Source: Arbacia lixula (Eukaryota > Echinodermata > Echinoidea > Arbacioida > Arbaciidae). From it: a DNA stretch of 64,000 nucleotides. Positions 1-64,000 of the stretch are shown here, in pieces. The stretch is from contig OZ022587.1 of the NCBI GenBank assembly GCA_963669155.1, positions 2,311,808 to 2,375,807 of the forward strand. The letters run 5' to 3'. How positions within the stretch are numbered: the stretch's first letter is position 1; the number at the start of each line of letters is the position of its first letter. The notes under the pieces are model-generated. The model saw nothing but the letters and a program-made list of their open reading frames with translations, ran no database searches and was not told where the DNA came from. The position numbers and the translations under genes are program-made.

Positions 1-50
1 CCATCTCATAGGCTTCAGTGTCATTTCCCTCCTGCGCCGTGTCTCGTTCT
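1..50 (-). CDS. Copy A exon 9 (partial): juxtamembrane segment
   Basis: The acceptor is TTGCAG at 56-51. It encodes RERDTAQEGNDTEAYEM and is cut by the window edge. It is homologous to B exon 9, including the juxtamembrane tyrosine in AYEM(V), a YxxΦ-like and possible SH2-type motif. Confidence 0.7.
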
Positions 51-3000
51 CTGCAAGGAATTGTTGCCATAGAACAAGGTTTCATATTCACGTAATATTG
101 AATCATTACATGGAACTATACGCAGTGCAGATTGAACACACGAACACAAATGACACTTCGTTGAACCAGGAAGTATCTTGTTATAAATAAGCAAACTCCT
201 CGTAGAATCTGCTCTTGAAATACGAACAAAAGCTGATGAAAATGCATCAAAATTCATTGGTATGTAACCGTGTAATTTGGCTGTAATTTCCGTGCTAGAT
301 TAGGCCAAAGGATATTTCTTAAACAGGTTTCCTTAGAGATCTAAATGTGACTCCATGTATTTACCTGATCTTCTTTCTTTTGTCAGTAGATTCTCCTACG
401 AAATGGGACAAAATGTATAGTTTAAAAAAACATAGTTTATCATGTTATATGTTGAACTACATTATGGTATGTTGCTCTGTGCAGTTCATCTAAGCACAAC
501 AACAAAAAAGTAAGTCCCCCCCCCCCCCCCAGCACAATAGAATAGCCTTTAATCGAAGATGTTTTGAGCAACATAACTTGGCAGGATTGTACCGTTACTT
601 ATTGACTAACTTCCATGTGAAAATCACATTAATCCCCTCAGTCAGCATGAGTGAGCACAAATTAAAGGCAAAATTGTCATTTGTTAAAAGTCACAAGGGG
701 AATTGTCCATGCCGTTCTAACAGAACATTTTGGCATTTTACATGCAACGCTTTCAACTAGCACCTTGCACTGGGAACAGAAAAACGTCAAACATGACAAA
801 AAGGCAATTCTGCATTTCGTAACGAGATACGAGAATATTCGTGGTCCTCTAGATGATATTTGCAGTTACGTCTCAAGGTGATTAGTAATAAAGAGGCTGA
901 CTGGAAATGTCGTTGAATTGTAATAGCAAGAGAACTGACAAACCTTGCGTATTACGGTCCCTTCTCCATAGCACGAATAGTACGACATTGATGCAAACAG
1001 AGATAATAAGAAGAACCGCCAGGACGATTATGCCTGCCATAGCACCAGAGCTCAGACCACTGCATGGCGTAGCATCATCTGGTGTACCTTTGATTAAAAA
1101 TTGTTTAACTTAATTCATGTGAAATTTATAATTTTATTAAATATTAGACAAATATCTAACATGGATTGACTTTCGCTTTGTATACATTTAAGATTCAAGG
1201 TACTGAACGACAGGATGGAAAAGATACTGTATCAGAACTCCCCCCCCCCCCCCCCACAACAGTACTGGAAACTGACTTTAAGCGAAAATACAGCGATTGC
1301 CAGATTTTGAGGAGGTTTTTGGCGGGTCGTCCGAAACATATAGCCTAGAGACGGGAGACCGCGGCACGCTATTGTCCGGACAGGTCCACAGTGCCTGCGT
1401 TCAATGGGAGTAATGATTGCATCGCGCGCTGACATAGACAAAACGATTATGAATATAGACTGTGGTCGCTACTTTTCAAACGTAATCATAGCTAGATGAC
1501 AAATTTTGCGTAAAATTAGATTTGTAGATTTAATACACGTTATTGTTATGCCATACTGCCGATTCCTGCCACGTTTCATGCTACTTTCAAATAATGATAA
1601 AAATAACAATGATAACAGTCTACAGTATTCTTATCAAGCGAAATTTTACAGTAAAGTGTCAGTGCGCATGGTACACACTGTCTTTAAATAGAGCAATACA
1701 AACATGATATAATAGTGCAGATTCAGTGCGAAGGCAGTAGATCAAAGTATAGAGTTCAAACAAAAGAAGGGAATTCCCGTTCTGTAACAACAGCCACAGA
1801 GCAAAGTTCACATACGTCGAATGCTAGAAAGGCTTTGTACATTGTATGAATATAACAATACCTTAATTCAATGCGGTCAAAATACCTTCATGCTGCATTG
1901 CCCATGTGCCTTCCCAGTATGTCTTGTACTGTGTGTGGATTTGTACAGTCACTGTGATTTTTGAGGAAACGTGTTTTGTACATAGAACCCATGGAGCAAA
2001 CCTTCATTTTGGGTTCCACCAGACATGGGTTGTCTCAAGATGGCCGCCTTTAAAAAAGCAGTATTGACACATTGTGTGAATAACATTTGAATTGAGCATT
2101 CTCACCTCATATTAGCTATATCATACTAAAGTGCGTAAAATTTACCACAAGATGAAAACATTCTTTTTGGCCCTTATGGTGATTTTCACAACAAGTTTTG
2201 GCAAAAACTTTATTCCAAATTATTTCAACAATATCGACACAAATTGAAAGTCAATACATGTAGCGATGAATAACATAAACAAAAATCAAAAGGCCTTGGA
2301 ATTCACGCAGCCTTCCTAAACTCGTGAACGAGACCTGCAAGTTTTGGAAAATAATGGGAATGAATACATGTATTATGAAAAAAGTGTGCTGTTTTTCTGC
2401 TGAGATTGTAAACCTACCAGTAGGACTTGCGGTTGAACCAGGTTCACTTGTAAAGACCTCTGCTTAGTATAAAGTATAAACAAATGGCAGTTAGCAATGC
2501 AAATCATATCTAAGCTTAAACAAAAAATGTACCCTACAAAAGTCAGGAAGCTAATTATATGGACATGTACATGTATGTCTTTATAAATCGAATAGTAAGA
2601 TAGGTTTTGCTGTGTTTATCAGTCTAAGTATTTAACTGCTTCTTCTGGATTATAAATACTTCTACTTGAATGTGTACAATGGAAGAGGATATAGAGGAAA
2701 AGAAAAGAAAGTTAAGAGTCTTAAAACACGATTATTTATGTTACCTTGGTCTTACACAGAAATGGTGCAGACTCAAGAGAAAGGTGCTCTAATGCATCTT
2801 AAAAGAGTAAGTGATATAGCTAATATTATGTTTGCAAACATAATGATATGGCATTGAAATACATTATCTCTAATTCATGACTATGATGTGTCAATGTTTT
2901 TAAAGGGGAAAATAACGAAAAACAAAACAGAATGAGGAGTGGGGATAAGTCACAGAAAGACATACAAAACAAAAATGTATTTTACTTTCAAAATGAAATA

Positions 3001-6000
3001 TTTTGTTCTTACATTGAGTTATGAAGCTATTCTCAGAGAGTTTAGAGCCTTTTCAACAAAAAAAGTCTTTGCCTGTATTCAGTTTTGATCATAACAATTT
3101 TCAAATTCTTGATGTCTATCATGTATCAGCTGAGTACTTGAACGTTAGTGGCACATAATTGTTGCTAAAAACACAAATTACTGGGGAAAAAACATGCAAA
3201 TATTATCAAAGCGGGGGCGTGGGAGGGAGTGGAAATGTTATACATGTTAAAGTGAGGTAAGATTTGAACAAGTGAGACAGAAAACAATTATACGTGCAGG
3301 TTGAAATGAAGTGGATGAATCTGGACAAGAAAATGGTAAATCAAATCAAAGAGGAATACATGTACTCTGGACAAGAAATACAAGGCAAGGTAAAGTGACA
3401 GAGTACAAAGACCTGTAACTACCAACTATTTCAAATCCAAAGTCTTTTCAGTCCTCAAAATAAATATGTAATTGTCTGAATAAGGAAGTATGGAAAATTA
3501 ATTAAATGCCATGAATCCCTCTGTAAACAAGTGACGAAATGGACTAGATAAGTAGAAGTGTTTATATCTTGAACTCATAAAATAAAAATGGACATACCCG
3601 TAGTCGAAGGTTGGGTCGTAGTTCCTGTTTCGGGAATGAAAACAATTAATAAAAGAAAATAAAAGAAATAATATGGGATGTTAGAAACAAGGGCACCCAC
3701 AGGACACATGCAAATCTTGATTTTAGGACACATGTACATGTATTGATATTAGGACTAGTTCATAAAAGTGTGTTGCACTTTATAATGGACCCCAAAATTA
3801 TTCATTTATTTTGTTGAATGTTTCAATCGTTTAATGGATAGAAAATCATAGATGTGTGCAGAGCACAGCTTACAATAAAATCAATCAAAAACTATTTGAT
3901 GAAGAATGACTTGGGAAAGGTGATGGCAGGGAATGAATAAATGAATTTAAAGTGCAACTAATCACTTTCATAATATAACCTTATTTCGGTAGGAGGGGGT
4001 AAGAAATCATCAAATTAAATGTTTACCCAAACTAACACCACAAACACAGAGGTGAAAAGCTTTACTGTACGTAATTACAAAAAGAAGGAGTGAAACGAAA
4101 GTGAAATAGGTGAAAGAAAAAGGTGATAAAGTGTTGTTCAATGTGAGTGATTGGATTGGGTATTATTATTGCCACTTTGTACTCAATTCTTGGCAGCTGA
4201 TACATGTAGCTGACGTATCGGACATCAAAATGAACAGCAGAGTTTCTTGCTAGTAAGCTACATTGCAAATACATTGGCTTACACATGAATTAGGTTTATC
4301 AAAATTCAGATCAATCATTCTTGGTTAGTTTTAATCTTTCAGATGGATGATTCTCATTGCCAGTTTCATGGAATGTCCCTCCAATATTTAAAAGACTTTC
4401 ATATTGAAAGAGGTTTTCTTATTGGTGGATTATGCTGACAGCAATTTGAAAGCTTACATACTGTCAAACTGTAACAATCCAACATTCAGATAATTGGAAT
4501 CCCCCCCCCAATCCCAGTAAAATGCACAGTAAGTGTTAGAATCCAAGCTCTCTAATGCAATAATCAATGAAATAAGTACTGTGATGCAATTGAGGAAATC
4601 AACTCATGCTTAAAGAGTAAAAGTCATGTGCAGGAAGACCAATAACTAATCATGCTACACTGTATGTGGCTGAGTCTGCAGTAGACCAAAAGTTGAAGAC
4701 ACCCTTTTTTTTCTTCCTTTTTTTTTCAAAATCTCAATCAGAAATTGGACCTACACTGTAAGTTGCAATCATGTCTACATACATGTACATGTACAACAAG
4801 CACGTAATGTCCTATCTTCATTTCTGCAGGTTTTAGTAATCCAATGCCACTGACAGACTACTGGGAAGCAGAGTTACTTCAAGCTGACTACATGAATAAC
4901 TACTATTGTTAAACTCACTTGCTGCAATTACAATGGAAAAGCCTAGATATCATACAGACTCACATCGTTATCTACATGTCGCTCACAATGTGGCATCAAC
5001 TATGTGTGGTGCTATCATTTTTCAGACTTCTCTTTTCTCTCCATGCCTAAGTTTTCTCTCCCTGTCCCCTCCGTCTTTCTGTGTCTGTCCCTCTTTTCTA
5101 CCTATCTCTTCCCCCTTCTTATTTCTCTTTGTCCCCCTCTCATTCAAACCAATTTTTAGATAACAACTATGATCTAATATCCTTTTCATTACTGCAACTT
5201 TGTTCATTACTGTAACTTAGATCACTGAACATTGAAAACAAAGACTCCTAAAACTAAAAAAAAAAAGACCCCTCAAACTTAGCTAACCAAAATACATCGT
5301 TCACTTGATGAGATGTTGTACTCTTCGTGTGAGATGGGACATCTTCTCTAAAATCATTTCAGAATTAAAAACAGCAAGAAATGTTCAGAAAATAGGTGCT
5401 GAATGGTGAAGTACAATGGTCTGACAATTTCTGCTATCCATTTTAAGCCATTCTTTTTATTTCAGCTATTTCAATGACACAAGCTTCACTCCTTTTGCTA
5501 ACTGAACGCACCAAAGGGCAAACAATATAAACGCACCAATGGGCAAGTAAACCGAATGCACCGAAGGGCAAGCAATCTAAACGCACTAAGGGGCAAGCAA
5601 TTTAAACACATTGAAGGGCACGAAATTTAAGCTCACCCACGGGTAAGCAATTTAAATGTACTAACGGACAAGCGATAGAAACGCATCAAAGGGAAAGCGA
5701 TCTGGACGCACCAAAGGCCAAGCAATCTGAAATGCTAGACTACTGGTATGGACAAGTGATTCGTACTGTATTCAGTAGCATTACAATGTTGATAATACAG
5801 CCCAGGGAAATATCATTTACGAGGGCTACTTTTCACACCTGACGTCATAAAACAGCCAGCCTGAAAACATGTGATGCATTATACCGCATTGAGGATACAT
5901 CACTTTTCTCGGGGGCACTTCTTAGCAATGCGGGGGCCAATTCTCCCTGATCCCCCAGTGTAATTGTCCCTCTGTAAAGCCCAGCCCTCTCCACGTGGCT

Positions 6001-9000
6001 ATCCAGCCAACCAGCCAGTACCTTAACATGTGCAGCTTTCATGCATCCCTTTCCCAAAAAAATGTATAACATGGACATAATATATATATTGCCGAATATG
6101 CTAGAGGATGTTCATAATATAATGCCTCTTTTACAACTGTGTGGGTACAGCAGGTAATGCTGATGATACTACTGATGCACTTAACATTTTTTTATTTTTC
6201 TTGTAGGTAAACACCTTTTGTAGATGTCTACATGTAGACCCAGTGAAGACAGCACAGTTTGTGGCATCTTAATATTGACCATTAAAATATCTTTGTGTAA
6301 CATTAAATGTGTAATCAATAGAAGAGGAAATATGAACGAAAACAAACTACTAAACATTACAAAATACAATGCAGTTATGTATGAAACAAAAAAAAATGCT
6401 TTGACAAGTCTGAAAAACAAAAAAAAAGCATACACACAGACACAAACACAGCCATACACACATACAGAGACACACATAAAAATGCACATAGCATACGCAC
6501 ACAAGCAAGCATGTCCACAGAATATGTAGAGATCATATCTGGCTTCAAAGAGCTCTGTACTGTACGCATGATAATACTCAAAACTGTAAACCTGGTACAT
6601 TTCGCATACACATGTACAGATATTTCAGCGAATTCCTACAAGGCAGACCATTTCGCAAGCCCATATACAGTACATGTACATATATACAGTATATCCCAGA
6701 ACTAAACACAGAGGCCTACAAAATGATACAATGTTAGTTGGAAAAAAAACTACATAATACTAATATGTACACTAATAACAGATTAACTACATCTGTATGC
6801 CTATCTAGCGAGGGACTGTGATCGTGGTGCTTACAATTACAATGCACAGTATAGGCCGCCCATTTGTAGTATGTTGTATACCAACTAGCACGCATCAGCG
6901 CTTAATACGCGCTGGACACTATTATCAATGTCGGTCAACATTTTTGCCTGTTTTTACTTCTGTTCTGCGCTTCATTCCAAAAAATTTAGGGCACCGCGAA
7001 ATATACATTTACAGTAATATAAAAAAAAAAAACAGCCACACACACAAAAACAGACACAAATATGAATGAATAAAAAGTAGAAAAGGCACTTACGTCCTGG
7101 ATCGTAGTTCAGAGCTTCAGACTCAATAGAGCCCAGATCATTGCTAGCAGAGCACTTGTAGTCAGTAGCATGTTCTGGGATATCCACCAGAACAGAGTTC
7201 TCTGTGGTAGAAGAGGGAATCTGCTCAGATCCTGCGTAGAATATGTACATGTTGATGGCAGGATTAGCAGGTTCTACACCATCTACAGCAGCTGAGACTT
7301 GACAGGTAACACGCAGCATATCTCCCTCCTTGGAAGCATCAACAACGATAGTGGCCGTCTGACTTGTTGGAGCATCTGTAGCAATCACATAAAACAATGA
7401 AATATAGGATTAGAATACTTCTTAACATGAAATTGGAAGTACTAATTAAGCATTAACAGCACCATAACTTCTCTCCAAACACTGTTAATTAAAGCATGAC
7501 ATGTACGACCATCAACTAAACTGAAAATGTACCTGCCATTATAACTAACATGCTTACAGCGAATGATGTACAAATATGCACTCTCTTCTACAGTAAGTTA
7601 CGGTAATTGAAATAAGCCTAGCATTTCCCTTTCCTTCCCAAGTATATCAATAATAATTTCCTTCTCATTAGGTAAATAAAATGAAAGTTAAGTTTGTTGG
7701 GTTTACGAACACAAACTGTGTAATTAGGTATACTGTGCTAAAGAGAAAACAAAATCGTGAGAGAAGGCAAATGTTCCCAGGAGCTTTTTGTGATCTTCAA
7801 GGTTTTTTTCATTACGAGGGCTACGTCTCCCTGAGCCCCTGTGTAATGTTTGACTGCTTGCCATCTCATGCATACTGTACATGTACCATTCACTAATGAA
7901 ACAGTTTGGGGAGACAATCCTTACATTGAACATTGAGCTGTGTAGTTTCTTCTCTGTTGAGGCTCGTAACCACATGTCCACTGGTGGTGCATTTCAGATC
8001 CTGACCGTTCATTGCAGGGTTTGCTGTAATTGTGACTTCACTTCTTGTGTCAGACAGGTCTGGGTCGCCGGTGTTTGTAGAATTGGTAACATCAGGAGTC
8101 TCATCCAGGGCCATATCGTTGACTGTCCATGTTATGTCTAGCTGGGGTCTGCTACCAACAACTTCACACACAGCTGAATACTCGGTACCAGCACGCAGTG
8201 GATTAGTGGGAAACGTCGGGGTCAGAGTAGATCCCACTGCGGATATCAAAACACAACAGCAGAGAAAAATTATCACTTACTTATGAAACAATATTATTGA
8301 ATGACTACATATATATCTTCTGGTATCTCAAACTGCAGAACAGAGTACACATGTAGACTGAGATTAATTCAAGCTCCTTTTCAATCTGAGGCTCTTGAAT
8401 CCAGCTTGTAACTATTGTATGCATTGTTTCCACATGTTTACGCTGACAATACACACACCCCTCATTGAGCAGCGCGTTTGTCTGACAGAAAAAATTGATA
8501 TCCCCATCCACTTCACTGATCCCATCATTAATCAATCAACCTTAAACTGATCAATTGTCGATTTTTTTAAGAAGGATTCAAGTCAAATAAAAAGTGTATT
8601 AGATTTTGTTCTGCAGCTTTCAAAACACACCTCAAAGGTTGCACAAATGAAAGTTGTGAGAGAATAATACTTCCATGATGATTACTGACATTAGAAGTTG
8701 CCTTGTCCAATACTGAGAACTTCAAAAGAGGAACTACATGACTGTGATTGATTCTGTGCTATATTTGTTATTATACATTTGAGAAAAAGTTCCCATTTGA
8801 CAACTGCCTTGGTTTTGATGGTGATCTTTTGCAAATTGTTGGCCTTAATTGACATTTGTCAATTTCTTTACTATTTTTCCATTCGTATTTAAATATCTAT
8901 GAAGCCCTTCACTTGTTTATCGTGTTCTCATCAAATAAAGCATTGGCATGTGGGAATTTGATACTGATTATGAGGTCACATTCACAGTGGGAAATGTACT

Positions 9001-9735
9001 CACCTTCTACTTTCAAATCAAACGGGTCACTAGTGGCTCCTGATAGCGCACAATTGTATTGGCCCTCATCCTCGACAGCGACATCGGTGATGTTCATGAC
9101 GTCTCCTGGTGGGGACGTCTCAAAGTTGCGGTATTTCGGTATAGTGCCAAAGAAGGGAGCTCCACCAAGAAAAAGTTGTTGTGCAGGATCCACTGACTGA
9201 TCACTCCATATGTAGGTTGGTGACTCTACACCTGTCACCACACAAGTGAAGACAGCTTTTTGGCCGAACGCTATGGCTCCTCCCGGTGGGCCTTCTATTG
9301 TCGCTGTTTGCCCTTGAAGCGCCGCAATGAGCTAGGGAAAGTAGGGTGCATAGGAGTACGAACATACTTTTTTTTTATTAAGTATTACTTCTGTAATTTC
9401 AATGATAATTAGAGAGGACCTATATTAGCTTGTTGACCTTCTTATTATTTCGACTCACAATCCACGTTTGATCCTAATTTTTGATTGTTACACAATCCTC
9501 ATAACTAAATAAATTATGTGTACGTATTCATCAAGCAGTGGTGACTTTGATGATGATGTTGAACCTAAGGAAAATGATGAAACGAGGAATAAAAGAAAGA
9601 GGAGTACATAACTTTCAGCAAGTAAAACGTGAACGTGTAGCACTATCAAATTACTCCTTGTTTTCCTCCTGTCTTGATACTTACCGAGACATTTATTACA
9701 ATCCGTAGGTATGCTTTCCAGTAGCGCGCTTCCAT
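1..9735 (-). CDS. Receptor copy A: Ig-domain transmembrane receptor (5' part, kinase part off-window)
   Basis: Nine exons are recognised on the minus strand: 9735-9685, 9331-9004, 8236-7925, 7375-7094, 3624-3598, 2459-2418, 1087-944, 395-365 and 50-1 (cut by the window edge). They encode a signal peptide, three Ig-like domains, a Thr/Ser/Pro stalk, one transmembrane helix and the start of the cytoplasmic part. All junctions have GT-AG boundaries and compatible phases, and no frame break is visible. Exon sizes match copy B almost one for one (51, 328, 312 v 309, 282 v 285, 27, 42, 144, 31 nt), and intron sequence also aligns with copy B. By comparison with B, a tyrosine-kinase-like domain should lie beyond the left edge. 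The protein would be a type I plasma-membrane receptor; its ligand is unknown. It looks more intact than B. Confidence 0.82.
365..395 (-). CDS. Copy A exon 8: juxtamembrane microexon
   Basis: A 31-nt exon (phase 1 in, phase 2 out) with acceptor CGTAG and donor GTAAATAC. It encodes the charged peptide GESTDKRKKIR just inside the membrane. It is homologous to B at 25127-25157. Confidence 0.65.
396..943. repeat. Copy A intron 7 with truncated MITE M1
   Basis: Positions about 491-760 match the start of the MITE at 30393-31169 (CACAACA, AAAAAGTAAGTC, poly-C, then AGCA(A/C)AATAG). Here only about 270 bp remain and no right terminal repeat is seen. The rest of the intron shows nothing recognisable. 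Confidence 0.55.
944..1087 (-). CDS. Copy A exon 7: transmembrane helix
   Basis: A phase 1-1 exon of exactly 144 nt, like B. It encodes a short Cys-containing juxtamembrane piece, then an uncharged helix (GIIVLAVLLIISVCINVV and onward) ended by LWRRDRNTQ. The basic WRR stop-transfer sequence sets the type I orientation, with the Ig domains outside. Confidence 0.84.
1088..2417. other. Copy A intron 6
   Basis: No coding sequence is seen. It has a poly-C tract at about 1241-1256. Segments near 1200-1400 align in reverse complement with copy B intron 6 (about 24190-24320), which supports the A/B duplication. Confidence 0.6.
2418..2459 (-). CDS. Copy A exon 6: 42-nt stalk microexon
   Basis: AAGCAG acceptor and GTAGGTTT donor; phase 1-1. 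It encodes EVFTSEPGSTASPTG, a second Ser/Thr/Pro stalk segment. The homologous 42-nt exon of B is at 22509-22550. Confidence 0.72.
3598..3624 (-). CDS. Copy A exon 5: 27-nt stalk microexon
   Basis: GAAACAG acceptor and GTATGTCC donor; phase 1-1. It adds RTTTQPSTTG, a Thr/Pro-rich stalk segment likely to be O-glycosylated. It is recognised by the identical size, phase and position to the copy B exon at 21007-21033. Confidence 0.72.
5505..5730. repeat. 25-bp minisatellite, about 9 degenerate units
   Basis: Units follow the pattern AACGCACCAAAGGGCAAGCA followed by ATCTA, repeated at about 25-bp spacing with point changes. The array is absent from the aligned intron of copy B, so it arose or expanded after duplication. 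Confidence 0.8.
7094..7375 (-). CDS. Copy A exon 4: Ig-like domain 3
   Basis: A phase 1-1 exon of 282 nt. The split codon joins domain 2 to domain 3 as a YAPTS linker, a common Ig junction. Cysteines sit in LRVTCQVSA and DYKCSAS, followed by NDLGSIES. Copy B is one codon longer, around its ATNEED-like loop. Confidence 0.84.
7925..8236 (-). CDS. Copy A exon 3: Ig-like domain 2
   Basis: A phase 1-1 exon between an acceptor ending CGCAG and a GTAAGGATT donor. It shows Ig hallmarks: cysteine in YSAVCEVVG, tryptophan in ITWTVND and cysteine in LKCTTSG. The exon is 312 nt, one codon longer than in B and C; the extra residue falls in the variable stretch around TNSTNTGDPD. Confidence 0.85.
9004..9331 (-). 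CDS. Copy A exon 2: Ig-like domain 1
   Basis: The acceptor is TTTCCCTAG and the donor is GTGAGTAC; phase 0 in, phase 1 out. It encodes one Ig fold with the B-strand cysteine in VFTCVVTG, the core Trp in YIWSDQ, and the F-strand signature DEGQYNC. NIT in DVMNIT is an N-glycosylation sequon. It differs from copies B and C mainly just before the Trp (VESPT here, VESPS in B, DNTPQ in C), which corresponds to the BC loop. Confidence 0.85.
9685..9735 (-). CDS. Copy A exon 1: start codon and signal peptide
   Basis: ATG at 9735-9733 lies in a strong context (ACCATGG). The exon encodes MEARYWKAYLRIVINVS and ends in phase 0 at a GTAAGTATC donor. Together with the first residues of exon 2 (LIAALQG) it forms a basic n-region and a hydrophobic core ending in small residues, typical of a secretory signal peptide. 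The same ATG context is conserved in copy B. Upstream similarity to B continues to about 9865, where element T interrupts it. A conserved CCATAG just upstream (about 9775) could be a 5' UTR splice acceptor. Confidence 0.75.
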
Positions 9736-11859
9736 GGTAACGGTTGTACAAGGGAATAGCTTCTCCTATTTTCAGATCTATGGGATTTTAAGCGAACAAA
9801 ATCAAAAATAAGATGTACTGTTTTGAAACCAAATTAACCACATGATTGACCATGTAGTGTAAAAAGCCAGCATGGAAAATGAGTTAACTTCCATCTGCAT
9901 TATACATAGTCCAGCGGCATAGCTCGATATTTTGACCTAATTGTTCACTTTTGTCTAAAAGCACCAAATTTAGCACTCTTGTAAAATGAGATATATCATA
10001 CATATTGGGATATTGAGCCCTTTCAAATTTTGTCCAGGAGAGCCATTGGGGCAATTTTATAAAAAGGCCGCCATGGAAGAGTGGTATTGACCAATTTTCT
10101 AGGTTACATTTGAATGGTTTATGTTCACGCATCATATAAGTTGTCATATTAAAGAGGGTTAAATTCACTACATGAGACATTTGGGCAACAAATGTGATTT
10201 TTGACATTTTCCCCTCAAAATCTGAATTGCTATAAACTACATATTTCTTTATATTTCAAAAATTCGTGTTTCGTGTTCTTTATAAATACAAACCTTTTGA
10301 AAAACTGTTAGGATGTTTAAGAATCCCTGAAAAAAATAGGTTCATTGCTACACCTGATACATAGTTATAGCTCTTCAAAGTTTATACTTTGATATTAGCT
10401 AAAGCAGCATTTTTTACACATTTTGTCCCCACCATATGTTATACACACAGCGGTCCTTATTGGGTCTGCATGCCTTTTGTGTGTAGTGCTGACCTATTGT
10501 ATCCACTTTTCCCGCAAAACAAAAGTTACTATTAGCCTTCATCAACATGTCAATCTTTGGTACAGAGATGGGTCATCATACTGATGATGAACGTATATTG
10601 ATATGCAAGCCTGGGACAGGTCAATTTTTAAGCGCTAAGTGCGCAACATGCCTGTGTTTCAGGCTGTGTTTAGCGTACATTCAAACGTACACTTTCATGC
10701 CTACCCCTGCCTACGAAACCTGTTTTTATCGTTCAGTTCTGCATTGTGTAGTGTGTGCTACATAATATAACTTTAAAATGGTAACACTATATGCTGCACT
10801 GGCCTTGATATACACTATGACATCACAAAGAGCTGCCATCACGAACAAATTGACCTCTTTTCTTTAGGGTAAGCAACATCCTTGCTTCGACATTTTTGTG
10901 TTATTTCGATGTTGTGGCTTATCATGATAAGTATTCATTGGCAGTAGCACTATCCCCCTTTGACACATTCACATAACACAATCCTCTGCGTTGACAAATG
11001 TCAGCCTGGGTAAAAATATCGCTTAGGATTTTTATGCTGATCATCTAGAGAACATTCGAATCATAATGTTTGCAAGGATAGCAGAAGGAATAGTTCGTGT
11101 TGTTGTATATTTTAGGATGCAAGGGCTGCAGTGAGAGAAGGTCCATGCATGAATATCCAGCTTTCCTAGATCAGGCTATTGGGAATCAGCAGCTGATGAC
11201 ATAATTGTGGTAGCATAGTCCCTACTTGCTCGAGAAGGCCCATATACAATGTCAGTATTGTTTTCACCAGCATAATCTAGACTGAAGATGAACTTGAATC
11301 ATTCAGTGTTGCTGAGGAAGGAAATACAATAACTTGTCTATGTATTTGCCATTCAAGCTACAGGTGAAGGGCTTTTCAGGGTATTATGAATTTCCCAGTA
11401 CAACCTTCCTTGTATGAGTTTTATGACAGGCTCCTATAAAATTGTACCCATTATTGTAAAAATGTTGATGTGAATGACATGGATATTTACTTGTTCAGCT
11501 CCATTCAGGACAATGTCCGCAGTTTGCAAAATCGTTCATGTACTAGCCGTATTGTTCGTCATTTGTAGTGACAGAGATTAGGTCAACATCAGGGTCCACA
11601 TGTTTATTCTTCATGGTAAATGTTGTTCAATGTTAAAGGTTTTCTTGAGGCATGCTAATCTGTCCGCGTACTACTATCATCCTGCGACAGAGATGGAGGA
11701 TAGTTATATTGTACAATTCAATGCTCGGTTGTACACCACTGGCAAACGCGATCAAGATCATTAGTGATGATTCTCCAAGACCCTTTGATAGATCTCTATT
11801 TGCAGCCCATGTCGCATCTATTACATAGTACCTTATACTGGCGCCTCAAAAATTCGCTT

Positions 11860-12330
11860 CAGGAACCTGGAGGCGTGTACGGTCATTTGGACAATTCCAC
11901 GATAACACCGGGACAATTCAGAACACTTTTTTCAGAACACTTTTCAAATGTGAAATACACATTAGTTGTAGACAGTGAGAACAAATTGTTATAGTACATC
12001 TTTGACTATTATCACAAGCAACTTTGAAAAAAAAATGAATACAAAATTGTCATTTAGTAATGAGTTATGCGTAATTAATTACTACTGTAACACCGGGACA
12101 CAAACAGGACATGCTTTTTTTAAACACTTTACAAACTAGCAAATCTCTGTGAAGTTAATGAACCTTTTGAAACTTCGATATATTGATTTGATTTAGTAGA
12201 AACACAATAATGATAGTTAGGTGTTATCTGGAGAAAAAAAATCTATCATGAAGATAATTATGAACTAAAGCATACAAAAAGTGGTACCGTAACACCGGGA
12301 CCGTTACACCAGGACCATAACACCGGCACA
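11860..12330. repeat. Dispersed ACACCGGGAC words in element T
   Basis: The word ACACCGGGAC or close variants recurs near 11907, 12092, 12294, 12306 and 12319. Spacing is irregular, so it is not a simple satellite. Confidence 0.4.
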
Positions 12331-12479
12331 TCTGAAAGTCATGTACAAAGTCTATGGAAAATTAGGTTGTCTCACTATCCTGGCAAAAATCTCTGAAGTT
12401 AGTGAACTATCTGAAAAGTGGCTCTATTTATTTGGTGCAGTAGAGTCTCAATAATGATAATCTTTGTACATAGGTTGTC

Positions 12480-12725
12480 AATCACGGAAGAGGTTTACGG
12501 TACTCCATGTGTAAAGTCCTGGAAGGACTGAGATGAGAAAAGAAGAAGTGGATAGAATTGGAGGTGAAATGGAAGTGCGAGAAAGTAGAGATTTGAAAGT
12601 AGTCTATTCTTTCGAAATGAGTGTAGTCCTTAAGAGCTGAGGAGTGGAGAAGTACACTCGACGTTTCGGGCAGATTGACTACCCGTTTGCAGGAGTCACT
12701 CCTGAAGACGGGCAGTCAACCTGCA
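12480..12725 (-). mobile_element. Insertion inside element T with decayed hammerhead-like end
   Basis: The segment 12485-12660 matches 48525-48335 in inverted orientation, but is absent from T copy 3, so it is a separate insertion. On the minus strand, 12697-12655 shows ACUC / GAGU pairing around a stem CGGG...CCCG, then GAAAC-GUC, the layout of a hammerhead ribozyme. The first core box reads CUGCAAA instead of CUGANGA, so it is probably dead. Penelope-like elements are known to carry such motifs. Confidence 0.45.
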
Positions 12726-13990
12726 TGGCGGCCCTATTGAGGGATTTTATGAAGTCCCACAAGTATCTGCACTTGTAAGCACATTGGCTGGTTGCCTCAG
12801 TTTCTTTTCAGAATTGCGCAAGAGACTTGCCACACATATTTGCATATGGCGAAGAGGAACGAATAAGATATCTCCACTATTTTGGAGTTCTTATTGTTAA
12901 CACAAGACCCTTTGTTGAAATAATTGCTTAGGTCGTCATTGAGTTTGTGTAGATAACGTTGCTCAGATAATCAAATACAGGAAGACGCGGGCAATACACA
13001 AGCATATCGGACATATGGGGCCATGGGGCAATGGTCCTTCACTGAGAACAGTAAAGTCCTTAGACAATACAAGTTATGTCTGTACACTGCTGAAATGGGA
13101 AACTTGCCCCCTATTTTACCCCTCCCCTAACACTCGTTCTTCTCCCCCTTCCTTACTTCCTCATCTCCCCCCCCCCCCCTATTCCTCTCTCCCTCTCGCT
13201 GGCTTAGGTCCTCTTCCTCACATTGCCTTAGAATATGTCCCACAGGTTATGTGGACACTAAGTACAGGGGGTGGGGGGTCACTAAACACTTCTTTTAGCA
13301 GAGAAATTGGGGTAGGAGTACAATTTTCATTAAGAATGTGTGTATGCACTAGGATACGATGACGATGGTACCGAATTATCCAAGTTAAAGAACATTTAGC
13401 CAGTATATGGGGACGTTTAGATCCGATGCTCGTGGTCATAATGGTTGCGTGTTAAACATGTGGCGGAAGACCGATACGCGCAAAATGCTGCTTCAGCAGA
13501 CATCAAAGTTACAAATTTGAAGAGCTCTAACTATACATCATGAAATGGAATGAAATTGATTTTTGCTAACAATGTATAACATCTCATTTGGTAGCTAGTT
13601 TTTAAGAACAGTTCAGTTCCTTAGTCATGTTAGTGAGAAAGATTTTTCAAATATAAACCAATACGCAATTGAAGATAATTTAAAATCTTGGCATTTTTGT
13701 TTAAAAAAATCACATTCTCCTCAAAGATTTCACGACAATTACTCCAAGGCCAATAGGTTTGGAATCATCTTGTAGAGAGTTTATCTTATATGATGAAAAC
13801 AAATATTCCCTTCAAATTTTGAATGGCGGCCATTTTTCAAAATGGCCGCCATTGCCCTTCTGGGCAAAATTAAAGAGAGCTCAATATCCAAATTTGCTTA
13901 GATGATTTAATTATATATGTGTGCCAAATTTGGTGTTTTTTAGACAAAAGTGAACAATTATTGAGCTATGCCGCTGGATAATTAAGGTCT

Positions 13991-14001
13991 GCATTTTAAA
14001 A

Positions 14002-14050
<49 letters not shown>

Positions 14051-14230
14051 CTTTCGTTTTCTTACCACTGAATGTGAGTTAAGATGAAAACTGCCATTTA
14101 TTTTGCAATTTAACTAAGAAGCAAAAAAAGGAGGGGAAAAGAAAGTTTTAGAGAAAGAAAATAGAAGACGGGTACTTGAGAGGAAAGACGCAAAAAGAGA
14201 GAGAGGGAGAGAGAGAGAGAGAGAGTGGTA
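13991..14230. repeat. Simple repeats: (AT)n and (GA)n
   Basis: (AT)n at about 14005-14048 directly abuts the right end of element T. (GA)n at about 14196-14226 follows a purine-rich stretch. Confidence 0.85.
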
Positions 14231-14384
14231 CAGATCAAATCCCTGCAGCTATTTTTTTAGACGATGCTCATTATCCCGAGGGTTCGTTATTTCGTGAGTT
14301 TTTTTTCTAAACTGAAAGTTCATTTTCGCATGACGAACACTCTTCCATTTCCGAATAACGGACTGCAGGAATAACGAATCTTAT

Positions 14385-15510
14385 GCCCGCCAATCATCAG
14401 CATCAGACTTTGAATAATTGTGTAACTTTCTCCTGCAGTGACCTTCCTTTCAAAAGGTTTTTTAAGGCACTTACCCCTTCCCCACTTTGCCTGCTCCTAT
14501 ATAGCTTCTATGGGCCTTCTTATGTGTCGTATCGGCATGTACACCCTCACACTATACAGCGGGTACACATTCAAGCGGACATGCACCTGTCTCACTGGTA
14601 GGAATGAATTTGCTACCGTACGGGACTTTCCAGGTGATACGAGACGCAATGATCACGCACGCATCAATATCATTTTCATTACACATCACATAGCACAGCA
14701 CACACGATCATATGGCAACACGATATATACGTGTATATCATGTGTGTGGCGTTGATTTTTTTTTTACAGGGCTTATTGTTTACGGTATTTGACGAGTACA
14801 ATTTTTCACCTGCATGTGAAGCATGTGAATTTTGGCCTCACTTCCGCATTGCATGATATCATACCACCACACATGTAAATAAATCTACGTCAAACAAATG
14901 GTATAGTTGTCGTGTTGCCCTGTGATCGAACATGTGTGTGCTCTACTATGTAATATGTGATTGTACTGGTGTTGATGCGTGTACGTGATAGTTGCGTCTT
15001 ATATTGCGTGTTATGTCACTTGAATGGTCCCTTACGGTAGTAAAGTCATTCCTTCCAGTGAGACAGGTGTAAATGTCTGCGTGAGTTTATTTGCAATGTC
15101 AGTCTGCGGGGTGTACATGGTGCGAGGGGTGCCGATACGAAAGACCAGGGCCTAGAGAAGCCAGAAGCAACTTGGGGAAAGGGTAAGTGCCTCATGATAA
15201 AAAACAGCTCTCGAAAGGAAGGTGATGCAGACACATTTAGATTGTTTTTAATAGCTGGTCTTGCAGCATAATCACTACCTTTTTTATAGACATGATAGAG
15301 AGGGTTGTCATTTCGCATTCAACGACAAACACCAATCTTATTATTCAAGTTGTAAGCAAGAACTGTATATCAATGCTGTTAAATGTACACACAATGTTCA
15401 GGTTATATTGGTTTGCGTGATGTAATGTGTGATAAAAACAGGTATTTATCTTTTTTTACCCAAAAGGGTCTTACTTGAGTCTGATGCTGATGATTGGAGC
15501 TCAGAAAGTC
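14385..15510. repeat. Large imperfect palindrome (arms about 380-600 bp)
   Basis: The left arm (14385-14760) aligns with the reverse complement of 15510-14930. Shared words include CAATCATCAGCATCAGACT, ACCTGTCTCACTGG and TCGTATCGGCA. The axis is near 14,900. It lies upstream of copy B and between the two divergent genes, so it may be the junction of an old inverted duplication, with element T later inserted on the A side. Confidence 0.7.
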
Positions 15511-15827
15511 AGAAGGGGGAGGGTGGTTGGGCGAACGAATGAGCCAGCAGAATAAATAAGCATTATCTTAAACATCCAGCATGAGATAAAGGCTTATGTT
15601 TGCTACATACCTCTCTTCTCTTCATTTCTCACTTCCATTTCTTTATCTTATACTCTCTATGATTTATAACGCAGTCATAACACCATAACCTTCAGAGGGG
15701 GGGGGGGGGGGCGGGGGGTCAATCATAATGTTTTTTATTGAAATCGTACACCTCCTTTTTTTTCATTTTCTTCGCTGAAAATCCCATAGATCTGACAGAG
15801 AGGCTGTTCTCCTGTACAACCGTTACC
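15511..15827 (+). promoter_or_regulatory. Proximal upstream region of copy B
   Basis: From about 15715 to the ATG this sequence aligns with the region upstream of copy A's ATG (conserved CCCATAG, and TGTACAACCGTTACCATGG). A poly-G tract lies at about 15697-15718. It probably holds the promoter or 5' UTR of B; CCCATAG at 15783-15789 could be a UTR splice acceptor. No TATA box is convincing. Confidence 0.35.
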
Positions 15828-15878
15828 ATGGCAGCACACCACTTTAAAGCATACCTACGGATTGTTACCAATGCCTTG
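15828..15878 (+). CDS. Copy B exon 1: signal peptide
   Basis: The ATG is in ACCATGG context. It encodes MAAHHFKAYLRIVTNAL and ends in phase 0 at a GTTAGTATC donor (A instead has GTAAGTATC). With exon 2's LIGVLRG it gives a basic-then-hydrophobic signal sequence. Confidence 0.74.
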
Positions 15879-18800
15879 GTTAGTATCAATTAGGAGAAAG
15901 AAGGCTACATTTCATACTTCACGTCTATATTTTTCAATTGCACTGAAAATAATGTGCTCCTCTGTCTCTTCTTCGTTTTCGATTTCTCATCCTATTCATT
16001 AGATTCAACACATTATCATAAACATCACAGCTTGTACACAAGATTTATTTAGTTATGATGATCGTGGAGCATACGCAAATGAGGAAAAAACATGGATTGT
16101 GAGTTGATAAAATTAGCAGCTAAACCGGCTAGTATGGTTCCTTTCTCATTATTAATCATAATGGTAAACACTTGACTGGACATTAATATAGTTTGTAGGT
16201 ACATCTTTTCAAATTATTTCGCTTAGCTCATTGGAGTGCTTCGGGGGCAAACAGCGACAGTGACTGGGCCAGCGGGAGGAGCCATAGAGGCAGCCCAAGA
16301 TGCTGTCTTCACTTGTGTGGTGACAGGTGTAGAGTCACCAAGCTACGTATGGAATGATCAGTCAGTGGATCCTGCACAACAACTTTTTATCGCTGGAGCT
16401 CCCTTCTTTGGCACTATACCGAAATACAGCAACTTTGAGTCGTCCCCACCAGGAGACGTCATGAACATCACCGATGCAGCTGTCGAGGATGAGGGCCAAT
16501 ACAATTGTGCGCTATCAGGAGCCACTAGTGACCCTATAGATTTTAAAGTAGAAGGTGCGTACATTTCCCACTGTGATAATGATCTGGTCATTATCAAAGA
16601 AGTGAGAGGCATCTTACAACGTATCATGTTAATATAGAGATTTATGATACCAAGAAAAAAAATAAAGGAGTTGACAAATGTTAAAAAAGGGCCAACATTT
16701 TGCAACAAAAAACACCATGCAGGCGTAAATTGGGAACTTTTTCTCAAATGTATAATAAGAAATATAGCACACAATCAATCACAGTCATGTAGTTCCCCTT
16801 TTCAAGTTCTCAGTATTGGAAAAGGCAACTTCTAATGTCAGTAGTCATCATGGAAGCATTATTCTCGCACAACTTTCATTTGTGCAACCTTTGAGGTGTG
16901 TTCTGAAAGCTGCAGAACAAAATCTGATGTACTTTTTATTTGACTTGAATCCTTCTTAAAACAACCACTAATTGATCAATTTAAGGTTGATTGATTTATG
17001 ATTGGTTCAGTAAAGTAGATGTGGAAATCAACTTCTTTTGTGCCAGACAAACACGCTGCTCAATGGGAATCGTGTGTTTTACAACAGTTACAAGCTGGAT
17101 TCAACTGCCTCCGCTTGAAAAGGAGCTTGCATTAAACGCAGTCTACATATATGATCTATTCTGCACTTTCAGATACTAAGATGTATACATGCAGATAGTT
17201 ATTCAACCATATTGTTTCGTTATGAAATGATAATTGTCTACGTTGTGTTGTGTTTTGATATCTGCAGTTGAATCTACTCTAAACCCGACATGGCCCGATA
17301 ACCCACTGCGTGCTGGTACCTTGTATACAGCTGTGTGTGAAGTTGTTGGTAGCAGACCCCAGCTAGACATAGCATGGACCGTCAACGATATGGCCCTGGA
17401 TGAGACTCCTGTTGTTACCAATCCTGACAACGCCAACCCAGACCTGTCTGACACAACAAGTGTAGTCACGTTTACAGCAACCCCAGCAATGAACGGCCAG
17501 GATCTGAAGTGCACAACCAGTGGACATGTGGTTACGAGTCTCAACAGAGAAACAACTACACAGCTCAATGTTGAATGTAAGTGTGGTCTCCCCGACTTGT
17601 TTCATTGATGAATGGTACATGTACAGTATGTATGAGATGGCAAGTAGTCAAACATTACACAGGGGCTCAGGGAGACGTAGCCCTCGTGATGAAAAAAAAG
17701 CCTGGTAGATCACTAAAAGCTCCTGGGAACATTTGCCCTCTCGCACAATTGTTGTCTTTTGCACAGTGTCTTTTATACAGTGTGCGTTCATAAGCCCCCG
17801 AACTAAGCATGTACTTGATGGCAAGGAAATTATGACTGCTATAATGAGGAACGAAGGGGAAATGCGAAGATTATTGCGATTACCATTACTGACTGTACAG
17901 TAGAGTACATGTACATGTAACAGTATTGTACATCATACAGCATACATTCGTTCAAAGTAGTGTACATGTAGTTGTTATCATGGCAGGTACATTTCACTGT
18001 AGTATAGTTTGTAGCCGTTCATGTCATGCTGTACTATGATGCCGTTAATGCTTAATTAGCACATCAAAATCAATTTTGGGAACGATTTCAATCCGATGTT
18101 TCGTTGTTTTATATAATTCCTACAGATGCTCCCACGAGTGAGACAGCCACTATCAAAGTTGTTACTACTAATGAAGAAGATAATCAGCTGCGTGTAACCT
18201 GTCAAGTCTCAGCTTTTGATAACGGTGTAGACCCTGCTAATCCTGCCATCAACAATTACACCATCTACGCAGGATCTGAGCAGATTCACTGTTCTACCAC
18301 AGACAACTCTGTTCTGGTGCCTATCCCAGAAAATGTTACTGACTACAAGTGCAGTGCTAGCAATGATCTGGGCACTATAGAGTCTAAAGCTGTCAACTAC
18401 GAGCCAGGACGTAAGTGCCTTTTCTACTTTCTATTCATGACCTGTTTTTGTGCAGGTGGCTGTTTTTTTATATCACTGTAAACGTATATTTCGCGGTGCC
18501 CCAAATTTTGCAAATGAAGTGCAGACCAGAAAAGTAAAAATAGGCAAAAATGTTGACGGACGTTGATAATTGTGTCCAGCGCGTATTAAGCGTTAATGCG
18601 TGCTAGCTGGTATACAAAATGCTAAAAATGCGGACTATACTGTGCATTGTAATTGTAAGTGCCTAGTTACAGTAGATACATGTAGGCGTAGTACATCTCT
18701 ATGTTATACAAAGATATTTCAATGGTCAATATTAGGATGCCACAAACTATGCACTGTCTCCACTGGGCCTACATGTAGACATCTACCAAAGATGTTGAGC

Positions 18801-19024
18801 TACAAGAAAACAAAAAAATTATCAAGTGCAAGTATTATATGTACGAGTATCATCAGCCTTCTCTGCTGTACCCACACAGTTGTGAAACATGCACATTTTG
18901 GTATGAACATCATCTGACACAGTTTCCAAATTATGTCCATTTCGGGTACAAGTGGGAAAGTAGAATTTACATGTAAAGCGCACAGAGAGTGTTTACACTA
19001 TTGTGCGCTATAGAAATATATACA

Positions 19025-19064
<40 letters not shown>

Positions 19065-22000
19065 CAATATTATTATCATAAATAATAATATTATTATTGC
19101 TATTATTATCAATATTATTATTATTATTATTATTATTAATAATATTATTATTATCATTATTATAAAGGGATGCATGACAGCAGCGCATGTTGGGGGTATT
19201 GGTTGGCTGGCTGGTTTGCTGGAAGGACAGGGGGACAGTTACACTGGGGCTCAGGGGCTCAGGCAGAACTGCCCCCCACAGTGCCAAGAACTGCCACTGA
19301 GAATAGTGATGTATCCTCAATGCGGTATAATGCATCATATGTTTTCAGGCTGTTTCTGATATCAGGCATGAAAAGTAGCCCTCGTAAAAGATATATGTTA
19401 TTTTTCCTTGGGCTGTATAATTCACAATGCAACATTACTGAAAAAGAGTCACTTGTCCAGACCAGCAGGCTAGCATTTCAGATTGCTTGCCCTCCAGTTC
19501 GTAAGGAGTAAAATTTGTGTAATTGACATAGCTGAAATAAAAAGAATGTCTTCAAGCTTGAATGGATAGCAGTAATTGTACTTTATCATTCAGCACCTAT
19601 TTTCTAAACATTTCTTGCTGTTTTGATCCTGAAATGTTTCAAGAGAAGATGCCCCATCTAACACCAAGAGTACAACATCTAATCAAGTGAACAATGTATT
19701 TTGGTTAGCTCAGTTTGAGGAGTCTTTGTTTCACTGTTGACTGAACGTAAGTACAGTAATATACAAAATATTAGATCAAGACTGTTGTCTATAAATTGAT
19801 ATGAATGAGAGAAGGGGGGAAGAGAGAGAGAGAGAGAAGAAAGGTGACGAGATAGGTAGAAAAGAAAGACAGACGCAGAGCGATGGGAGAGGGGGAGGGA
19901 GCATAGAGAGAAGTCGAAAAACTATAGCGACATACATTGTTGATGCCACATTATGAAGTGGATAATGATATGTGCATGTATGACATGTGACCTTTAACCT
20001 TTTTTTAATTTTAGCAAGCGAGTTTAATGGCAGTAGTTACATAATCCACCAATCAGAAATCGTCTTTCACGACGGAAAGTGTTTTAAGTGTTGGAGGGAC
20101 ATTCCATGCAACTGGTCATGAGATTGATGCATTTAAAAAAGAAAAAGTTACCGAAAATGAGTGATATGAACTGGGAAAAACCTAACACACGCGTGAGCCA
20201 CAAAATAGTTGCAATGTTGAGTACTTGCAGAAAATCATAAATCATGGCGGCTATATCAGGCATAAAGATTCGAGTACAAAGTGGCAATAATGATACCCAA
20301 TTCACTCACTCACATAGAACAGGACTTTATCACATTTTCTTTCATATCTTTCACGTTTGTTTCCTTCCTTTAATAAAAGAGGCAGTGAAGCGTTTTACCT
20401 ATATGTGCCTATGTGTGTGGTGTTTTGGTAAACATTTCATTCAATGATTTCGTATCCCCTTCTTTCAGAATAAAATAAAGATAAAATAATAAAATGTCAT
20501 AACCTATAAATTACACTTTAAATTGATATGTTCAATCTCAGTCATCATCTTCCCTATATATATTTTTAACTTCATTGTATGTTGTGGTCTTCACATCCAT
20601 TATTTTTTTTTAATTAAACAACTGAAACATTTTTTTTTAAATAATTAAATAAATTTGGGGTTTACAACGTACGTATTCCTAATACTAGTCCATCAGGGAT
20701 GTGTATGATGCATGAAATCCTAGAATGATGGAATCGGGGCATCTGCTTCTGCTTCTCCTCCTCGTCACACACGCCGCGCCCACAGAGCTGGAGGGGGAAC
20801 TTCGCGCCTCTCTCCGCTCCCTCCTCTCCTCTCCCGCCCGCCCATTCCCCCAGAGACTCCTGTCACTGCGCCGACGAGATTAGGAGGAGGGATGCGGTCC
20901 CACGATGATGGAGTCTCCGCATCCGGCAGTCAGGACTCGCATGTGTCATGTGGGTGCCCTTGTTTCTACCATCCCATATTTCTTTTATTTTCTTTCATTC
21001 AAACAGCTACTACGACACACCCTCCGAATACAGGTATGTCAATTTTCGTTGTCATGAGTTCAAGATAAAGACATTTATAACTATTTAGCCCATTTACATC
21101 TTTTCCATACATTTTTAAAGTTTCAACCCTTATTTTATATTTCATATTTTATATTTATGCATTCCGAGGAATGCAAAGAGCACTGTGGATTTGAAATGGT
21201 CTGTGGTCACATATCTTTCTCTCCGGCAGGCATGGTGGGGGGGGGGGGGGGGGATTACATTGCTGTTTAATTGTTATGGGGTGGGAAGGGGCTGATCTAT
21301 CATTACCAAGGGCGATTAAATGCGCAGAATTCTTTTAAAGGGTTGACCATAGGCTTATGAGGCTAGTTCATTTTCATGCAAGAATCGATATCATGTTTAT
21401 CTCTCATTGCCAGACCTGTAAATTCCGCTGGGGGAGTATTGGTGCATTTTCAAATTGTTTTGTCCAAGTTCAAAATTTCTTCTAAAAGATCCATTCTTGA
21501 TTAAATGTTTACCACTTACAAACCTAAAAAAGTGTCACTTTGCATGGGGTAGGGGTGGGGGGTGGAAGATTGTTTGGACCAGAATAGGAGCAATTAAGAC
21601 CTCAAACAGGGCCGTCGATCCTCCTTGTCTTGGCTAGGGGGTATGCGGGGTAAAACAGCCATCCGCAGCCTCCGTAGCCAGCTTTTTGGAATGGGGGAGG
21701 GGGGCGGGCAAGACACACTAATTTCGCATTAAATGGTTATGTGTATTTATTTATATATACATATATGTGGGAGGATCCAGCTTTCGCCAATAGGGGGGGG
21801 GGGGGTGGATACAAATTGAATTCCACATGGATAATGATAAGAAACATTAATTGTTATTGCTATTATCATTTTTGTTACTGTCATTAACATTGTTATTATC
21901 ATTTACCACCAATATACTTTATTATCATCGTTTTTTATCATGATCATCATTAATATTATCGTTATTTTCATTATTATAACCAGCAGAAGCTGTTAAATAA

Positions 22001-25000
22001 TGACACCCCCTCATCCCCCCCCCCCCCCCTTAAAAAAGTTCCCCGTATCTGGAGGTTATTCACGGATCACCAACACATAGTCCCCAACATTCTTAATCCA
22101 TTCGCTCAGGCAGTAATTGCTCAGATAAAATACACATGTACCATCTTCTCCTGAGGTTATTATTGCATAATGTCCTATTATTACAACACCGTTTTTTCAG
22201 TTTCGGAAAAAAGAACCTTATTTCATTTTCTGACTAACGAACCTGTTTACATTTTCGGACTAACAAACCTTCGGAATAACGAACCTTTGGAATAACGAAT
22301 GTTGCCCGTTCTTTTGACACATTCATGTGAAAGTATTCATAATCCAGAAAATATATTTAGATACACATACCGATAAGCACTTCTCATTTGATTTATAGAT
22401 ACATGTCAATATAATCAGCTGACATTTGTAAGCTTACTATTTTGCTAACCTTAGATCTCATTTGCATTGCTAAGTGATATATGCTTCTGATTTATACTAA
22501 CAAAGCAGAGCTCTTCACAAGTGGACCAGGTTCAACCGCAACTCCTACTGGTAGGTGTATAATCTCAACAGAAAAACATACATTTCTTCATAATCTACAT
22601 TCCTATTGTTTTCGAAAACTTGCAAGTCTCGTTACCCAGTTTAGCTGCGTAATTTTATAGGGATTGTACATCCTAAAATTAAGGTCATTTTAATTAATTC
22701 AGAAAGATGTAAGAAACATGTTAGTGAAGGTTTGACGAAAATTTGTCAGCAGATGGTTATGATTGTTTTAAGATTTGATTTCTGTGACGTCACGTACGAG
22801 GTGCTCTCTTATAATTTATGTACTTCTTTTTCCATTAATTACCTTCTTTCTGTTCTTTGAAGGAATACATTCTTTTCAGTGGTATGTGAGTAAAAGCGTG
22901 TGTCTAATGATAGATCAAACGTACAGTTGAAATGATAAATATCCTTTTGAGAAAATTGACATTTTCCACACAAAAAAATGCACTTCATTATAAAGGAGCG
23001 CACCTCGCTTGTGACGTCACAAAATCAAAACTTTACAATATAATAAATTTGTATGGCTTTGACCGCTTTTCATCAAACTTTCACTAACATGTTTCTGTCA
23101 TGTTTCTACTTTTAGCAAAACCAACTTAATTTCAGGGTGGACTCTCCTTTAAAGGCCTATTCAGGTTTCTGTATGTTATCAGTGCATCGTTATTATGCTT
23201 TGACTTTCAATTTGTTTGGACATAGTTGGAATAATTTCGTCATCACATGATTTTTATGTTTGAAGACTTACTCACTACATCAATTTCATGAATCACTTAA
23301 AGCTAATAAATTAACAAAGATTGATAGGCTGTCCATGATTTGGAAGTTCGCTGAAAAGCTTCAGTTCAATAATAAAAAAAGAGTTTTTGAAGCATGAACA
23401 TATTCGTGCTATTATAAAAGTCAAATCCTTGTGAAAAATTGTAAATATCACATTCTTTGTCCCAAATTGTTATGAAAATCACTGTAAAGCCCAATAAAGT
23501 GTTGTCATCTTGTAGAGAGTTTTACGCACTTTAATACCTCATATGTGGTGACAAAAGGATCCATTCAAGTGGTATCCATAACATTTGTCAATATTACTTT
23601 TCCGAGACAGATAATTTGAGACAATCCATGTCTGGTGGATACCAAAGTGGAAATTTTCTCTTTGGGTTCTATATACAAAATTCGTTTTCTTTACACATGC
23701 ATTGAATGTACAAATCCAAACACGGTAAAATGATTTACTGGGCATCCACACGGACAATATACAAGGTATTTCAACAGCACTAAGTTGTATTTCTACATTG
23801 TACTAAGCTGTATGTGAACTTAGCTCTGTGGCTGTTGTCCTCACCGAGCTAGAAACCCCTTCTTTTGTTTACTTTGACGTACTGCCTTCACACGTGTACA
23901 CAAACAACAATGAATTTTCACTATTACTACGTTTGTATTTCTCTATTCACAGACAGAGTGTCCCACTTGCAAATGTCATGAAACGCGACATGAATCTATA
24001 GTATACCCTAGCGATAACGTGAATGAAATCTCACAGTCATAGTTTCACGAACATGTTCAGGAAAATTGAAACCTTTGAACCACAGCGAGCATTGTCTACA
24101 TTCATAACCGTATTGTCCCCTTGAACAGTGCGCGATGAAGGCATTGATTCCATCGAACGCATGCACTGTGGAGTAGCGCATAATGTTCTACGGTCTCTGG
24201 GCTACATAGGTTTTGGACGACCAGAAACCTCCTCAAAATATAACGATCGCTATAATTTCGCTTGAAGTAAATTTCCAGTTCTGTTATTGGGCGGATAGTT
24301 CCAATGCAGTACTTCTTCCGTTTTCCTTGTGTGTGTGTGTGGGGGGGGGGGGGGGGGGTGACCTGCAAAATGGACACCCTGTCTTTAAATACGGTAATTC
24401 TTAAAAGTGTACAAAGCACTTGTTATTTTTTATGTTAAATATTGTCGTATTAATAATCTAATCAATGTTTATATAAATACAGTTATAAATTTAATTATAT
24501 AAAGGTGCACAAGATGATTCTGTGCAATGCTGTGGTCTGACCCCTGGTGCTATAGCAGGCATGGTCGTCTTGGCGGTTCTTCTTACTATCTCTGTTTGCA
24601 TCAATGTCGTACTATTCGTGTTATGGAGAAGAGACTTTAATACGCAAGGTTTGTCAGTTCTCTTGCTTTTACATTTTCAGACAGCCTCCTAATTTCTACT
24701 TGCATCGAGACTCAAAATTCAAATAATATTTAATAGTGCAATGAACGGTCTGTCACCACGAAACACAGAAGGAACGAACTGACCACGAATGTTCTCGTCT
24801 CCCTCGGCTCATTGAAGCATTGTCTATTGACCAATTTCTGTTATACGTCATATTAGTAACGAGTTCTAGTTGAAAGCCTAGCATGCAAGGTATGCGGCAA
24901 TCATATGACAAATCGTGTCTCCCGAACATAACTTGGATTTATATAGCAACGGCACACATATGTAATTCATATATCGCGGACAATGTGCAAATACAATATT

Positions 25001-28000
25001 ACACTGATTGTTTCTATTTGAGTGATGTACTACATGAAATGCTGTGAAGCAGTATAACGTAATTAACATGATTAACTTCAACATGTAACATGATAAACTA
25101 TGCTTAAATTTTGTCCCATTTTGAAGGAGAACCTGCTGAAAAAACGGAGAAGATCAGGTAAATACACGGAATCATATTTAGACCTTTAAAGAAACCTTAT
25201 TCAGAAATCTTTTGTCCTTAACCAGCAAGATAATTACAACCAATTGATTGACATATTTTGACTCAATAATGCTTAATAACCACAATAGCATACTAGTGGA
25301 ATTTATGTACTTCCATCATTTTTTGTTCAGATATCAAGAGTGGAATCGAAGTAGAGTTTGCTCGATTATTACAAGTGACTTCCTGGTTCAACGAGGTGTC
25401 ATTCATCTTCGTGTATTATTAGTCTGCATTGCAGAGTTCGTTGTAATGATTCGATTTTACTTGAATATGAAATCCTGTTCTATATCAACAATTCATTGCA
25501 GAGGACGAGACACGGCGCAGGAGGGAAATGACACTCAAGCTTATGAGATGGTTCAAAGTACAGGAAATGGTGAGAGCCTATTTATATCCCGCTGCGATGA
25601 CTAGGCTCTTTGCTTCTGGTCAGGAACCTTCATCCTGGAATAAGGTCTTTTACCACACCGCGATGCCCTTCTGCTCTGATCAATGTATTCAAAATTAAAC
25701 TCATAGGCCTTTGTATCTAGACGCCGCCATCGAAGGCTTATGTCACCGGCCATTCTCGTCTACATTTCTCTTAGCCTATCTTTCATTTTTCTTCTGCTTT
25801 TGTGTTCACTCACGTCCGGCCTCTCTTTTATCTCTATTTTTCATTTTCACTTTCTACCATTCTTCCTTTTCTGTCTTTCGAGGTTGACATTTTTGTGATG
25901 TCGGGATTTCGCGCCACGTGGTACAAATGGGAAAGTATAACTTCTGGAAATTTCATCTCTTTAATCTTTAATCGAAATTACATTTTTGGACATACCTCCC
26001 GAATAAAGACGGTATATCCACACCAAACGCGCAGTGGCGATTTCGTACAACGTACTGTTCAATGCGCGTTGAGTAGAAAGTTATCCGATTAGTAGAAAGT
26101 CTACATGGGAAAACGGATTTTGGAACTATCATAGCTACTTCGTTTAGAAATCTAACATCTTTCAAGCTATGATGCAAAAAATCTACTTCAATCAAAATTA
26201 GATCGATATTATATATTCATAAATTCAAGGACTAAAATTCAATCGAAATATATAGAAAAGTGAAAATTAAAGACTTACTTTCCGCCGATCACACGTTTAT
26301 CGCAGACATTTTTAATCTGCTCGAGTATGACATAGAACTGACCAATGAGATTGTTCGACGGGTTGTTGGCTATGAATATTTAAATCGTCAATCGGTACAA
26401 CGAAAAAAAATAGCACACGGCATTCGAGCGGGAAAAAATGTGCGCATGCGTTAAATTACTTATTCATATATGCATTAGTATTAGCGTTTTCATATTCAAA
26501 ATGGCGACGCGCATCGATCGCCATCCAGTGTACAGGTGTAATGTTCAGTCTCTAGATAGTGCGTTCAGAGGAGCCAGATGCAATCTCAGCGGATCCAATG
26601 TCCTACAGAGACTGATTTTTTCGGTCTAGCTTTGGCCCTGAAAAAACTCTGCAGATAAAAGGTAAATTATTTCCGACATCTGTTGGGATTTTTTCCTAGA
26701 ATAGTTTTAGAGACTTAGCCCTAGATCTATTATGTCATCTTGATTAAGACACGAGTTTAGATTGTGACTGTACTATTAGTGACTGTCTTTTGAAGCATGA
26801 TTGTGTAATGTTGTGACAGCTTAGACCAGCTTAGTTAGCCAGGTTCGTTACAACGGTCCCGATATGATTTAAATTTAAATCTAAATCTAAATTAGGTCTA
26901 ACCAAAGTTAGATCGAGGTCTAACTTAGTTTTAGACCTTTCATTTCTAGCCATCTAACATTCAGGTCTATCATAAGTCTACTACTGAAAGCTCCACCCTG
27001 TGTATGACCGGACTTGATTTAACCCAGTTCGTCATGAGTCCAGTCGATACACAGGTCCAAGCTCTCGGTGTAGAAGTAGACCTAGCTGTAACTGTTACTA
27101 ATGTCTAGAAATAGAAGGTGGATAAGTTAGACCTAGATCTAATTTGCTTACATCTAACTTAGATCTAGATCTACATGGACTGTTATTATTATTAGTGTCA
27201 GACATCATTTTAATGTGAGGTTTAACCTGACTAGGTCACTGCAACCACAGCTCAGCTGACAGTCATAACATTACGATCACAGTCACAATCTAACTCGTTT
27301 CTTGATCCAGATATGATAAATGTAGGACTACGTCTTTAAAACTATTCTAGGCCAAGGAAAAGCAGATGTCGGAAATAACTCACTTTTTATCAGAGTTTTT
27401 TTTTTTTCATTGTCAAAGCAACAAGCAGCTCCCCACCCCCCCCCCCCCCCCCTTGATATGTAGAAAGTGAATGCAGTAAATGCATGCAAAATTAACACTG
27501 ACTTTAATAGACTTCATCACAAACTGTGTTAAATTAAACATTTCAATCTTGCCAGCATTAGCTTTAGATTTCTCACTCATTTTAGATTCTTTGAACTTTA
27601 TATTTACATAGCATTTATAAAGAGCATTTTCTTCCCATTCCCAACATAAAAAAAAGAAAAAAATCATGAAATAAATTGTAATGTCTTGTAAAACACTAGC
27701 TGTGTAGATAGGCCTACTGCGTTATTCCTTGGGGAAAGGTGGCATTTCCTAGGACATCACCCAAAGTATCTACATTTAACTCATACGCTTGCTAGAAATA
27801 GGCACCTATATAGACTACAATTTGACAATAAAGCAATAATATGAAATATAATACTTTCGAGCGGCTTAATCAAAAACACTAAATGCTCAATATCTCAACT
27901 TGTGCAAAATGTAGATACTGCATTTTCCCTTTGGAGGGGGGGGGGGGGGGGCAGAGGGCGCCTTACGCTGCATAGTCAATACGTAGCTGTTTGGGCTATC

Positions 28001-31000
28001 TCTACGTGGAGATAAAACATCTCCATGCATGCTTTTTACAAAAGGACTGTTGATCTTTTGCTTATATAACTTCTTCTTAGCACAGAAAATGAATGTATGG
28101 TATTTAGAACAAAGGCACCGCCATTTTCAAATATTTCGAACAATTTAAACGAGATCTCATTATGATGGTTGATATCCTTAGCATAGTACCATGAATGAGT
28201 TAGAGACCTTGAACTCCACCTCCCTAAGGAAAACAATGATAATGATATGTATATTTTGTTTAAGGAAAAGAAAAAAACAGATTTTCAAGCAGCCATATAA
28301 TATCGTTTAATCCTACACAGTAATCACATGTTTCGATAAAGAACATGTTTCTTAGAGCTTCCTTCTGATAATCGTTTGTCTCGCAATATAAGGTAAACGG
28401 AATCGAAAAGGTCACGACGTTTCGTGCGCCGCTGCAACACTTCGTCAGGTGTGATACAAAATTGTATTAAGTAGGGGTTTAAATACCCTAAGGTCAGTGT
28501 GCACAGCGCACTAACTGAACTCTGTTCATAAATGATCCAATACTAATAGCCGGCGTATCCGGGTACTTGACCAACAAGCGACTGTTGATGCGCCTCGCAT
28601 TGACCGGCGGTAATAAGTACTGCGAAGGACAAAAGTGACAAAGCCAACGGCCGGTAGTTACGGGCGACCAACAAGTCCAAGGGTCGCTAATAGGTGCAGA
28701 TTGTTGGGCGGTAACAAAAGCTGGCTTCAGACTACCAACGGGCTACTACCGCGTATCGAAAGGCGGTCGAGTGTCATGGCGGCGTACCGTACAAATAAAA
28801 AAATCGGGGATATCGATCCCGTTGTCTCTATTGAAATTGTTGGGATTGAGACGGATATTAATGGCTTCCGTGTGTACTTCCGCTGTTATTGGGAGATGCA
28901 CTGAACCCCATCCCAGTCCGGTTGGTGATGGATATCCCATGCATGTTCGGCTACTGCTGAGCTGTCAGTCCGGCGGAGCCTGACATCCCTCTTAAGCTCA
29001 GAGATTCTTTCAGATATCGGTCGGGCAGTTTCACCGATGTACGAACGGTCACACCCTTTGCAAGGGATGTTGTACTACTTAGGCCTACTACAATTTTGTA
29101 TGACACCTGACAAAGTTTTGCAGCGGCGCACGAAACGTCGTGATCTTTTCGATTCCGTTTACCTTACATTGCGAGACAAACGATTATCAGTAGCCATTTA
29201 TCCGCAATGAGTAACATATTTAGCAACATTTTTTTTTAGTTTGACTATTTCGAAATTTACAAAGGAAGTTCCTTACAACATATGAGATATAATTAAAGAC
29301 AATGACATTGTTCTATGGCGGTTGAATATCCGAAATAAATTATGTTTTGTTAATTTAAACGAAGTATTCGTGGGATAGAAGAAGAAAATACGTCACTAAA
29401 CGCTTTGCTTTCGTGACATTACAACCTCGTTAAGTGTTATTAAATGCATTGTTTGTGTAGAGCTGTTATATCGCACTGAATCCACCTTATTCAGCAGCAG
29501 CATACACGTCACTCAATCTGGCAAAGCAGAGCGAAGTCTCACCAGCTGCGGAAGATGTGTTGTTCTTCTCGCGACTCGGCTCCATCGGACGCGGGGACTT
29601 CGGGGCGATGTGGACGGGAGCAATCCGCTCAAAGCAGGGGCAGCTGCCTGTGGCTATTAGAAGCGTTCCAGGTATGTATGCAAATTTGTTTGTGCTCTTA
29701 GATTTACTGAAGCTTTACATGTTGTAAATAACTCTTTTTGTGTGTGTGCCGTGTGAAGGTTTGTTTATATATATAATTGTATCCTTGTGAAAGAAAAAGC
29801 TGCTTCAGCTTGAAATAGTTGTTTTTTGTTTCTTGTCTTGTTACAGATCACGTGACCAAGTCAACCAATATTGACCAATCATCGAAGATCCTGTCAAAGC
29901 TCCCGAGTCATCCCCATGTTGTCACATGCATCGGTTACTGCGTAGGAAAAGGTATTGGGAGTATTTACCTTGTACATAATTTGTACTTAATGTTTGATGG
30001 ATGAGGTCGAATCTGATGTTATCGGAGCCAGTATTTTGATACAAATGAGAGCATAATAAACCAACAGACGCGCTGATCGATACCAGTGAGGAGGGAGTTT
30101 AATCGCCTTTTTACAGAAATTCTGTATAAGTCGTACAAGTAATGGTGGTGGTGGTGGTGGTGGTGGTGCTATGGTGGTGGTAATATTGGTAAAGCTGGTA
30201 GTTGCACATGTGGTGGCGGCGGTGTTGGAGTTAGAATGATTGAAGTACTGGTGATTCAGGTGGTGATACCATGGTAGATGTGGTCATGGTGGTAGTTGCA
30301 ATGCTAAAGGTAGCAGTGGTAGATGAGGTGATGGTAGGGAAAATGGGAGTGGCAGGGGTGACAATGATTATCAAGCTAATGGTAACAGTTTTGTATATAA
30401 ACACAACAAAAAAGTAAGTCCCCCCCCCCCCCCCCCCCCCAGCAAAATAGCATAACCTTTTTTATCGAAGCGGTTTCGGGCAAAATAATTTGGCGAGATT
30501 GTTCCTAAACTTATTGACTAACTTATGTGTGAAAATTACATTAATCCCATTAGTCATGCATGAGTGGGAAAATTTTTAAAGCAAAATGCCACTTTTCAAA
30601 ATTCACGAGGGATTTGGGGATTCTGTCATATGAATTTGTGATGAATTTCATTTCTGGTACATAATTTATGTCCTTTAATTGCTTATCATCCATCTCTCTA
30701 TGCACTAACACCTATCCCTACACTTAACCCATCGTTCTGGTTGAGTGAGCACCGTTTAACAAATACTCATTCCTCTTGAGTTTGAAACTTTTAAAAACCC
30801 TTTACTTTGGTGAAAAACAGAACTCTGGATATTTTGACAAACATGATACATGACCTGTTATGTAAACATAAGAAATCATTTTCGTGTCATGGTTGAGTGA
30901 AAACACTTTAAAAATCGCACAAGAAATGCCAAAATGTATTTTTAAAACGGCATTGACAATTACCCTTGTGACTTTTGAAAAGTGACATTTTTGTCTTTAA

Positions 31001-34000
31001 AATTTGCCCACTCATGCATGACTAATTGGATTAATGTGATTTTCACACAGAAGTTAGTCAATAATGTAAGGAACAATCTTGGTAAATGATTTTGCCCCAG
31101 ACTTCTTCTATAAAAATGTATGCTATTTTGCTTAGAGGGGGGATTACTTTCTTTGTTGTGCTTATATACAAATTAGTCATGGACATTTTGGTGATGGCTC
31201 CTAGGCGTATTGTGTATTGATGCTATACGTGGTTTCTCTGTTACTTCGTATTACTTGCAGCCAGCCTCCTGTATGAGTTGATACCAGGGGGTCTCTCCTC
31301 ACCCATCTCCAGACCAGTGGGGGGCAATCCGCACCCACCTACAGCAACCTCAAACCTACCACAGTGAATCTCGAAGAATCCAACTTACTCAAGTTTGCAT
31401 GGCAGGTCGCGAAAGGCATGGACTTCTTGGCTTCTAGAAGGGTCAATAAGCCTACTTCCATTTTCGGGCCAGAGAAGAATATATCACTTGTAAAAATACT
31501 CAAAGGCCTTTAATTAGGCTTTATTCATTATGTTGCACTTTGTATCAATACTATAATCGCCAACACAACCTTTTTAAGTATTATTTTTCTATGTACATTT
31601 ACAACATTAACAGTAACAGTGATGATAACTTTTGTTCTCCATGAATGCCTTTACGTTTTTCATTATGTATCTGCATTAATGTGTGAGTGTGTGTTTCACA
31701 ATTTTGAATAAAATTTACTGTAACATTTGTGTACAATTTGAAGCGTTATCTGTTTTGATTTGACAATAAATCTATTGCATTTAAAGGCCACTAATTTCGT
31801 AGAACACGGACAACGGAGTATAAATCTATTCTCTGGCGATTTTTCTTCATGTTTTTTTTTTCTAATGATTTCACTCATTTCAGGTTTCATTATTATGACA
31901 TGTTATATTTTGATAATAAATTGATTTCATCAGATCATACACGGTACACTGTGTGCACATAACGTGCTGATGACTGAGAACAAGCAGTGCAAGATTTCGG
32001 ATTATGGCGTGGCTTCTGTCTATGGCATAAACATTGTGAGCAGTAAAAATCTTCTTTTCTTAGTTGTGAAATAATAATTAAGAAAGGTAGTACATCCTAT
32101 GCCGCGATGCATATTCTTTGTTGTATATGATATTATTTACATGTGTGTTTATTACTACAATCCAATGTAGGTTGAATTGATATGAACACTTGCACGCCTA
32201 TTTATATAGGTTAATGTTGAAGGCGAAAGAGGAGGAAGGAGGAATCCCCATTTGTAAAGTCACTTTGTGATGAGCGTGTGTCCTCTATGCAGACTGCAAT
32301 GCTTATAGCACATTTAAACTTGATGGTATTCAAAATCATCTAAACATGATAAATACGGATTCAAAGAGCAATGGCTTATTAAATATGTTGTGCATTTTTG
32401 TACGGATGTTTCATTTTGTCGGTGAGATACAGTTTGCCGCCTGATTGTATGAAATTCAAGTTGCAATATCTTCAAATTATGTTCGAACACCGCAGAGATA
32501 CATTTAGGTGCTCTGTCGTAACCGACAGATCACCTCTTAATTTCGTTAGAATTTTCTTTTATTATTTCTTTATCTTTATTTATACCCCCCACTTTTTTGT
32601 GTCATCAATATCTCAACAATGCATGTGTCATGTTTTATCAATTTTTCTCTAGAACCAATCATATTTAGCCTATGAAAATTGACATGCATGAAGTTAAGAA
32701 TAATACGACTAATGTCAATGAATAAAAACACGCGCGTACGCGTACGTTAGTGCAAAAACGCGCGCGCAAAATTTTAAAATGCTCCAAATCAGCTAGAAAT
32801 TATTTTGCATATGTTTCAGGCCATTTCAAGCATTTCAAAAAATTTCCGGGCGCTCGTTTACGCGTTTTTTCGTGCGTAACGCGAACGGAAAGACAAAATT
32901 CCGGTTTTTTTACTAGTTTCATGTTTCTGACACTACATAATTCACATCATGCAATTTCCATGCATTAACAAGGTCTTGCGGGTGCGGCAAAGTTCAAAGT
33001 CCGCGCATCAATACGTTTTTGTGTGCAAATATTACAAAAAACATGACTGTCTTCAATCGGCCATAGCTCTTCAGAATGGCCGATGACCCCATTTTTTTAT
33101 ATTTGGAAAGAGTATGAAATGTAGATGTGATTTCATGTGTCATTTCACCGATAAGTACATTGTGACGTCATCATATTGCCATATGAATCGAAAAAATGAA
33201 CTTTCCAATTATGACGTCATGAACTTTTTTACCCGATTTTACATATCTCAGTAATCCTTGGTCAATTTTCTCCCAAATTTCGGTAAGTTGTGCCTAAGAC
33301 ATTGCTCTATGGCAGAGTTGCCTTAATTTTTCATTTTGATTACGTCTTTAAGGTGTAAAGATGATTTTAGGTATTAATGTCAAAATCGTACGTTTGCACG
33401 TGTAATGTCAATGGGAGGGTTATTTATTTGAAATCATGAAATATTAGGAGCTGTATTTTTTTTTCATTAGATACCGGGATCATGGCAAAATTTCAGCTTG
33501 AATATCGATTTCTAAATGGGTAAGGCGATGTTTTAAGAACGTGAGGCTCCCGGTTCGAATCCTGGTGTGGGTAGGGTCAGTTTTTCATTCCTTTTGCAAT
33601 GTTTATTTTGCGGCCTTCTTCTGTTCTATCCCTCACATTGTCATTTTCTTTGAAATTTTCTTTCTCATTTTTTCTTCTCGCCCCATTATCTTAAATGACT
33701 ATTAATTACACGTTGTTAGCACATACATGTGCCCATTTAGGCAAGTCTCTTTCGTGTGTGCTGCCTTTGATTTCTAATGAAATGATGATGTCACCATGGA
33801 AGGTTCATGGTGTCACCGTGCATTTACCATCCAATGACTGTGTAAAAATTTGCCATACAGACCACCTTACACTTGTCCACAAGTATGTCTCGTTGTTTCT
33901 TGTTATTAATTTCCAAACAGAAACCTACTCGATGGTCTTCCCCCGAAACTATGACGAACAGCGCATGCTCAGTTAAAGGCGATATCTGGTCGTATGGTAT

Positions 34001-35571
34001 CGTTCTGTGGGAGATCGTGACATTGGGTAATATCTTTTCAATTATATGTTACCAGAAATCGTAGGTCGCAGCTTGGTAGCAATAGCTTACCCTTGGTACG
34101 TAGCAATTCATTAACATTTTTCTTTACACCTCCTCATCATTATTCATGATATTTCTGATTTATACTCTTCCGTTTGTGTGTCCAAACGCCAGCGAATTAC
34201 ACTAATTTTCATGCCGTTGTCCTTCAAATACAAACTGACTGGTATATGTGAAGGATTGCAAGTTACATGCCTTTCTTGAATTTGTTTTTAAATTAGACTA
34301 TAAGTGACTATGAGAAATATGAAACCTATAAGTAGCAAGTTAACATTCTGGCTTTGTTGTCACCCGACAGGCGCCAGACCGTATCCAAAGATGACCTTTG
34401 ACATAGTTCAACGTGAGGTCACGCATGGTTACAAGATGCCACGCCCACAACACTGTGACCAGGAACTGTGAGTCCAGAACAGAAATAGAATTATCGAAAT
34501 ATCAAGATACAAATGTTTAACGATAATACCTTTAGTTATACTTTGGATGTAAACCTGGTAAAGATTTGAACACATTTTCAATGGGGACTGAAATTAAAAT
34601 AGCCAAAGGAAAAGTATCAGAAATGTTTCATGGTTTGCTCAATTTCGTTAACACATAAGAATACGATACATATACGTTCAATCAGCGGGAGATGGAGCTG
34701 ATTCAAACAGCTAGAAACAGAGATTTGTGGCACTCCATGATCGCCTTCTTCTCCGGATATGGCACTTAGATAGATAGATACCTACAGTGTTTGATTTAAT
34801 CGATGTTCCTGCGATCTAAATTTTGTTTTTCTTTTAGAAGGAATGTAGAGCCTCCCCCTTCCTGTTCGGTTTGTCCCTCAATAAAGACGCCCCGCCACTT
34901 TTCCTCGACAGGTACGCCATCTTGAATGGATGCTGGAAGAGGGATCCTCAGAACCGATCGAGCTTCCAGCAAATCCTGAATAAACTGGAACGCTTAATGG
35001 AGAAAGAACATGTGAGCCCTAGATAAATATAACTATCCCTTGAGACATATTTTAGAATGTCATATATTTTGGACATTCCACTAAGAAGAACATAACAATA
35101 CCCCCAAAAATTTTTTTTAAGAGTAACTTGTCCCACAAGGCCTTTCAGCTTTGTTTTAGTTCTTTTTGTTTTCACTTTCAACAAACATTTGTAAATAATT
35201 GACTGTCTCTTTGTATTGTTTTGATTTGTCAAGATATGGTATTTGTTTTGAATATTTAATAGAACAATACAAATTGACGACATGTCATGAAACCTACTCC
35301 TATAAAAGTGATATTCTAAAGCTTATCAATTCTAACTGTTGTCATATTATTATCTCGACGTGTCGAATGTTTTAATTAAGACATATTAGTGCGTTCTTGT
35401 CTACACGCTATCATGGACTGACGTTGTATTCAACATATTTGGATTTCAGTGATATGGCAAGCGATGTTCTTGACTAAAATTTCCTTTGCTTGTTGTCTTG
35501 TCTTCATACAGGTGTACTTGGAGCTAGCCAAGCTGGACGGAGGACTCTACGAATCAACAGACTTTAAATAG
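15828..35571 (+). CDS. Receptor copy B: three-Ig receptor with tyrosine pseudokinase domain (one frameshift)
   Basis: Seventeen exons: 15828-15878, 16227-16554, 17268-17576, 18126-18410, 21007-21033, 22509-22550, 24505-24648, 25127-25157, 25502-25569, 29495-29671, 29847-29951, 31261-31441, 31934-32035, 33921-34026, 34371-34467, 34912-35011, 35512-35571. All phases agree once a one-base deficit at 31287-31291 is allowed for, giving about 737 residues. Order: signal peptide, Ig1-Ig3 (to about 324), stalk (325-347), transmembrane helix (about 363-387), juxtamembrane, kinase-like domain (about 450-720), short tail. The fold is that of a receptor tyrosine kinase, but residues for ATP handling and catalysis are replaced (R484, S499, G587-T588), so it should not phosphorylate. 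It may signal by dimerisation, or act as a decoy. The frameshift, if real, truncates the protein after the hinge. Confidence 0.85.
16227..16554 (+). CDS. Copy B exon 2: Ig-like domain 1
   Basis: CGCTTAG acceptor, GTGCGTAC donor; 328 nt as in copy A. Ig landmarks are VFTCVVTG, YVWNDQ and DEGQYNCALSG; NIT is a sequon. The block SVDPAQQLF and the PPGDVMNIT loop are invariant among the three copies. Confidence 0.87.
17268..17576 (+). CDS. Copy B exon 3: Ig-like domain 2
   Basis: A phase 1-1 exon, 309 nt, with TCTGCAG acceptor and GTAAGTGTG donor. Landmarks are TAVCEVVGSRPQ, IAWTVND and LKCTTSG. It has the same length as in copy C. Confidence 0.87.
18126..18410 (+). CDS. Copy B exon 4: Ig-like domain 3
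   Basis: A phase 1-1 exon, 285 nt, with CCTACAG acceptor and GTAAGTGCC donor. Cysteines are in VTCQVSA and DYKCSAS. An extra cysteine (QIHCSTT) replaces the serine of copy A. NVT is a possible sequon. It ends NYEPG before the stalk. Confidence 0.86.
18411..21006. other. Copy B intron 4: simple repeats and a GC-rich island
   Basis: It holds an ATT/TTA microsatellite (about 19028-19166), a purine-rich tract (about 19800-19915), sequence paralogous to copy A intron 4 (19163-19380 with 6060-5835), and a GC- and CpG-rich island (about 20735-20960). No coding sequence is convincing. Confidence 0.6.
19028..19166. repeat. (TTA)n / (ATT)n microsatellite
   Basis: A long run of TTA units with interspersed ATC and AAT variants. 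Its ends contain both orientations (TTATTA and TAATAA), so parts can fold. Confidence 0.92.
21007..21033 (+). CDS. Copy B exon 5: 27-nt stalk microexon
   Basis: AAACAG acceptor, GTATGTC donor; phase 1-1. It encodes PTTTHPPNTG. Same size and phase as copy A 3624-3598. Confidence 0.74.
21034..22508. other. Copy B intron 5
   Basis: No gene seen. It contains poly-G tracts (about 21236-21253, 21795-21807), a poly-C tract (about 22016-22029), an AT-rich ATT/CAT simple-sequence zone (21840-21975), and ACGAACCT-type words near 22200-22300 that recur elsewhere (14290-14370, 35830-35990). Confidence 0.55.
22509..22550 (+). CDS. Copy B exon 6: 42-nt stalk microexon
   Basis: AAGCAG acceptor, GTAGGTGT donor; phase 1-1. 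It encodes ELFTSGPGSTATPTG, rich in Ser/Thr/Pro. Confidence 0.74.
22551..24504. other. Copy B intron 6
   Basis: No coding sequence seen. A GT/poly-G tract lies at about 24330-24360. The 24190-24320 part is paralogous to 1200-1400 in copy A. Confidence 0.5.
24505..24648 (+). CDS. Copy B exon 7: transmembrane helix
   Basis: Phase 1-1, 144 nt. It encodes an acidic and Cys-Cys outer segment (DDSVQCCG), a helix AGMVVLAVLLTISVCINVV continuing to FVL, then WRRDFNTQ as the stop-transfer. Copy A has a single Cys in the outer segment. Confidence 0.86.
25127..25157 (+). CDS. Copy B exon 8: juxtamembrane microexon
   Basis: TTGAAG acceptor, GTAAATAC donor; phase 1 in, 2 out. It encodes GEPAEKTEKIR, charged and cytoplasmic. 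Confidence 0.66.
25502..25569 (+). CDS. Copy B exon 9: juxtamembrane segment
   Basis: ATTGCAG acceptor, GTGAGAG donor; phase 2 in, 1 out. It encodes RGRDTAQEGNDTQAYEMVQS then TGN. The tyrosine in AYEMV is conserved in copy A and is a candidate phosphorylation or YxxΦ sorting site. Confidence 0.74.
25570..28364. other. Copy B intron 9, first part
   Basis: Non-coding. It holds the inverted-repeat element at 26630-27405, a match to 53425-53515 at about 26519-26640, poly-C (about 27436-27453) and poly-G (about 27936-27951). The zone 26870-27170 is unusually rich in TCTAAATCTA / TAGATCTA words. Confidence 0.5.
26630..27405. mobile_element. MITE-like element with about 80-bp terminal inverted repeats
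   Basis: The left end (26640-26725: AAAACTCTGCAGATAAAAGG, then TTTCCGACATCTG, then CTAGAATAGTTTTA) is mirrored by the reverse complement of 27400-27310. The interior has no ORF and is packed with TCTAGATCTA-like words. It is non-autonomous, of unknown superfamily. Confidence 0.7.
28412..28454 (-). ncRNA. Hammerhead ribozyme-like motif in the Penelope-like element (left arm)
   Basis: Read on the minus strand: UCAC, then core CUGACGA, a short arm GUGU...GCAC, then GAAAC-GUC and GUGA. UCAC/GUGA can form stem I and GUGU/GCAC stem II, with the conserved CUGANGA and GAAA boxes. There is one unpaired A after the first box. Hammerhead ribozymes in Penelope-like elements are established; activity here is unknown. 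Confidence 0.5.
29101..29143 (+). ncRNA. Decayed hammerhead-like motif (right arm)
   Basis: The inverted copy of the left-arm motif on the plus strand. The core box reads CUGACAA instead of CUGANGA; GAAAC-GUC is kept. It is probably inactive. Confidence 0.4.
29495..29671 (+). CDS. Copy B exon 10: kinase N-lobe, glycine loop and VAIR
   Basis: ATTCAG acceptor, GTATGTAT donor; phase 1-1. It encodes AAAYTSLNLAKQ, a linker, then the glycine-rich loop GSIGRGDFG (residues 457-465) and PVAIRSV. The glycine loop is canonical, but the ATP-anchoring lysine of VAIK is arginine (R484). Confidence 0.87.
29847..29951 (+). CDS. Copy B exon 11: kinase helix C and beta 4
   Basis: TTACAG acceptor, GTATTGGG donor; phase 1-1. 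It encodes the helix C region (NIDQSSKILSKLPSHPHVV), then TCIGYCVGK. Aligning SHPHVV with the usual HxN(I/V) motif puts serine 499 where the salt-bridge glutamate of helix C is expected. Confidence 0.84.
29952..31260. other. Copy B intron 11: (GGT)n and MITE M1
   Basis: It contains a GGT-rich run (about 30140-30350) and the MITE at 30393-31169. Nothing else is recognised. Confidence 0.6.
30393..31169. mobile_element. MITE M1 (777 bp, inverted ends)
   Basis: It begins GTATATAAACACAACAAAAA followed by poly-C and AGCAAAATAGCATA. It ends with the inverse (TATGCTATTTTGCTTAG, then TTGTTGTGCTTATATAC). No ORF. Related copies are at 43690-44408 and (truncated) 491-760. Confidence 0.78.
31261..31441 (+). 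CDS. Copy B exon 12: kinase hinge and helix E (frameshifted)
   Basis: TTGCAG acceptor. The first frame gives ASLLYELIPGG; after the five-G run at 31287-31291 the kinase frame resumes one base off as SLLTHLQTSGG, then NLLKFAWQVAKGMDFLASRR. A sixth G would restore one frame through an otherwise well-conserved exon. The 181-nt length is one short of what the phases need. The donor (GTCAATAAG) is weak. Confidence 0.8.
31934..32035 (+). CDS. Copy B exon 13: catalytic-loop region with HGT in place of HRD
   Basis: ATCAG acceptor, GTGAGCAG donor; phase 0-0. It encodes IIHGTLCAHNVLMTENKQ, then CKISDYGVASVYGINI. The catalytic Asp and preceding Arg of HRD are Thr and Gly (587-588); Asn 593 is kept; DFG is DYG (606-608), which retains the magnesium Asp. 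Confidence 0.86.
32036..33920. other. Copy B intron 13: CpG-alternating segment and tRNA-like piece
   Basis: Around 32725-32770 and 32850-32885 there are dense CGCGCGTACGCGTACG-type words. A GGTTCGAATCC B-box-like word lies at about 33551. No exon for the missing part of the activation loop is seen. Confidence 0.5.
33515..33580 (+). repeat. tRNA-like (SINE-head) fragment
   Basis: CCCGGTTCGAATCCTGG forms a near-complete T-arm with the invariant TTCGAAT loop and is preceded by TGGGTAAGGCGATG, a poor A-box-like stretch. The acceptor stem and anticodon arm do not fold clearly, so this is a tRNA-derived or chance sequence, not a functional tRNA. Confidence 0.3.
33921..34026 (+). CDS. Copy B exon 14: activation-segment end and helix F
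   Basis: AAACAG acceptor, GTAATATC donor; phase 0 in, 1 out. It encodes KPTRWSSPETMTNSACSVKG, then DIWSYGIVLWEIVTLG. SPE replaces APE; the DxW of helix F is intact. Only about 19 residues separate DYG from SPE, shorter than active RTKs, and there is no YxxxYY-type tyrosine cluster. Confidence 0.87.
34371..34467 (+). CDS. Copy B exon 15: kinase C-lobe
   Basis: CGACAG acceptor, GTGAGTCC donor; phase 1 in, 2 out. It encodes GARPYPKMTFDIVQREV and THGYKMPRPQHCDQE, the helix G region with the RTK-typical P-Y-P and Y-x-M-P-x-P motifs. Confidence 0.86.
34912..35011 (+). CDS. Copy B exon 16: kinase C-lobe end
   Basis: CGACAG acceptor, GTGAGCCC donor; phase 2 in, 0 out. It encodes YAILNGCWKRDPQNRSSFQQ and then ILNKLERLMEKEH. 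The C-W-x(4-6)-R-P/S-F motif of helices H and I is present (GCWKRDPQNRSSF). Confidence 0.86.
35512..35571 (+). CDS. Copy B exon 17: C-terminal tail and stop
   Basis: ATACAG acceptor; phase 0. It encodes VYLELAKLDGGLYESTDFK and a TAG stop. The tail is short, with two tyrosines (VYLEL, LYEST) that could be docking sites if phosphorylated by a partner kinase. Confidence 0.82.
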   Translation: MYLELAKLDGGLYESTDFK

Positions 35572-38239
35572 TCAATCTCAATGTAAAGAATTATCAACTG
35601 TGAATGAATACAAAAGTAAAATAGGGTTTGTCTACCTGAAAATGAAATAGTGTTCGATTATGTTCCATAAATGAAGTAAAACTGCATTATACTGTGTTAT
35701 ACCCGGCTCCATACTTTAGTATAGGAATGGTGAATATTACCACGGTAAACAAACAAAACTCGCAGTCGAATGGAGAGCAAAAATACGAGAAAAGGATCAA
35801 AGAACCTAATTTACGATTACGGATTAACTTACTCTGTTTCAGTTTCGAATGAACGAACATTATTTCATTTTCAGACTACCGAATCCCATTCATTTTTGGA
35901 CAACCTTTGAAACAACGGATTGTAGAAATACTGCGCCTTAGGAATAACAAAATATCGTAGCATTCGAAACTTTATCAGAAAGAAACTTCGGAATGACAAC
36001 AATGATTGAGAATACCGAACCTCATCTCATGTAATCTGTACATACATTACGGAAATTTAAGAAAAGGCAGAAAACATCCTTTGAAAATATTAAGTACTTG
36101 TTTTAGACAAATATATGTAATGACCGTGGTACATGTACTGCCTTTCTTTATCTGTGCCATGTGTGTGAATGACATTGTACGTCTTTGTCCTTTGATGAAC
36201 AGCATTTTTATTAATGGCCACATAATTGATATCATGAGCTTTTTGGATACTTTAACGATTAAATTGCCCAGATCCAATTAAGAGTATGTGTCAAAATATA
36301 AAGTCAAATATGCACATGTTTAATCGGAAAGAAGTGCACAATACATCGGTGAAAGTGTTTTGGACGTAGACGATTATACATCATACACATTGTATACATT
36401 TCACTCCCGGTCACTTGGGAAACGGCTGGCACGTCGGGTGTAGTTTGAGCTATTGTCTGAATATTGAGAGATAACATCATGATTAAAAAAAAAAAAAGGA
36501 TGGAACATTACACGGAGATGGCCATATTAGATTAGATGTCAAATTTCTTACAAGTCAAATCAACTGAATTTTGCAAAAACTGGCATTCAATATTGCGAAA
36601 AAGAAATTTTCTTCACAAAAATCAGCATTAAATGATTCATTTTACAAGTAAATGAAATAATGTACAGAAACAATTATTTCCTTTAAATGTTTATTGTTGT
36701 TTATCACCATACATGTACTTTGATATGTAAAGTGTCCTGCACATAAGCGGATTTGCTTCTTAGTAGTCCTTAACATTATTTTATGTTTGTGAATATGTAC
36801 TTTTGTTGTTTCGTTTTTATAATGGTTGAATAAATAAAATGAAATTAAATCAAATGGATTGTTAAAACGAGGTAGACTGATACTAATTGATCACCCATTG
36901 TCAATCGGTCAAAGTGTTTTCGACGTAGGCCTACCCGTAATCATCATCTATTGTATATACCTAACGCCCGGTCAATTGGGATATGACAAGCAAGTCACGT
37001 CTCGCCTGAACTATAAGGTGGATATTGAGAGACCGTGATATAATGATACAAGTGGATGAATAAATAAACGGAGATATTCTTGTTAGATAATAGGTCAAAT
37101 TTCTTAAATATCGAAGACTATTAAATTTTGCCACAACTAGCATTTAATATTGCGAGAAAAGGGGGTTTAACGAACAGTAAATTATTCAATTTACTAATAA
37201 ACGGAATGCAGTACAGGAATGGATCACTACATCGAGGTAGACTGACACAAATTCTGTGAAAATCAGTGGGAGGCCAAAAATCAAAGGTTAACAAACTGTG
37301 TCAACAATTTATCTCAATGACTAGAAATGTAATTTCTACCAAGCGTGGTAGAAAGGTGGATAGACTGAAGATATGATCGAAATCCTCTGAGATGCAAGGA
37401 GAATGAATCTTCCAACAAATGTGTACAAATTAATATGTTTGCAATAATTAGGAATTTACTCATTCGATTTCGACAATATATACTATTTTTCTGAGCATAT
37501 AGAAAATCATGAATTTAGACCAGATGAGGCTAACATGAAGGTGAAGGCTGTTCATTGATTGGATGTCGAATTGATACACGCCATATGCAACCAAATAGAA
37601 TCATTAGCAAATTGTTGAATACGAAATAGGAAATGCCTGTCATGGTATCATATTGAGCTAATATGTATAAGCGTTGTAAGATGCAATTTATAAAGATACA
37701 TAATCTCCGTATTAAATCAATTTCGAGCAATACAATAGAAACAATATTCAATATATGCACAACACAGTTATTAAATGTCACTATTGACAACTGACGTTCG
37801 TTGTGAATGCCTTTTGTATTGATTAAAATGTATCTGGATGTTAATCTCTTGAACTGTACTTTGTGGCTCTCGAACAAGCAAGGAACAAAACACAACAACT
37901 CTGAATAACTAACAAGAATTTAAACAAGATACATTTAGAGATGATTCTTTGAAGAAACACTGATTGTGTGAGTCACGTTAATCTTACATTATTTGGCATT
38001 GAGATATGTTTTTATTCCCCACTATATTTCAAAAATGTTAATGTGATTTTCTTCATAGTACATTTTACATGTTGGAGCAAGCGAAATATTTCCAGGAATT
38101 TCACCACGCAGTCGTTATTTCCCCTAACTGATCCAGGGAGGGCTTGGCCTTGTGGGAATTCAGTAGGCAGTGATTTGAAATGGCGGCAGACGGCGTCCTC
38201 CTGGCCGTTTAAGGAAAATCTTCGCATAGGACAGTGATA
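35572..38239. other. 3' flank of copy B
   Basis: No gene is recognised. AATAAA words at 36829-36838 are candidate but distant polyadenylation signals. Positions 36340-36680 and 36895-37230 are diverged direct repeats of each other. Confidence 0.45.
36340..37230. repeat. Local direct duplication (two units of about 340 bp)
   Basis: Unit 1 (36340-36680) and unit 2 (36895-37230) share ordered words: AAAGTGTTTT, GACGTAG, CCCGGTCA, ATATTGAGAGA, GTCAAATTTCTTA, CATT(C/T)AATATTGCGA. Confidence 0.65.
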
Positions 38240-38499
38240 ATTAAAGTGTAAGCAAAATTGGATATTGAGCCCTCTTGAATTTTGCCCAGGGAGGTCGCCA
38301 TTCAAAAATCGAAAAGAATATTTGTAAAAGGTATCATTTTAAAGCTGATTAAATTCTCAACAAGATGATACCAAACTCATATGGTGTTGGGGTAATTTTT
38401 TATGAAATTTTTGGGCAAAAATGTAATTTTTAAACAAAATTTCCAAGAATTTAATTTTTTCCAATTACATATTGGTTCATTTTTCAAAAATCTCTATCA

Positions 38500-39365
38500 C
38501 TAATGGACTGAAACGTTTGAAAAATTTGCCTATGTTTATGTTTAATGTAGTGTGTAAAAATGAATTAGATTTCATTTCCTGATATATAGTTACAGTATTC
38601 CAAAGTTGAACCGTTGATGTTCGCTAAAGCAGCATTTTGCGCATATCTGTCTTCCGCCATATGTTTAACACTCAACCAACTTGGACAAGTGTATCGGATC
38701 TGTAACGTCCCTATGTACTCGCCAAAAATACTTTTAACTTGGAAAATTTGGTACCATTGTCATCGACGACTACCTTAAACAGGCGCTGTTAATGAAAATT
38801 CAACCCCTACCCTCCTTTCTCTGAGGAAAAAAGGATTAAGTTGACCCCCACCCACCCCCCACCCCCTACTACGCACATAACATGTAGAACATATTCATAT
38901 CCCAATAGTTATGCTTAAATCAATGGGCGGAAAGCAAAAAAATATTTCACACTAATGAACTGAAACGTTATGGAAATTTGCCCATGTAAATGTTTCATAT
39001 TGTGTGTAAAGAAAGAATTACATTCCATTTCATGATATGTAGTTATAGCATTCTAAAGTTGAAACCCTTAATGTTTGCTAAAGCAGCATTTTGCGCATAT
39101 TTGTCTTCCGCTATATGTTTAACACGCAACCATCATGACCATGAGTATTGAATCTAAAAGTTCCTACATACTGGCCAAATGTACTTTAACTTGGAAAACG
39201 CGGTACCATTGTCATCGAAGACTACTGCATACAGACATTATGAATGAAAAATTATAAACCTACCTCCCTCCTCTGAAAAAAGGGTTTAGTTGCCCCCCAC
39301 CCCCCCCCCCCCCCCCACTATGCACATGACATGTAGAATATATTCATATCCAAATAGTTCTGCAA
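38500..39365. repeat. Tandem duplication of about 430 bp within element T
   Basis: 38500-38915 and 38940-39365 align throughout, including CTAAAGCAGCATTTTGCGCA, GGTACCATTGTCATCGA and a poly-C block. Confidence 0.75.
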
Positions 39366-39842
39366 TCGTGAGGACAGGAAATTGTTGATATGGCTCGAAA
39401 AAAATTGAACACTAAACAAAATTTACCATGAAGAATAGACATGTGGACCCTGATGTTGACATAATCTCACCACAACTACAAAATACGGTCAGTACCTGAA
39501 CGATTCTGCACATTTTGGATACTTTCCTGAATCGCGCTGAATGATAACCAATATCATTCAAACCAGCATTGTTACAACTGTGTACAATAATTTAGGGGCC
39601 TGTAATACTCATGAAATGATGGTTGCACTGGGAAGTTCATAATACCCCATAAAGCCCTTGAAACGGCAAATAAATGGACAAGTTATTGTCTTTGCTTCCT
39701 CTGCGACAATGAATGTTTCAAGTTCATGTTCAGTCAACATAATGCTAGTGAAAATGATGACATTGTACCAAGGATCTTTTCGAGTAGGTGAGGATCACTA
39801 GTCACTACTGCAATGATGTAATCAACTGCTTATTCCCAATAG

Positions 39843-40703
39843 TAAGCAAATAATCAACGTCGGTGAAGGTAATGGGACGAACTATCACTTCCGAGGCGAT
39901 CTGGATGTAGCTATCTTTCCGAAGCTTTTAGCTGAGGAAAGATAGCGTATACATTCAGATCGCCGAGGAAGTGATAGTTCGTCTCATTGCCTGAAACCAA
40001 AAGTTGATTATTTGCTTCATATTCCACATCTTATACCAACAATCTATAAAATAAATGACAATTTAACGTACAAAAGCGTTCGTGTCGGTGCGGCTACATA
40101 TTCACGCGACGCTCCGAAACCTGGAAGCAAATTGACTTTGTGCACGTTGCTATATAGGATCTACAAATTCCAACGAACACTATGACATAATGACGCTAAT
40201 TTGTAAGATTATGACGGAAAAGCAAGAAGTAATCGAAATTCTCTTACCTGTGCGGTATCGGTGAGAACATAGATCCTCCGAGAATACTCTTCATAATTCT
40301 AATAAATTACAGGAAAGTGAAATTCTAGATCAATTTTAGTACGAGGTGGTAGAGAATTACACACTTGCTTTGGTGAAATACTGTGTGGGGGAAATGGAAG
40401 GCTTGCACTGCTTTGTGCGTACGCCCGCGGCGCAGCGCGCTATAGCCAAAAAAAATAATTTCCGCGCACCGCGGTGTCGTCTGCGCCGATAGTCCGAGCT
40501 ACGCACTTTTATTTCGCGCTTACTCAAAATATTGATCACGCGTTAGGACTGTGAGGAGTGAAGAGATTAGCGAAACCAAAAAGTACTATCACCTACAGTG
40601 TAACGAACTTTTCTTCTCAGGTGATCAGATGGGAAAAACTACGCTTCATCACGCGATCAACTCTTGACCAATCATATAGCAACATTCTTAGTATGTGGAA
40701 TAT
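39843..40703. mobile_element. Foldback MITE F, copy 1 (nested in element T)
   Basis: It begins with an about 175-bp hairpin (39845-40022) whose arms carry GACGAACTATCACTTCC and GGAAGTGATAGTTCGTC. It ends CTTAGTATGTGGAATATAA at about 40703. The T sequence resumes on both sides (CTTATTCCCAATA / AGCAAAGCTAGAT). A second copy is at 57488-58064 and a partial one at 58790-59010. Confidence 0.75.
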
Positions 40704-41999
40704 AATATGATCTAGCAAAGCTAGATGAGCATCCATGGACCTACTCTCACTGAAGCCCTTGAATCCTCAAAAACTAAAACAACATCCAAAACTATTCCTT
40801 CTGCTGTCCTTGCAAACATTATCATAATTACAGTGTTACCTGGATGATCAACATGCAGTTCCTACGCGATATTCTTGTTCAAGGTGGCATTTATCAATGA
40901 AGAGTTGATTGTGTTATATGCTGCCAATTAATACTTATCATATGATGCGCAACATCAAAACAACAATAATGAAGAAGCAAGGATGAAGCAAGGATGTTGC
41001 TTACCTCAAAGAAAAGAGGTCAACATGTTCGTGGTGGTATCTTTTTGTGATGTCATAATGTATATCAAGGCCATTACAGCATATAGTGTATAGCATTTCA
41101 AAGCTATGATAAAAACATGTTTCATAAAATAGGCATGAACGTGTACGCATGTACGTATTATATTGCACATATCATGTACACCGAGGCATGCGCACTTTGC
41201 GCTTTTGATCTATAACAGGCTTGTATACATGTCCATATACTTTCATTACTATAAGGATGATCCATCTCGGTAGCAAACATGGATATGTTGATGGAGGCGT
41301 TTTGCGAGAAGAATTGGATATAATATAGTTCATACTAAAGGCATGCAGACCCGATAAGCACCGTTGCGTGTAAAACATATGGGGAAAAAATGTGTACAAA
41401 ATGCTGCTGTAGCTAATATCAAAGTATCAACTTTGAAGAGCTATAACTATGTATCCGATTAGGTAAATGAATCCAATCTTTTCAGGGATTATTAAGCATA
41501 TATCCTGGCAGTTTTTCAAGAAGTGTCTTTGCATTAGTGAGACGATTTTTTGAAATATAAAGAAATATGTAATTTATGGAAATTCCAATTGTTAAAAAAT
41601 CATATTTGTTGCCAACATAATTCATAACAATCACGTACAATCCTGCTAAATCTGATACTATGTTGTAGTAAATTTAACGCTCTTTAATATGACACCTTAT
41701 ATGATGTGTAAAAATAAACAAATCAAATGTTATCAATAAAATTCTTCAATACTACTTTTCTATTGCGGCCATTTTAAAAATGGCCGCTTTGTCTCTCCTG
41801 GGCAAATATCGAGAGGACTCAATGTCCAAATTTGCGTGTAATACATCATTCTATGTGCGTGCCAATTTTGATGCTTTTAGACTAAAATTAACAAATTCGT
41901 CAAAATATCGAGTTATGCCGCTGGACTAATATGGGAATATATTGTAGATGATAAATCATTTCAGCATTGCCTGTATATCGCTCCAATATCTAGATTATA

Positions 42000-43350
42000 C
42001 AAGAGAAGTAATGCAGTAAAATCATAAACTGGTATTTCACATTTGATGAAATAGTATTGCTACGTGTCATTCCAATTAGCAACGTGAGTGGAATGAGCAT
42101 TAAGGAAAGTTGGACTTGTTGGACTTGACTGAACGGCCTGTATAAGCTGCGTCTCACAGGAGCGATGCTTCCTAAATCCATGTTGGGCATTTGGAAGTAT
42201 TTGACAAATATCGAGATGAATCATGATATTGCTGTTGATGGTATGTTCAATGATTTTGCATATGATAGATGTCAACAAGATAGGGCGATAATTCTCTGCC
42301 TTGCTCTTCTCTACAGATTTGAAGGCAGGAAGTACATCTGCTTTTCTCCAGTCATCTGGTATCCTTTCCTGATGAATTGACGCTTGAAATATCAGTGTAA
42401 GAATGGGTGTAAGTTCTTCTGCCAATTCCTTCAAAAGCTTGGGAGACATACCATCAGGTCCAGCAGCTTTGTGGACATCAATATCATTGAGGAGTTTATA
42501 AACACGAGCTCAGTTGACTTCAATATAAGTCATAGATGGATGAGGACTGCTTTCTTTGTCCTTCATGTTGTCAATACATTCATCTTTAGTAAACACAGAT
42601 GAAAATTACGTGTTAAGAATGCTGGCTTTAAACATGCTATCAGATAGCTTAATACCACCTCCTGACTTAAGTGGAGATAACGCCTGTGGAGTCACATCTC
42701 CTTCCCTTAATGAAGCTCCAGAAAAGTTTTGGGTTGGTCTTGGAGTCAGGGCTAACTATGCCAGTCAGATAGTTATTGAAGGCTCTCCTGCACTCTGATC
42801 TACACGGTTTTTTTTTCAGTTGCTTGTATCTCTTGAAGTCTTTCTCCTTTCCAGTTCGCCTGGCTTTTTTGAAGTTCTTCTTCTCTCTTCTTGTTAGTTT
42901 TCTATTAACTCGGGTATTTATCCATGGCTGGTTGAAACAAGAAGACGAGGTCTTTGAAGGTACATGTCTATCCAGTAACTGCAGAAGAGTGGACTTGATC
43001 TCATTCCACATGTCTTCGATCGAGCTCTCTATCTTATATCTGGATGTTAAGGAATATTGAAAGGCTTTACATTCTTCGTTCATGTCCTGGATTTTGTCCT
43101 TTCCCCACACGTTCACTTTCCTCTTCCGTGATCTTACTCTTTTCGGAGTAATGCAATCTTGAATCAACAAGTGCGATATCGTGGTCGCTAAGTCCAGGAA
43201 GAATAGTGCATCCATCGATAATTGATGGTCGATTTGAAAGGAAAATATCCAGGATAGATCAACCATCTGCTGTAGTCGGCCTTGAATGTCTTCGATTGTT
43301 GTGCATAGCTGGTCAGCACCAATAATGAGGAATTTGAGGATGACGTTAAA
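42000..43350 (-). mobile_element. CR1-like non-LTR retrotransposon fragment (broken)
   Basis: On the minus strand: an endonuclease tail (LPGLSDHDIALVDSR near 43190), a linker (43130-42667; WINTRVNRKLTRREKKNFKK), then the start of a reverse transcriptase (42449-42060: DDWRKADVLPAF, KAENYRPILLTSIICKIIE, QHGFRKHRSCETQL). It stops before the catalytic YADD box, and several frame changes separate the parts. A dead 3'-truncated copy. Confidence 0.8.
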
Positions 43351-43379
43351 ATTCTCAGGAAATACTTCTGCTCATGCAT

Positions 43380-43660
43380 CCCCCCACTTCACAAGGTGTG
43401 TGTGTGTGTGGGGGGGGGGGTGGCATGTACACATCCCCCCCCCCCCTACCAGGTTTGGGGGAATGATATTTGCTTACTAAATAAGTCATAATGATGATAA
43501 TAACAGTGAAAATAATAATGATAACAATTATAATATTAATAATGATAATTATCATGATGATGATATTAATCCTCATCATTATTGTAATCGTGTTTATTGG
43601 TATTAGTCGCATTCACACGGTGAAAGGCAATTCAGACGGTAAAAAAGAGAAAATCTTACA
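43380..43660. repeat. GT, poly-G/poly-C and (ATG/ATA)n simple repeats
   Basis: GTGTGTGT with poly-G (about 43397-43422), poly-C (about 43434-43446), then an AT-rich ATGATAATA zone to about 43590. Confidence 0.8.
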
Positions 43661-43689
43661 AGTATTTTGTGGTTATCTTCTAGTTTGTC

Positions 43690-44408
43690 CTCACTAAGCA
43701 AAATAGCATAACTTTTTATCAATAGCTTTTGGGCAAAATAATTTGGCAGCGTTGCTTTTCATCTTATTGACTAACTTCTGTGTGAAAATCACATTAATCC
43801 AAATAACCAATATGTCATGCAAATTTAAGAAGCAAAAATGTAAATAACTTTTCAAAAGTCACAAGGGTAATTTCGGGTTTCTGTCATATGAATTTTTGAT
43901 GAATTCCATTTCTGGTGCATAACTTATGTCCTTTCATTGTTTATCATCCATCTCTCTATGCACCTACACCTATCCCGACATTTAACCCATTTAACCCGTT
44001 TAAAAAATGCCCCTCCCTCTTGAGTTTTTTAAACCTTTGAAAACCCTGTATTTTTGTGAAAAAATACAACTGGATATTTTGACAAAGATGTAACATGACC
44101 TGTTATGTAAACATTGGAAGTCATTTCCGTGTCATGGTTGAGTGAATACACTTTAAAAATCGCAGAAAATAAAGAAAGGCCAAAATGTACTATTAAAACG
44201 GCATAAACAATTACCCTTGTGACTTCTGAAAAAAAATTTGCCTTTAAAAATTTGCCCACTCATGCATGACTAATTGGACTAATGTAATTTTCACACAGAG
44301 GTTAGTCAATAAGTTAAGGAACAATCCTGCAAATTATTTTGCCAAAAACGCTTCAATAAAAAGTTATGCTATTTTGCTTAGGGGGGGGGGTCGTTTTTGT
44401 TGTGTTTA
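43690..44408. mobile_element. MITE M1 copy
   Basis: It starts AAGCAAAATAGCATAACTTT, runs parallel to 30393-31169, and ends TTATGCTATTTTGCTTAG, poly-G, TTGTTGTGTTTA. The outer left end is lost. No ORF. Confidence 0.72.
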
Positions 44409-44533
44409 GAAAACAAAAACACGTGGTGAGTCCGCTAAGCTGGAGGCCTTGCCTTCCTTAATTTTTAAGGGGAAAATATACGTGAGTGTGTCCCTTACAT
44501 AATTCACAGCGTGAATTGATTTTCTGATTCTAG

Positions 44534-44763
44534 GATGGCTCAAAGGTCACTTCTTTTTCAAGCATAATAAGAAAGAAGAACAGCCGTCTACATCAAAATC
44601 GGATAATGTCGGAGAAAGGCCTGTTCTTACAGAAGTTCAACCAGAAGAAAGTGCCGTTGAGGGTGATGGAGCATCTGAGGCGAAAGATGATGATGAAACT
44701 GATGCCGGTTTAAACGACTGGGTTAGCCCCAATCACCCCCAACTTCTTCCATTCCCGTACTAG
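44534..44763 (+). CDS. Orphan 3' terminal exon: acidic cytoplasmic-tail-like peptide
   Basis: TTCTAG acceptor and open frame to TAG, phase 1 in. It encodes 75 whole codons plus the split one: GWLKGHFFFKHNKKEEQPST, then an acidic Ser/Glu/Asp-rich stretch (EGDGASEAKDDDETDAG), ending NHPQLLPFPY. No upstream exon is found within about 9 kb. The phase matches the exit of the transmembrane exon of this receptor family (CAA G|), so it could be an alternative kinase-less tail for copy B, or a relic of a deleted paralogue. No domain is recognised. It could also belong to an unrelated gene. Confidence 0.5.
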
Positions 44764-44928
44764 AAAGTAAACCGCAGAAAATTCTGTTTCAAGTCAAATG
44801 GTACCCAAACTACCCCTGGATCCATTACGAACCCTCCCTGCAAAATATGTGTCAGTCCATTCCGTACTCGTATGCCACGGTGTGTAAATGTCGTCGAAAC
44901 TATGACTGTCCATTTAAGGCGTAGTACA

Positions 44929-44965
<37 letters not shown>

Positions 44966-45389
44966 TGTGTGTGTGAGAGTATGTGTGTGTGTGTGCGTGT
45001 ACGCTTGTGTGTGTTATTTTACCTCATTAAGTATGCATCAGATTGCATGATTTCAAGTTCAAAATTGCAAAAGCTCCCTACCGTGGGAGGGGGGACACCA
45101 CCCTCCCACGCCCTCCCCCCGGCTCGGGCGCTTTCGAGCCCTCTCGAGCGTTGGCAGCCCAGTCACCCCCCCCCCCCCCCCCCCCAGGTGTATGAACCTG
45201 TCTACGCCACTGCTTCTGCTGAATTTATCGAGCCATTTAACCAAGTTGCGGTCCCAATAATCAAGTCAAGAGAGGTGGAGTCAATCAGGTTTCCAGTTCT
45301 GCCTTTTTATTCTTGATACTCTGAAAGTTGATATTTCGAATCTTGGAATCTGATCTCTCATTTGTGCGCCTGTTTGTGTGTGATGAACG
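44764..45389. repeat. (GT)n microsatellite and poly-C-rich repeat
   Basis: (GT)n at about 44930-44998. Then a segment 45040-45240 with GATTGCATGATTT, CTACCGTGGGAGGGGG and poly-C, partly matched at 60920-60985, so it is dispersed. Confidence 0.65.
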
Positions 45390-46920
45390 AGATCTCTGTG
45401 GAGGTAAGCGTAGACTACTGCATACACACTATTCTTAATGATAATTGTACTCCTACACCCCCCCCCCCCCCCTTTTTTCCTCTGGTTAAAAAAAGGTTCA
45501 GCTGCCCCCTCCCCCCCCCCCCCGATTATGAAAGCACATGCTTGTAGAGTGAGGAAGACGAAGAACCCAGAGAGATCGAGGGGTTGAGGGGGGGGGGGGG
45601 GCTGATGAGGAAGCAAGGCAGGGGGAAGTGTTAGGGGGAGGGGTAAAACAGGGGGAAAGTTTCCCAAATCATTAATGTACAGTAAGTATACATGTATACA
45701 TAACTTGTACTACTGTACTCTACCCAGTTCTAATAGCAGTATATGCTTGTGCTAATGTGATGGAGGCAACGCAGGAGAGGGAGAGAGGGATAATGGGTGG
45801 AGGGCCGGGTGGGGTTAGGCGGGTGGGGTGGTCGATCAGTGACAGACAGTAACATACATTACGTTACCCGTCGATGACTACCATTAGGGCTCTTCAATAA
45901 ACTGCAATCTCGATAACCTATCAATAACATCATTTAGCCAAGAAGAGCAAAGCAGAGAGAGAGAGAGAAAAAAAAAAGAGAGAGAGAGAAGGGGGAGGGG
46001 TCGGTACGGGAAGACGGGTATAGGCATGATAGGGAACCACAATTAATGTCTCATACGTTTTGAAATCGTATAGCCACGAAGTCTAGGCCTTCATAGAAGA
46101 ATTAGAAAGAATAGAAAGATTTCCCCTTACTTACATTCGTGGCAGTGAAGGACCATCGCCCCTGCCCCCATGTGCCCGAAATGCCTGTGTATTGCCCGCG
46201 TCTTCTAATTAATTATTATAACGTTATCTAAACACACTCAATGACAACCTATTATAGACCAGCCATGCACCCCAGTCTAGGCCTTTGCAGACGCCAGTAG
46301 TAGATGTACATGTACAAATGGCTCACGTTACAAAATTAATGGTGTTCAATCTTATTATAGGCTTTAGGCCACACACCTGCAATAATTTCCCCATGGGGTT
46401 TTGTGTTAAGAATGGGAATTGAAAAATGACGAAGATATCAAATTTGTTTATCTTTGACACCTGAAAATATGCATGGCAAGTCTCCTGCGCAATTCTTTGA
46501 TAAAATCCTGATATTGAGGCATCCAGCCACTGCTTACAATTGCAGATAATTGTGTGACTTCATAAAGTCCCCCTAAATGACTAGATATCATGCTGGCCAC
46601 CATACAGGGCAAGAGCAGGTAGGGCAGACCACGACGACCAGGATCAAGCAATGGATGGAGCAGCCAATTTACCAACTAACACGAGGTGCAAAACATAGAT
46701 GTGACTGGAGAAGGAGGACTGGACAGTGATAATCTATGTCGGACATCCGTCTTGATCTGAGCAGTTCTGCTTGCATCCCTGTTTGCATGGACCGCCAAGA
46801 AAAACTTGGCGTGATACTTTAAAAACAGATGACCTCACACGCCCCCAGGTTCCTGAAGCGCAGCTTTGATGCGCCAGTTTTAGGTACTTCGTAGTATTAT
46901 TTAGTACATGCCAGTGGCGG
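45390..46920. mobile_element. Element T copy 3 (interior piece)
   Basis: It matches about 11790-13420 of copy 1 inverted: TTCAGGAACCTGG, GACGCGGGCAATACACA, GGTCCTTCACTG and GGAGTACAATT words occur in the same order. No terminal inverted repeat is kept. A minus-strand trace (46675-46448) includes FIKELRRRLAMHIFRCQR, similar to copy 1. Confidence 0.65.
45820..46140. other. Spacer inside T copy 3 with (GA)n
   Basis: Purine-rich GAGAGA tract at about 45955-45990; otherwise featureless. Confidence 0.5.
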
Positions 46921-47507
46921 GGCGCCACGGGGGGGGGGGGGGGGGGGGGGAGGAGGGGGGAACACCTTCACTTGGCGTTTTCGGCATGTAACCGGACATG
47001 TGCCTTGGTCAATTGTGTCCATAATGACAACGCAATTGTATTGTAGCTCCTAAAAACCAAGATGCCAATACTATTGCAAATTCAATCTTATCTCAATTAG
47101 AAAATTGTGGCATCAACATACACATGTGTCGGGGACAAACCTATGACGGTGCTTCCACAATTGCAGGATCAATAACAGGCTTTCACACACTGCCATGCCC
47201 ATGCTTTGAACCTCGCAATTGTTAATTCATGCAAGAATTTGTTCTTAAAAACATGTTTGGTACTCAATACAAAGTACACATCTCTTTCAAAGGCACGAAA
47301 CGGAACTCTGTTCTCCAAGAGATTAAAACAAAATCTTCACTTTCTGCTTCTGACAAAAAGACGTTCTTCAAAGTTTGTCGGATACTAGGTGGGCAAGTAG
47401 AATGGCTGCAATAGATGCTTATCTCGTATTATCAAGTGTGGTCGTGGATGCCCTTGAATCATTAACATGTTCTACGGATGGTGATCACATCACCATGAAA
47501 GAAACTT

Positions 47508-47650
47508 CAGGGGGGCATTTCATCAAAGGACTTGTCGGATATTTTATCCGACAAGTTTGCTCTCAGCCAATAAGATACAAGCATTTCAGTAGCTTATAAC
47601 AGTTTGTCGGATAAAACGTCCGACAAGTCCTTTGATGAAATGCCCCCCTG
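47508..47650. mobile_element. 143-bp MITE nested in the hAT pseudogene
   Basis: Perfect terminal inverted repeats of about 32 bp, beginning CAGGGGGGCATTTCATCAAA. A shorter hairpin GTCGGATA/TATCCGAC lies beside the left repeat. No target duplication is obvious. The hAT frame resumes on the right (PIKIYVSTFEF). Confidence 0.88.
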
Positions 47651-48334
47651 GCCTATTAAAATATACGTATCCACTTTTGAATTCATTATTTCTCTTTTAG
47701 TAGCGAGGGACATTTTGAAAATAACAAATACATTTGTTGCCTATTTACAATCACCAAATATCAACTTACTACAATTTAGAAACGTTGCACAAATAGTGTA
47801 TGATGACCTTTCAGCAATGCGTCATGAAACGAAAATTACTGAAATTATGAATGAAGCCAAAGCCAAAGCCCAAGAAGATGGTTTGAGGTGCCAACATCTG
47901 TCAAGCGGAGCCGCCGAGATGTGGAGGGAGAGGACATCGAATCCTACTACAGGTGAGCCTTATACTTTGCAAGCCTTGATGAACTATTGACCGGTTTTAA
48001 GCGTCGAATTATTGGTCAAAACGCAGACCTAACATCTGCACTTGGTGTTTTTTCAAACCAGATTATAAAGACGAGTCTGTCAGCCTTGGCACAGTTGCAC
48101 ACATTGAAAGACTCGCCAATGTGTATGGTGCCCAACCCAATCCGGACATCGAAGGCTCATTTTTACTTAACGAATACCAACAATTCAAAACTTGGTTAAG
48201 GAAAAAAGATCATGTAATATCTTCTGAAAACTCTTATATTGAATTGTTAGATCTCCTCTTAAAAATCATAAATACCCAGAATCAATCAACATTCGCAAAT
48301 GTTTTCACTTTATTAAAAATTCGTCGAGTCCACC

Positions 48335-48525
48335 TCTCTACTCACCAGCTCTTCACGCTTTCTGGTTTACAGTCCTTTTCAGGACTACACTCACATTTCG
48401 AAAGAATACTCTACTTTCAAATCTCCACTTTCTCGCCTGTCCATTTCACCTTCAATTCTATCCACGTTTTCTCATCTCAGTCCTCCCAGGACATTACACA
48501 TGGTGTACCGTAAACCTCTCTCGTG
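48335..48525 (-). mobile_element. Insertion related to 12485-12660
   Basis: Minus-strand sequence ACGAGAGAGGTTTACGGTAC to GAGGTGGACTCGACG matches the plus strand at 12485-12662. It interrupts the hAT pseudogene between its middle and C-terminal parts. The hammerhead-like end present at 12655-12697 is cut off here. Confidence 0.6.
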
Positions 48526-48760
48526 ATTATTAAAAATTGCAGTCACACTGGCGCTCACGAGCGTCCAACCTGAGCGTGCATTCAGCAAACTCAGATTAGT
48601 CAAGAATTACTTGCGGGTAAGCAATGACCAATGATTGACTGTCCTCACTCATAGCATTTAGTATAAACCAAGACATTAAGGTAAACACTGAAGATGTTAT
48701 TGACAGATTTGCTCGAAAAAATCCACCGCTCCAACGCTCAGTGTGTCCAGAACAATAACT

Positions 48761-51170
48761 TGTATTGAGGAATTGAACTTCTGAATAGCTAGAAAATTCA
48801 AACATGCGAATCGTTTCAAATCAAAATCATTCCCAGTCAGCATAAGATAGGACCTTTTCTGTGGCACAATATTCAAATTGATTTTAAACTAGAGATGTTT
48901 TTGGCAGCAATATAACGAATCTGGTCTTTAAAATAACGAATGCGAATGACAATTTGAGTTTAGATTTTTAGGCAGAAAGCATCTCTGTAATGAAATAATG
49001 GTGAAATTGAATGAAATGGTGACGAAAGTAAGTGGGAAAATCTATAAGATATTTTCGTTCGTGTATATAATCATATTCCAATGTGCCAAATGTGAACAAT
49101 TCAACTAAACTCGAAGTTGAGGCATCTTGTTAGAATGCTAGCTTATTGGTAAAAAAAATATTGGCATGTCTTAATTAGGGGTAACCACTGTATTGGCCAT
49201 TAGCATGTATTTTAATACTGCAATATACACCCATGAACTGTTCTTTTTCTGTTGGTTCAATGTTACTCTGAATCCTGAACGATCAGTTACAAACAGAATA
49301 AACAGATATTCCTTAAGGCTCGTTCGCAATTGAAGATGTATGTTAAGTGGGTGAAGTGAATTTATGACAAACAACATAACTGCATAAGTCTAATAGAAAA
49401 TGTTTTGTCAAAATGATGAACAACCACGAGCTAGTTCTATGATAGTCTGTATAAACTGTATTATACTCGTATATTTGGATAAGGATAGCCACAAACTTTA
49501 TTATAAGATAATTGGTAACGACCTTGCATTCATTGCGATGCAGCTTTTCCCACATTAAACAAAACGGGAATTAAGGGTATTTTTTTTTTTGCTATCGTCA
49601 TCATAAATTTGCTTAATGAGAATTAACTGAATGGAAGATATGCTTCTCTTCTTACATTTGATAGACAATTCAGCGTTCATAATTCGTGCATGACTGAGTT
49701 AAAAGAACGAAAATGGATGCTTCCGAATTTCCCGGGTTCTAATTCAGTCATACACATGCATTATGGACATGTAGGGTTGTGTATCAAAATGAAATAAGAG
49801 AAGCGCCTATTTCAATCAAGGTACATGTCAATCATAATGCAAATATAATGATTATGATAGCGAGAGCAAAATATTTCTATCAAACTCGGATTTGTTTATT
49901 CTGGGACGCACTGTAGAGAGCTGTGGTTTCCCTGTTTTGCTGGTTTAATAATGGTCCTTTTGACATGTTTGAGTATACTGAATGAACAGTTCGATTGTTG
50001 ATGAACGTGAAATAATTGTGAAATAACTTTATACCCAATATTCATTACGGAAAGTTTACTAGTCCCTCAGAAACATCTCTTTCATGTTCATGACTTTTGT
50101 ATTTGACGTCCAGCAGGAGACTGTGTTGGAATGTTATCATATCAGTAGGAACTACATATAAACTAGCCTAACAATTGACTATTTGTGCCACTTTTTTATC
50201 TACCTCCTCTTGTACAGATGTTTGGTGGACAAAATTGCTTACTTCGTTAAATTCATTATTTCGATAATGCTCTTGTCATCAGTATCATATGCGTACGGGA
50301 CCTGGTATTAAGTGATATGACTGTTACTACAATATGCTAAATGATCAACTTGATATTATTCTTGCCATCAGTATCATGGCCTCGTAGGCGTACGGGACCT
50401 GGTATTAAGCGGTCCGAATATTTTACAATGATAACTGAGGGTATAGATGAACGAGGCGGGGGCATTGTTTAGCCGGAAAATCAATGGTTTTGCCCGAATA
50501 TGACTGAACTGTTTCCAGAAAATTACTATTTTAAAAATCACTCAATCACTAAAGTTATAGTCTACGTCTTGCTACTGCTGTGATGTAGAAATTTAAATAC
50601 ATGTATTATGATGCAATAATTGCCTTTGATTTTGACAGAAGCGCATTTAGCAAATATGTTCAACGTTCAATGTTTTATATTTTATTATATCATATAAACA
50701 AAACATGTACCACCTCATTGATGTACACTATAAGAAAACTAATAGGCAATATAAATTAACAGGAATTAGATTTGTCGAAAATTTAAAAACGACTATAAAT
50801 CTAAACTTTTGAAAATGTGAAGTTCATTGACATGATTACAGTATTATAATCGGTCGTGTCAAATTAATTTCCATATACATGTACCTATACTAAACCTGAA
50901 CTGAAATGTCATATTGTATAAGGAGTGAAACTGCTATGCAATTAAGTCCGAATAAATGAACAATAATAATTAAAAAAGATTAAGAACAAAAACGCAAACG
51001 CGACGTAAATTATGTTTATAAATATAATTACCGTGTAAAAGAAAGAAAACAACCATAAATCCTTTATAAAGATAATGAACATGTAAATAAAAGAAAACAA
51101 TATGACATTCTGAGAGTATCTAATAATGTTTTCTTATTATGTTAATTTAAAAACCTTATTCACGTCGCCT
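48761..51170. other. AT-rich spacer
   Basis: No gene, RNA or transposon is recognised. A short internal repeat (GCGTACGGGACCTGGTATTA at 50292 and 50389) is the only structure noticed. Confidence 0.5.
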
Positions 51171-51325
51171 TTGCGTTTTTTTCTTTCTCTATTGCACTGA
51201 TATTCTAATATCCATTGCATACTATTTTGATAGTAACCTTTCCTAGGGCAATTCAAAGTTCGAGACTCGAACTTTGAATTGCCCTGTTACAATATCAATG
51301 CAATAGAAAAAGAAAAAACAAACAA
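51170..51325. repeat. Hairpin with perfect 39-bp palindromic core
   Basis: The core 51246-51284 is GGGCAATTCAAAGTTCGAG, one base, then its exact complement. Outer arms CTATTGCACTGATATT and AATATCAATGCAATAG extend an imperfect stem to about 150 bp. It could be a tiny foldback element or a small-RNA hairpin. Confidence 0.85.
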
Positions 51326-52457
51326 AATAATTACATACGACAGTATGTACAACAAAGGGACTACATTGTTCAGATAATGTAGTGTGCATCAACATAAAAA
51401 GATATAGGTAAGTGTACCACGCCACGTCAATCGGAAAGAGGGCCATACATTCTTCAAATCGGCGGTGTGACTGCATATCTAATTTTTGTGGAGAGCATTA
51501 AGCGCATTTAATTACCAGTCTAGAAAATTATACTGTCCTCCTTTTGCCGTTGTTAATTTTATTTGTTTCCAGTGAAACTATTTATGTTATTCCGGATGGA
51601 AATTTCGTTGTGTAGGCCTGACAGATTGACGGATAATGCAGATTAGATGTCGAGTACCAAATAGTGAGTACAGAGATAATTATTAAACTTTTGATTATCT
51701 ACGAACAATGGAATTATCAAGTAGGCCTACAATCTACAAACGTATAAATTATGTACGATTAATGTAAGTATTGTATTTCTCGTTCACATATTGTCATCTT
51801 GCTTCTTTGTATTTGTTTTGTTGATAATGTTTGCTAACAATTCACGAGGTACATCGGAAGCATGAATGATGATTTAATGGTACAAGTACTGTACGAAACT
51901 TCTCTAAGTGGAGGTAGCCACAACTAAAAAGGACAATGTCATACATTCTGTTTCCAATTGTTGTATTTCAGTGGTATGAAATACGTGAAGTAAGAAGAAA
52001 AACGCAAAATTGTGAATTGTGATTTGTATCATCCGTTATGCTAATATGGCCCAATGTGTGTATCATCTATCGTATAAAACAAAGTTAATCAGTCATTCAT
52101 TATTTTCATGATAATAAGGGCTTTAAAATTGGCAACAAAAAGTATGCGTCAAATAAAAACATTCATGAATGTAGGGCTATACGTCCAACACGATCGCCCT
52201 GTAAATAATTCTACCATTGTACGTTTGACACAAAGAGGAAATATTCCCCATTTGAAAGTGGGTACAAAACATTATTTTTGCCTTTTTTCATCATTTGATG
52301 TTTCATAGAAATAGTTATGGATGCTTTTTAATAGAAAAAAACATAAGACATCGTTAGTCACAGAGATGTTTAAAAAGGTGGTAGTAGGCCTACCTCAAGA
52401 AGTTAGGTTGCATGAATTGTTTTCCTGCTTGTTAGATGTCACACATTGGTAAAATCA
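51326..52457. other. Non-coding spacer
   Basis: AT-rich, no ORF with coding character, nothing recognised. Confidence 0.45.
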
Positions 52458-52649
52458 TGGGCGGAAATCCCAGGGGGATGGGGGGGACGCGTCCCCCCCC
52501 CCCCCCCCCACCATTTCGAAGGGGGGGGGGGGGGACACAATATCAAATGTCCCCCCACTATTTTCGGTCCTGTACCCCTAAAATATCACCATCACCCCCC
52601 CCCCCACTATTTTCGGTCCTGTACCCCTAAAATATCATCATCACCACCC

Positions 52650-52684
<35 letters not shown>

Positions 52685-52747
52685 CTCAGCGACTTCTTGA
52701 TAAAAAAACATGTCCCCCCACCTTCGGGGAGCGATTTCCGCCCTTGG
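52458..52747. repeat. Poly-C/poly-G-rich MITE-like repeat
   Basis: Bounded by GGGCGGAAATCCC (about 52458) and ATTTCCGCCC (about 52733). It contains tandem copies of CACTATTTTCGGTCCTGTAC followed by CCCTAAAATATCA, separated by long C runs. The length of the C runs is assembly-sensitive. Confidence 0.65.
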
Positions 52748-54190
52748 CCGTAAAATTAAACCTTTTGGATGACAATAATTTTTCTTGCCCAACTTTACGC
52801 AATTGCCCCATAGGTTGAACAATCGTTTTAACTATTTGTCGATTACCAGGGTAGAAGCATAGTTAAACCATCGTTTTATTTGGCCTACCATTTTTCTTTT
52901 GCCACCTTGCCCAGACCTCGTCTGAAATATCAAGATAAATTTTTGACAAACGATTATTTAGTATATTATACAATCAGTATGAATTGGTATACTGGTAGCA
53001 CGCCCTCTTTTGAGTTCCTCGATGTATCGTACAATACAGTTAGTGCATTTGTGCGCGCGTGCGCGTGCATGTGGTGGTTTAGTATATTTATCATACAATA
53101 CCCTGGCCTGGCCTGCTCTACAAAACTCTGTTGTCGACCTCGATATCTAATTTTTCAACATATATTTCTGCAGAAGCTTCGCTTTTATGAAGGTGTCATT
53201 AATGTCTTTTAGTGGATATATGTAAACGATATTCTGTGGTATTCTTAGATCCATGACAAGGTGATTGGATATGACGCTACATTTGACTGAAAGGATTATA
53301 TTTGGATAAATACGCACAGTCAGACTCAGAGGGTGAGCCAAATCGGAACTGTCGTGGCGCTAACGCACTACTAGCGGTAAGTTCTAAAACACCAATTCCG
53401 AGGGAACCAGTCAACTCGCACCTAGACAGAAAAATCAGTCTCTGTAATAGACTGAAGCATGTTGGCTCTGCTGAGATTGCATCTATATCTGGCTCCTCTG
53501 AACGCCCTACCTTTCTATTCAGGGGTATAATAATGCCCCGAGTGAGATGGTTATACATGTCATGTGTCTACTCGCACCACAACCAACATGACCAAGTCGC
53601 CCAACTTATTGGACAAGACGCCCCATGCATTAAGCGTAAGCCTATTCTATTCAGGATCCTAATCCAGACCCAATTTTGTAGTTTAAACTGTTTACAACTG
53701 ATACTAGCGAGCTTTCATTTTGAGGACGGACGGGCTCGAGAACGGTAATCCGACACCGAAATCGATCTGCGCATGCGCCACCCCCCTCATCGCTGTCCGC
53801 GCGAGGAATCGAGAACGGGAATTTTGAGATTTTTCGTTCTCGACGAGTTGAGGATGGTAGCCAATCAAAGTCGTAGATTTACCAGGGATCGAGTGGTCTT
53901 CCCTAGATCCCTGCGGCTGGCACTGGCGGCTTCGGTCTCACTGCTCCCAGAGTCCGAGCGAAGAAAGTCAAACGACAATGGCAGAGCCTGGAATATCGCA
54001 CTTTTCCCAAATCCAGTGGCAGTAGGCAAACTTACAAAACAATCCTCCCCATTGAGTACTGCACATATCGCTGAAGCCTGCAGGTCTTTATAGTTATCTA
54101 TTTTGAGCTTTTAGGCAGCATATTTTAAGCTCTCTGTAATTCTGTTAGACCTGAATTCTCTTGCGAGCGCCATTTTGAGCGAAGTGAGCT
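52748..54190. other. Spacer with a dispersed repeat and a higher-GC segment
   Basis: 53425-53515 matches 26519-26640 inverted (AATCAGTCTCTGTA, GCTGAGATTGCATCT, TGGCTCCTCTGAACGC), so it is a dispersed repeat. 53700-54060 is richer in GC and CpG, with a possible open frame but no recognised protein. Confidence 0.45.
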
Positions 54191-54339
54191 CATTAATATT
54201 CATAATACATCACGTTCAAACCTTTTCGCTTATATGTTCGCGGACAGTTATGAATATTTATATTGAAGCTTCGTTGGGGGTTCGTAGAATTTCTACGAAC
54301 GGAACAACGTAAAAAAAAAGGAAATTCATTTTTCGTGTT

Positions 54340-54630
54340 CACCAGTGGAGATAGGCGCTCGGGCTGCGCCCTCGCATGACTCATGACGGGAGAGGGCAGG
54401 CTTTGCCCTCGCTCGTCAGTAGTTAGCCCACTAGCCCGACGCCTATCAGATAGGCTAGGGTTTTAGGGGTCTAAATTATGTTTGGTCGCTAACCTCAGTT
54501 CCACGCCTTCAGTCAGAGGGCCTATGCTGAGGGTAATGGTTAGAGTTTGTTTAGAGTTAAGTTTAGGGTAAGGGTTGGGTTCTTAGGGTTAGGTTAGGGT
54601 TAACCCACCAGCTACAAACTACATAGGCCG
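54340..54630. repeat. Inverted GATAGGCG ends and TTAGGG-like tract
   Basis: GATAGGCGCTCGGGCT (54349) is mirrored by AGCCCGACGCCTATC (about 54434). It is followed at about 54536-54604 by degenerate TAGGGTT/TTAGGG units, like a short interstitial telomere-type stretch. Confidence 0.6.
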
Positions 54631-55329
54631 TGCGTACGAAGTATGGGGAAACGGCCCAAAACTTCAATTACGTGCAACAAACTCATGAACAAAAATCAAA
54701 TCAAATTAATCACAGGTCGTCTTCCTTACATCAATCTAGATCTAATTTGAAAGATAATAAGAGAAAAAATAATCGTTTACTCACAATTTGAAGTAGTTTT
54801 TAGAATTCAAGCTCCAAATGTCCAAACTCTGAAATCCTTCGCTGAAGTGGCTCTAAATCTTCGTTCCTCCCTCACTTCCGAATTTGAGATTGTATTTGCA
54901 CACAATGAGCCCTCGCGATGTATTCTTGCTAAAATGCTGTAAGAATTTAATTTCGCTATTTTAAATCTTGAAGTGAAATTAAATATAGCACTATCTATAA
55001 ATTATTTGCAACAATAAATATGCTATCAACTCAGAAAACCAATGAGCACTAACACGTCTTACACGAGTAATAACTCAAAGAGATTGGGATAAAGGCTATG
55101 CCCACTGTGAATTTCTTTTTGTATGCTAATAAAGCTCATTTTACGTATCATTTCAGATATCATTTTGCTGTAAAATTTTGAAGTGTTGCTTTGTTCATGG
55201 GTGTGTCACCTTGTTACCTTGTTACCGGATCTACTGGAAAATTGCTTTCGTGAGCAGTCTGGTTTCCAGGTCTATCTGTCATCCTACGCTTTATCTGCTA
55301 ACAACTTGTGCTGTGTGTGTGTTGCAGCG
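54631..55329. other. Non-coding spacer
   Basis: Nothing recognised. Confidence 0.45.
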
Positions 55330-56079
55330 CAATCAAGTCTCCCATGGGTGACAGTACTGGTATGCAGACCAGAACTTATCTAACCTTCCTTTAAAGGAGT
55401 CGACAGAAAGGGCAGTTACGACCTCAGATGGGAGAGAGTTCCAGTCATTGATGACTCTAATGCTGAAACTGTTTGATCGCACATTCAGTCTGCTCCTCCT
55501 TAGAAATAGCTTAAAAGGGTGACCCCTTGTAGTTCCGATGGTTACTGCCGAGAAGAACAGATCCTCATTGACTCATTGTCAATGCCATGGATGATTTTGT
55601 ATGTCTGGATCATGTCACCTCTCCTCATTCTGTACTGGAGTGAGGGGAGTCTCAAGACACGGAGTCTAGCACCATAGTCCAAGTCCTTAATTGATGGTAT
55701 CAGCTTTGTAGCTCGGCGTTGGACTTTTTCGATCTCCTTCAGGTGAGAAACAAATCTCGGGTGCCAGATGCCATTTCCATATTCCAGGATTGGTCTTACA
55801 AGGGTCTTATGTAGCCTGGTGATTGTGTCACTGTCTTTGTAGAGGAAGGTGCGTTTGATGACTGCTAGTACACGACTGGCTTTCAGGACTGCAGAGGCAA
55901 TGTATGGGAATGGAATTTCAGTTCAGAGTCCATGATGACGCCCAAGTCTCTTTCTTCCTGAACTTCTTGCAATACCGTTCCGTCCAAGTCGTAGGGGAAA
56001 TGTAAGCTGTGTGTGCCAATGTGTAGGAATTTACATTTTGACCCATTGAACTTCAGCTGCCACTGCTCCGACCATTCCA

Positions 56080-57405
56080 TCAGTTTGTCAAGATCAGTCT
56101 GTATGGCTCCACAATCATCAATGGTACTGATTTCCCTGAAGATTTTTGTGTCATCGGCATACTTATTCGTACTTTGCTGGATACAGCTTCTGGTAGGTCG
56201 TTGATGAAGAGCACAAATACTATTGGCCCGAGCACACTGCCCTGTGGTACTCCACTCTTCACTTCACTCCATGCAGAGGACTTCCCATTAACAACTACCT
56301 TCTGCCTGCGATCAGTCAGAAAAGCACGGAGCCATACTTCCAGGTTGCCAGTGATACCATAGGCTTTCAGTTTCTTCAACAAGCGTTCATGGGGCACAGA
56401 GTCAAATGCCTTACAGAAGTCAAGGTAAATTACGTCTGTTTCTTTCCCACTGTCGAGGGATGATGTCCAAAGTTCCATGACTTCAAGCAACTGAGTGGTA
56501 CATGATCGTCCTGGAAGAGATCCATGTTGAGCATCACTCAGCATGTCATTTTCGAGTAAGTGCTCCATAAGTTGGTCCCGCACAATGGATTCTAAAACTT
56601 TTCTTATAACAGAGGTAAGGCTTATCGGCCGGTAGTTTTCAACTGCACTGCGGCTACCCTTTTTGTGCACTGGGGTTATGTTTGCATCTTTCCATTGTTG
56701 TGGCAAGGCACCTTCAGATAGGGATTTCTCGAAGATGTAATATAGTGTAGTGCATATTGTGTCTGCAGTTTCTTTCAGCACCCTTGGATGAAATCCATCT
56801 GGACCTGCTGACTTCGAATTCTTCAGGGATTTCAGTTTGTGCCTAACGTTGTCCTCTGATATATGAATGTCGGACACAATGTTTCCTCCATGTCTAGGAT
56901 TCAGTTCAGGTATGTTCTCAAGATTTTCTTCTGTAAAAACACTGTTGAAGAAATCTTTGAGTAGTTCAGCTCTTTCTTCATCTGTGTCTGCAGTTTCTCC
57001 ATGTGCATTCTTCAAGGCTCCTATGCCTCTATTCGACTTGAGTGAGCTGTTGGCATACTTCCAGAGGGCTTTAGGATTAATCTTGACGTTCTTAGCGATG
57101 TCCTTTTCAAAGTCTTGTCTCAGTTTCCTTAATAATTTCCTCAACTTGTTTGCCTCGGTTCTTGATCTGGTATACTCAAGCCTGTTGTTACCTCCGTTGT
57201 CAGTATATCTCTTCCATACTCTGCATTTCAGTCTTTGCTGCCTCAGAGCGCCTCTTGTCATCCACATTTTTTTCTTTTCGAGCCTAGATCCTTTTGCTTT
57301 TGGGATGTTCCTGTCAATTTCTGATTGAAGATGGCCAGAAAAGAAATCCCAGGCTTGATGAACATCCATACCCTCCATCTCATTCTGCCAGTCAATATCT
57401 AACAT
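56080..57405 (-). CDS. Reverse transcriptase ORF of the CR1-like element
   Basis: 441-codon open stretch covering the linker and the RT fingers and palm: motif A is FCKAFDSVPH, motif B region SGVPQGSVLGPIVFVLFIND. The last about 28 residues are out of frame, because motif C (YADD) lies in the neighbouring frame just before the stop. The upstream endonuclease half is separated by the MITE insertion. Confidence 0.85.
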   Translation of the reverse strand: MLDIDWQNEMEGMDVHQAWDFFSGHLQSEIDRNIPKAKGSRLEKKKMWMTRGALRQQRLKCRVWKRYTDNGGNNRLEYTRSRTEANKLRKLLRKLRQDFEKDIAKNVKINPKALWKYANSSLKSNRGIGALKNAHGETADTDEERAELLKDFFNSVFTEENLENIPELNPRHGGNIVSDIHISEDNVRHKLKSLKNSKSAGPDGFHPRVLKETADTICTTLYYIFEKSLSEGALPQQWKDANITPVHKKGSRSAVENYRPISLTSVIRKVLESIVRDQLMEHLLENDMLSDAQHGSLPGRSCTTQLLEVMELWTSSLDSGKETDVIYLDFCKAFDSVPHERLLKKLKAYGITGNLEVWLRAFLTDRRQKVVVNGKSSAWSEVKSGVPQGSVLGPIVFVLFINDLPEAVSSKVRISMPMTQKSSGKSVPLMIVEPYRLILTN

Positions 57406-57487
57406 AGCCCTATTTATTGATGGATAGTCACCTTTGTAGTACCTGTATCTAGAGTGCTCGCAAACAGTGGTATTGGCGTACAGGTTA

Positions 57488-58064
57488 ATAGGCTAATAAT
57501 CAGCGTTGGTGAGGGTGATGGGACGAACTATCACTTCCGAGGCGATCTGGATGTAGCTATCTTTCCGAAGCGCAGCTGAGGAAAGATAGCGTATACATTC
57601 AGATGGCCGAGGAAGTGATAGCTCGTCTCATTGCTTGAAACCAAAAGTTGATTATTTGCTTTATATTCCACATCTGAAACCAACTATCTATACCAAAAAT
57701 GACAATTTGACGTAAAAATGTAATGTTTATGTCCATAACCCCGAGCCGCTGCCATGGGGAGCACGCGTTAGGACGCGCATTAGGACGCGTATTAGGACGC
57801 GTATTAGGAGGCGCATTAGGACGCGTTAGATGTCAAGTGATAGTCCGAGTGTAACGCACTTTTATTTCGCGCGTACTCAAAATATTAATCACGCATTAGG
57901 ACTGTGAGGAGTGAAGAGATCAGCGAAACCAAAAAGTACTATCACCTAGAGTGTAACGAACTTTTATTCTCAGGTGATCTGATAGGAAAAACTACGCCTC
58001 ATCACGTGATCAACTCTTGACCAATCATATAGCAACATTCTTAGTATGTGGAATATAACATCGA
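57488..58064. mobile_element. Foldback MITE F, copy 2 (inside the CR1-like element)
   Basis: It begins with the same hairpin as 39845-40022 (57488-57665), ends GTATGTGGAATATAA, and lacks the interior of copy 1. It carries a 12-bp tandem repeat at 57766-57830. Confidence 0.78.
57766..57830. repeat. 12-bp minisatellite (GCGYATTAGGAC)n
   Basis: About five units of GCGCATTAGGAC / GCGTATTAGGAC in MITE F copy 2. Copy 1 has only CGCGTTAGGACTG at the matching place, so the array expanded in this copy. Confidence 0.85.
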
Positions 58065-58270
58065 ATACAAGGCACACATGGTCTGATAGTCCTAAGCTGG
58101 GGAGATATGTGATATTGCCTATCATTCTTTCATCACTGGTTATCAGCAGATCAAGTGTGCTTGGTCGTTGTCCACTTCTGAACCGCAATATGCTGATGAA
58201 GAAAACAGTCCCGCAGGCAGTCAATAAATTGTTCTTCGTCACGCGTGAGGGCTGTTGCACTATGAATTAA

Positions 58271-59010
58271 GCTCAGAAACCTAAAATTCTTGTAAATTAT
58301 CTAACTTGATTTGGTAATGGAATTACTTACATGTATAAGAAGTATGTTGATGTACTTCTTGATTTTACCCCCTTGGTTAACATAATTAAGGCATGTTAGC
58401 AAAAAAAATCCATGTACACTACCGCTCTGGGGAATTGGCATCCGGTAAAGGGAAAGAAAGGAACCATGGTTTTGAACCGCGGTATATTTTAAGCCTGAGT
58501 CGAATCGATTATTAAGCCGGTGTTTGATCGAAGACGTCAAACTCCGATTTCGTTTTGATGAATTTGATGCATCGGCGAAATTACCAAATTGACTAGAAAA
58601 CACAAAATCTTTTGTTTGATAGTCCTGTTATACACAATTTATCTTCATATTTTCACAATTTTAATTTGCTTACTTTGTTCCTACTCTCTTTTGTGAGTTT
58701 TGCAGATAATGCATCAAGAGAACGAACTGGTCGCTCGATGATCAAGCAGCTACTACATACTTGTCTTCCAACGATCACGATGCCATAATTGACGCTAATT
58801 CGTAAGATTATGACGGAAAAGCAAGAAATAATCGAAATTTGCTTACATTAGTGCGGTATCGGTGAGAAAATAGATTCTCCGAGAATACCTTTCATAATTC
58901 ATACAAAATATAGGAAAGTGAAATTCTAGGTCGATTTTGGTATGAGGAGATACAGAATTTCACACTTGTTTTGGTGGAATACTGTGTGGGGAAATGGAAG
59001 GCTTGCACTG
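58271..59010. repeat. Spacer with partial MITE F (58790-59010)
   Basis: 58792-59010 matches the interior of MITE F copy 1 (40190-40415: GATTATGACGGAAAAGCAAG, GTGCGGTATCGGTGAGAA, GGAAATGGAAGGCTTGCACT). 58271-58790 shows nothing recognised. Confidence 0.65.
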
Positions 59011-61559
59011 TGCATGCTTACTATATTTTCATTCATAAATTGGCTCTTGGCAGTGACTGGATGACGTCATGTAATAAGCAAAATATAAACGACCGCTAGC
59101 GTTCGCGCTCCGCTATCCATTGTACACAATTTGTCAATGTGCCGTCGATGCATCGATGTTCGATCGGCGCAAAGCCTTCGAACACTGGTTTCTGAAAAAA
59201 AAAAGATATGACTCAGGCTTACTTAAAACATACATGTATGTTCGGAGAAAGGTGTCAACACACAAGTCCATTGTCAAGAATTCAGCCAGCTTTGTCACTG
59301 CAGGGTAGGACATGTCTGGGACAAACGTCAAGGAGTTCAAAGATGCAGAGATGCAGAAACTAAACCAGAAGCTTGACTCGAGTTCTGTGTTTGACGATGC
59401 CAGTCAAGTGAACTGAATCAAACGTATGCACTTCCTGAAGCGTGTGAACAGCGGGGTCATCTCCTCCCGACTCCAAGGGACACAATCTTCTACCAAGAAA
59501 AGAGCATGGTGGTCAAGTTAGAAAAGCCAGTCATTCCAAACAAACTATGTCACTACAAATTCTTAACAAAGTTTTAAGGACAAAAAGGGTACTGAATGCA
59601 TTCAATAGAGAACCCTGCAAAAAAAAAATCTGTGCTGAAAACCTAATAGTTGAAAACACTTTCTACATACAGACCTCCTTGCTTTATGTTATAATGCAAA
59701 ACTTGGTATCACACAATTCAATTTACTTACATCTGGTAGCATGTTTGCATTCTCTTACTGTGGTAATTTCAACTCAACAAAAGTGGCTTGCTTTATAATT
59801 TAACAAGCAGACATGAAGCAAGCATTGATGTACGAATAGACTAGTAGTTTGACACATCATTACCTTCATATAAATAACAATTTGTTTAAAATAGCAAATT
59901 ATATCATGCCAAGAACTTGCAATGAGCAAGCTATTAAATGCAGATCTCATTTTATATTTATAATGCTCTGGAAAGACCTTTTTGGTGAGAATTCATGCCT
60001 CCTTGTTTGGACAGACAAAGTGTATTGCGAGTTACCATAACGCGAGTTGCCCAAATACATGTACATGTATATATATACCCACTCCACACAGATGATTAAT
60101 ACACTGTACATGTATGTAATTTTGTAATTTCTACAATGTTAACTTTAAAAACTTTCATGCCCACGACAAATCAGGACTGGAAAATCTTCATCAGCAGTGC
60201 TTAGTATGAGGAGACTTTCACAATTAAGGCGTTCATCAATTTTGCCATGTCTTTTTTTTGTAACGCAAGTTACAGAAATAAAACTTCTTTAAATCTTTAA
60301 ATACAATTGTTTCATTGGTCTTTTTTTGTGGTATTTGGTAACCACACTTCTACTTCATACTTGTAGAAAAAATAAATCAGCAGGTCCTTACAATCGTAAA
60401 GTTACAGCACAAAAGAGTTGTCAATGTACGGTTTATGTGTAACGCGAGTTACCATGGAATCGCTTTTATGGTTATTTCAATTTTTAGGCCGTTCTGCCTT
60501 ACTTCGTACACACGGCCTATGGAGTTTGTAGCTGGGGGGGGGGGGGGGGGGTCGCGATACAAATTGTTTATTGTTACCGTGTGAAATTTTTTTCAAGGGG
60601 AATTTTTTGCAGGCATCAAATTTTTTGTGGATCGCCATTGTCTGATATGCGTCATATGCCAAGTTACTGTATCATTGGAAATGAATCCATTGAGTGCAGG
60701 TAAAGTCATGATTGATATCTGCTGAGAAAGTAGATCCAGTTTGGAACAGTATACATGTAGCAGGTTTTTGTTACTACAGCAAAACGCATAAACCTCTACC
60801 TTAATAATCTCCCCTTTTACTCCAGATGCATCTGGATGTTTATTCAGAGCTTGTTTGACATATCATGTACAGTCTCAGATTCAATCAGATATTATGGTGG
60901 GAAACCTCGTGAAGGAATGCACCAGATTGCATGATTTTGATCCGCAAATTTAAAATAGTCCATACCATGGGAGGGGGATGTCCCCCTGATTGGTCGCTCC
61001 TTTACCTTGCTGAGATTCAAAAATATTATCAGTGTGTTTTTTTAAATCACTTTTCATGCTTGTAATTTGCATAATTCATTAGGTTTCTCTTCTTCATCAA
61101 TGCCAAAACTAATTGCATGATAAAGTACTTGAACATAACAATCATACAAAAAAATCTTTCTTTATAGCCATACATGAACATAAGGCTATAAATAATGTGT
61201 GCAAATTGATTCATGTTTCTAGCATACATTTGAATAATTTCTTGTATTTCTTTGCTGGAAACTTCAACTCTTAAATTTACCAAATAAAACATAAGTTGTA
61301 ACGACTATGTCATCAATATGAGGTTGTGCCATCTGCAGGGACATTACATGTACTGTGCCTTGAACAGAGATAGGAAGTGATACTTTTCACTTCTTTATGG
61401 TCCCTTTTGTACATTATTTTTGTCTTCTTTTTGTTGTTCTGGAATCTGCAGCATATGGTGGAAGTGAAAAATCTGTGAGAAGGGTGCCTTATCGCGATTA
61501 CAAAAAAGAAGACGCCTGATATTTATGACAGGGGAAGCATACAGTGTACACCGCACATC
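59011..61559. other. Upstream region of copy C
   Basis: No confident gene. 59100-59590 has a possible decayed coding trace (NVKEFKDAEMQKLNQKL, MHFLKRVNSGVISSRLQG) with stops, of unknown origin. Poly-G lies at about 60535-60551, and a copy of the 45040-type repeat at 60920-60985. The promoter of copy C should lie near 61400-61550, but no motif is clear. Confidence 0.4.
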
Positions 61560-61611
61560 ATGAAGAGTCTACACAGAGCAAGCTTCTTTGCAATCATCAT
61601 ATGTACCTTCT
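61560..61611 (+). CDS. Copy C exon 1: alternative signal-peptide exon
   Basis: The ATG gives MKSLHRASFFAIIICTF then a split codon; donor GTAAGTATT. Basic start, then a strong hydrophobic core, as for a signal peptide. Joining to 62328 forms STCAFGQT, in frame with Ig1. It is chosen by signal character, a good donor and phase match; no expressed sequence is available to confirm it. Confidence 0.6.
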
Positions 61612-64000
61612 GTAAGTATTTCCCCCACAATTTACCGGTATTGTACTTTCGATCTTGAGATCAACTTGCAGCTCACTGCAAAATACTGTATGTACATGTA
61701 TGACTGCAGTATATTACAGTCACATGAGCACATGATTACAGTCAAACATTTGCAAATTGATGCATGGAGCTGACTGCAAAAGAACAAGAACGTGCAAATG
61801 TTTGCTTTGTTTAAACAATACCTTTTGAAGGATAACTCCAAAGCATGTCCAAGGTTTTACAACAGCCCATGTCAGGTGGACCCCCAAAATCAGGGTTTGC
61901 TCCATGGGTACTAGTTGAAAGTTATTTTTTTATGAAGTCCTTTTCTTAATTACTGATTTAGCATGCATAAAACCAGTAACACCAGATATGCCCAAATGTG
62001 CAATTTGTGCATACACAGTACAGGTGTACATGTTGGCACAATCACCTGGAGAATCTGTAGAATGTCATGGATCACTAATAAAGCTGCGGTGCTACATAAT
62101 GTACATGAACTTCTGCTCATTTGCAGCCACTATTGAAAAACAAAGATGAAAACAAAGCATGACTGACTCTGCTTCCACGCATACATGTAGTTATTGTATA
62201 GTGCTCAGTTCCTCTTTGAACCTGATACATAGTGTTGTTGTTGTTGTTGACAATTCTGTGACTGTTTATGGAGTGCTGGAGTATTTCTCATATATACATT
62301 TTTCTCCTTTCCTCATAATCCATAAAGCTACATGTGCATTTGGGCAAACAGCGACAGTAGAAGGCCCACCGGGAGGAGCCATCGAGGCAGGCCAAACCGC
62401 TGTCTTCACTTGTGTGGTGACAGGTGATAACACACCACAATATATATGGAGTGATCAGTCAGTGGATCCTGCACAACAACTTTTTATTGGTGGAGCTCCC
62501 TTCTTTGGCAATATACCGAAATACAGCAACTTTGAGTCGTCCCCACCAGGAGACGTCATGAACATCACCGAAGCGGCTGTCGAGGATGAGGGCCAATACA
62601 ATTGTGCGGTATCAGGAGCCACTAGTGACTCGTTTGATTTTAAAGTAGAAGGTGCGTACATTTCCCACTGTGATGATGATCTCATCAGTATCAAATTCTA
62701 CGTGTCAATGCTTTATTTGATGAGAACAGGATAAACAAGTCAAGGGCTTCATACAGCTTATCATGTTAATATAGAGATTTAAATACGAAAAATAATAAAG
62801 GAGTTGGCAATTGTGAAATAAGGCCAACAATTTGCAACAAAAAACACCATCACGCAAAGCCAAGGCAGGCGTCAGTTGGGAACATTTCTCACATGTATCA
62901 TAAGAAATAAAGCCCACAATCACTCACAGTCATGTACATGTAGTTCCCCTTTCCTAGTTCTTAGTATTGGACACAGCAACTTTTGATATCAGTAATCATG
63001 GTAATCATCATGGAAGTATTATTCTGTCACAACTTTCATTTGTGCAACCTTTTAGGTGTGTTTTGAAAGCTGCAGAACAAAATCTAATATATACGTTTTG
63101 TTTGACCTGAACCCTTCTTAAAAAAATCGGCAATTGATCAATTTAAGGTTGATTCATTTATGATCTGTTCAGTAAATTGGATGGGGATATCAATTTTTTC
63201 TGTGTCAGACAAACGCGCTGCTCAATGAGGGGTGTGTGTATTGTCAGCGTAAACATGTGGAAACAATGCATACAATAGTTACAAGCTGGATTCAAAAGCC
63301 TTAACTTGAAAAGGAGCATCAATTAATCTCAGTCTATATGTGTACTCTATTCTGCAGTTTGAGATACCAGAAGATATATCATTCATTGATATTGTTTCGT
63401 AAGTAAGTGATAATTTTTCTATGCTGTGTTGTGTTTTGATATCTGCAGTTGGATCTACTCTGTATCCGACATGGCCCGCTAACACACTGATTGCTGGTAC
63501 CGAGTATTCAGCTGTGTGTGAAGTTGTTGGTAGCAGACCCCAGCTAAACATAACATGGACCGTCAACGATATGGCCCTGGATGAGACTCCTGTTGTTACC
63601 AATACTGACAACACCGACCCAGACCTGTCTGACACCAGAAGTGAAGTCACGTTTAGAGCAACCCCTGCAATGAACGGCCAGGATCTGAAATGTGCCACCA
63701 GTGGAAATGTGGTTACGAGTCTCAACAGAAAAGCAACTACACAGCTCAATGTTGAATGTAAGTGCGTCTCCCCAAAGTGTTTAATTGATGAATGGTACAT
63801 GTACAGCATGTGTGAGATGGCAAGCAGTCAAACATTACACAGGGGCTCAGGGAGACATAGCCATCATAATTTAAAAAAGCCTTGTAGATCACAAAAAGCT
63901 CCTGGGAACGTTTGCCTTTTCGCATAATTGTTGTCTTTAGCACAGCCTAGCCTTTTATACAGTGCGTGTTTATAACTAATGTACATGTATCTTTTACTTG
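61560..64000 (+). CDS. Receptor copy C: 5' part (signal peptide, Ig1, Ig2)
   Basis: Exons at 61560-61611, 62328-62651 and 63449-63757; the gene continues past the right edge. The Ig1 and Ig2 exons are clear paralogues of A and B, with intact cysteines and splice sites. The signal-peptide exon is unrelated in sequence to those of A and B, and it ends in phase 1 rather than phase 0. Intron 2 is closer to copy A than to copy B (it keeps a segment around 63220-63280 that B has lost). No frame break is visible. Whether it has a kinase domain is unknown. Confidence 0.78.
61612..62327. other. Copy C intron 1
   Basis: No coding sequence. A short (TTG)n run near 62232-62249. It is not similar to intron 1 of A or B except close to the acceptor. 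Confidence 0.45.
62328..62651 (+). CDS. Copy C exon 2: Ig-like domain 1
   Basis: CATAAAG acceptor, GTGCGTAC donor; phase 1-1. Contains VFTCVVTG, YIWSDQSVDPAQQLF and DEGQYNCAVSG. The BC-loop residues DNTPQ are unique to this copy. Confidence 0.85.
63449..63757 (+). CDS. Copy C exon 3: Ig-like domain 2
   Basis: TCTGCAG acceptor, GTAAGTGCG donor; phase 1-1, 309 nt. Contains YSAVCEVVGSRPQ, ITWTVND (with NIT sequon) and LKCATSG. Strongly similar to B exon 3 and A exon 3. Confidence 0.86.

Follow-up and report, generated by a model that had tools for sequence, protein, structure and literature searches.

A frame-broken receptor gene in a tandem array of probable Tie-derived pseudokinases in the sea urchin Arbacia lixula

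The window analyzed here, a 64,000-nucleotide stretch of the Arbacia lixula genome (C12:2311808-2375807; the genome searched spans 607 Mb in 590 contigs), contains exons of three related genes: copy A on the minus strand, and copies B and C on the plus strand. Copy B, rebuilt from splice edges and phases, consists of three immunoglobulin (Ig) exons (16227-18410), then a transmembrane exon, two juxtamembrane exons, and eight kinase exons (K1-K8), and the phases are consistent across all 14 exons with a single exception inside K3. Ig1 (16227-16554) is an open frame with a GT donor and an uncertain start edge, and matches Pfam Ig_3; Ig2 (17268-17576) and Ig3 (18126-18410) come from the splice model and match C2-set_2 and Ig_2, respectively. 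No exon for a signal peptide was found in the gene model. The transmembrane exon (24505-24648) was identified from its hydrophobic segment, splice edges, and phase, and is kept in copy A, as is a short and tentative first juxtamembrane exon that was placed by phase fit (25127-25157). The second juxtamembrane exon (25502-25569, splice model) carries a tyrosine in the motif AYEM.

A preliminary description had placed a receptor kinase at 29495-35571, and all eight kinase exons were indeed found there on the plus strand by the splice model, with AG/GT edges. K1 (29495-29671) contains the glycine loop and VAIR; K2 (29847-29951) contains a helix C that lacks its Glu; K3 (31261-31441), for which the spacing of its two halves was also used, has a frame broken at about 31285-31295; K4 (31934-32035) has HGT for HRD and DYG for DFG; and K5 (33921-34026) holds the end of the activation segment, the SPE motif, and the helix F motif DIW. 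K6 (34371-34467) and K7 (34912-35011) were compared with the other copies, and K8 (35512-35571) bears the tail tyrosines of VYLEL and GLYES and ends in a TAG stop at 35569-35571. The assembled domain, with one X at the break, matches Pfam PF07714 at 9.1e-64 over positions 6-258 of 258, and is the only kinase domain found within the window. Ig domains, a transmembrane exon, and a PF07714 match together predict that copy B is a single-pass receptor with a tyrosine-kinase fold.

The Ig part is common to all three copies, and the transmembrane exon is common to A and B. In copy A, the Ig1-Ig3 exons lie at 7095-9313 (minus strand), and an open frame with the transmembrane exon (885-1109, minus strand) was recognized by its hydrophobic segment; its kinase is located just beyond the window, near G000:C12:2309724, and all eight of the exons there have open frames and suitable splice edges. 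Copy C is represented by Ig1 and Ig2 exons at 62342-63756 on the plus strand. The rest of copy C lies outside the window, and no kinase belonging to it was found among the 150 of 338 K3 candidates that were scored. Other stretches of the window resemble mobile elements. In the intron before K1 (28370-29190), an inverted repeat, about 75 bases long and spotted by eye, surrounds some 700-800 bases with open frames, and looks like a mobile element insertion. A long open frame on the minus strand (56083-57492, with 55545-55922) resembles a LINE-type reverse transcriptase, judged by its motifs. On the same grounds, a second, broken stretch between copies B and C (42063-43371, minus strand) is presumably reverse-transcriptase-like, and open frames at 47354-48196 on the plus strand resemble what we take to be the remnant of a hAT-type transposase.

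Copy B is one member of a tandem array of cell-surface receptor genes. K3 has at least 39 matches in the genome at 67% identity or better, a lower bound set by scoring 150 of 338 candidates; C12 accounts for 33 of these places, C20 for five, and C345 for one. A search with Ig2 gave 44 matches, which were taken as 40 exons after two weak matches were dropped and two split pairs were merged. For 35 of the 39 K3 exons, an Ig2 exon lies upstream on the same strand within 16 kb (at a distance of 5.5-15.3 kb), and for four K3 exons there is none within 16 kb. Five Ig2 exons, copy C's included, have no K3 within 16 kb among the at least 39 matches. Those at G000:C12:481685, 587064, 4505151, and 4725734, with none among the scored matches within 16 kb downstream, may belong to kinase-less copies, or their K3 exons may have been missed by the search.

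We read 33 of the 39 copies, many in part only (those unread are C12:2098004, C12:2043006, and C20:14820503, 14837400, 14870817, and 14886762), and found all eight kinase exons in 19 copies, B included. Two of the copies read (L036 and L048) are damaged and one (L039) is a fragment, and the Ig2 exons upstream of L038 and L041 match in two frames, which suggests that they too are broken. Together with the state of B, these cases indicate that part of the array is decaying. Unusual splice edges occur at the transmembrane and second juxtamembrane exons of L042, at the transmembrane exon of L048, which also has a stop in K1, and at the transmembrane donor of L049. Two tail types are seen in K8 of L031-L050, VYLELAKLDGGLYESTN-like and [DE]YLVPDKLDEGLYELAS-like; copy B has the tail end STDFK, which exceeds STN by two residues, and among the 11 copies with the alternative tail, 10 have a K8 acceptor that departs from B's pattern.

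The break in copy B is specific to it. The two halves of K3 are separated by 2 nt in B, by 3 nt in 31 of the 33 copies, and by 15 nt in the fragment L039; thus, among the 33, only B loses the frame at this point. Visual inspection of the AG sites around the break revealed no splice edge that would rescue K3, and the K3 donor is weak (gtcaat). As assembled, copy B is therefore unable to encode a whole kinase domain, and the case for function has to be made at the level of the family. Copy B has the disabled frame of a pseudogene; it may be a pseudogene, or there may be an error in the assembly at this point. The preliminary description left the break out of its reasoning, and hinted at a "broken copy" only among the observations that it named as able to overturn its reading. 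Its central proposal, that a fold has been conserved while the residues for catalysis were lost, is supported across the family, but not for copy B by itself, with its broken frame.

The residues of copy B were otherwise described correctly. Direct reading gives VAIR, HGT, and DYG, along with the glycine loop (GRGDFG), the helix F DxW (DIW), SPE, and a normal stop (TAG). The helix C Glu had been said to be replaced by Ser. When the alignment is anchored on the LxKL..HP that follows, the Glu of Tie2 falls opposite a Ser in copy B, and in the HMMER alignment it falls opposite a two-residue gap, so that either way copy B lacks this Glu. The activation segment is short, as proposed, with 21 residues from DYG to SPE compared with 27 in Tie2. 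While the residues stand, their numbering (R484, S499, 587-588) was tied to an earlier gene model and was not reproduced.

The same replacements run through the family. At the beta3 Lys position, all 30 copies with K1 have Arg. At the helix C position, all 31 copies with K2 have an aligned Ser and no Glu, a call that depends on the alignment, as a Glu stands one residue before the aligned Ser in L037 and two residues after it in L022 and L036. The HRD Asp is absent from all 32 copies with K4 (HGT in 29, HGA in two, HAT in one). Loss of the beta3 Lys, the helix C Glu, and the HRD Asp is thus family-wide in the copies read. Recurrence in every paralogue readable at these positions is more than chance would produce, and the possibility raised earlier, that the replacements are confined to this one broken copy, did not hold. 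As for a second, that different exons supply the canonical residues, a motif scan in three forward frames, covering 117,262 bases from the kinase genes of 30 copies, gave no HRD-type alternative exon. Other features are retained. DYG and the catalytic-loop Asn are present in all 32 copies with K4, the glycine loop is kept in most of 30 copies (L033 and L040 show single changes), and the 30 K5 exons read SPE in 28 cases, APE in one, and a damaged motif in one. The tyrosine of the second juxtamembrane exon is kept in 18 of the 19 copies in which the exon was found, and the LY pair of the tail in all 20 copies with K8 found.

Some kinases that lack canonical residues are active, and the fixed DYG and Asn, together with the glycine loop, are what might be expected if these domains were active kinases with unusual residues. 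Yet the Lys, the Glu, and the HRD Asp are missing from every copy readable there, and the position of the catalytic Asp varies (Thr in 30 copies, Ala in two) while DYG is fixed. We regard catalytic activity as highly improbable. The retained DYG, Asn, and glycine loop would be compatible with nucleotide binding by the family's kinase domains, which is possible.

Across 29 copies (406 pairs; 627 bases from K1, K2, K3b, K4, and K5), the kinase dN/dS is 0.27, and in comparisons of B with each of the other 28 copies it is 0.16-0.50; because the pairs have common ancestry and the paralogues are not independent, the values serve to describe and not to test, and they can be skewed by gene conversion. 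Each of the 29 copies has five open kinase exons; B is counted, with its break outside the compared stretch, and L036, L039, L048, and L007 were left out because of missing exons or a stop. In a tree of the 29 copies, 8 of 26 inner branches are well supported. Purifying selection appears to act on the dead kinase domain, and the catalytic loss is conserved in intact genes rather than a product of decay. These results bear on another account of copy B, in which an ordinary kinase gene has become a pseudogene and its catalytic replacements are no more than decay. The K3 frame break, the weak K3 donor, and the damaged or fragmentary sister copies would all fit such a history. However, the replacements are shared by all copies readable at those positions while the out-of-frame K3 belongs to B alone, and the dN/dS of B against the others gives no sign of long relaxation. 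We rejected decay as the origin of the replacements on the strength of the family-wide residue table, and consider this account of copy B as a whole decidedly unlikely.

Among the best 60 of 2045 matches to solved structures, the copy B kinase is nearest to human Tie2 (2oo8/1fvr; 175 bits), followed by Kit (150), Ret (146), a reconstructed Src-Abl ancestor (145), and FGFR3 (137 bits), an assignment that is made against solved structures only and rests on scores rather than on a subfamily tree. The EGFR row stood higher, but its score adds up two domains of 110 bits each and was discounted. A Tie2 query against copy B and the window, at E up to 1, matched the kinase exons only, again with no alternative exon. 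The kinase insert can be aligned with that of Tie2, and a tail tyrosine is aligned as well (HVYLEL in copy B with KTYVNT in Tie2); copy B differs from Tie2 in lacking the beta3 Lys, the helix C Glu, and the HRD Asp, and in an activation segment six residues shorter. The ectodomain of Tie receptors is built from Ig, EGF, and FN3 domains, whereas that of copy B has Ig domains only, with no EGF or FN3 found in a model from which exons may be missing.

The same genome also holds a Tie-like gene of more canonical type. The Tie2 query gave five adjoining matches at G000:C5:3383335-3386728 with 54-77% identity, two of which contain stops, as happens where a match extends past the end of an exon. In the two exons that were read, GELE, HRDLAARN, DFG, and a Tyr in the activation segment are retained, so that the canonical status of this gene covers the helix C Glu, HRD, and DFG, with the beta3 Lys lying outside these exons. 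Its HRD match and K4 start at one and the same residue of Tie2; the edges of its later matches differ from those of the array. Longer single-frame kinases outscore this gene in bits with the Tie2 query, and one of them, which we take to be ROR-like, also has HRD and DFG; further exons with canonical HRD and DFG lie on C19 (two) and C14 (one). The presence of canonical motifs in other kinases of the genome indicates that the loss belongs to the array family, and not to the genome or the method. Since the motifs of an active kinase are absent from the array, we class the family as Tie-derived rather than as Tie.

The two ends of these receptors have evolved differently. The Ig exons of copies A, B, and C give dN/dS of 0.69-1.36, with Ig1 at 1.15 and 1.36 in two of the three pairs, although these ectodomain rates come from few copies (three for Ig1, two for Ig3, and nine for Ig2, of which eight were compared with their own kinase). 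In those eight copies, the dN/dS of Ig2 is 0.70 and that of the kinase is 0.26. Between A and B, the Ig exons differ by about 78 nonsynonymous and 29 synonymous changes and the kinase by 18.5 and 25.5, respectively (Fisher p 3.5e-4 on rounded counts). Thus, the array consists of many germline copies with a faster-evolving ectodomain. Positive selection on the Ig exons was set aside as a firm claim, given the overall value of 0.70 for Ig2 and the excess of dN over dS in just 2 of 28 pairs, the same number as for the kinase. Silent divergence is also distributed unevenly. Among six close copies, every one of the 15 pairs shows a higher value in Ig2 (0.061-0.185) than in the kinase (0.007-0.054), whereas of the 13 pairs that include B or L023, 11 show the lower value in Ig2. 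Here too the pairs have common ancestry and gene conversion can bias the rates, which describe rather than test. These opposite patterns indicate different histories for the Ig2 and kinase ends: either the kinase end has been homogenised, or ectodomains have been exchanged. One plus-strand copy (G000:C12:2156529 and 2169302) has an Ig2 exon 99% identical to that of B and a K3 match of 90%, which suggests a recent exchange or a partial duplication.

Taken together, we favor the reading, at a probability of roughly 70%, that copy B belongs, with its frame broken, to a family of at least 39 tandem, three-Ig, Tie-derived pseudokinase receptors that signal without catalysis. In such a scheme, the Ig part would bind a ligand or a neighboring receptor, and the pseudokinase could partner an active kinase, through docking or allosteric action; this might be a canonical Tie, or else a tyrosine kinase of the cytoplasm. 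That kinase would phosphorylate the kept juxtamembrane and tail tyrosines in trans, and the phosphorylated tyrosines would then recruit SH2 adaptors. The preliminary description had proposed an allosteric, scaffold, or decoy receptor, each of them a putative mode of action. If the receptors were only decoys, they would sequester ligand or active Tie, with the kinase domain as a passive fold. Loss of the catalytic residues with retention of the ectodomain would suit that role, but an intracellular dN/dS of 0.27 and the conserved tail and juxtamembrane tyrosines are more than a passive tail needs, and we think a pure decoy unlikely.

The signalling family that we favor could also be a germline-diversified recognition system for immunity or allorecognition, in which variable Ig ectodomains are joined to a constant, non-catalytic signalling end. 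The tandem array, the separate histories of the two ends by silent divergence, the Ig2 exon shared almost unchanged with a copy whose K3 is more distant, and the higher dN/dS of the Ig exons all point in this direction, as may the Tie-2-like protein listed on starfish coelomocytes (PMC13409769). Against it, the overall dN/dS of the Ig exons is not above 1, dN exceeds dS no more often in Ig2 than in the kinase, and the starfish protein may be an ordinary Tie. We entertain this proposal tentatively. Its stronger form, an animal recognition locus in which some 40 receptors combine fast, shuffled Ig domains with a constant dead Tie-type module for immunity or self/non-self discrimination, is rather doubtful in our judgment. 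An immune or allorecognition role for the family is possible and unproven.

Receptor pseudokinases are already known as a kind, and two of them, EphB6 and EphA10, offer the closest comparison. Both belong to other subfamilies and, to our knowledge, neither forms a tandem array. Eight human receptor pseudokinases are counted in PMC13259870, where Table 2 gives VAIQ, an Arg at helix C, and HRS for EphB6, and VAVH and HRG for EphA10. As in the array, several catalytic residues have been lost together in a single-pass receptor, and in EphB6 these are the same three positions according to that source; unlike the array, which keeps DYG, both have lost the DFG Asp (RLG and GFG) in the sequences tabulated there. 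Among echinoderms, the Toll-like, NOD-like, scavenger-receptor-like, and Sp185/333 families are large, expanded germline immune families, the last shaped by duplication, mosaic organisation, and recombination (PMC13428168). The array resembles them in size, and the consulted passages of that review name no receptor pseudokinase; the review also has no word beginning with "kinase" in its main text. In the open-licence literature searched, we found no tandem pseudokinase family of about 40 copies with faster Ig evolution. If the Ig domains proved to be polymorphic and the receptors to be present on coelomocytes, they would constitute a class of immunity or allorecognition receptor not named in the consulted passages of PMC13428168. 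With some 40 paralogues of one dead kinase, apparently selected, beside a Tie-like gene that has HRD and DFG, the array is a natural experiment on the role of the kinase fold without catalysis.
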